Positions 1 through 32,964 of a stretch of DNA of 32,964 nucleotides are shown here, piece after piece. The translations under genes were made by a program, and so were the position numbers. Each line of letters starts with the position of its first letter. Position 1 is the first letter of the stretch. Origin of the DNA: Spirochaetaceae bacterium (GTDB lineage Bacteria > Spirochaetota > Spirochaetia > Treponematales > Breznakiellaceae); the NCBI GenBank assembly GCA_031282145.1, contig JAITEG010000172.1:1-32964 (forward strand), written 5' to 3'. The notes beneath the pieces were generated by a model. That model did no database searches, was not told the origin of the DNA, and worked only from the letters and a program-made list of their open reading frames with translations.

Positions 1-284
1 GCCTGGGCACGGGGGGCCTGGACCGCGGGGCCCCGGGAACGGTTGAGAACCCGGTACTGGATCATGACTTTATCGATGAGCTTCCCCATCTCCCCCCCCA
101 GGGCGTCCACCTCCCGGACCAGGTTCCCCTTGGAAAGGCCCCCCACGGCGGGGTTACAGGAGAGGGCCCCAATACGGTCGGGGTTCTGGGTGATGAGGAG
201 GGTGGAACAACCGAGCCGGGCCGCCGCCAGGGACGCTTCAATACCGGCGTGTCCTCCACCTATTACAATACAGTCATAATCCAT
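1..284 (-). CDS. mnmG: MnmG (GidA) tRNA uridine modification enzyme, N-terminal part
   Basis: With MnmE, this FAD protein makes the carboxymethylaminomethyl group on U34 of certain tRNAs in the cytoplasm. Only the first 94 codons are in the window; the gene runs off the left edge. The protein begins [17 protein letters not shown], the FAD-binding Rossmann motif in its MnmG form. It continues with [23 protein letters not shown] and [15 protein letters not shown], all hallmark MnmG blocks. The start is the ATG at 284-282. No strong Shine-Dalgarno is visible, only GGGG six bases upstream. The preceding gene is the small peptide at 480-563, with a stem-loop between them, so mnmG may have its own promoter. 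An 8-G run lies inside the coding sequence at 92-99. Family identity is very secure. Confidence 0.96.
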
Positions 285-348
285 AAATCCCCGTCCGCTT
301 CTTCCTCAAGCCCGGCGCCGGAATTCCCATCGTAGTAGGCCAGAGGGT

Positions 349-378
349 AGTATCCCCTTTTTGGCGATTCATGTTCAA
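349..378 (-). promoter_or_regulatory. Possible sigma-70-like promoter for mnmG
   Basis: On the minus strand, TTGAAC (378-373) and GATACT (354-349) are separated by 18 bases. They lie just downstream of the stem-loop at 407-426 and about 65 bases upstream of the mnmG start. Each hexamer is an imperfect match. The position between an apparent terminator and mnmG makes it reasonable, but this is inference. Confidence 0.3.
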
Positions 379-406
379 GGGGAATACCGTAATTCAGAAT
401 GAAGAA

Positions 407-426
407 CCCAGGAGCAAGCTCCTGGG
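407..426 (-). terminator. Stem-loop, candidate terminator between the OadG pair and mnmG
   Basis: A perfect inverted repeat of 9 bases each side (CCCAGGAGC / GCTCCTGGG) with two bases between them. As minus-strand RNA it folds into an 8-bp stem capped by a CUUG tetraloop. It is followed by the pyrimidine-rich stretch TTCTTCATT, a weak U-tract. It lies 54 bases past the stop of the 27-residue peptide. Read on the plus strand it has no T-tract. Confidence 0.5.
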
Positions 427-479
427 TATGGACCCCGGCCTTCCAATCAAGCGGTACGCTCCCCCCTTTCACGGTATCC

Positions 480-563
480 TTATGAGATCCCTTTAAGCAG
501 GACAAACAGAATGACGCAGAGAAGTATCAATACGGTCCAATAGATGATATACCGCTTCTTCAT
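480..563 (-). CDS. 27-residue single-span membrane peptide coupled to OadG-like gene
   Basis: The frame reads MKKRYIIYWTVLIL, then a run of hydrophobic residues ending VLLKGIS: a positive N-terminus and one membrane helix with almost nothing else. Its ATG (563-561) overlaps the TGA of the OadG-like gene (562-560) as ATGA, the arrangement of translationally coupled genes. That overlap and the membrane-helix composition are the evidence that it is real. By position it could be a tiny accessory subunit of whatever membrane complex the OadG-like protein joins; glutaconyl- and methylmalonyl-CoA decarboxylases have small delta and epsilon subunits. No homologue is recognised. An alternative is that it is the start of a longer protein broken by a frameshift, since the next frame stays open to base 263, but a stem-loop sits inside that frame. 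Confidence 0.5.
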   Translation of the reverse strand: MKKRYIIYWTVLILLCVILFVLLKGIS

Positions 564-817
564 ATCGCGTCCCGTTTTTCCCGGTATTCGGTAACCGCCG
601 CCGAAATTGCCGCGGTAACTTCCGGCGATGCTGTCCCACCGGTGTTTTTGGGAGGGTCTTTTTTCGATGGCCGTATGTCTTTATCCCACCCCATTTTATT
701 TACCACCCGGGCCAAGGCGCTCATGCAAATTATCATAATCCATAAAAAAGCAAACACCACCGCCATTCCAAGTACCGTTAGTATGGCGCTCTGTTCAAAC
801 ATTTCTCCAATAGTCAT
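560..817 (-). CDS. OadG-like small subunit of a sodium-pump decarboxylase
   Basis: An 85-residue protein beginning MTIGEMFEQSAILTVLGMAV. One strongly hydrophobic helix (about residues 9-31) is followed by SALARVVNKMG and a charged, proline- and alanine-rich tail. This matches the OAD_gamma family (oxaloacetate decarboxylase gamma and methylmalonyl-CoA decarboxylase delta subunits): one helix, a conserved hydrophobic-to-polar boundary, then a flexible tail that holds the complex together. The ATG at 817 is chosen because AAAGGA lies about 8 bases upstream. A longer frame from 856 adds 13 residues with no ribosome site. No alpha (carboxyltransferase/biotin) or beta (sodium channel) subunit is in the window, so partners must lie elsewhere. 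The next gene is coupled through ATGA. Confidence 0.75.
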   Translation of the reverse strand: MTIGEMFEQSAILTVLGMAVVFAFLWIMIICMSALARVVNKMGWDKDIRPSKKDPPKNTGGTASPEVTAAISAAVTEYREKRDAI

Positions 818-887
818 GCTCCGTTCCTTTGTCCCTATATTTGGCAAAAACGTCACTGAGTAACACGTTTCACTCCCTTAGCGCTTT

Positions 888-923
888 TCAACCCTTACCC
901 GGCTTCCCCGCCGGGTAGGTTGA
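888..923. other. Strong stem-loop between two minus-strand genes
   Basis: TCAACC (888-893), a two-base bulge, TACCCGGC (896-903), loop TTCCCC, then GCCGGGTA (910-917) and GGTTGA (918-923). The arms pair fully, giving a 14-bp interrupted stem. It lies between the stop of the secreted hypothetical gene (957) and the OadG-like start (817). Neither strand has a good T-tract after it: minus continues AAAAGCGC, plus continues TTTGAGAAAA. It is therefore not a classical intrinsic terminator. It may be a factor-dependent terminator, a processing or stability element, or a protein site. Confidence 0.6.
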
Positions 924-956
924 TTTGAGAAAATAGTAAAAAGGAGGAAACCGGGA

Positions 957-1301
957 TCAGATTCGGAGTTTTAAAAGAATGTTGTTTTTGTCCGCCTTTA
1001 CCGGCGTTTTGGTGATTGGCCGCACGGCCGAACACTTTAGGCCCGATCCGGCGGTAAGAAGACCCGGCGGCATGATGGTCCGCGGGAGGCACGGGCGCAG
1101 GGGGGAAAAACGGTTTTCTTTGGCCTCGACAGACGCCAGAGTACCCATGAAGTGGTCAACCGCCGTTAAAAATACGCCCTGGGCCGGACCTTTCCCCCCG
1201 GGGGCATCCACGGTTGAGGCGCCGAAGGGTGTCAAAGCGAATGTCCCTATGGCGGCAAGCATGAGATACGCGGTTGTCGCACTAAGAAGCCATTTTCTCA
1301 T
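957..1301 (-). CDS. Secreted hypothetical protein
   Basis: A 114-residue frame starting MRKWLLSATTAYLMLAAIG, a clear Sec signal peptide, followed by TFALTPFGASTVDAPGGKGP and a polar remainder. No domain is recognised. The antisense frame on the plus strand shows no comparable signal, so the minus frame is preferred. The ATG at 1301 places the charged n-region correctly. An in-frame ATG at 1316 would add five residues. Neither start has a good Shine-Dalgarno. Upstream on the minus strand, TTGTAC and TATCGT lie 18 bases apart and could be a weak promoter. The C-terminal half looks less protein-like, so the gene could be degenerate or falsely long. Confidence 0.5.
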   Translation of the reverse strand: MRKWLLSATTAYLMLAAIGTFALTPFGASTVDAPGGKGPAQGVFLTAVDHFMGTLASVEAKENRFSPLRPCLPRTIMPPGLLTAGSGLKCSAVRPITKTPVKADKNNILLKLRI

Positions 1302-1673
1302 CGAAAGCAGAACCATAAAAGTACGATAGCATAGGGCGGTAAGTTTGTACAATAAGGGGAACCGCCGGCGGCCTCCGGTAAAAACCGGACAGCGAAACGC
1401 CGGGTTTTGTTTGACCCTCAGGTTCGTGCCGCGCTCTGCCGGCCGCTTGCTCGAATCGAATTTGGCAGCAATCAGAGACAGATCCCGCGGCGTAAGGTGA
1501 TGTATTCGTCCAGTTCACCAGTACCAAAAGCCCTCTGGCCAACACCTTGGGTATTAAACCAGACTTTCGAATAAGGAAAGTTCCGGCCCGGCAAAGAACA
1601 AAGAATTTAAAAAAATCCCCCCTGATTAAAGCAAAACCCCTGGTCAATACCCTATATAGCCATGGGGGTATTT
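1302..1673. other. Divergent intergenic region with short palindromes
   Basis: About 370 bases between the minus-strand secreted hypothetical gene and the plus-strand lipoprotein operon. Seen here: a 10-base palindrome CCGCCGGCGG (1362-1371); a six-base-stem hairpin TCCGGT-AAAA-ACCGGA (1374-1389); and a TATATA box at 1653-1658 just ahead of the operon, without a convincing -35 at the right distance. Transcription from that box would start near 1665. This would put the ATG at 1662 outside the message and favour the start at 1674 or 1677. No RNA gene or convincing small gene was found; open frames here lack signal, motif and ribosome site. Confidence 0.5.
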
Positions 1674-2777
1674 ATGATGAATAGTTGTTTTTTGCTAAAA
1701 AAGACCGGCCTGGGGCCGGCCATACTGCTTTGTTTGACGGCGGCCGCGTGTTTGCCGGGCAAAAATCAGGAAATCCTGCCGGAGCAAAGGATCGCGGAAA
1801 CGGAGATCCTTTCCGCTGCCCCGGGGAAAACCGGGGCCTATACGGTTATCCCGGCTGAGACCGGGGCCTATGCCGCCTTGGGGGAAACCGGGACCTATAC
1901 CGAAGCTCTGGAAGAACTCGCCGAGACGGAGCGGTCCGGTGGTTTTAGCCCGGGGATGGGCTTTACCGAATCAATGCTCCGGGAATGGTCCGGTGATTAC
2001 GGAGGGGCGGTGATCGCCGCTTATAAGGAACTTTCCTGGGCCTATGGCTGCGGCGCCGGGGTGACCAAAGACGATATGACCGAAGGACTGGGGAAGGTCT
2101 TGTCCCTTTACGAGAGCGGCGGGGAAAATTCGGCCCAGGACGGCCTTAGCCTGGGGGAAGAAGCGCGGACTCAAGCCCTGATTGCCGCCCGTGGGGTACT
2201 GGCCTTTCATAACGGGTCATGGACCGAGGCGAGATTGAGCCTGGAAGGACTTGCGGTTGAGGATGAACCCGATTCTTTTGTGCAATGGATGTCGTTGGTG
2301 TGCCGCCTTGAGGAGGGGGAAGGCGTCCGTCAGCTTCTTGCCGCCTATGGGGCTATCCGGGCCCGGTACGACCGGTTTCCCGAATATTGGTATCGGGGGG
2401 CCCGGCATTTTTCCGGGAATATCCGGGGTGAATATGCCGAGCGTTGCATCAACCTGGCCCCTCAGGGGCCCTTTGCGGAGGACTGCCGGGGAATTCTGGC
2501 GGAAACCGTAGGCCTATCTTTTGATGAAGGAAACAGCATCAAGACCCGGGCGGAAATTGAGGAATCAATTATCCGGTCGGTCGCTTCCGGAACCCCCGAA
2601 GTTTTAACGGAACTTTTCGCCCTCCTTTCCCTTCAGGATAATCCCTTCACCCTGTATACCGCCGGAGCCCTGCGGGCCCTGGTAATACAGGAGGATTTCA
2701 GAAACTGGTTTGTCCGGGAAGCGGCCCAAGCCTCGGGGCGTTTGGCGGAACGGCTGCTTTATATTTCCAGGGGGTAA
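1674..2777 (+). CDS. Lipoprotein of unknown function, first gene of the RND operon
   Basis: 367 residues. The N-terminus has a basic KK pair, a hydrophobic stretch and AAAC around Cys26, a relaxed spirochaetal lipobox, so the mature protein should be membrane-anchored. A short low-complexity segment repeats the pattern TGAY/TGTY three times just after the signal. The remainder is alanine/leucine/glutamate-rich and predicted helical, with segments reminiscent of TPR-type pairs, but I cannot assign a family. The start is uncertain. ATGs lie at 1662, 1674 and 1677; GGGGG at 1664-1668 can act as a weak ribosome site for 1674 or 1677, and the signal peptide fits these. The next gene starts 3 bases after its stop. 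A role as an accessory lipoprotein of the downstream pump is inferred from position only. Confidence 0.8.
   Translation: MMNSCFLLKKTGLGPAILLCLTAAACLPGKNQEILPEQRIAETEILSAAPGKTGAYTVIPAETGAYAALGETGTYTEALEELAETERSGGFSPGMGFTESMLREWSGDYGGAVIAAYKELSWAYGCGAGVTKDDMTEGLGKVLSLYESGGENSAQDGLSLGEEARTQALIAARGVLAFHNGSWTEARLSLEGLAVEDEPDSFVQWMSLVCRLEEGEGVRQLLAAYGAIRARYDRFPEYWYRGARHFSGNIRGEYAERCINLAPQGPFAEDCRGILAETVGLSFDEGNSIKTRAEIEESIIRSVASGTPEVLTELFALLSLQDNPFTLYTAGALRALVIQEDFRNWFVREAAQASGRLAERLLYISRG
1827..1898 (+). repeat. Three imperfect in-frame repeats encoding K/E-T-G-A/T-Y
   Basis: ACCGGGGCCTAT occurs at 1830-1841 and 1860-1871 and as ACCGGGACCTAT at 1887-1898, with periods of 30 and 27 bases, both multiples of three. 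Each copy encodes TGAY or TGTY preceded by Lys or Glu. It lies in the linker right after the lipid anchor of the first lipoprotein, a typical place for a variable-length spacer. Confidence 0.75.
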
Positions 2778-2780
2778 AAA

Positions 2781-3428
2781 ATGGGGAAAAAAGCAATGCC
2801 CTTAGGTTTGGTAATCCTGTCGATTTTGGTGATGGCCTGTCATTCCCGGAAGGTGGATGAGGATACTCTCCTGCTCTATGCCCGTTCGGAAGCGGCCTAT
2901 GGGGAAGGGCGGTTTGAGGAGCTTATTTCCCTGCTTTCGGGGGTCCGTTCCTTTACGCCGGCCCTGATCCTGCGGGGTAAGGCGGAATACTTTTCCGGCG
3001 ATTCGAAAGCCGCCGAAGGATCCTTCCGAAGAGCCCTTTCGATCCGGCCGAGCTCGGTGGAGGCCTCCCTCTATTTGGCCCGGTTGCTGCGGGAAAGGGA
3101 GGAACCTGAGGAAGCCGAGGGGATCATCAATACCCTTTTGGAGGATGATCCCGCCAATATCCGGGCCCTCAGACTGGGGGCGGAACTTTACCGGGAAAAG
3201 GGTCCCGCCGGGGAAGGGACCGCCGCGGCCTTACTGGACCGGGCGGTGGAGGCTTCTGCGGAGACAGCCCTGGTTTTTGTGGACCGGGCCCGGTTCCGCT
3301 GGATTGGAGGGAATGGAGAAGGAGCCCTACAGGACCTTCGGAGCGCCAAAAGCCTTCTTCCCTGGGATACCCCCCTGTTCCGGAGTATCGAAAATTTGGA
3401 ATCCGCCATTGAGGAGGCTCACCGATGA
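2781..3428 (+). CDS. TPR-repeat lipoprotein
   Basis: 215 residues. The signal peptide leads to Cys20 in the context LVMAC, followed by helical repeats. The stretch around residues 65-115 (GKAEYFSGDSKAAEGSFRRA, then SSVEASLYLARLLRE and AEGIINTLLEDDP) follows the tetratricopeptide pattern of small residues at positions 8, 20 and 27 and a final proline. At least three TPR units can be recognised. TPR lipoproteins usually act as docking scaffolds on the periplasmic face of a membrane; the partner here is unknown. It starts 3 bases after the previous stop, and its own stop overlaps the next ATG (ATGA), so it is translated within the same operon. The start at 2781 directly precedes a KK basic n-region. 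Confidence 0.82.
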   Translation: MGKKAMPLGLVILSILVMACHSRKVDEDTLLLYARSEAAYGEGRFEELISLLSGVRSFTPALILRGKAEYFSGDSKAAEGSFRRALSIRPSSVEASLYLARLLREREEPEEAEGIINTLLEDDPANIRALRLGAELYREKGPAGEGTAAALLDRAVEASAETALVFVDRARFRWIGGNGEGALQDLRSAKSLLPWDTPLFRSIENLESAIEEAHR

Positions 3429-3925
3429 AAAAGCGCTCTTTTTTCTTTGCCTGCTTTTCCGTATGGGGAAGCCTGGTGTTTCTTTCCGGCTGTCTTTCCC
3501 TGGGGACTTCCCCGGGCAATTCCTGGTCCTCTGAGGACCGGACTAAAATAGCCGGTACCCTGCGGCTCGAAACGGTTACCGTGGATAAGCCCGTGGACAA
3601 GGCTTCGGTGGAGAAGGAGATTCGGGGCAGAGTGCCCCTGGTCTTTCTGAAACGGGGGTACCTCCTGGTATCAGAGGAAGAAACCGCCCAATATCGGGCG
3701 GATATCCGGGCCATTGAACGGGAATATATCGCCGGCTGGAAGACCCGGAGATCCCTCTCGATGGAAGTTTTCATTTGGAAGGATGAGGAAGGGGGCTGGG
3801 ATCCGGTTCCTCTGGCATCGGGCAGGGCTGCGGGAACCGGACAGGCCAGCTTATCCTCATCTCCGGTCACGGATCGTCTGTTGACGACCGCGGTTAAACG
3901 GGCCCTTGGGGCCTTAAAAAAATGA
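3425..3925 (+). CDS. Small lipoprotein of unknown function
   Basis: 166 residues. The N-terminus MKKRSFFFACF and hydrophobic stretch end in a canonical lipobox LSGC at Cys23. The mature part has a small alpha/beta look: RLETVTVDKPVDKASVEKEI, then FLKRGYLLVSEEETAQYRAD, then a strand-rich SLSMEVFIWKDEEGGW. The final segment VTDRLLTTAVKRALGALKK resembles the C-terminal helix of periplasmic proteins that bind or chaperone outer-membrane partners (LptE or DUF4136-like layout). That resemblance is loose. Start and stop both overlap the neighbouring genes by ATGA, which ties its expression to the TolC-like and TPR proteins. Confidence 0.78.
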   Translation: MKKRSFFFACFSVWGSLVFLSGCLSLGTSPGNSWSSEDRTKIAGTLRLETVTVDKPVDKASVEKEIRGRVPLVFLKRGYLLVSEEETAQYRADIRAIEREYIAGWKTRRSLSMEVFIWKDEEGGWDPVPLASGRAAGTGQASLSSSPVTDRLLTTAVKRALGALKK

Positions 3926-5337
3926 AAAAATATGGGGTTTCGGCAATGATATGGAGAAAAATATTTTTTCTGGTTCTCCTTTTTATGGCGGCTTCCGTTC
4001 TTCAGGCTGAACCGGGTATTGGTTTTGCCGAAGCCGCCCTCATGGCGGTGGCCGCGTCGGAGGAGCTTCGGAACGAATACGCCCAACGAAACCTTCGGGA
4101 AGGGGCCTGGATTCTGGGACGGCGGGCCTATTTTCCCCGCCTGTCCTTGAGTGTTTCCGAAGATGATCGGGTCTCCACCATAGGAAACGATTCCTTTTTA
4201 AAAAACTATGGCATCAATCTGGATCAGCTCCTTTGGGATGGGGGAAGAACCGCCATAAGCCGGTCCGTAGAACAGGCGGAACTTACCCTGCGGGGAGCCC
4301 AGCTGGAACGGATGGCCGGGGAAATCGCCGAGGCCGCCCTGGGGGCATATCGGAACGTTCTGTACGTACGGGCCCAACTGGCTATTCGGGATGCCGCCCT
4401 GGAGGCCTTGAGGGAACAGCGGAATATTCTGGTCAGGGAAACGGAACTCGGTCTGGCCCTGCCCGCGGATTTGACCGGGGCGGATCTTACCCTTTCGGGG
4501 GAACAGATAGAGATCCTTTCCCTTAAGATGGAACTGGAGGAGGTGGAACAGGAGTTGGCCGAGACCCTGGGGCTTGAGCGGCTTCCCCCTCTTTTGGAAG
4601 CCATGGATGTTCGTCGGTCTCCGGTATTACCCGGAGAAGCGGAGATCCGTGCCCGGGCCCAAGCCCGGAACCCGGACCTTACCGAAGCCCGGTATGGGAT
4701 AATCAAAAAACAGGCGGAGGCCCGGTATGCCCGCTTATCCTGGATGCCCACCATACGGTTGAACGGAGGATTCAGCCTCAACGGTCAGCGTTACCCCCTG
4801 ACCAGGTATGGCTGGACGGTGGGGCTCACCATCGAATTTTCATCCCCCTGGTTTTCAGGGGGTGTCCAGGGCTCGGCCGGCGGGGAACCGCCCTACGATA
4901 GAAATGCCCGGCTGCAAAATACCCTATCCCCCCTGCCGGAACCCGCTTCGGCTATGACCGGCCGTTCCGCGGATCTGGCCCTTGCCCTGGAACGGAAAAA
5001 ATTTCAGGTGAGTTTTGAAAAGGTGGGCCGTATGGCGGTATTGGCGGCGGAAAAATGCCGGCTCATAAACGGGAAACGGATCCTGGCCCTGGAATCCCTG
5101 GAATTGTCGGCAAAACAGTTCCGCCTCGCGGAACTGCGTCTGGACTTGGGCCAGATCACCCGGCTCGATCTGATGGAAGCCCGGCAGGAATATACCCAGC
5201 GGGAACTGGCCCTGGTGGAAACCGCCATAACCCTCCTGGAGGCGGAACGGGAGGTGGAACGTTTCTTGGATCTCCGGCCCGGAACCTTGGCGGACTTTAC
5301 CGGCGGACATGAATATGGAGATTCCCATGAAGGGTGA
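3922..5337 (+). CDS. TolC-like outer-membrane efflux protein
   Basis: 471 residues with a signal peptide (cleavage probably after LQA near residue 30). The body has two repeated halves of long helices, as in the OEP/TolC family that forms trimeric outer-membrane channels for RND pumps. Typical features are FAEAALMAVAASEELRN near the mature N-terminus, YFPRLSLSVS, LDQLLWDGGRTAISR, RNVLYVRAQLAIRD, LTEARYGIIKKQAEARYARL with WMPTIRLNGGF (second half), and LRLDLGQITRLDLMEARQEY with LLEAEREVERFL near the C-terminus. The inter-half segment around residues 305-345 is rich in Gly, Ser and Pro and looks longer than usual. It overlaps the previous gene through ATGA. An internal ATG at 3946 also fits a signal peptide. 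The next gene begins inside its last codons. Confidence 0.93.
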   Translation: MKKYGVSAMIWRKIFFLVLLFMAASVLQAEPGIGFAEAALMAVAASEELRNEYAQRNLREGAWILGRRAYFPRLSLSVSEDDRVSTIGNDSFLKNYGINLDQLLWDGGRTAISRSVEQAELTLRGAQLERMAGEIAEAALGAYRNVLYVRAQLAIRDAALEALREQRNILVRETELGLALPADLTGADLTLSGEQIEILSLKMELEEVEQELAETLGLERLPPLLEAMDVRRSPVLPGEAEIRARAQARNPDLTEARYGIIKKQAEARYARLSWMPTIRLNGGFSLNGQRYPLTRYGWTVGLTIEFSSPWFSGGVQGSAGGEPPYDRNARLQNTLSPLPEPASAMTGRSADLALALERKKFQVSFEKVGRMAVLAAEKCRLINGKRILALESLELSAKQFRLAELRLDLGQITRLDLMEARQEYTQRELALVETAITLLEAEREVERFLDLRPGTLADFTGGHEYGDSHEG

Positions 5338-6715
5338 TAGTTTTCCCAGGGTATTTACGGGACTAACCACGGGGGCGTTTTTTCTTTTATCCCTGATTCT
5401 GCCGGGCTGCAAAGCCCCTTCGGAACAGGGGGAAACCGAGGCGGTCCGGCAGGTCCGGGGTGTGGTGATTGGGGAACGGAACATACCCCATGAGATCAGC
5501 GGATTCGGGACCCTGTCTTTTCTTAAAAAAGTCGATGTGGCTTCTCCCCAGGACGCGGTGGTGGCCGTGCTTTATTATCGGGAAGGGGATAAGGTCCTAC
5601 CTGGGGATAACCTGGCGCTTTTGGAAAATCCCCAGATTTCCCTGGCGGTGGGCAGGGCGCAAAATACCTTTTCCCAAGCCAAGGCCGCCCTGGACCTGGC
5701 CCGGTCCCGTTTGCTGGAAGGGGAATTCCAGGCGGAAGCCCAACTCCTCAACCTGGAAAAGGCGGAAGCCGAATTGGAACAGGCCCGGAAGGTCCATGAG
5801 GAACAGAAACGGAAACATCAGGGGGAAGAGGCCCTCTATGAAGCCGGGGGGGTTACCGAAGAGGCCATACGGACCGGCCGGTTTTCCCTGGATGCGGAGG
5901 AGGAGAAGCTCCGGCTTTTGGAAAAGGATCTGGAGATCCGCCGTATAGGGTTCCGGCATCAGGATCTGGCCGCCGCGGGACTTCCCCTGCCTAAAAACGC
6001 GGCGGAACAACGGCGTTTATATGTAACCCTGGCCACCGCTACCCTCCGGGCCGAATTCAAGGCTTCCCAAGCCAGTCTTGAGGCGGCGGCTAAGGAACTG
6101 GAATCGGCGAAACTTGCGGAATCGGAACTGGTTATCAAAAGTTCCATGGCCGGAACCGTGGGGGCTCTCTATGTGGAGGCGGGAGAACGGGTCAAACAGG
6201 AGGATAAGATCCTAACCCTGATGGATACCGAATCCCTTTATGGGGTATTTCCGGTACGGGAAGAGGATGCCCTGCGCCTGGAGAAGGGCATGGCCGCCAC
6301 GGTAAGCCTGGATGGAACCGGGGGGACCTATGCGGGCGCTGTGGATTTGGTAGCCCCCATAGCGGACAGTCAGTCGTTTACCTTTTCGGTACGGGTCCTG
6401 CTTTCCCCGGAGAGTATCGCCGGAGGCATGGGGGAAATTCTGCCTAAACCGGGGATGTTTGCCCGGGTTTCCATAACCCTGGGACCTCCCCGGAAGGTTA
6501 CGGTGATCCCCGATTCCGCCATAGTGAATAAAAAAAACAACCGGGGGGTGGTTTTTGTGATCCATGGAAATACCGTTTATGAGCGGGAAATCAATTTCGG
6601 TATATCCCTTGGGGAGGATCGGGAGGTTGAGGCCGGCCTGCTCCCCGGAGATCTGGTGGTGGCGCGGCCTGACGGGGGGTTACGGGATGGGGTATATGTT
6701 TCGGTGGTGGAATGA
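5327..6715 (+). CDS. RND periplasmic adaptor (membrane fusion) lipoprotein
   Basis: 462 residues. The lipobox LPGC at Cys28 anchors it to the membrane, as in AcrA-type adaptors. Domains in order: a half lipoyl motif (about 55-105, with YYREGDKVLPGDNLALLENP); a long alpha-helical hairpin (about 105-260, rich in Ala, Glu, Leu) that reaches the outer-membrane channel; the second lipoyl half (SSMAGTVGALYVEAGERVKQ); a beta-barrel (GVFPVREEDALRLEKGMAA); and a membrane-proximal domain near GVVFVIHGNTVYEREINFGI. The ATG at 5327 is chosen because GGAG (5317-5320) sits six bases upstream. An in-frame ATG at 5309 adds six residues with poor spacing. It overlaps the TolC-like gene by 11 bases. It should bridge this channel and the RND pumps downstream. 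Confidence 0.94.
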   Translation: MKGDSFPRVFTGLTTGAFFLLSLILPGCKAPSEQGETEAVRQVRGVVIGERNIPHEISGFGTLSFLKKVDVASPQDAVVAVLYYREGDKVLPGDNLALLENPQISLAVGRAQNTFSQAKAALDLARSRLLEGEFQAEAQLLNLEKAEAELEQARKVHEEQKRKHQGEEALYEAGGVTEEAIRTGRFSLDAEEEKLRLLEKDLEIRRIGFRHQDLAAAGLPLPKNAAEQRRLYVTLATATLRAEFKASQASLEAAAKELESAKLAESELVIKSSMAGTVGALYVEAGERVKQEDKILTLMDTESLYGVFPVREEDALRLEKGMAATVSLDGTGGTYAGAVDLVAPIADSQSFTFSVRVLLSPESIAGGMGEILPKPGMFARVSITLGPPRKVTVIPDSAIVNKKNNRGVVFVIHGNTVYEREINFGISLGEDREVEAGLLPGDLVVARPDGGLRDGVYVSVVE

Positions 6716-8282
6716 TCCGGCCCTTACCGGAGCCGGAAGGGCGTATCCCCGGCGGACTTTGGTGGATTCCGCCATTTCCCTGCAAAAAATCCGATGGCCG
6801 GGGTTCCTCAAATTGACGGCTTTAACCGGCCTTTTCCTCCTGGGTGCCTGCGGGGTGATCGATTTACGGCCCATTGGGGTAAAGACCATTCCCGGTGAAT
6901 CCTACGGGGTACTGGAGGATTATTATACACCGGTGGTCCTGATTTTTGATACGGAGATGATCGAAACCACCACCCAACAGGTACTTTCGGTGAGTTTTTC
7001 CGGAGGAACAGTGGAAGGGGATCTCCGGTGGCAGGAAAATACCCTTTCTTTTACTCCCATGGCGGGGTGGACCGCCGGAAGGCGTTATACCCTGCGCCTC
7101 ATGGGGGATATCTATTCCGTGGACGGCCGGGAACTCAGGCTGGCCCAATATCTTCCCTTTTTCGCAATCTCCCGGTCCGAGCTTCCCGGGCTTGATTCCT
7201 TTTCCCCCGCCGACGGCGCTTCCGTGGGGGTGACCGAGGAAGAAGGGGGGATCGTGATATTAAAATTCTCCCTCCCCATGGATCGCCGGAGTGTGGAGGA
7301 GGGCTTTGCCCTGGACGGGGTGAGGGACAAAAAATTTGAGTGGGACGGGGATGACCGGATCCTCAGGATCCGTCCCGGCAACCCCCTTTCCCCCTGGACC
7401 ACCTACCATTGGAGCCTGGACCACGCTTTGAGCCGGGAGGGAGCGCCCCTGGCAAAATCCATATCCTCCCAATTTACCACCGACCTTGATCGAACCCGCC
7501 CGGTGGTCCTTGAGGTATTCCCCCTGCTGCGTTCAGATCCCCCGGAAACCGGGGGAGTTTCCCCCGGGACGGCCCGTTTTCTACCCTGGGTACGGACCGG
7601 CGCCGATATAGAGAATGGCCTGGGGGCAGGGCAGGGAATCGGGATTCAATTTAATAAACCCATGGATGAGGAAAGCATGAGGAAGGCGGTCAGACTGGAA
7701 CCATCCCTTTCGGGGACGGTCGAATTATTAAGTCCCGCGTCCCTGGTTTATGTCCCGGACCGGAATCCGGAAGGGGAGACCCGCTATACCCTCATTGTTT
7801 CCGCCGATACCCGGGATAAGAGCGGGCTGCGGATGGGGGAGGATTTTATTGGTTATTTTACCCCGGATATTCCCTTTTTGCGGATCCGTTCCTTATCCGT
7901 GAACGAACAGCCTTCACTGGCGCTGGATGAGGGAATTACTTCCCCGTATTATGCCTTTCCCCTGGAAGGAGTCACCGGAATAACCGGTATCACCCTGGGA
8001 TTTTCCCTTCCCTTTTCAGAGGAAGCTATGGCCGCTACGGTCCTGGAGATTTCCCTGGATCCCTGGTTTCCGGCTTCTATCGGTTCGGCGGTCCTTAAGG
8101 CCGCCCTCTGGTCTTCGGAAGATACCCTTTTTATGGAATGGGAAGGGCTTGAACCGGGAATCCCCGGGGAAGGTCATTTTTACCGGCTCTCTATCCCCGG
8201 TGGTAAAAGCGGTATTACCAATGGCCGGGGTTCCTTTCTGAAAAATACCCAAACTATCTATATGGAGGTTTTTGATTTATGA
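6687..8282 (+). CDS. Lipoprotein with SbsA/Big_5-like Ig domains, copy 1
   Basis: 531 residues from this start. A hydrophobic segment ends in LGAC (Cys55), then come several beta-rich units with the pattern of bacterial SbsA-type Ig-like domains: SPADGASVGV...IVILKFSLPMDRRSVEEGF...TTYHWSLDHAL, and again GIQFNKPMDEESMRKAVRLE...TRYTLIVSADTRDKSG. The PMD..S motif and the closing Y.L.. strand are hallmarks of that fold. The start is unsure. ATGs at 6687 (GGGGGG just upstream) or 6696 leave a long n-region, whereas a GTG at 6762 with GGCGGA five bases upstream would give a normal 30-residue lipoprotein signal. It probably acts in the periplasm or outer membrane. It is a clear relative of the next gene, and such lipoproteins are not part of standard RND pumps. 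Confidence 0.85.
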   Translation: MGYMFRWWNDPALTGAGRAYPRRTLVDSAISLQKIRWPGFLKLTALTGLFLLGACGVIDLRPIGVKTIPGESYGVLEDYYTPVVLIFDTEMIETTTQQVLSVSFSGGTVEGDLRWQENTLSFTPMAGWTAGRRYTLRLMGDIYSVDGRELRLAQYLPFFAISRSELPGLDSFSPADGASVGVTEEEGGIVILKFSLPMDRRSVEEGFALDGVRDKKFEWDGDDRILRIRPGNPLSPWTTYHWSLDHALSREGAPLAKSISSQFTTDLDRTRPVVLEVFPLLRSDPPETGGVSPGTARFLPWVRTGADIENGLGAGQGIGIQFNKPMDEESMRKAVRLEPSLSGTVELLSPASLVYVPDRNPEGETRYTLIVSADTRDKSGLRMGEDFIGYFTPDIPFLRIRSLSVNEQPSLALDEGITSPYYAFPLEGVTGITGITLGFSLPFSEEAMAATVLEISLDPWFPASIGSAVLKAALWSSEDTLFMEWEGLEPGIPGEGHFYRLSIPGGKSGITNGRGSFLKNTQTIYMEVFDL

Positions 8283-9886
8283 AAAAGCGTAAGTTCTTTC
8301 AGGCCGGTTTGTGGTATCCCTGCCGCTCGGTTTTCGTCAGGATCCTGGGAGGGATGTTTTTGTTAAACCTCTTCCTTTCCTGTGATATTCTCAGACAGTC
8401 CCCCTTTGAGGTTACCCACTGGAGTCCCGGAACAGGATACCACGAGGTGCCGGAACACCTGCGGATTTCGGTTTCCTTTTCCCATGATCCGGATGAAGTC
8501 AGCGTGGAACATTCCTTTTCTTTAACCGAGGACGGTTCATCCCTCCCCGGTTATTTTAGATGGGAGGGGCGGACCCTGATTTTTAGCCCCGTTGTTTCCC
8601 TGGAGTTAAACCGGGATTATATGCTGACGATCCTGGAAGACGCCCAGGATCAAAAGGGAATATCCCTGGATAAAAAGTTCGAAGTCCCCTTTACCACCCG
8701 GGAACCGGGAAAACGTCCGGTGGTTCTCTCCGTAGATCCCCAGGATGGGGGAACGGTGCTGGATCCGTGGGGGGAGATCCGTATAGAATTTTCCGAATCC
8801 CCTAAAGCCGTTTCCTGTGTTAACGCCATTTCCTTTAGTCCTTCCATGGGTGGTTCTTGGCGCTTGGAAGCCGATGGCCGCCTGGCGGTTTTTACCCCCC
8901 AGGAACCCTGGGTTATGGGAACCACTTACCGGCTCCGTATCACTCCGGATTTTTCCAGTATCCAGGGACTTACCCTGGGGAAGGAATTTACCGCCTCCTT
9001 TATTGTGGGGAATGACCAAACCCCTCCGGTTTTAATGGCGGCCCATGCCCTGGACCCGGAGGGAAAGGCGGTGATGGAACTGCTCCCGGCGGGAGACGGC
9101 CCCTTGATGGAAGAAAACCTCCTCTGGGAATCCGTTTACCGGCTGGGGCTGGAATTTTCCGAACCGGTGGATACGGCGGATCTCAAAAATCGTCTTACCG
9201 TGGAAGAGGCCCCGGCCTTGAAAATGGAAACCGGGCCGGGATACGCCGATTGGGTGGTTTTTAGTTTTAGTGAAAACCCTGAATATTTAAGTTCTTTCCT
9301 TATTAGAGTACCCGCCGGTTTCAAGGATAAGGCGGGCAATGAAAGCCCCCATGGGGTGGTTTTCCGGATCCGGGCGGATGGTCCCCATTCCAAGCCGCCG
9401 GAATTGATAGGGTTCCGTATACCCATGGCCCCCGGCGGCATTGAGGACAATGGAACCGGGGATGTTCCCCTTTCCCCGGAGCAAATTTACCAGGTGCTGT
9501 CTTTTCCCGTGGAAGAACCCTTCCGGGATTTACCCATCCTTTCCGGGGCGGGCCGGTATCCCTATGTCGAATCAACTCCTACCTGGATAGAACTCTATTT
9601 CGACACCGCGGTGGGGGCGGAAATAGATCTCCTGTCCCTGATGAATCTCTTCCAGGTAGATGCCACCAATAACGCCCTCTCCTTTTTTCCCCAGAGTATG
9701 GAGGCCGGGGGTTTTTCCATTCCCGATCCTCCGCCGGCGTGGGAAGCATATTATCGAATAAACGTCAAAGGGGTCTTGATTAATAACACTAATCCGGGGG
9801 TCGTGGTTTTTCAGATAGCTTCCGGCCTTCGGGATAATTTGGGAAACATAAACTCAAGGGTCTTTCAGCTTCCGCTGTTAAAATAG
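8279..9886 (+). CDS. Lipoprotein with SbsA/Big_5-like Ig domains, copy 2
   Basis: 535 residues. Its ATG overlaps the previous stop (ATGA). A signal peptide leads to Cys35 in the context LFLSC, followed by Ig-like units: THWSPGTGYHEVPEHLRISV...FSHDPDEVSVEHSFSL...GRTLIFSPVVSLELNRDYML, then SVDPQDGGTVLDPWGEIRIE with EFSESPKAVSCVNAISFSPS, and a third unit (GLEFSEPVDTADLKNRLTVE...AGFKDKAGNESP). The order and spacing of motifs mirror copy 1, so the two probably arose by tandem duplication and then diverged widely. The C-terminal 150 residues (from about 385) include a segment with YPYVESTPTWIELYFDTAVG that I cannot assign. Probable periplasmic beta-rich partner or cell-surface protein. Confidence 0.87.
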   Translation: MKKRKFFQAGLWYPCRSVFVRILGGMFLLNLFLSCDILRQSPFEVTHWSPGTGYHEVPEHLRISVSFSHDPDEVSVEHSFSLTEDGSSLPGYFRWEGRTLIFSPVVSLELNRDYMLTILEDAQDQKGISLDKKFEVPFTTREPGKRPVVLSVDPQDGGTVLDPWGEIRIEFSESPKAVSCVNAISFSPSMGGSWRLEADGRLAVFTPQEPWVMGTTYRLRITPDFSSIQGLTLGKEFTASFIVGNDQTPPVLMAAHALDPEGKAVMELLPAGDGPLMEENLLWESVYRLGLEFSEPVDTADLKNRLTVEEAPALKMETGPGYADWVVFSFSENPEYLSSFLIRVPAGFKDKAGNESPHGVVFRIRADGPHSKPPELIGFRIPMAPGGIEDNGTGDVPLSPEQIYQVLSFPVEEPFRDLPILSGAGRYPYVESTPTWIELYFDTAVGAEIDLLSLMNLFQVDATNNALSFFPQSMEAGGFSIPDPPPAWEAYYRINVKGVLINNTNPGVVVFQIASGLRDNLGNINSRVFQLPLLK

Positions 9887-9895
9887 GGTATTTTA

Positions 9896-12800
9896 TTGAA
9901 GGACTTGATACGATTTTGTGTAAATCGTCCGGTAACGGTGATCATGATCATGGCCGCCCTGGTTTTGGGAGGCGGATTTGCCCTTTCGGTACTGCCCTTG
10001 GATAGGCTGCCGGATTTTGCTTATCCCCGGGTTACGGTGGAGACCCTCTACCCCGGAATGGGCGCCGCCGATGTCCGTTCCATCGTTACCATCCCCCTGG
10101 AGGACGCCCTTTCTTCGGTAAAGGGCCTCCAACGGCTGCGGAGCGTTTCCCGGGACGGGGCTTCGGTGGCGGTGCTGGATTTCCGATGGGGGACCGATCC
10201 CAATGGCGCCTCGGTTTTGGTCCGGGAGGCGATTGATTCAGTATATCCAAATCTTCCCCAGGGGGCGAAAAAACCCCTGGTGGTCCCCGGAGATCCCCAT
10301 GAGGAACCCCATAGCATCGTATCGGTATTTTCCCCCGCGGGGGACGGGGTTTTTGCCCGGAATTTGGCGGAATATGAATTACGGGCCCGGTTCAGAAGAA
10401 TAGACGGAGTTGGTACGGTGATCCTGGTGGGCGGGGAAAGCCCTGAGGCCAGGATCACCCTGGATATACCCCGGTCCCTTTCCGGAGGGCTGGGGCCGGT
10501 GGATTTGGCCCAATACCTGGCCACGGAAACGGAAGATATCCCCGCGGGAAACGCCCGGGAGGGGGATAGGGAACTGGTAGTAGTTAGTGCCGGCCGTCCC
10601 GGTTCGGTGGGGGAACTTTCCCAAATTCCCGTACCTGTCGGGCCGGCGCTGGTACGGCTTTCGGATCTGGCGGAAATAAGTGAAGGACGGGCCCGCCGGA
10701 AGAGCCTCTTTCTCTTTAACCAGCGGGACCAGGTAGCCCTGGAAATATACCGCCGTCCCGGCGCCGATCCGGTTAAGCTTTCCCGGGACATCGAAGGGGT
10801 CCTGGAGGAGGCAAAGACCGCTTTTTCCCGGGATCTGGAACTCGATCTGGTATACGATTCCTCCGGCGCCATCCTGGAGGGGGTAAAAAATTTAAGTATT
10901 TCCGCCCTCCTGGGGACCGCCGCGGTTATCGGAACCTTGATCTTTTTTATCCGCCAAGTGCGGTACAGTATCCTTACCGCCCTTTCCATTCCCCTGTCCG
11001 CGGCGGCGGCCCTGGTGGTCCTGGCCCTTACGGGAAGATCCCTCAACAGCATGAGCCTGGGGGGAATCGCCCTGGGGATAGGCCTGGTCTCGGATACGGC
11101 GGTTATCGTTCTGGACCTCCTCCACCGGAATTGTTCCGGTTATACCCGTCCGCCCTTGGGAGAGGAGATTGGGACCTGGGTATCCACCGTATCCGGTTCG
11201 AGTTTTGCCTCCACCATCACCACCGCGGTGGTATTTATCCCCATCGTCTTCCTCCCCGGTCCCCTGGGCGCTCTCTTTGGGGATCTGTCGGTTTCTTTGG
11301 TATCCTCAATCACCGCGGGATGGATCTTTGCCCAGTTCGCTCTGCCGGCCCTTTTCACGATTTTTTATAAATTATCTCCCGGTTCGGACTTAACGCGGAA
11401 AACTTCCCGCCGGTACCGGCGTTTTCTTGCCTTGGGCCTGCGGCACCCCCGGGGGACTCTTTTTTTCGCCTTGAGTTTTAGCCTTGCCGGAGCGTTCGTC
11501 CTCTTTACCCGGCCCGCGGCTTTTGTGTTTCCCGATGAAGTCCGGGAAGTGGAGGTGAGCCTTATTTTTCCCGTTGGTACGGACTTGGAGGCGGCGGGAC
11601 GCTACGGCATACTCCTTTCCCGGGCCCTGTCGGAACTTCCGGGCATAGAAAAAACCTTTGGCCGGGGAGGGGCGGAGGAAGAGGATGTGGGCCGCCGGGC
11701 GGATACGGATTACCGGAAGGAGGAACTCCGTCTCCGGTGTATCCTACAAAAGGATGCCCAGCCGGTCAAGGCCATGGCCGAAATCCAAAAGGTCTTGGGG
11801 GGTTCCCTCCTTTCCCAATTCCCCCCGGGGACGGTGGGAATTGCCGCCTATCCCCAGGACAAGACCGAACGCCTCCTGGGCTTGTCTCCGGGTCATACCC
11901 TTGCGATCCGGGGTAAGGATCGGGAAGAGACCGCTTTCAGGGCCCGGGAGGCGGCGGAACGGGTGAACGCTCTGGCCCGTCCTCTCTCCGTTACGCTGCG
12001 GCCCTCCGGCGCCCGTCCGGAACTCCGGATCTATCCGGACCGGGAGGCCGCCGCTCATCTGGGGATATCGGTGACGGAGATGGCGGAAATGGTTCATACC
12101 GCCACCGAAGGGGTGGTAGCCGCCAGGCTGGAAATTGACGGACGGCCCTTGGATATCCGGGTTTCCGGAGATCTCCGCCGGAATTTTCCAAACCCTGAAA
12201 CTCTGGTGGAGGCGATCCCCCTGGGAGCGGGGGAGGGAGGGCCGGTTTTTTTGGGGGTCCTGGGCAGGGTCGAACAGACCCAGGCGGAGGCGGTCCTGGC
12301 CCGGTTGGACCGGGGGGATGTGATCTACCTGGATGCCCTTCCCCGGCCGGGGGCGGAGGCCGAATTATCCCAAGTTATGGATGAATTGAACAAAACCCCG
12401 GGAATTTCCCGGGCGGATGAATCCGCCTTTATCCGGTACCGGACCTCCCTGGTGGTTACCCTGTTTCTGGTACTGATCCTCCTGTATATGACCATGGGCG
12501 CCCAATTTGAGTCCTTTTTACTTCCCGGGATCCTCATGATAACCATACCCTTTTCCCTTGCCGGCGCGGGTCCGGCGATGCTACTCACCGGGACCGGCCT
12601 TGATTCGGGTTCGATCCTGGGGCTGGTGGTCCTTTTCGGCCTGGCGGTGAATAACGGGATCCTGCTCTACGAGATCGCCGTGGAAAAGATGGGCCGGGGT
12701 CTTCCGGCAGCGGCGGCGGTTTATTCCGGGGCGGTCGAGCGGTTCCGCCCGGTACTGGCTACCACCCTGACCACCCTTTTCGCCCTGCTGCCCTTGGTCA

Positions 12801-12949
12801 TCTCCCCCCTGGGTTCAAGCCAGCATTCCCTGGCATCGGCCATGCTGGGAGGAATAGGCGCTTCGACCCTGCTTACCCTTTTTGCCCTTCCTCCCCTCTT
12901 TATCCCTTTCCTTAAATCGGGGAAACCATCCCAAGAGGGATCGTCATGA
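9896..12949 (+). CDS. RND efflux pump subunit 1 (AcrB/MdtB-like)
   Basis: 1017 residues, the usual RND size, starting at a TTG (LIRFCVNRPVTVIMIM follows) with only a weak ribosome site. Two similar halves, each with one membrane helix, a large periplasmic domain and five or six more helices. Conserved pieces: LPDFAYPRVTVETLYPGM, TIPLEDALSSVKGLQRLRSV, RFRRIDGVGTVILVGGES and, in the second half, TMGAQFESFLLPGILMI. In helix 4 the proton-relay motif reads GLVSDTAVIVL: Asp400 is kept and the second Asp of AcrB is Thr401. In helix 10 AVNNGILLYE has Asn919 where AcrB has its Lys. The clade with VNN and a single Asp is known. It probably pairs with the next gene. Confidence 0.93.
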   Translation: MKDLIRFCVNRPVTVIMIMAALVLGGGFALSVLPLDRLPDFAYPRVTVETLYPGMGAADVRSIVTIPLEDALSSVKGLQRLRSVSRDGASVAVLDFRWGTDPNGASVLVREAIDSVYPNLPQGAKKPLVVPGDPHEEPHSIVSVFSPAGDGVFARNLAEYELRARFRRIDGVGTVILVGGESPEARITLDIPRSLSGGLGPVDLAQYLATETEDIPAGNAREGDRELVVVSAGRPGSVGELSQIPVPVGPALVRLSDLAEISEGRARRKSLFLFNQRDQVALEIYRRPGADPVKLSRDIEGVLEEAKTAFSRDLELDLVYDSSGAILEGVKNLSISALLGTAAVIGTLIFFIRQVRYSILTALSIPLSAAAALVVLALTGRSLNSMSLGGIALGIGLVSDTAVIVLDLLHRNCSGYTRPPLGEEIGTWVSTVSGSSFASTITTAVVFIPIVFLPGPLGALFGDLSVSLVSSITAGWIFAQFALPALFTIFYKLSPGSDLTRKTSRRYRRFLALGLRHPRGTLFFALSFSLAGAFVLFTRPAAFVFPDEVREVEVSLIFPVGTDLEAAGRYGILLSRALSELPGIEKTFGRGGAEEEDVGRRADTDYRKEELRLRCILQKDAQPVKAMAEIQKVLGGSLLSQFPPGTVGIAAYPQDKTERLLGLSPGHTLAIRGKDREETAFRAREAAERVNALARPLSVTLRPSGARPELRIYPDREAAAHLGISVTEMAEMVHTATEGVVAARLEIDGRPLDIRVSGDLRRNFPNPETLVEAIPLGAGEGGPVFLGVLGRVEQTQAEAVLARLDRGDVIYLDALPRPGAEAELSQVMDELNKTPGISRADESAFIRYRTSLVVTLFLVLILLYMTMGAQFESFLLPGILMITIPFSLAGAGPAMLLTGTGLDSGSILGLVVLFGLAVNNGILLYEIAVEKMGRGLPAAAAVYSGAVERFRPVLATTLTTLFALLPLVISPLGSSQHSLASAMLGGIGASTLLTLFALPPLFIPFLKSGKPSQEGSS

Positions 12950-15900
12950 TCCAAAGTTCATCCTGGCTGCAAAAACCCATAGCCGCCCTCTGTGTGATCT
13001 TTGCCCTTACCGCCCTTTCGATTTTTATTATGGCCGGTAGCGGGGATCGGGGAGAAAATCGAAGGGGAAATTCCGGCTATACCATTATTCTGCGGCATTA
13101 CGGGGTGAATGCCCGGGAGATGGAACGGACTGCGGCCATTCCTCTGGAGGATGCCCTTGCTTCCCTTGGGGGGGTCAAAAACCTGGTGACCATCAGTGAA
13201 AACGGGATGGTCCGGGCCTTTGTCCGTTTTGGACAAAAGATTCCCGGCGTCTATGAGGCGGTACGGGAAGCGGCCCAGGGGGTTTATGAGGCATTGCCCT
13301 CCTCGGCCCAGCGGCCGGAACTCCTCTCCTCCGATGATTCCCGGCTTCCCCTCTGGACCGCCGCGGTTTTTAGCACCGACGATGACGCCGCCCTGGGGTC
13401 ATACCTGGAACGGATCGTTAAACCTGCCCTGGAAGCCCTGGAGGGTGCCGGGGAGGTCGAAGTTTCCGGTATCGGGCTCCCCGAAATCGTCGTCGCCCTT
13501 AAACCGGAAGAAGCCGCTTCCCGGGGTCTTGACGCTTCCCATATTGCCGAAGTTCTGGGAAGAAACGATCTCCTTCTTCCCGGGGGATTTATCAAAAGCG
13601 GCGACCGGGATATCCTTATCACCCTGGATGGCCGGTATGAGGACCGCCGCACTTTAGCCGAGGCCCTTATACCCCTTCCCGCAGGAGGGGCGGTCCGGTT
13701 AAAAGATACGGCCCGGCTGTATGAACAAAACCGGGAACCGGAATCATTTTCCCGGCTTAACGGAAAAAGCGCCGCGGTGATCGCCGTCCTTCCCGGAGCT
13801 GACGCGGACCCGGCGAAACTCTCCGGTCTCATCCGGCGGGAACTGGAAAAATTCGCCGATCTGCCCCTGAAATTCGAAGTACTCTCGGATCGGGGGGCGG
13901 AAGAAACCGCCGCTTTTGGTTCGGTATTAGCCGCCGCCTTTCAGGGAGCCGCCGCAGTGGCCCTCTTGACGGCCCTTCTCGGTAAGACCAGGGGTTCCGG
14001 CTTTGGGGTTCCGGGGAGACGGGTTTTCCTGGCCCTGATTTCCGGATTGACGGTTCCCCTGATCTGCCTCCTGTCGGCCGCTCTGTTATCCCTCCTGGGT
14101 TTTTCCCTGGACCGGGGACTGCTGGCAGGACTTTCCGCCGGGGTCGGCGCCGCGGTGGACGCGGCCATCCTCAGTTCCGAAGGTCTGGGAAAAGCCCGGA
14201 CCATTGAAGAAGGACAGGAATCCCTTAAGGAACTGCACATTCCCCTGATATCCGGTTCGGTTACCACTATAGCCGCCCTCCTGCCCCTCATCGCCATGGA
14301 ATCCCTGGCCGGCGGTATCGGTACCCTGGCATGGGCCATCGGAACCGTTACTTTTCTGGCCCTTCCGGCGGCCCTGGTCCTGATTCCACCCCTCCTCCTG
14401 TGGGCCCTAAAAAAAGGTCCCGGCGCTATTCCCCAGAGAAGGGGTTTCCATAAAAAACAGGGTACTCCCAGGGTTAAGACATATAAAAAGCAGGGTTTTT
14501 CCACCGTGTTTTTCGAGGACTGGGGCTTGTTTTTGGTAAAAATAAAAGAAAGGCTCAGCCGGAAGGGGCTGCGGCTCCTGGCCGCCCATCTCCGGTTTTG
14601 TACGGCCCACCCATACGGCCCCCTGGTGATGTGGGCGCTTATTTCCGCCGGGGGCATTACCGCCCTGGCCCTTGCCGGAGCCGATGTGGGTGCCGAAAGC
14701 TCCGGTACCTCCCTGTATGCCCAGGTTGAATTTGAAGGGGGGCTCCGGGCGGAAGAAGCGGATCGGCTCCTCGCGGTTTACGCGGAAACGCTAAAAAGGC
14801 ATGACGGGATAGGGACAGTACAAACCGTGGCGCGGACCGCTTCGGGATCGGTCCTCATAACCTTTGATCCCCGGATCATCCCCGCCGATACCCTGCGAAA
14901 CCTGGTTAGAACCCGGGAAATACCCGGCGGTTTTGTGTATATTCCGGAAATGTCCTCTATGGAACGGATTTGGGAGATCAAGATCACCGGGGATGATGAC
15001 GGAGGCTGCCGGGAACTGGCGGAAGCCGCAGCCCGGATCTGCGGAACCCTGCCCCTTATCCGGGAAACGGTCCTGAACTTTAAAGAAGGAAGTCCACGGC
15101 TTACCCTGGTTCCGGATCGGGAACGGCTCCTAACCGCGGGGATTCAATTTTCCCAACTGGCCGATAGGATCCGGCGGGGGATCCACGGTCCGGTGGCCTA
15201 TAAACGAATAGGCCCTCAGGGGGAAACCGATGTCCGTATCCGGGGCCTGGGGAACGCCGCCCTTTCCCGGGAAGAAATCCCGGGACTACTGGTTGGCCCG
15301 GGGACCACCCTGGAGGCGGTAAGACTTGATTCCCTGGTAAAAAAAACCATCTACCCTGAGACGGAACCTTCCGGCATCAGACGGGAGGATCGCCGCCGGA
15401 TAGCATCTCTATCAATCAGGACCAAGCCCATGGATCCACGGAAGGTCCGGGATCAGGTTATGCCGGCACTGGGCGCCATGGAACTGCCCCCGGGTTATAC
15501 CCTGGAATTTGACCGGGAGGCCATTGCCGCCGCGGAAACCCTTTCGGGAACGGTTTTTTGGTTTTTATTGGCCCTTATCTTCTGTTATATGGTGATCGCC
15601 GCGGAGAACGAATCCTTTGGGATTCCCCTTGCGGTACTGTCGGTAGTTCTCCCTTCCCTTGCAATCCCCGCCCTGGGCATGGCCGCCGCCGCCATGCCGA
15701 TCACCGCCTCTGCCGCCTGCGCTTTTGTCGCGGTGAGCGGTATGGCGGTAAACGCATCGGTGTTGATCACCGATGAAATCCGCCGCATCCCTCGGTGGAA
15801 AAAAGACAAAAGAGCCCTCGCCGCCGGCTTATACCGGGCGGTCAGGAAAAAACTCCCCCTTCTTTTCGCCACCAGCGGTACCACCATCAGCGGGGCGGCG

Positions 15901-16080
15901 CCCTTTCTTTTTTTAAAAGAGGAAACCAATTCCCTGATCCGAAACCTGTCGGTGGTAACCGTCCTGGGGGTTGGGGCTTCTGTTTTTGTCGGATTGTCGT
16001 TACTACCCGCGTTACGGGTGTGTTGTTCAGCGTTGTTTTTTACCTTTCATCCCCAAAGGAAGCGTCCGGAAATAACATGA
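12946..16080 (+). CDS. RND efflux pump subunit 2, divergent
   Basis: 1044 residues. Its ATG overlaps the previous stop (ATGA). Same two-half RND plan: an N-terminal helix, TAAIPLEDALASLGGVKNLV, ALEGAGEVEVSGIGLPEIVV, and six-helix blocks in each half. It is clearly more derived than subunit 1. The first periplasmic domain has a Ser/Gly/Arg-rich insert right after helix 1. Helix 4 reads SAGVGAAVDAAILSS, with a single Asp405 and alanine at the partner site. Helix 10 reads GMAVNASVLITDEI, with Asn936 at the AcrB Lys site. An A+T-rich segment with imperfect repeats lies between helices 6 and 7 (about residues 499-536). Two unlike subunits encoded in tandem suggest a heteromeric pump, as in MdtBC, with this subunit perhaps specialised. 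Substrate unknown. Confidence 0.92.
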   Translation: MIQSSSWLQKPIAALCVIFALTALSIFIMAGSGDRGENRRGNSGYTIILRHYGVNAREMERTAAIPLEDALASLGGVKNLVTISENGMVRAFVRFGQKIPGVYEAVREAAQGVYEALPSSAQRPELLSSDDSRLPLWTAAVFSTDDDAALGSYLERIVKPALEALEGAGEVEVSGIGLPEIVVALKPEEAASRGLDASHIAEVLGRNDLLLPGGFIKSGDRDILITLDGRYEDRRTLAEALIPLPAGGAVRLKDTARLYEQNREPESFSRLNGKSAAVIAVLPGADADPAKLSGLIRRELEKFADLPLKFEVLSDRGAEETAAFGSVLAAAFQGAAAVALLTALLGKTRGSGFGVPGRRVFLALISGLTVPLICLLSAALLSLLGFSLDRGLLAGLSAGVGAAVDAAILSSEGLGKARTIEEGQESLKELHIPLISGSVTTIAALLPLIAMESLAGGIGTLAWAIGTVTFLALPAALVLIPPLLLWALKKGPGAIPQRRGFHKKQGTPRVKTYKKQGFSTVFFEDWGLFLVKIKERLSRKGLRLLAAHLRFCTAHPYGPLVMWALISAGGITALALAGADVGAESSGTSLYAQVEFEGGLRAEEADRLLAVYAETLKRHDGIGTVQTVARTASGSVLITFDPRIIPADTLRNLVRTREIPGGFVYIPEMSSMERIWEIKITGDDDGGCRELAEAAARICGTLPLIRETVLNFKEGSPRLTLVPDRERLLTAGIQFSQLADRIRRGIHGPVAYKRIGPQGETDVRIRGLGNAALSREEIPGLLVGPGTTLEAVRLDSLVKKTIYPETEPSGIRREDRRRIASLSIRTKPMDPRKVRDQVMPALGAMELPPGYTLEFDREAIAAAETLSGTVFWFLLALIFCYMVIAAENESFGIPLAVLSVVLPSLAIPALGMAAAAMPITASAACAFVAVSGMAVNASVLITDEIRRIPRWKKDKRALAAGLYRAVRKKLPLLFATSGTTISGAAPFLFLKEETNSLIRNLSVVTVLGVGASVFVGLSLLPALRVCCSALFFTFHPQRKRPEIT
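14441..14553 (+). repeat. A+T-rich in-frame segment with imperfect tandem repeat in RND subunit 2
   Basis: Two copies of a unit of about 22-26 bases follow each other: GGGTT..CATAAAAAACAGGGT (14442-14463) and GGGTT....CATATAAAAAGCAGGGT (14471-14496). Then comes a T-rich and A-rich stretch to about 14553. Base composition is visibly poorer in G+C than the flanking gene. It encodes a basic, lysine/glycine-rich loop (HKKQGTPRVKTYKKQGF) in the cytoplasmic link between helices 6 and 7. The reading frame is kept throughout. It may be an inserted repeat element tolerated at a permissive site, or a naturally diverged loop. Confidence 0.55.
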
Positions 16081-16129
16081 CCCCCAGGGCATTTTATGCG
16101 GGCGCGGTTCTCCGGGGATAAGGAAAAAG

Positions 16130-16145
16130 TTCCGCTTGTGCGGAA
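16130..16145 (+). other. Small hairpin upstream of the giant gene
   Basis: TTCCGC (16130-16135), loop TTGT, GCGGAA (16140-16145). It sits in the 92-base gap between RND subunit 2 and the giant gene, 17 bases before the ribosome site GAGG (16163-16166). With no T-tract after it, it is not a terminator by sequence. It could pace translation of the next gene or protect a processed 5' end. Confidence 0.4.
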
Positions 16146-16172
16146 TAGAGGCTCTCATATACGAGGCCCAAA

Positions 16173-19100
16173 ATGGTATCTTTTCACTTTTTTTTCAAAA
16201 GGATTATCCCGTTGGCGGGGGTCCTGTTTTTTGGTATCGGTTTTGTGTTCGGGGAAACAAAGCCGGATCTCCGGGGGTTTAATTCCGGGGTGTTTGACTA
16301 TCATTTCCGCAGGGCGGACCGGGAGATCACCCCTGAGCGGTGGATGGCCGAAGCCCGGCAGGGGATGGTCATGGCCAGGCATGCCTGGGAAGCGGCCGCG
16401 GTGGAACTTTACGGGGATAAGGTTCTGCTTGAGGAAGCGGGGAAAACCCTTGAAGCCTGGAGTGAGGCGGAGTTGGAGCAGCGTTTTACCCAATGGCTCC
16501 TCAGGCGTTTTTTCAGCGTGGGAATAACGGAACAGATGGCGGCTTCGGCCCAGGAGATCCGGAAAGCCAATTTATCCCTGGTGTATCATTTGGATGAAGA
16601 GGGGAAGATCCGGTATGATGAGGAAACCGGCGATCCCCTGGTGATCCGTCCCGATGAAGCCGGGGAATATATGGAAGGGGATCAAAAACAATGGCGGAAA
16701 AACGCGGAAGAAATTATCGACGCCGGGGCCATTCGCTATGAGACATATCTTACCTCCCTGTTTCCGGAACTTCTGAGTTATGTCCCGGAAGAAAATCGGG
16801 AAGCCTTTGAGGGGAAACTGCGGGACATCACGATTAAAGCGGTATCGGGCAGGCAAAAGGAATTTGAAGCCCTGGTCGCCCGGGAAGAACGGTTTTTTGT
16901 TGCCCAAAGAACCGGGGACGTGTGGAGCCTGCGCAGAAAAAGTGAATCGGCGGCGGCAGCTATGATTACCGCCCAATTAATAGAAGAAACCGAAGCCCTC
17001 TGTGTTCAGGGGATAGCCGCCCTGGAAACCCGGATAGAGGCAGCCGAGACCGGTAACGGCGATTTGATCCTGGCGGGTTCCGAATGGCTCGAGGCCTATC
17101 GGGAACAATTTGAGCGGGGCCTTAAGGCGTGGACCGAGGCGGAGGAACGGTTTTTTGTGCGCCGCATAGAATGGGAACAGGAAGCGGGACAGTATTATTT
17201 GGAAGGGGAAGAAGCCTGGCGTAACGCCTTTAATCAATTTGAGCAGGAAAGGCGGAATTGGGAAGCCAAGGCGAAAACCCTTTTTGAGTCCGGGGAGGCG
17301 GTTTTTAAACGGGCGTCGGAAAACCTCGAAGCCGCCATTGCCGGGGCAAAGGCGGAATTTGAACAGGATCTCTTGCTCCGCGCCGAAGTCGGCGCCGGAC
17401 GGGCCAAAGCCTGGGTGGATACCTACATCACCTGCGGTTCCGTGGTAGCCGGCGCCCAGGAGAACATCAATTTCTGGCTCGATCAATACGGCAAAAACGC
17501 CCCCTCCTTGGCGGGCGGGGGATTTTCTTCCTGGATATCCGCGGAACTGATCGGCCATTGGCAGGCGGTACTGGCCTCCTATGAGCAGCGGTACAGCGCC
17601 GGGGACCAGATGAGCTTGCTGATAAAAAATATTATCGCGGGGAAAACAAATAAATCCCAGGAGCGGGAAGCCATTGAACAATTAGAAAAAGGGGGAATCA
17701 TTTTAAGCGCTTCCTTTAAGACTGCCTTGGAACTAAAAAACTGGTCCGACCTCTATGATTCCTATATGGACAAGGCTAAAGCCGCCCGGGATGCCCTGAT
17801 CAATGATTTTAATATGGTCATGGGTACGGGGTATCTCACGGATATCCTGGCCGAAGGCGCGGTAAGTGAAGACTTTAACCTGGACGAATATCAGATAGAA
17901 CTCATCCGGGCAAAAGCGGTGGCCGGTTATTGGGAAAAGCGAAAAGCCATTGCCCAGGGGATAGTTTCCTATGCGGAAGAATTAACCGCCGGCCGTATGA
18001 CCGACAGTGAAGGCATTGCCGCCTGGGAACAGGCGAAACAAGCCTATGATGATGCGCTTAATCGGTATGAAACGGATCTTTCCCGGTTAAGCGCCGCGGG
18101 CGCCGGGGTAAAGGATGCCCAGGAAGCCCTGGACCATGCGGCGGCGGCGCTGCGGGAAGCGGAAAGTAAACTGGAAGAAAAAAATCAGGCCTACGCGATA
18201 CTCATGGCCGCCTATGTGTCCGGACGGAATGATTTTATCCTGAATGACCTGGTAGCAAAATATGAAGAACTCCTGCGAAAGTATAAGCTGTTGACCACCG
18301 AAGGGGACGGCGCGGCATACATCCGTTATCTGGAGCGGGCCTATGAACTTGGATTTGCCCAGGAACTGGAAACGGCCGGACAAATGTTCAAACAGCTCAT
18401 CCTGGGGGGAGATGGAATTGGAAAATCCCTGGCCGCCCTAACGGATAGGGCCTCCCAAATCAAGGTGTTTGAAGCGTATCAAATCATACCGGATCATATT
18501 GAAAAATTCGGCCTTGAGGAGGATGATCCTTTTTATACCGTGATTCGCGAACTGTTATCCGAAAAACAGGAAAAACTCGCGGTTGCCGCGGATCAGGAGG
18601 AAATACAGGGCCAGTATAATAACCTCATCAGCGCCATGATAAAAACGGCCAAAGCCCAGGCACAGCTTCAGGTAGAAATCAGGATAAAGGCCTTGGATCT
18701 TCTGATCAGTAATTCAACCATGGATTGGTATTTTCAAGTCCGGGGCTATGAACCGGAACCCCTGGACCGGGAATTTTTTTCCGAACAAGGGCTTGAAACC
18801 TGTCTCAACAACGATGTGGAAAAGGATAGCCGGGCTTTGTTAAAGGCCCGCCTTGCCCTGGAACTGGAAGGATTATCCTCGGTTGCCGGGGAAGATGCGG
18901 GAAGCGGCCGGGGAAAACTCCTCTCAAGCTTCTGTTTTGTCAATTCCGCGGAAGCTGCGGAAATTCTTGGAATCCTTACCGCGTTTCAGAACCTTCTTGT
19001 TTCTGTTGAGGATAAGGACTTTGCGGAATATTATGAGACCCTGGAAAACGCCGCCCGGTCACAGGAAGTGGTGGCGTGGTTTCTAACCGGGGGTTCCTGT

Positions 19101-22100
19101 TTTGTTACCCAATCGGGACAAGCAATAGGATACGGCCTTTTAGAAAACGAGATGATCGCCGCTGCCCGCAGTCAGGGTTTGCTGGCGGTTTATCAAGTTA
19201 CGGGTTCTCAGGCCGCACCGGTGGTAAGGGAAGCGGGCATCAGGGGACTACAGGGTATGGGGGAACTATTTAAATCCTATGGGGTCACCTTGAACGACGG
19301 GTATCTTCCCGGTGTGAAGTCTATGGGAGAAACCCTCGTGAAGATGGCGGGGTCCTTACCCCATAATCTTTCGGCCTTTTTATCCCGTTTGAACGGACAG
19401 CTTGATGCGCTGCCCCAGTGGATGAGCGTGGAGATACAAGCCTGGCAGGCCTCGTTTATTACCTATATGGCGGCCAAAACAATTTATAGCAACAAAAGTA
19501 TTGCCGTTTCCAGCGAGGCAATACAAAATGAAATGGCAATCGTCATGGCCCAGTCTCAGGCGGCGCAGCTGGTAGCCGACGCCCTGGTATATGCCGAGCC
19601 GGGGAGCGGACGGGTTTTAAGCGCCGCCCTGCGGCTGCCGCCGGATCTATTTACCGATATAGATAAAACCGTTCTTGAAGAGGAAGTGGTAAAAAGAATC
19701 GGCCGGGACCTGGCCAAACAATACGGCGCCGGACCCCTTGAAGACGAGGCCGCCCTGCGGGATGCCTTGACGGCCGCGGGTTTGTTACACCATGACTACG
19801 CCGGCGAAGAGATACGGAGAAAATCCGTAGATGAGGCCGTCCGCTTATTATGGTCGGGCCGGTTTGATGATGAACTTCAGTCCAATGATTATTACCACGA
19901 AACAATCGCCCGGGAACTCCCCCTTATTTTCATCACCCTCTCCGGCCGTCAGGAAAGGTTGAATTATGAATACGCCTTGGTAAAGGCCTATGAGGACCTG
20001 AACCAACAGATAAAAGACGCCGAAAGGGAAGGCCGAAACCATTGGCGGCAGTATATAAGCGCCGAATTCCTGGAGGAGTATAATAACCGGGCCGCTAACG
20101 AAAAGGTCGTGCCGGGGATTTTGGGAGATCCCGAGGGGAACTATAACGGAATAAAGGCCGTTAAAAATTGGCGGGAAGGCATTCTGGCGGATGCCTATGA
20201 AAAAGTCGTCCAGGATACCCGGCGGCTTAATTATGTCTTTGGGATCTTTATGAACGCCGGAGGGCCGCCGGAACATGAATCCATAAAGGCCGGAATAAAA
20301 AAATACCAGGACGATCCCCTGCTGGAATGGGATGAAACATTACTGAAAACCGTGGATTACGTATTTTATGACAACTACTACCTGGAATCCGGCGAGTTTC
20401 AAAAGAGCTATATCATTCAAGCCTCGCTGGAAAAGGAAATTGAACAACTCGGAGTAGGCTATACGGCATCAAAACAAAACAGCAGCAGAATTAAAGCGGA
20501 AATAAAAAAAATATCCGATGAAATCGTGAGCCTCCAGGATGCCTACGATCGTAAGATGGCCCTGTATGGAAACGCCGCGTTGGATTTTGCCGGCGCCGGA
20601 ACCGCATACGACGAGGTGTATACGGCGGTTAAACAGGATTATACCGATCTGGAGGAAGCCCGAACTGCCTATGAAATAGAGGACGGGATCAGAAGATGGG
20701 CAAGCACCGCCTATTTGGATAACGCTCCCGGCGGCGGTGAAATGACGGCAGCGTATAAAACCCCCTATGAAGATCTGGCCTATAGCGCCAGCCGCCACGA
20801 ACGGGCCGTGATAGCCCTGAATGCCCTGGCCGGACTATACGAGGAGGATGCAAGAAGGCCCTATGCGGATAAGGAATATGAACGATTGTACCAGAATTAC
20901 CAGGAAAGTTTTCAACGGATGCTCTTGTCTATAAAAACCCTTGGCTTACTGGAAGAAGCGATCGCTGAAGAAATGCGGACCAACAGCGCCTATTATGATA
21001 ATTACAACCGGTATCTAAATGAGTTGGGTTATCCCCTGAATTATCCGCCGGGCTATCAGCCGCCGAGTGATAAAAGTCTTTGGCAGTTGATGGATTTAAT
21101 ACAAATCAAAAACGGCAGACTTTCCTTCTCCTATGACGGTTCCTTCCTTATTCAAAACATGACCGGTGGACGGGCCTCGGCATTACAGAACTTTTTTACC
21201 CCCCAGAAGAAAACGGGTATTGAGGTGAATATGGTTTCCCCCTTTGAGGCGGCTTTACGGCAGTTAAGCCAAAACATGACTGGGTATGGAGTAACCACCG
21301 ATGCCGCTAAATACCATCAATGGGGACTCGCCCGGGATTATCTCTTAAGCCAATTAATCGTTAATAATGCGGAAATTACCAATATGGCGGACTGGTATAG
21401 CCCGGCTAAGGCGTTGAGCCCGGGTGAGAATTTAGGGGAGATGTCCATATTGTACGGCGGTGGATTCAAGGATACGCCGGTTGGCAGTGTTACTATGCTC
21501 TATAGGTACCGTATACTGCTTCCGGCACAGAAAAATGCCTGGGATCTGTTAAGCGACGAAGAAAAGGCGGATCTTGAATTTTATACCATCTTGACCCTTC
21601 TCGGCGGTGGGGGCGGGGATTCCAAAGGATTCTCCTTTATATCGGCGCAGAACGAATATGCCTATGTAAATAGCGTGTTAAACCACGAAAGGTCCCGGCT
21701 TAAAGGCATGTTGTGGATTCCGGTTGCCCGGCATTTTTATCGGGCGGGACTCTCAAGGCTAAACGCTACCAGCAATCATCTTCTTCCTTCTTATTATCAG
21801 GTAATCGAGACGGTAGAAAAAGCCCGGACCGGTTTAGAAACCACCACCGCCGCTTTAAATTCCGCGTTAGAATTATATATGAATTCCTGTAACCGGCTGG
21901 CACAGTTAAACGGTACGGGGACGGGAAACGGAAACATCGGGTGGAACCACCTGGAAAAGGCATTACAAACCGCCGGAGGGCTCACCGCCGATGAAATACA
22001 ACGGCTCAAAAAGTACTGGTATAAAATGGAAGAAGATGCTCCGGGATCTTATCAGGATACCACTGCGGCTATCAAAGAACTAATCCGGTGGAGCAGAAAC

Positions 22101-25100
22101 AAAAAAGAGGATGATAAGAAAAATTTTGAACTGGCGTGGATCGAAGATGAGCAGGCCAGACTGGAAAATGAAGCCCGTTACCGTGAGGTTTTTACCGCCT
22201 TTGTTGAAGGAAAAGCGGATAGTAACGCCCTGCAGAAAGCCGCTGCGGATGCTTATGGGAATAAAGCGCCGGCTCGGAAAAACCATTTGGAAAACCTGGG
22301 GCAAACCATTATACAGGATCTACAGGGAGTTATGGAAAACGGCGCCGCCTATAAAACCGAATATGTTGGACTGGCCGATGAACTAACCGGACTGATAAAA
22401 CGCGCGTATACGGCAAGGTATCACGCGGAACTTACGGCAAGGGAACTGGAATGGAATATACAGCGCTATGACATAGAAGAAAAATACCGGGCATGGATGG
22501 AAGCGTCAAGCCTTATCCTTGAACGGGGAAGGGCCGATTGGAAAGCGGGAACAACGAAAATGCAGGGCTCTTATGACAGGTGGGTAAAAAAATTTAATGA
22601 GGAGTACCAACAGATTGGTGAAGCCTGGACCGCCGCCTATCTCGCCGGCCTCGAAGACAAGGCCCGGTGGGTAACCATGGCAACCGAAGCGGCCGACAGC
22701 ACCGCCGCCGGGGCCCTGCTGGCCATGGTGGGTTCTGAAGCGGAGACGATGAGCCGTAAAATGGATACCCGCATATTGTCGGGCATGACCCTGTCCACCG
22801 GTACCGAAGAAGCGCAAAATACCCTGGGGCAATTATTGAATGCCGCGGGGATTATGCAACTGGAAACGGCCTTTGCCGCGGCAAAGGGAATGACCGGAAC
22901 CATAGCAGGTCAAGTCCGCCGGGGCATAGGCGCTCTTAATGCCTGGAATGCAGGAACCATACAAGCAGCGGCCTTTGCGCTGGCAAAAGAAACCAATGAT
23001 GAGCTGGCGGCCCGGGAAGCAAAAAGGGTGGCCGCCGCAGTTAAGCTCGCGGTACAGGAAGCGCTGGACAGCCTGGTAAAAAACGTTGATGAGGCCAATA
23101 AAGAATTCGATGAAAACATGGACGATATTTTTATAATCGACGGCCAATGGAGAAAAAGTGGAAGAAACTACCTAAAAGACGTGATCGTCCATTCTACGCT
23201 TTTTGATCCGGTGATAACCGAATCTGCGGCGGTGGAGGGTTACGAATTTTATAAAATGGCCCCGATAAAACTGGACACCGATTTAAGTGAAGAACGAATA
23301 GAAAATTTGGACGCCTTTGCCGTACAGGCCTTAATCAGGAATATGTATACCGAGGTTCAAGGGATAGCTGAAAAAATCTTCGGTACCGAAGAAGAAAATT
23401 CAGGTTTATTTACCCAGCATATCGGCGAAGCGCCGACCGTAAAACCGGATGCCGATGCGGATATGAGTATCCATGAACTTTTTTCGGATGAGGGCGCCGG
23501 TCAGCTGGGGAGATTACTGCGGTTTTATATCTACTGGGCGGTAAAGGAAAGAAACGGGATTAACACGATGAATTCCGCCTTATGGGAAAAACCCCTTTGG
23601 GACTCCCGGGGAAGCCGGTTTCAGGCGCCGAGCATACGAACTATTGTAGATATTGGGAACCAGGTCGTATCCGCCGTGGTCTCCACCGTGGTAGGAACGG
23701 TGGCGGGGGTCTTCACCGGAGGTGCCGGGTTTGCGGTGGGGGTGGCCCTTAACACCGCTATGAATTTATCCGATGATTTATTTTTTGGCACCCTGGATGC
23801 TTCCGGAGGCTTTAAAAACTGGGACGAAGTGGGCGTTGAGTTTGGGAAAAAGGCCGCCATAACCGGGGCAGGCTCCCTGATAGGCGGCATGTTTAACGGT
23901 ATCGGCGCTGCCGGCGCCGCCCTCAGTTCCACCTCGTCAAGTTTCCTGCAGAGCGGTATTTCCGGTATGGTAACGCAAAACCTTACGGGGATTTCCAAAG
24001 TGCTGGCTCAGACGGCGTTAACCGGGATCCAATCCCTGACCACGGGTACCGTAACCAGCGCCTTGAGCGCCGTTACCTACAATTCCAGAGACGGCTTTGG
24101 ATTTTCCCGGGATACCTTTACCGGCAGCATAAAAGGCGCCTCCATAGGGGCTCTCAGCGGCATGGCCGGAGGATTTACTACCGGCATGATGAATTGGGGA
24201 CTGGAAGGTTTTTACGGCCAACTCCATACCGACGGGACAAAGCTGTCTTCCCTTGCCGGGGGACTTGCCGGCCAGGGGGTAGATTACGCGTTTACCGGGG
24301 ATTATGCGTTAAACATACTCAACCTGGATCTGCTGACCGGTGGAAGGGTAGATTCCGGCTTATTGGAACTGCATCTGGGCTGGGACGGCCTTAATCTGGG
24401 GTTGGGAACCGGCGGGGTTGACGTGAGCGCCGGTACCATGGTAAGCGCCCTCCGGGGGCTTGAGGCATGGAAGGTAAATGCTCAACTCCTGACCTCAGAC
24501 CAGGAGAATTCCCGGCGCTACGCAAGTCAAATGAGGACCTTATATTCGGGGAACGCCGTTACCCGGGCTGAATTCGAGTCGGTTCTGGAGGGGAGGACCC
24601 GGTATCGGGAAAACAGATACGCCGAAGGAACCGAAAGTGTATATGATGAGTATACGGGGATAAAAACCGTTCTCCTGGGCCGGGACGCGTTGGAGGATGG
24701 CAGCAGATTCGGCTTAAATGTTATTTTCAGCCATGAGGCCTACCGGAACGGTTGGGATGACGGTGAATACGGCCAAATAATCGAGGGAAATAGCGCCGTG
24801 GCAGGCCATATCAGCGCGGTCCTGGGACTTATGGAAACCTATGGGACCGATAGTGTCGGCGCCGCCTTACAGGGGGAAGCCCTCTGGTATAATTACGCCC
24901 TAAGCCGGGGGGATTATTCCATACTGGAGGCCGCCCTGGGGGCCTATGATTCCGGCGGGGACTTTTGGCAGCTCACCGCCACGGGGGGCTTAAGCTATGA
25001 CGGCAGCGGGTATTTACGGGATGTGGATGGGCTGTATATAAATTATGACGGTACCAAAACAACGGAACCGGTAAAGGGAAAAACCGTCGGTTCCTCGGGA

Positions 25101-25868
25101 ATTGAAACCGGGTTGCTGCGGATTTTGAACCTGGAACCCACCGCGGAGAATATTACCGCGGTCCAGGATATGATGATAAAAGCCGGACTAAAGCATACCG
25201 TGGATCCTGCGGATCCGGAAAACCGGGACCTCTGGATGTGGCAAGGGACCACGGCCATAGCCATAGCCAACGAAATGATAACGATCGATAATAGCCTTTT
25301 AAGGCGATTCGATATGTTCTACCTGCCGGAATCAATGTTTTTCAGGGCAGGAAACATTTCAAAGGCCCGGGACATAAAGGATACCGCCAATCAGTCGAGT
25401 CTGACCGAAGAATGGCAGCCCCAAAACGGCGTAACCTATTGTAATTTCGTGTTTCTCGATACCGTCGAAGCCGTATTGGGTAAAACGGAACTCACCAAGG
25501 CCCTGCGGGATGCCGGTATTGCCAATGAAATCGGGTTATTTCTGGACGCAAACCACCTCAGGATCAATTCCGGGTTACTGGCGCAATATGCCGCTAATAT
25601 GGGAGATTTAGTTGCCGCCGCCTATATTAACCCGGGGTATCTAAAAACCAGTAATAATAATGAATATCACGGTCATATCGGGACCGTGGTGGCGAATTAC
25701 GGCACCTATATTCCCGCCCTGGGTCCCCGAATTTCCCAGGGGGGGGCCAAAAACGGCGAATACTGGACCCGGGATCCCGATACCTTTGGCAGGGTGATGA
25801 ATAATACCTCCTTTTACAAGATAAAAACAAATAGGACCAGTATGCCCCGAAGGATGGGAGAAAAATGA
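16173..25868 (+). CDS. Giant exported protein with C-terminal NlpC/P60- or CHAP-like Cys/His domain
   Basis: 3231 residues, about 350 kDa, in one unbroken frame. The ATG has GAGG six bases upstream. A Sec signal peptide covers residues 1-27 (cut near VFG), with no lipobox. Residues 30-2400 are mainly helical, rich in Glu/Ala/Trp/Tyr, with recurring W-anchored segments such as RRIEWEQEAGQYYLEGEEAW and WTAAYLAGLEDKARWV (about 2150), then DVIVHSTLFDPVITE (about 2335). From memory these resemble the large structural-protein family of Leptospira and Treponema (TIGR04388-type). Residues about 2490-2720 are Gly/Ala/Ser-rich and hydrophobic, like pre-toxin linkers. A module with SHEAYRNG (His2854, Glu2855) and AGH (His2879) follows. 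The last 150 residues have GVTYCNFVFLD (Cys3090) and HGHIGTVV (His3166, His3168), the Cys/His order of papain-like wall peptidases. Function is inferred, not known. Confidence 0.9.
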   Translation: MVSFHFFFKRIIPLAGVLFFGIGFVFGETKPDLRGFNSGVFDYHFRRADREITPERWMAEARQGMVMARHAWEAAAVELYGDKVLLEEAGKTLEAWSEAELEQRFTQWLLRRFFSVGITEQMAASAQEIRKANLSLVYHLDEEGKIRYDEETGDPLVIRPDEAGEYMEGDQKQWRKNAEEIIDAGAIRYETYLTSLFPELLSYVPEENREAFEGKLRDITIKAVSGRQKEFEALVAREERFFVAQRTGDVWSLRRKSESAAAAMITAQLIEETEALCVQGIAALETRIEAAETGNGDLILAGSEWLEAYREQFERGLKAWTEAEERFFVRRIEWEQEAGQYYLEGEEAWRNAFNQFEQERRNWEAKAKTLFESGEAVFKRASENLEAAIAGAKAEFEQDLLLRAEVGAGRAKAWVDTYITCGSVVAGAQENINFWLDQYGKNAPSLAGGGFSSWISAELIGHWQAVLASYEQRYSAGDQMSLLIKNIIAGKTNKSQEREAIEQLEKGGIILSASFKTALELKNWSDLYDSYMDKAKAARDALINDFNMVMGTGYLTDILAEGAVSEDFNLDEYQIELIRAKAVAGYWEKRKAIAQGIVSYAEELTAGRMTDSEGIAAWEQAKQAYDDALNRYETDLSRLSAAGAGVKDAQEALDHAAAALREAESKLEEKNQAYAILMAAYVSGRNDFILNDLVAKYEELLRKYKLLTTEGDGAAYIRYLERAYELGFAQELETAGQMFKQLILGGDGIGKSLAALTDRASQIKVFEAYQIIPDHIEKFGLEEDDPFYTVIRELLSEKQEKLAVAADQEEIQGQYNNLISAMIKTAKAQAQLQVEIRIKALDLLISNSTMDWYFQVRGYEPEPLDREFFSEQGLETCLNNDVEKDSRALLKARLALELEGLSSVAGEDAGSGRGKLLSSFCFVNSAEAAEILGILTAFQNLLVSVEDKDFAEYYETLENAARSQEVVAWFLTGGSCFVTQSGQAIGYGLLENEMIAAARSQGLLAVYQVTGSQAAPVVREAGIRGLQGMGELFKSYGVTLNDGYLPGVKSMGETLVKMAGSLPHNLSAFLSRLNGQLDALPQWMSVEIQAWQASFITYMAAKTIYSNKSIAVSSEAIQNEMAIVMAQSQAAQLVADALVYAEPGSGRVLSAALRLPPDLFTDIDKTVLEEEVVKRIGRDLAKQYGAGPLEDEAALRDALTAAGLLHHDYAGEEIRRKSVDEAVRLLWSGRFDDELQSNDYYHETIARELPLIFITLSGRQERLNYEYALVKAYEDLNQQIKDAEREGRNHWRQYISAEFLEEYNNRAANEKVVPGILGDPEGNYNGIKAVKNWREGILADAYEKVVQDTRRLNYVFGIFMNAGGPPEHESIKAGIKKYQDDPLLEWDETLLKTVDYVFYDNYYLESGEFQKSYIIQASLEKEIEQLGVGYTASKQNSSRIKAEIKKISDEIVSLQDAYDRKMALYGNAALDFAGAGTAYDEVYTAVKQDYTDLEEARTAYEIEDGIRRWASTAYLDNAPGGGEMTAAYKTPYEDLAYSASRHERAVIALNALAGLYEEDARRPYADKEYERLYQNYQESFQRMLLSIKTLGLLEEAIAEEMRTNSAYYDNYNRYLNELGYPLNYPPGYQPPSDKSLWQLMDLIQIKNGRLSFSYDGSFLIQNMTGGRASALQNFFTPQKKTGIEVNMVSPFEAALRQLSQNMTGYGVTTDAAKYHQWGLARDYLLSQLIVNNAEITNMADWYSPAKALSPGENLGEMSILYGGGFKDTPVGSVTMLYRYRILLPAQKNAWDLLSDEEKADLEFYTILTLLGGGGGDSKGFSFISAQNEYAYVNSVLNHERSRLKGMLWIPVARHFYRAGLSRLNATSNHLLPSYYQVIETVEKARTGLETTTAALNSALELYMNSCNRLAQLNGTGTGNGNIGWNHLEKALQTAGGLTADEIQRLKKYWYKMEEDAPGSYQDTTAAIKELIRWSRNKKEDDKKNFELAWIEDEQARLENEARYREVFTAFVEGKADSNALQKAAADAYGNKAPARKNHLENLGQTIIQDLQGVMENGAAYKTEYVGLADELTGLIKRAYTARYHAELTARELEWNIQRYDIEEKYRAWMEASSLILERGRADWKAGTTKMQGSYDRWVKKFNEEYQQIGEAWTAAYLAGLEDKARWVTMATEAADSTAAGALLAMVGSEAETMSRKMDTRILSGMTLSTGTEEAQNTLGQLLNAAGIMQLETAFAAAKGMTGTIAGQVRRGIGALNAWNAGTIQAAAFALAKETNDELAAREAKRVAAAVKLAVQEALDSLVKNVDEANKEFDENMDDIFIIDGQWRKSGRNYLKDVIVHSTLFDPVITESAAVEGYEFYKMAPIKLDTDLSEERIENLDAFAVQALIRNMYTEVQGIAEKIFGTEEENSGLFTQHIGEAPTVKPDADADMSIHELFSDEGAGQLGRLLRFYIYWAVKERNGINTMNSALWEKPLWDSRGSRFQAPSIRTIVDIGNQVVSAVVSTVVGTVAGVFTGGAGFAVGVALNTAMNLSDDLFFGTLDASGGFKNWDEVGVEFGKKAAITGAGSLIGGMFNGIGAAGAALSSTSSSFLQSGISGMVTQNLTGISKVLAQTALTGIQSLTTGTVTSALSAVTYNSRDGFGFSRDTFTGSIKGASIGALSGMAGGFTTGMMNWGLEGFYGQLHTDGTKLSSLAGGLAGQGVDYAFTGDYALNILNLDLLTGGRVDSGLLELHLGWDGLNLGLGTGGVDVSAGTMVSALRGLEAWKVNAQLLTSDQENSRRYASQMRTLYSGNAVTRAEFESVLEGRTRYRENRYAEGTESVYDEYTGIKTVLLGRDALEDGSRFGLNVIFSHEAYRNGWDDGEYGQIIEGNSAVAGHISAVLGLMETYGTDSVGAALQGEALWYNYALSRGDYSILEAALGAYDSGGDFWQLTATGGLSYDGSGYLRDVDGLYINYDGTKTTEPVKGKTVGSSGIETGLLRILNLEPTAENITAVQDMMIKAGLKHTVDPADPENRDLWMWQGTTAIAIANEMITIDNSLLRRFDMFYLPESMFFRAGNISKARDIKDTANQSSLTEEWQPQNGVTYCNFVFLDTVEAVLGKTELTKALRDAGIANEIGLFLDANHLRINSGLLAQYAANMGDLVAAAYINPGYLKTSNNNEYHGHIGTVVANYGTYIPALGPRISQGGAKNGEYWTRDPDTFGRVMNNTSFYKIKTNRTSMPRRMGEK

Positions 25869-25897
25869 CAAATTTTAAATAAATGTCTAAATAGTCC

Positions 25898-25926
25898 TTG
25901 AAACATCTTTTGATTGGTGTTATCCT
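25898..25926 (+). promoter_or_regulatory. Sigma-70-like promoter for etfB
   Basis: TTGAAA (25898-25903) and TATCCT (25921-25926) are separated by exactly 17 bases, 30-odd bases after the giant gene's stop. The predicted start of transcription is near 25933, giving a leader of about 20 bases that holds AGGAG at 25943-25947, six bases before the etfB ATG. The region is locally A+T-rich, unlike its surroundings, which supports a promoter. No intrinsic terminator for the upstream gene is visible in this 85-base gap. Confidence 0.65.
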
Positions 25927-25953
25927 GGTTTCATGATCTTTTAGGAGAAATCA

Positions 25954-26811
25954 ATGGGTTTGAATTTGATAGTCCTGGTCAAACAAGTACCGGATACCCA
26001 GAATATTACCGGGGATGCCATGAAGGAGGACGGCACCGTAAACCGGGCTGCCCTGCCGGCGATTTTTAACCCCGACGACCTTTATGCCCTGGAAGCGGCC
26101 TTGCTCCTCAAGGACCGTTTTCCCGGAACAAGGGTAAGCGTCATTACCATGGGCCCCCCCGCGGCGGCGGCCATCCTCAAGGAGTGCCTTTACCGGGGGG
26201 CGGATTTTACCGCCCTGGTATCGGACCGGGGTTTTGCCGGGGCGGATACTTTGGCTACTTCCTATGCCCTTAAATGCGCCATAGAAACGCTGGGGGCCTA
26301 TGATTTGGTCTTTTCCGGCAGGCAGGCTATTGACGGGGATACCGCCCAGGTGGGCCCCCAAACCGCGGAAAAGCTGGGGCTGAATCAGATCACCAATGTG
26401 TCCCGGATAGAGGAAGTGGAAATCCAAAAAAGGACTATTACCGCCCGCCGTTCCGTAGAGGGCGGTTGGGAACGGGTCCAGACGGGTCTCCCGGTCTTGC
26501 TTACCTTTACTTCCGAAGGGGAAGCTCCCCGGCCTCCTTCGGCCAAGCGGGCCATAGCCTACAGAAACACGGTCCCCTCCGTGGGGGAAAAGCCCGGGGG
26601 AACCGGCGGCGCCGGTTCCGTGATGGCCCTCTGGGATATCCCCGCCATCAAGGCTGCGCCGGAACAATGCGGCCTCGCGGGTTCCCCTACCAAGGTCAAG
26701 AACATCACTTCCGTGGTCCTTACCGCAGGGGAAATCCGGTACATCGATCCCGGGGAGGGGGGAATCACCGCCCTGGTCCACGAACTTATCGCGGATCACA
26801 CCCTGGGATAA
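25954..26811 (+). CDS. etfB: Electron transfer flavoprotein beta subunit
   Basis: 285 residues, slightly longer than the usual 255-265. EtfB with EtfA forms a cytoplasmic flavoprotein that carries electrons to or from acyl-CoA dehydrogenases. Family blocks are clear: LIVLVKQVPDTQN, NPDDLYALEAALLLKDRFPG, VSVITMGPPAAAAILKECLYRGADFTALVSDR with the FAGADTLATSYAL motif, and YDLVFSGRQAIDGDTAQVGP, the nucleotide-binding loop shared by AMP- and flavin-binding ETFs. The C-terminal arm (about 210-285) is where bifurcating ETFs hold extra FAD contacts with EtfA. A strong ribosome site AGGAG lies six bases upstream. etfA follows after 15 bases, and together with the acyl-CoA dehydrogenase they form one operon. 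Confidence 0.97.
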   Translation: MGLNLIVLVKQVPDTQNITGDAMKEDGTVNRAALPAIFNPDDLYALEAALLLKDRFPGTRVSVITMGPPAAAAILKECLYRGADFTALVSDRGFAGADTLATSYALKCAIETLGAYDLVFSGRQAIDGDTAQVGPQTAEKLGLNQITNVSRIEEVEIQKRTITARRSVEGGWERVQTGLPVLLTFTSEGEAPRPPSAKRAIAYRNTVPSVGEKPGGTGGAGSVMALWDIPAIKAAPEQCGLAGSPTKVKNITSVVLTAGEIRYIDPGEGGITALVHELIADHTLG

Positions 26812-26826
26812 GGACAGGAGTAATTC

Positions 26827-27840
26827 ATGAATGTAGAAAACAGTGTAATGGTATATATTCAACAAGACGCCGGAAAAATAGCCGAAGTGAGCCTGGAACT
26901 GGTCTCCAAGGCCCGGGAACTGGCGGACGAACTGGGGGTTTCCGTGAGCGCCGCCCTTTTCGGTGAAAAGGTTGCCGGGGAGCTTGAGCGGATCGCCGGC
27001 CTGGGGGCCGACCGGGTCTACCTGGTGGAAGACCCCAAGCTCCGGCACTACACCCCCATCCCCTACAGCAAGCTGATGATCCACGTCATCCGGGAGTATA
27101 AACCCCAGATCGTCCTCTACGGGGCCACTACCGGCGGCCGGGACCTGGCCCCCCGGGTGGCTTCCCGCCTCAGGGTGGGGCTTACCGCGGATTGTACGGA
27201 CCTTAAAATCGGGGACCATGTCCAAAAAGAGGTGGAATATCGGAACATCCTTTACCAGATCCGGCCCGCCTTTGGGGGGAACATCATCGCCACCATCGTC
27301 TGTCCCGAACATAAGCCCCAAATGGCCACGGTTCGGGAGGGGGTCATGCGGATGAATCCCCCGGATACCAGCCGAAAGGCGGAACTTGTCCGCCTCTCCT
27401 CACCCTTGGGGGAGGGGGATTTCCCTACGGAGATCCTGGAACGGGTCATGGAAGAAAAAACCGTCAATCTCAAGGGGGCGAATATCATCGTTTCCGGGGG
27501 CATGGGTGTGGGAACCAGGGAAAATTTTTCCCTGATTCGGGATCTTGCCGAGGTCCTGGGGGGTGAAGTCGGGGCATCCCGGGCGGCGGTGGACGCGGGA
27601 CTCATCGGTAAGGAACACCAGGTGGGCCAGACCGGAACCACGGTGCGGCCCAAGCTTTACATCGCCTGCGGCATCTCCGGGGCAATCCAGCACCGGGCGG
27701 GGATGGACGGATCCGCCCGGATCATCGCCATCAATACCGATCCCGAAGCGCCCATTTTCAGCATCGCCCAATACGGCATCCTGGGGGACCTTTCCGAGGT
27801 GATTCCCCGGATGATCAAGGCCTATAAGGCCAGGGTATAA
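26827..27840 (+). CDS. etfA: Electron transfer flavoprotein alpha subunit
   Basis: 337 residues. The N-terminal domain (about 1-190) has VMVYIQQDAGKIAEVSLELV, ALFGEKVAGELERIAGLGAD and IVLYGATTGGRDLAPRVASR. The C-terminal FAD domain (about 205-337) has the ETF alpha signature GGEVGASRAAVDAGLIGKEH, then QVGQTGTTVRPKLYIACGIS with GAIQHRAGM, and INTDPEAPIFSIAQYGI. These Arg, Ser and Thr positions bind FAD. The leading segment matches the type found beside anaerobic acyl-CoA dehydrogenases; no ferredoxin-like 4Fe-4S extension is present. AGGAG (26816-26820) lies six bases before the ATG. A short perfect hairpin immediately after its stop separates it from the acyl-CoA dehydrogenase. Identity is secure; electron bifurcation is possible but not shown. 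Confidence 0.97.
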   Translation: MNVENSVMVYIQQDAGKIAEVSLELVSKARELADELGVSVSAALFGEKVAGELERIAGLGADRVYLVEDPKLRHYTPIPYSKLMIHVIREYKPQIVLYGATTGGRDLAPRVASRLRVGLTADCTDLKIGDHVQKEVEYRNILYQIRPAFGGNIIATIVCPEHKPQMATVREGVMRMNPPDTSRKAELVRLSSPLGEGDFPTEILERVMEEKTVNLKGANIIVSGGMGVGTRENFSLIRDLAEVLGGEVGASRAAVDAGLIGKEHQVGQTGTTVRPKLYIACGISGAIQHRAGMDGSARIIAINTDPEAPIFSIAQYGILGDLSEVIPRMIKAYKARV

Positions 27841-27858
27841 GGCGCCCTTCCCGGCGCC
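27841..27858 (+). other. GGCGCC-CTTCCC-GGCGCC hairpin between etfA and the acyl-CoA dehydrogenase
   Basis: Two copies of the self-complementary hexamer GGCGCC flank a six-base loop directly after the etfA stop. The next bases (ATAATTAAGG) include the ribosome site of the next gene and no T-tract. It is more likely an mRNA stability or processing element that tunes the ratio of ETF to dehydrogenase than a terminator. Confidence 0.45.
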
Positions 27859-27876
27859 ATAATTAAGGAAAGAACC

Positions 27877-29622
27877 GTGGAAAACTTTTTAAAAGATAAC
27901 GAAGATATTTTGTTTCATCTGGAACATTTGGACCTGGACCGGATCATCCGTCTCAAGGAGGAGGGCTTCCGGGAAGCGGAAAACTACCCCCATGCCCCCA
28001 AGGATGAAAAGGATGCCCGGGAATCCTATGAACTTGTCCTCTCGATCATCGGGGAAATCTGCGGGGAGTTTATCGCCCCCGCGGCCCCCCAGGTGGATGA
28101 GGAGGGGCCCACCTTGGAAAATAACCAGGTGCGGCTTAACCCCGCAACCCAAAAGGCCCTGGATAAGTTCGCTCAGGCGGATCTTATGGGTTTTTGTATA
28201 CCCCGGCAATATGGCGGCCTCAATATGCCCACTACCATCCTCAGCATGGCCGCGGAGATCATCGCCCGGGCGGACGCATCCTTCCTCAACTTCGGTCTTC
28301 AGCAGGACATCGCCGAAACCATCAACAAATTTGCCTCCCCTGAGCAAAAACAGGCCGTCCTTCCCCGGCTCTGTTCCGGGGAGTGGGGTTCCTCCATGAT
28401 CCTCACCGAACCCGATGCGGGGAGCGACCTCCAGGCGGTAAACCTCAAAGCGGTCCAATCCACGGTTCCCGGTGAAGAAGGAACCTGGTACCTCACCGGG
28501 GTTAAGCGGTTTATCACCAACGGTTGTGGTACCGTGGGCCTCGTCCTGGCCCGGAGCGAGGGACAGGAGAGGGAGGGCCGCAGCCTCCGCGGCGCCCGGG
28601 GGCTCTCCTTCTTCCTCTATGAGCGGGATGATAAGATGATCATCCGCCGCCTGGAACACAAGCTGGGGATCCATGGCTCCCCCACCTGCGAACTCCAATT
28701 CAAGGACGCCCCCGCCCAGTTGGTGGGGGAACGCCAGCGGGGGCTCACCAAATACACCATGTGGCTCATGAACAACGCCCGGCTGGGTATCGCCGCCCAG
28801 GCGGTGGGCATTGCCGAGGCAGCCTACCGGGAGGCGGACCTTTACGCGGCAAAACGGGTACAGTTCGGCGTCCCGGTAAGGACCCTTCCCCCGGTATTCG
28901 AGATGCTTACCGAGATGAAGGTAGCCATCGAGGCGGGCAGGACCCTCCTCTACGAAACCTCCCGGTTTGTGGACCTTAAGGAGGTGTTGGAGGACTATTC
29001 GGAGCGGTACCCCGAGGAAAAGGGCGAAATTATCGAAGAAAAAAAGAAGTACGCTAAACTCGCCGGGTTCTTTACCCCTATGGTCAAGGCCTATGCCACC
29101 GAAATGGCCAACAAGGTGACCTATGACGCCATCCAGATCCACGGCGGTACGGGCTATATGCAGGAATTCAACGCGGAACGCCACTACCGGGACGCCCGGA
29201 TCACCAATATCTACGAGGGTACCACCCAGCTCCAAATCGTCGCCGCCATCGGACCCGTAACTTCCGGCATTGCCCAGATGATCCTGGACGAATACGACCG
29301 GGCCGATCATTCCCACGGACCGGAACTGCGGGAAAAGATCCGCGCCGCCCGGAAACTCTTTGACGAAACCCTGGATTTTGTCAAAGCCTATAAGGGCCAT
29401 GATCAGTTTTTAACCTACCATTCCCGCCGGCTGGTGGAAATGGCCACGGACCTTATCATCAGTTATCTCCTCCTCCGGGACGCCGCCCATAGCGGACGGA
29501 AGCTCAAGGCCGCCTCGATCTTTATCGCCAAAATGCCCTCCCGGATCGAAGCGAACCGGAATTTCATCCTCTCCGAAGACGGAACATTGCTCAAAAATTA
29601 CGTTGAGGTGATCGGGGGATAG
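27877..29622 (+). CDS. Long acyl-CoA dehydrogenase, ETF-linked
   Basis: 581 residues; classical acyl-CoA dehydrogenases have about 380-400, so this is the longer type with extra N- and C-terminal helices (FadE5/DmdC-like layout). It oxidises, or in anaerobes reduces, the alpha-beta bond of an acyl-CoA with FAD. Seen: [20 protein letters not shown], the flavin/substrate motif [50 protein letters not shown], and [20 protein letters not shown] with [15 protein letters not shown]. Glu447 in YEGT is at the position of the catalytic base of medium- and short-chain enzymes. The start is GTG at 27877 with AGGAAAG about 4-6 bases upstream. It is co-transcribed with etfBA, its electron partner. Substrate chain length cannot be told. 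Confidence 0.95.
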
Positions 29623-29719
29623 TTTCCCCTGCCTCCTCGGGCCTCACTCCTCCCCCAGCGCGGGTAAATTTGCCTTAGCGCCTGGTATTTTGGTACCTTT
29701 AAATGAGGAGTATGTCCCC

Positions 29720-31912
29720 ATGAAGATAGGAAAGAAGCTTGTTGTCATGATTATAATCTTGAACCTGGCAGGAACCGCGGCGTTGACCGGAGCGCTTCTT
29801 TCCATTGCCCGCAAGCAGATCCACACGCTGATAAAGAGCGAGATTACCAACCTCGCCAAGGAGAACGCCCTGGAAATACAACGGCGGCTGGAGCTTTATC
29901 TGGACGCGGCCCGTTCGGCGGGGCTTTTCATGTCCCGGTACGAGAAAATAGCGCGTCATGACCGGCGGCCCCTCTTTAACCTCCTGATCCGTATCACCGT
30001 GGAGGAGAACCCTGATATTATCGCCGCGGGGAGCGTCTGGGAGCCCGACGCCCTGGACGGCCTGGACGCCCAATTTGCCGATACGGCGGGGACGGACCAT
30101 AGCGGGCGGTTTATCCCCTACTGGGCGAGGACCGATAAGGGCCTCAGCCTCCAGCCGGTGGTGGGTTATGAAACCCCCGGCGGGGGGGAGTATTATCTCC
30201 TGCCCAAGCGGACCGGGAAAGAGACCCTGATGGACCCCTATTCCTATGAAATCGACGGTAGCCATATCCTTATGACCACCGTAACCATGCCCATCAAAAA
30301 CAACGGCCGCTTTGTGGGCGCCATGAGCATGGATATCGACGTGGGGACCATTCAGCAGATCGTGGGGCAGATCCGGCCCTACGAGGGGTCGGTTGCCATT
30401 GTGTACAGCCACGGGGGCCTCGTGAGCGGCCACTTCGATCCTGCCCGGAACGGGAGGCCCATGATGGAAACCGAGGGGGACGTCGCCGGGGCCTACCTGG
30501 AAAACCTGCGCAAGGCCATAGAGGAGGGGAGGGAGTTTTCCTTTATCAATAATGTTCCCCGCCTGGGGGGGGATATGGTTTTTGTCAATGTCCCCATTAC
30601 CGTGGGGAAGACCGGTACCCCCTGGGCGCTCATGCTGGGCATTCCCAAGGGGGTCATCACCGCCCCCATCTACCGTATGCTTTGGATCGGCGTCGTTATC
30701 GCGGCGCTGATGCTCCTCGTGGTTTCGGCGGGGGCCCTGTTCCTGTCCCGGTCCATCAGCCGCCCCCTTAAAAGGATGGTCCTGGTCCTCAACGATATTG
30801 GGGAAGGGGACCTCACCAAAAGGCTGGAATCCACGGCCAAAGACGAAATAGGGGATATGACCCGTTCCTTTAATACCACCCTGGAGAAGATCCGGGGCCT
30901 CATCCTGATGATCCGGGAAAAGGCCCACTTCCTCTCCCAGACCGGCACTGACCTTTCCATCAATATGAACACCACCGCCGCGGCGGTAAGCGAAATTACC
31001 GCCCATATCCGGAACCTTAAGACCCAGGTGAGTAACCAAAACGCCGAGGTGGATGAAGCGGGCAGGACTATGGAAAAAATAAGCGCCAGTATTGCGGACC
31101 TTAATGACCAGATCGATAAACAGGCGGAGGGCGTCGCCCAATCCTCATCGGCCATTGAACAGATGTTAGCCAATATCCAGTCCGTAACCAACACCCTGAT
31201 CAAAAATACCGACAATGTCCGGGACCTGGCGGAAGCCTCCGGGATAGGCCGTACGGGACTGCAGAACGTGGCGGCGGATATTCAGGGAATTGCCCGGGAA
31301 TCCGAGGGGCTCCTGGAGATCAATGCGGTGATGGAAAATATCGCCAGCCAGACCAACCTTCTTTCCATGAACGCCGCCATTGAGGCGGCCCACGCCGGGG
31401 AAGCGGGGAAGGGTTTTGCCGTGGTGGCCGATGAGATCCGTAAACTCGCCGAATCCTCCGGGGAGCAGTCCAAGACCATCAGCGCGGTATTAAAGAAGAT
31501 CAAGGACAGTATCGACAAGATCACCCGGTCGACCAACGAAGTACTGAACAAATTTGAAGCTATAGATACGGGGGTCAAAACCGTTTCAGACCAGGAAGAA
31601 AATATCCGGAATGCCATGGAAGAGCAGGGTCAGGGGAGCAAACAGATCCTGGATGCGATAAGCCAGCTTAATGAGATAACTCTCGGGGTGAAGGGAAGTT
31701 CGACGGAGATGAATATGGGCAGTAAAGAGGTCATCGCCACGAGCCGTACCCTGGAGGCAATAACCCAGGAAATCACCACCGGTATGAACGAAATGGCCGT
31801 CGGGGCGGATCAGATCAATATCGCGGTGGACCAGGTGAACAAGATCAGCAACCGGAACAAAAGCGACATCAATGAGTTGATCCAGGAGGTCAATAAATTT
31901 AAGATTGCGTAA
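29720..31912 (+). CDS. Methyl-accepting chemotaxis protein with dCache sensor
   Basis: 730 residues. It has an N-terminal membrane helix (about 7-28), a large periplasmic double-Cache-type sensor (about 30-318, with [40 protein letters not shown] and [20 protein letters not shown]), a second helix (about 320-344), HAMP ([20 protein letters not shown] onward) and a cytoplasmic signalling coiled coil. The hairpin tip around residues 535-580 carries the invariant [20 protein letters not shown] and [18 protein letters not shown], which bind CheA and CheW. There is no C-terminal CheR/CheB-docking pentapeptide. The chosen ATG has GAGGAG about nine bases upstream; an upstream in-frame ATG at 29690 lacks a site. 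The ligand is unknown, though dCache sensors often bind amino or organic acids. Confidence 0.96.
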
Positions 31913-31948
31913 GGACCTGTGCATAGAAATAGTTCCCTATTGCGCGGC

Positions 31949-31985
31949 TTTTAACCGGGGGGAGGGGCAATCTCCCTGGTTAAAA
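31949..31985. other. Large stem-loop after the chemoreceptor gene
   Basis: TTTTAACC (31949-31956) pairs with GGTTAAAA (31978-31985), and inside it GGGAG (31960-31964) pairs with CTCCC (31972-31976) around a loop of about seven bases. It lies 36 bases after the chemoreceptor stop and 8 bases before the rnfC promoter. Its arms are A/T-tipped, so read in either direction a run of U follows only inside the stem. It may end transcription of the chemoreceptor gene in a non-classical way. Confidence 0.55.
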
Positions 31986-31992
31986 CCCTCCC

Positions 31993-32021
31993 TTGACGGT
32001 ATTCTTGGATATCTATAGGAT
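31993..32021 (+). promoter_or_regulatory. Sigma-70-like promoter for rnfC
   Basis: TTGACG (31993-31998) and TAGGAT (32016-32021) are 17 bases apart, just past the stem-loop. The leader to the rnfC ATG is about 65-70 bases and includes a short CTTGT/ACAAG hairpin (32051-32068). AAGGAG at 32081-32086 is the ribosome site, eight bases before the ATG. Confidence 0.55.
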
Positions 32022-32094
32022 TAAATAGAGTTGAACCTGATCTTACGCCGCTTGTTTTTGCATACAAGGGGGATTGTTTTAAGGAGAAGCCTTC

Positions 32095-32964
32095 ATGGCG
32101 GTGAGTACATTTAAGCGGGGTCTGCGGCTTCCTACCCGGAAAACCGCTACCGAGGGGAAGCCCGTTGAATTGATCCCTCCGCCAAAACAGGTGGTTATAC
32201 CGATAAATCAGCATTTCGGCGCCCCGAATCAGAGCCTGGTCCAGGTTGGGGACCGGGTAAAGCGGGGACAGAAGATCGCCGACGCGGTCAGTCCCGGCCT
32301 CTTGACCGTGCCGGTCCACGCCTCCATTGCCGGGGTGGTTAAAAAAATAGAAAACCGGACCCAATCGAACAACACCGAAGGACCCTGTATAGTTATTGAG
32401 GCCACCCCCTCACAGGCCGGACCCCCGGAAGCGGACGGGGAGGCCGATACGGAATTTTTGCCCCCCCTGGATCCTTTTACCTGTACCCGGGAAGCGGCCC
32501 TGGAGCGGATTCGGGACGCGGGGATCGTTGGTATGGGGGGAGCCGGTTTCCCCGCCCATGTAAAACTTTCTCCGCCTCCGAATAAACCCATTGACCTTAT
32601 TATCGCCGATGGGGCGGAATGCGAGCCCTACCTGACCACCGATGAGGCGGCCCTGAACGAGAAGCCCCACCTCGTGGTGATGGGTCTTGCCATAGTAATG
32701 CGGATCACCGCCGTTAAGCGGGCCATCATTGGGATGGAAGACAATAAGGCCCCCCTTATCCCCATGATCGAGCGGGAAATCCGGGTAGGGGCCTATCCCG
32801 GCGATATCCGGGTGGGGCTTTGCAAGACCCGGTACCCCCAGGGGGGGGAAAAGATGCTTATCACCGCCCTTACCGGCCGGGAAGTTCCCTCAGGGGGCCT
32901 CCCCATGGATGCGGGTTGCATTGTCCAGAACGTGGGGACCCTGGCGGCCATTGCCGAAGCCTTT
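32095..32964 (+). CDS. rnfC: RnfC, electron-accepting subunit of the Rnf complex (N-terminal part)
   Basis: 290 codons are in the window and the gene continues beyond the right edge; complete RnfC is about 440 residues or more. Rnf is a membrane complex that couples electron flow between reduced ferredoxin and NAD to sodium or proton pumping. RnfC is its peripheral NADH/FMN and Fe-S subunit. Seen: an N-terminal biotinyl/lipoyl-like domain (about 28-105, with INQHFGAPNQSLVQVGDRVK and VHASIAGVVKKIE), then the NuoF-like fold with GIVGMGGAGFPAHVKL (about 142-157), DGAECEPYLTTDEAAL, and TRYPQGGEKMLITALTGREV followed by PSGGLPMDAGCIVQNVGT. The 4Fe-4S cysteine motifs lie further on, outside the window. 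It has its own promoter and a good ribosome site, and probably begins an rnf operon. Confidence 0.96.
   Translation, partial: MAVSTFKRGLRLPTRKTATEGKPVELIPPPKQVVIPINQHFGAPNQSLVQVGDRVKRGQKIADAVSPGLLTVPVHASIAGVVKKIENRTQSNNTEGPCIVIEATPSQAGPPEADGEADTEFLPPLDPFTCTREAALERIRDAGIVGMGGAGFPAHVKLSPPPNKPIDLIIADGAECEPYLTTDEAALNEKPHLVVMGLAIVMRITAVKRAIIGMEDNKAPLIPMIEREIRVGAYPGDIRVGLCKTRYPQGGEKMLITALTGREVPSGGLPMDAGCIVQNVGTLAAIAEAF

What the first reader, a model, noticed from the sequence alone, without database searches (positions are those of the whole stretch)
1674..16080. A lipoprotein-rich RND operon unlike ordinary efflux operons
Nine genes lie head-to-tail with mostly start/stop overlaps. A full tripartite pump (TolC-like channel, lipidated adaptor, two RND subunits) is interleaved with five further lipoproteins: one unknown, one TPR, one small, and two Ig-like. 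Standard tripartite efflux operons have only the adaptor, pump and channel. The extra lipoproteins in fixed order suggest a specialised envelope machine, perhaps for lipid, glycolipid or protein export in a spirochaete without typical LPS. Function is inference.
Basis: partly seen in the sequence, partly recalled or inferred. Interest (0 to 1): 0.7.

Follow-up and report, generated by a model that had tools for sequence, protein, structure and literature searches.

The report
Spirochaete pump operon with swappable toxins
A nine-gene membrane-pump operon in a spirochaete turns out to travel, across much of the spirochaete phylum, with a tenth gene for a giant secreted protein whose tail is swapped like a bacterial warfare toxin, so the pump is probably its dedicated exporter, which would be a way of secreting proteins not described before.

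Summary
The nine genes and their layout are real. The set is not peculiar to this genome: the same cassette recurs across Spirochaetota, in fixed order near the window and with rearranged order but constant membership in distant families.

RND2 is followed 93 bp later by a 3231-aa secreted protein with no Pfam or NCBIfam match. It follows RND2 within 1 kb in 46 of 57 testable loci. Over 392 genomes it co-occurs with the second Ig-like lipoprotein: 77 with both, 2 giant only, 14 lipoprotein only.

These giants look like polymorphic toxins. Bodies form one family, but C-termini fall into 14 unrelated clusters, several matching wall-active enzymes (M23, M15, CHAP). In 39 of 45 cases a same-strand secreted or lipoprotein gene follows directly. 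Some genomes add arrays of orphan tips with their own small genes. The window's own giant lacks such a follower.

Best explanation: an RND-TolC-lipoprotein machine that exports or displays a giant wall-targeting toxin. Linkage and toxin-like anatomy are shown; export, toxicity and delivery are inferred.

The parts
1674..2777 (+). g1, unknown lipoprotein, no Pfam/NCBIfam family
   Evidence: homologues next to the pump across the order
2781..3428 (+). g2, TPR lipoprotein
   Evidence: TPR_19 3.8e-9
3425..3928 (+). g3, small lipoprotein, no family; the least conserved member, undetected in several relatives
3922..5337 (+). g4, TolC-like outer-membrane channel, not lipidated
   Evidence: OEP 2.1e-26
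5309..6715 (+). g5, lipidated periplasmic adaptor (HlyD/RND_mfp)
   Evidence: RND_mfp 6.3e-43 over cut-off
6687..8282 (+). g6, Ig-like (Big_5) lipoprotein; ORF opens at 6564 but the start is probably 6687
   Evidence: Big_5 1.9e-16; sequence
8279..9886 (+). g7, Ig-like (Big_5) lipoprotein
   Evidence: Big_5 9.5e-26; profile A7 used for the co-occurrence test
9896..12949 (+). g8, RND permease 1; AcrB D407 equivalent kept, D408 equivalent Thr here, K940 equivalent Asn
   Evidence: ACR_tran 1.5e-155
12946..16080 (+). g9, RND permease 2, divergent; D407 equivalent kept, D408 equivalent Ala, K940 equivalent Asn
   Evidence: ACR_tran 2.3e-66
24700..25100 (+). conserved pre-tip region of g10: HEAYRxG...E...AVxGH (HEGTH in L096 and L115; possible zincin-like site) and YDSxxDYWxL linker
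   Evidence: the enzymatic reading is inference
25170..25865 (+). variable C-terminal tip of g10; conserved Cys and YHGHIG suggest an NlpC/CHAP-like enzyme (no Pfam or PDB hit)

Best explanation
The cassette is the export or display machine of a giant polymorphic-toxin-like protein. In the proposed mechanism the giant carries a signal peptide and reaches the periplasm by Sec. The RND1/RND2 pair, the lipidated adaptor and the TolC channel, helped by the two Ig-like, the TPR and the other lipoproteins, then pass it across or hold it at the outer membrane. Its exchangeable C-terminal tip, typically a cell-wall-active enzyme, acts on neighbouring cells, and a periplasmic or lipoprotein immunity protein encoded directly downstream protects the producer. 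Shown here: gene set, phylum-wide linkage and co-occurrence, conserved body with swapped tips, secreted downstream partners that co-vary with the tips, and orphan tip arrays. Inferred: that the pump moves the giant, that tips are toxic, that followers give immunity, and how delivery works. The window's own copy has a body and tip but no adjacent immunity candidate.
For: Linkage: giant within 1 kb after RND2 in 46 of 57 loci with enough sequence. The association survives inversion: the giant is divergent but adjacent in L160, L161, L173, L176 and L177, and adjacent in L228, L236, L238, L239, L241 and beside the TIGR04388 giant in L240. Co-occurrence: giant versus g7 in 392 genomes 77/2/14/299, p 3e-64; giant versus RND2 52/27/13/300, p 2e-32; shared ancestry is not corrected for. 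Polymorphism: 33 bodies in 1 cluster, tips in 14; M23 x6, M15_4 x2, CHAP x1, DUF261 x1. Followers: 39/45 have a same-strand ORF starting within -93..+120 bp, 36/39 with a signal-like N-terminus against 30% of background ORFs. Tip similarity predicts follower similarity: 16/38 versus 17/703 pairs, p 5e-14. Orphan tips in L261, L264, L271, L276, L277 and L287; the tip plus 321-aa partner that is orphan in L264 is the active pair in L265. Orphan tip/immunity arrays are the recognised anatomy of CDI/Rhs loci (PMC3150448).
Against: No transport, toxicity or immunity was measured. No RND tripartite pump is known to me to export a protein; the nearest precedent found is ABC-type MacAB-TolC, with cargoes up to about 10 kDa (PMC8277102), against about 350 kDa here. 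Both RNDs lack the D408 and K940 equivalents of AcrB, so their energy coupling is unclear. The window and its sister G003 have no immunity-like gene after the giant; etf genes follow. In G042 the cluster with a giant lacks RNDs and the cluster with RNDs lacks a giant beside it. Some giants are unlinked to the cassette.
Confidence: 0.6

Rival explanations
1. The pump exports small molecules (lipids, wall fragments or drugs) and works in the same process as the giant, but the giant leaves the cell by another route.
For: To my knowledge all characterised tripartite RND pumps move small molecules or metals; both RNDs have full ACR_tran architecture. Unlinked giants and a giant cluster without RNDs (L175) show they can be separated.
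Against: Giant and cassette co-occur almost perfectly across the phylum and stay adjacent through rearrangements. No other secretion component was found constantly linked to the giant in the neighbourhoods examined.
Confidence: 0.25
2. The giant is a self-acting wall-remodelling enzyme scaffold whose catalytic domain has been replaced repeatedly; the followers are regulators rather than immunity proteins.
For: Recognisable tips are wall-active (M23, M15, CHAP); the window's giant lacks an adjacent immunity candidate.
Against: Arrays of orphan tips each with its own downstream gene, and tip-partner co-variation, are typical of toxin/immunity loci and unexpected for a housekeeping enzyme.
Confidence: 0.1
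3. An ordinary multidrug or metal efflux operon with unrelated neighbours kept by chance.
For: Genes 4, 5, 8 and 9 match the standard efflux families.
Against: Ten-gene membership is conserved across many families; AcrB-type relay residues are altered in nearly all members.
Confidence: 0.05

Closest known systems
CDI (CdiB/CdiA/CdiI) and Rhs polymorphic toxin systems
   Same: Very large secreted protein with conserved body, swappable C-terminal tip, small partner gene directly downstream, and arrays of orphan tip/partner pairs (PMC3150448, PMC3482391).
   Different: No FHA/TpsA, Rhs or other known trafficking domain in the giant; no CdiB-type transporter found in the cassette; linked instead to an RND-TolC-lipoprotein cassette; recognisable tips are mostly wall-active.
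TANFOR-domain polymorphic toxins of Bacteroidetes (PMC7073777)
   Same: A lineage-specific class of large polymorphic toxins with a downstream immunity gene.
   Different: That study reports enrichment of T9SS-secreted proteins in the neighbourhoods (section heading); here the constant neighbour is an RND tripartite cassette.
TIGR04388 Lepto_longest (NCBIfam), giant spirochaete proteins
   Same: An N-terminal stretch of 76 columns aligns (hhalign probability 86%, E 4.8e-6); matches inside cassette-linked giants of G155 and G187; one TIGR04388 gene is adjacent to an RND-TolC-Big_5 cassette (L240).
   Different: The window's giant does not reach the model's cut-off.
MdtABC-TolC (RND efflux with two permeases)
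   Same: Two RND permeases plus adaptor and TolC; the best PDB match of RND1 is MdtB.
   Different: Five further lipoproteins and a giant; D408 and K940 equivalents lost.
MacAB-TolC
   Same: A TolC pump that exports a Sec-delivered periplasmic polypeptide (enterotoxin STII; PMC8277102).
   Different: ABC-powered, with cargoes up to about 10 kDa.
YbjP, lipoprotein partner of E. coli TolC (PMC13082787)
   Same: A lipoprotein accompanying a non-lipidated TolC, as the lipoproteins here might.
   Different: Analogy only; no sequence comparison was made.

Membership tests
Standard tripartite RND efflux pump | TolC-type channel, adaptor and RND permease encoded together | tested here: met
Standard tripartite RND efflux pump | AcrB-type proton relay D407/D408/K940 | tested here: not met
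   D407 equivalent in 42/42 RND1 and 38/39 RND2; second Asp replaced; K940 position Asn in 40/42 and 38/39
Standard tripartite RND efflux pump | Small-molecule efflux activity | not testable with these tools
   needs an experiment
Polymorphic toxin system (CDI/Rhs type) | Conserved body with exchangeable C-terminal tips | tested here: met
   1 body cluster, 14 tip clusters in 33 giants
Polymorphic toxin system (CDI/Rhs type) | Immunity gene directly downstream | tested here: inconclusive
   met as anatomy in 39/45 relatives with a same-strand follower, nearly all signal-peptide-like; not met in the window itself; immunity function untested
Polymorphic toxin system (CDI/Rhs type) | Orphan tip/immunity modules | tested here: met
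   L261, L264, L271, L276, L277, L287; none in the window's genome
Polymorphic toxin system (CDI/Rhs type) | A known trafficking domain (FHA/TpsA, Rhs, VgrG, WXG/LXG, SpvB, MuF) | tested here: not met
   no Pfam or NCBIfam family in the giant
Polymorphic toxin system (CDI/Rhs type) | Toxic tip and specific neutralisation | not testable with these tools
   needs an experiment
TIGR04388 Lepto_longest | Score above the curated cut-off of the model | tested here: not met
   no match in the window's genome; distant N-terminal similarity only
Type 1 secretion system | ABC transporter as inner-membrane engine | tested here: not met
   the inner-membrane components are RND permeases

The most novel reading that the evidence does not exclude
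Spirochaetota possess a protein secretion system powered by a paired RND pump with a TolC channel and a set of dedicated lipoproteins, which exports giant, tip-swapping, wall-targeting antibacterial toxins. This would be a type of protein secretion not described before.
Probability: 0.5. Interest if true: 0.93.

Novelty: new variant of a known kind. Interest (0 to 1): 0.85.

Why it matters
If right, an operon that annotation calls multidrug efflux is the delivery machine of a phylum-wide antibacterial weapon, and the RND superfamily would gain a role in secreting very large proteins across two membranes. It would explain families of giant spirochaete proteins of unknown function and the extra lipoproteins beside the pump. 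It would also give a route to studying antagonism among spirochaetes in crowded settings such as the termite gut. The toxin/immunity pairs are directly testable in laboratory E. coli.

Tried and rejected
Lipid or glycolipid export: no supporting gene or family. Membership in TIGR04388: below cut-off in the window, weak relatives only. Phage tape-measure reading of the giant (long helices, C-terminal hydrolase): rejected on my judgement because of the signal peptide and the absence of tail genes nearby. Known anti-phage defence: no PADLOC match. Structure: the giant's C-terminal 752 aa modelled poorly (mean pLDDT 55, tip about 30) and the N-terminal 700 aa gave long helices (mean 74); neither had a PDB fold match below E 0.3. 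PDB sequence search of the window's tip: nothing. Promoter/terminator scan: uninformative, promoters below and terminators modestly above shuffled background. PDB sequence hits of the giant's N-terminus (ESAT-6-like, E 0.011) were treated as chance. Literature searches found no report of this system, in an open-licence library only. Searches failed on my own coordinate or script errors and were redone.

Full report
Observation. The nine genes are present, head to tail, as described. Families: g2 TPR, g4 OEP/TolC, g5 HlyD/RND adaptor, g6 and g7 Big_5 Ig-like, g8 and g9 ACR_tran; g1 and g3 unknown. Lipobox-like cysteines occur in g1, g2, g3, g5, g6 and g7, read directly from the sequence. The g6 ORF opens at 6564, but the lipoprotein start is more likely 6687, which leaves a short overlap with g5. 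The window is contig C117 of a 268-contig genome.

Conservation. tblastn of the window's proteins against loci around RND2 orthologues recovered the same nine in the same order in most same-family genomes, and most of them in members of family f5. A contig scan with the RND2 alignment gave 72 loci, 71 of them spirochaetal by title; the hit genes were colinear in 69 of 71. Two complete genomes have contig lengths of 3,239,340 and 3,855,671 bases, which from memory fit Treponema caldarium and T. azotonutricium. Two others fit Sediminispirochaeta smaragdinae and Spirochaeta thermophila. These names are recollection, not tool results.

The tenth gene. Immediately after RND2 lies a 3231-aa ORF with a signal peptide-like N-terminus and no Pfam, NCBIfam or PADLOC family. 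It follows RND2 within 1 kb in 46 of 57 loci with at least 1.5 kb of sequence there. In distant families the membership persists while the arrangement changes. In L160, L161, L173, L176 and L177 the giant is divergent but adjacent. In L228 and L239 the Big_5 pair follows the RNDs, and cassettes with an adjacent giant occur in families f27, f29, f47, f49 and f59. A weak g1 homologue found by profile search led to these divergent clusters.

Co-occurrence. In the same 392-genome sample, 79 genomes have the giant and 91 have a strong g7 match. The overlap is 77, with 2 giant-only and 14 g7-only (Fisher p 3e-64). One giant-only case is a 137-aa frame. With RND2 at a strict threshold the overlap is 52 of 79 giant-positive genomes (p 2e-32); a stricter cut-off and a more divergent query probably explain the lower figure. 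Neither test corrects for relatedness. Unlinked giants exist (L222-L226 and others), and the genomes of those five all carry strong g7 matches.

Toxin-like anatomy. The body aligns along about 2900 residues, while identity and occupancy drop at the end. Thirty-three bodies form one BLAST cluster; their last 230 residues form 14. Pfam matches among tips: M23 in six, M15_4 in two, CHAP in one, DUF261 in one. Other tips look YkuD-like or papain-like to my eye, without a profile match. The window's tip, shared within this set only with two close relatives (L058, L060), has a conserved Cys and a YHGHIG motif that resemble NlpC/CHAP enzymes, but neither Pfam nor the PDB confirms it. Upstream of the tip is a conserved HEAYRxG...E...AVxGH region, which reads HEGTH in L096 and L115; a zincin-like releasing protease is possible but unproven.

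Partners and orphans. Of 45 non-redundant giants with at least 350 bp downstream, 39 have a same-strand ORF starting within -93 to +120 bp. Thirty-six of those 39 have a signal-like N-terminus by a crude rule, against 166 of 554 background ORFs. Giants with similar tips have similar partners: 16 of 38 pairs, against 17 of 703 otherwise. Partners include SH3_3, F5/8-type (PF25302) and FGE-sulfatase domains. Downstream arrays of body-plus-tip fragments, each with its own small gene, occur in L261, L264, L271, L276, L277 and L287. The pair that is orphan in L264 is the active tip and partner in L265. This is the anatomy described for orphan cdiA-CT/cdiI modules (PMC3150448). The window departs from it: etfB and etfA follow its giant, as in sister G003, and no second copy of the pre-tip region was found in its genome.

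Mechanism. The best-supported reading is that the cassette exports or displays the giant. Co-inheritance, adjacency through rearrangement and the absence of another constant partner support it. A tripartite TolC pump taking a Sec-delivered polypeptide from the periplasm has a precedent in MacAB-TolC, though with cargoes near 10 kDa and an ABC engine (PMC8277102). The lipoproteins could stabilise a non-lipidated TolC, in the way YbjP may in E. coli (PMC13082787). Both RNDs keep one TM4 Asp (42/42 and 38/39) but have lost the second Asp, and carry Asn at the Lys position of TM10 (40/42 and 38/39), so they form a distinct class whose energy coupling is unknown.

Comparison. The giant works like a polymorphic toxin but has none of the trafficking domains listed for known systems (PMC3482391). 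It is a distant relative of TIGR04388 but not a member by the model's own cut-off. I therefore rate it a new variant of polymorphic toxin systems; if RND-driven export is shown, the transport part would be a new kind.

Limits. No experiment was done. Most genomes are fragmented assemblies, so absence of a gene is weak evidence. Signal-peptide calls are heuristic. Part of L253 is masked in the source and was left unread.

Noticed in passing
L175:1354-18308 and L052 (same genome, G042): One cluster has g1, g2, TolC, adaptor, both Big_5 and the giant but no RNDs; the other has the RND pair but no giant detected in the 1.6 kb that follows.
   Followed up: partly
L054 / L124 (G012): The adaptor gene is missing between TolC and the first Big_5 gene in an otherwise intact cassette.
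   Followed up: no
L057:7000-19500 (G022): A divergent TolC-adaptor-Big_5-Big_5-RND-RND cassette at 24-33% identity, with no g1-g3 detected on the contig.
   Followed up: no
L051:15793-17997 and L278:3-5570 (G033): The giant is split into two ORFs in this complete genome, so it may be disrupted there.
   Followed up: no
L166, L171, L172: g1 homologues without the pump cassette in the fetched neighbourhood.
   Followed up: no
L265:2300-3262, L273:8550-9587, L276:6157-7071: Candidate immunity proteins carry PF25302 (F5/8-type) or FGE-sulfatase domains, unusual for immunity proteins.
   Followed up: partly
window 25954-29622: etfB, etfA and an acyl-CoA dehydrogenase directly downstream of the giant (my reading of the ORFs); etf genes also follow the giant in sister locus L282.
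   Followed up: no
L105, L127: Variant clusters with only g7, RND1 and RND2 detected and no giant beside them.
   Followed up: no
window giant, residues about 4-78: The N-terminal W...G...A...WE stretch is the part shared with TIGR04388 giants and might be an export signal.
   Followed up: partly
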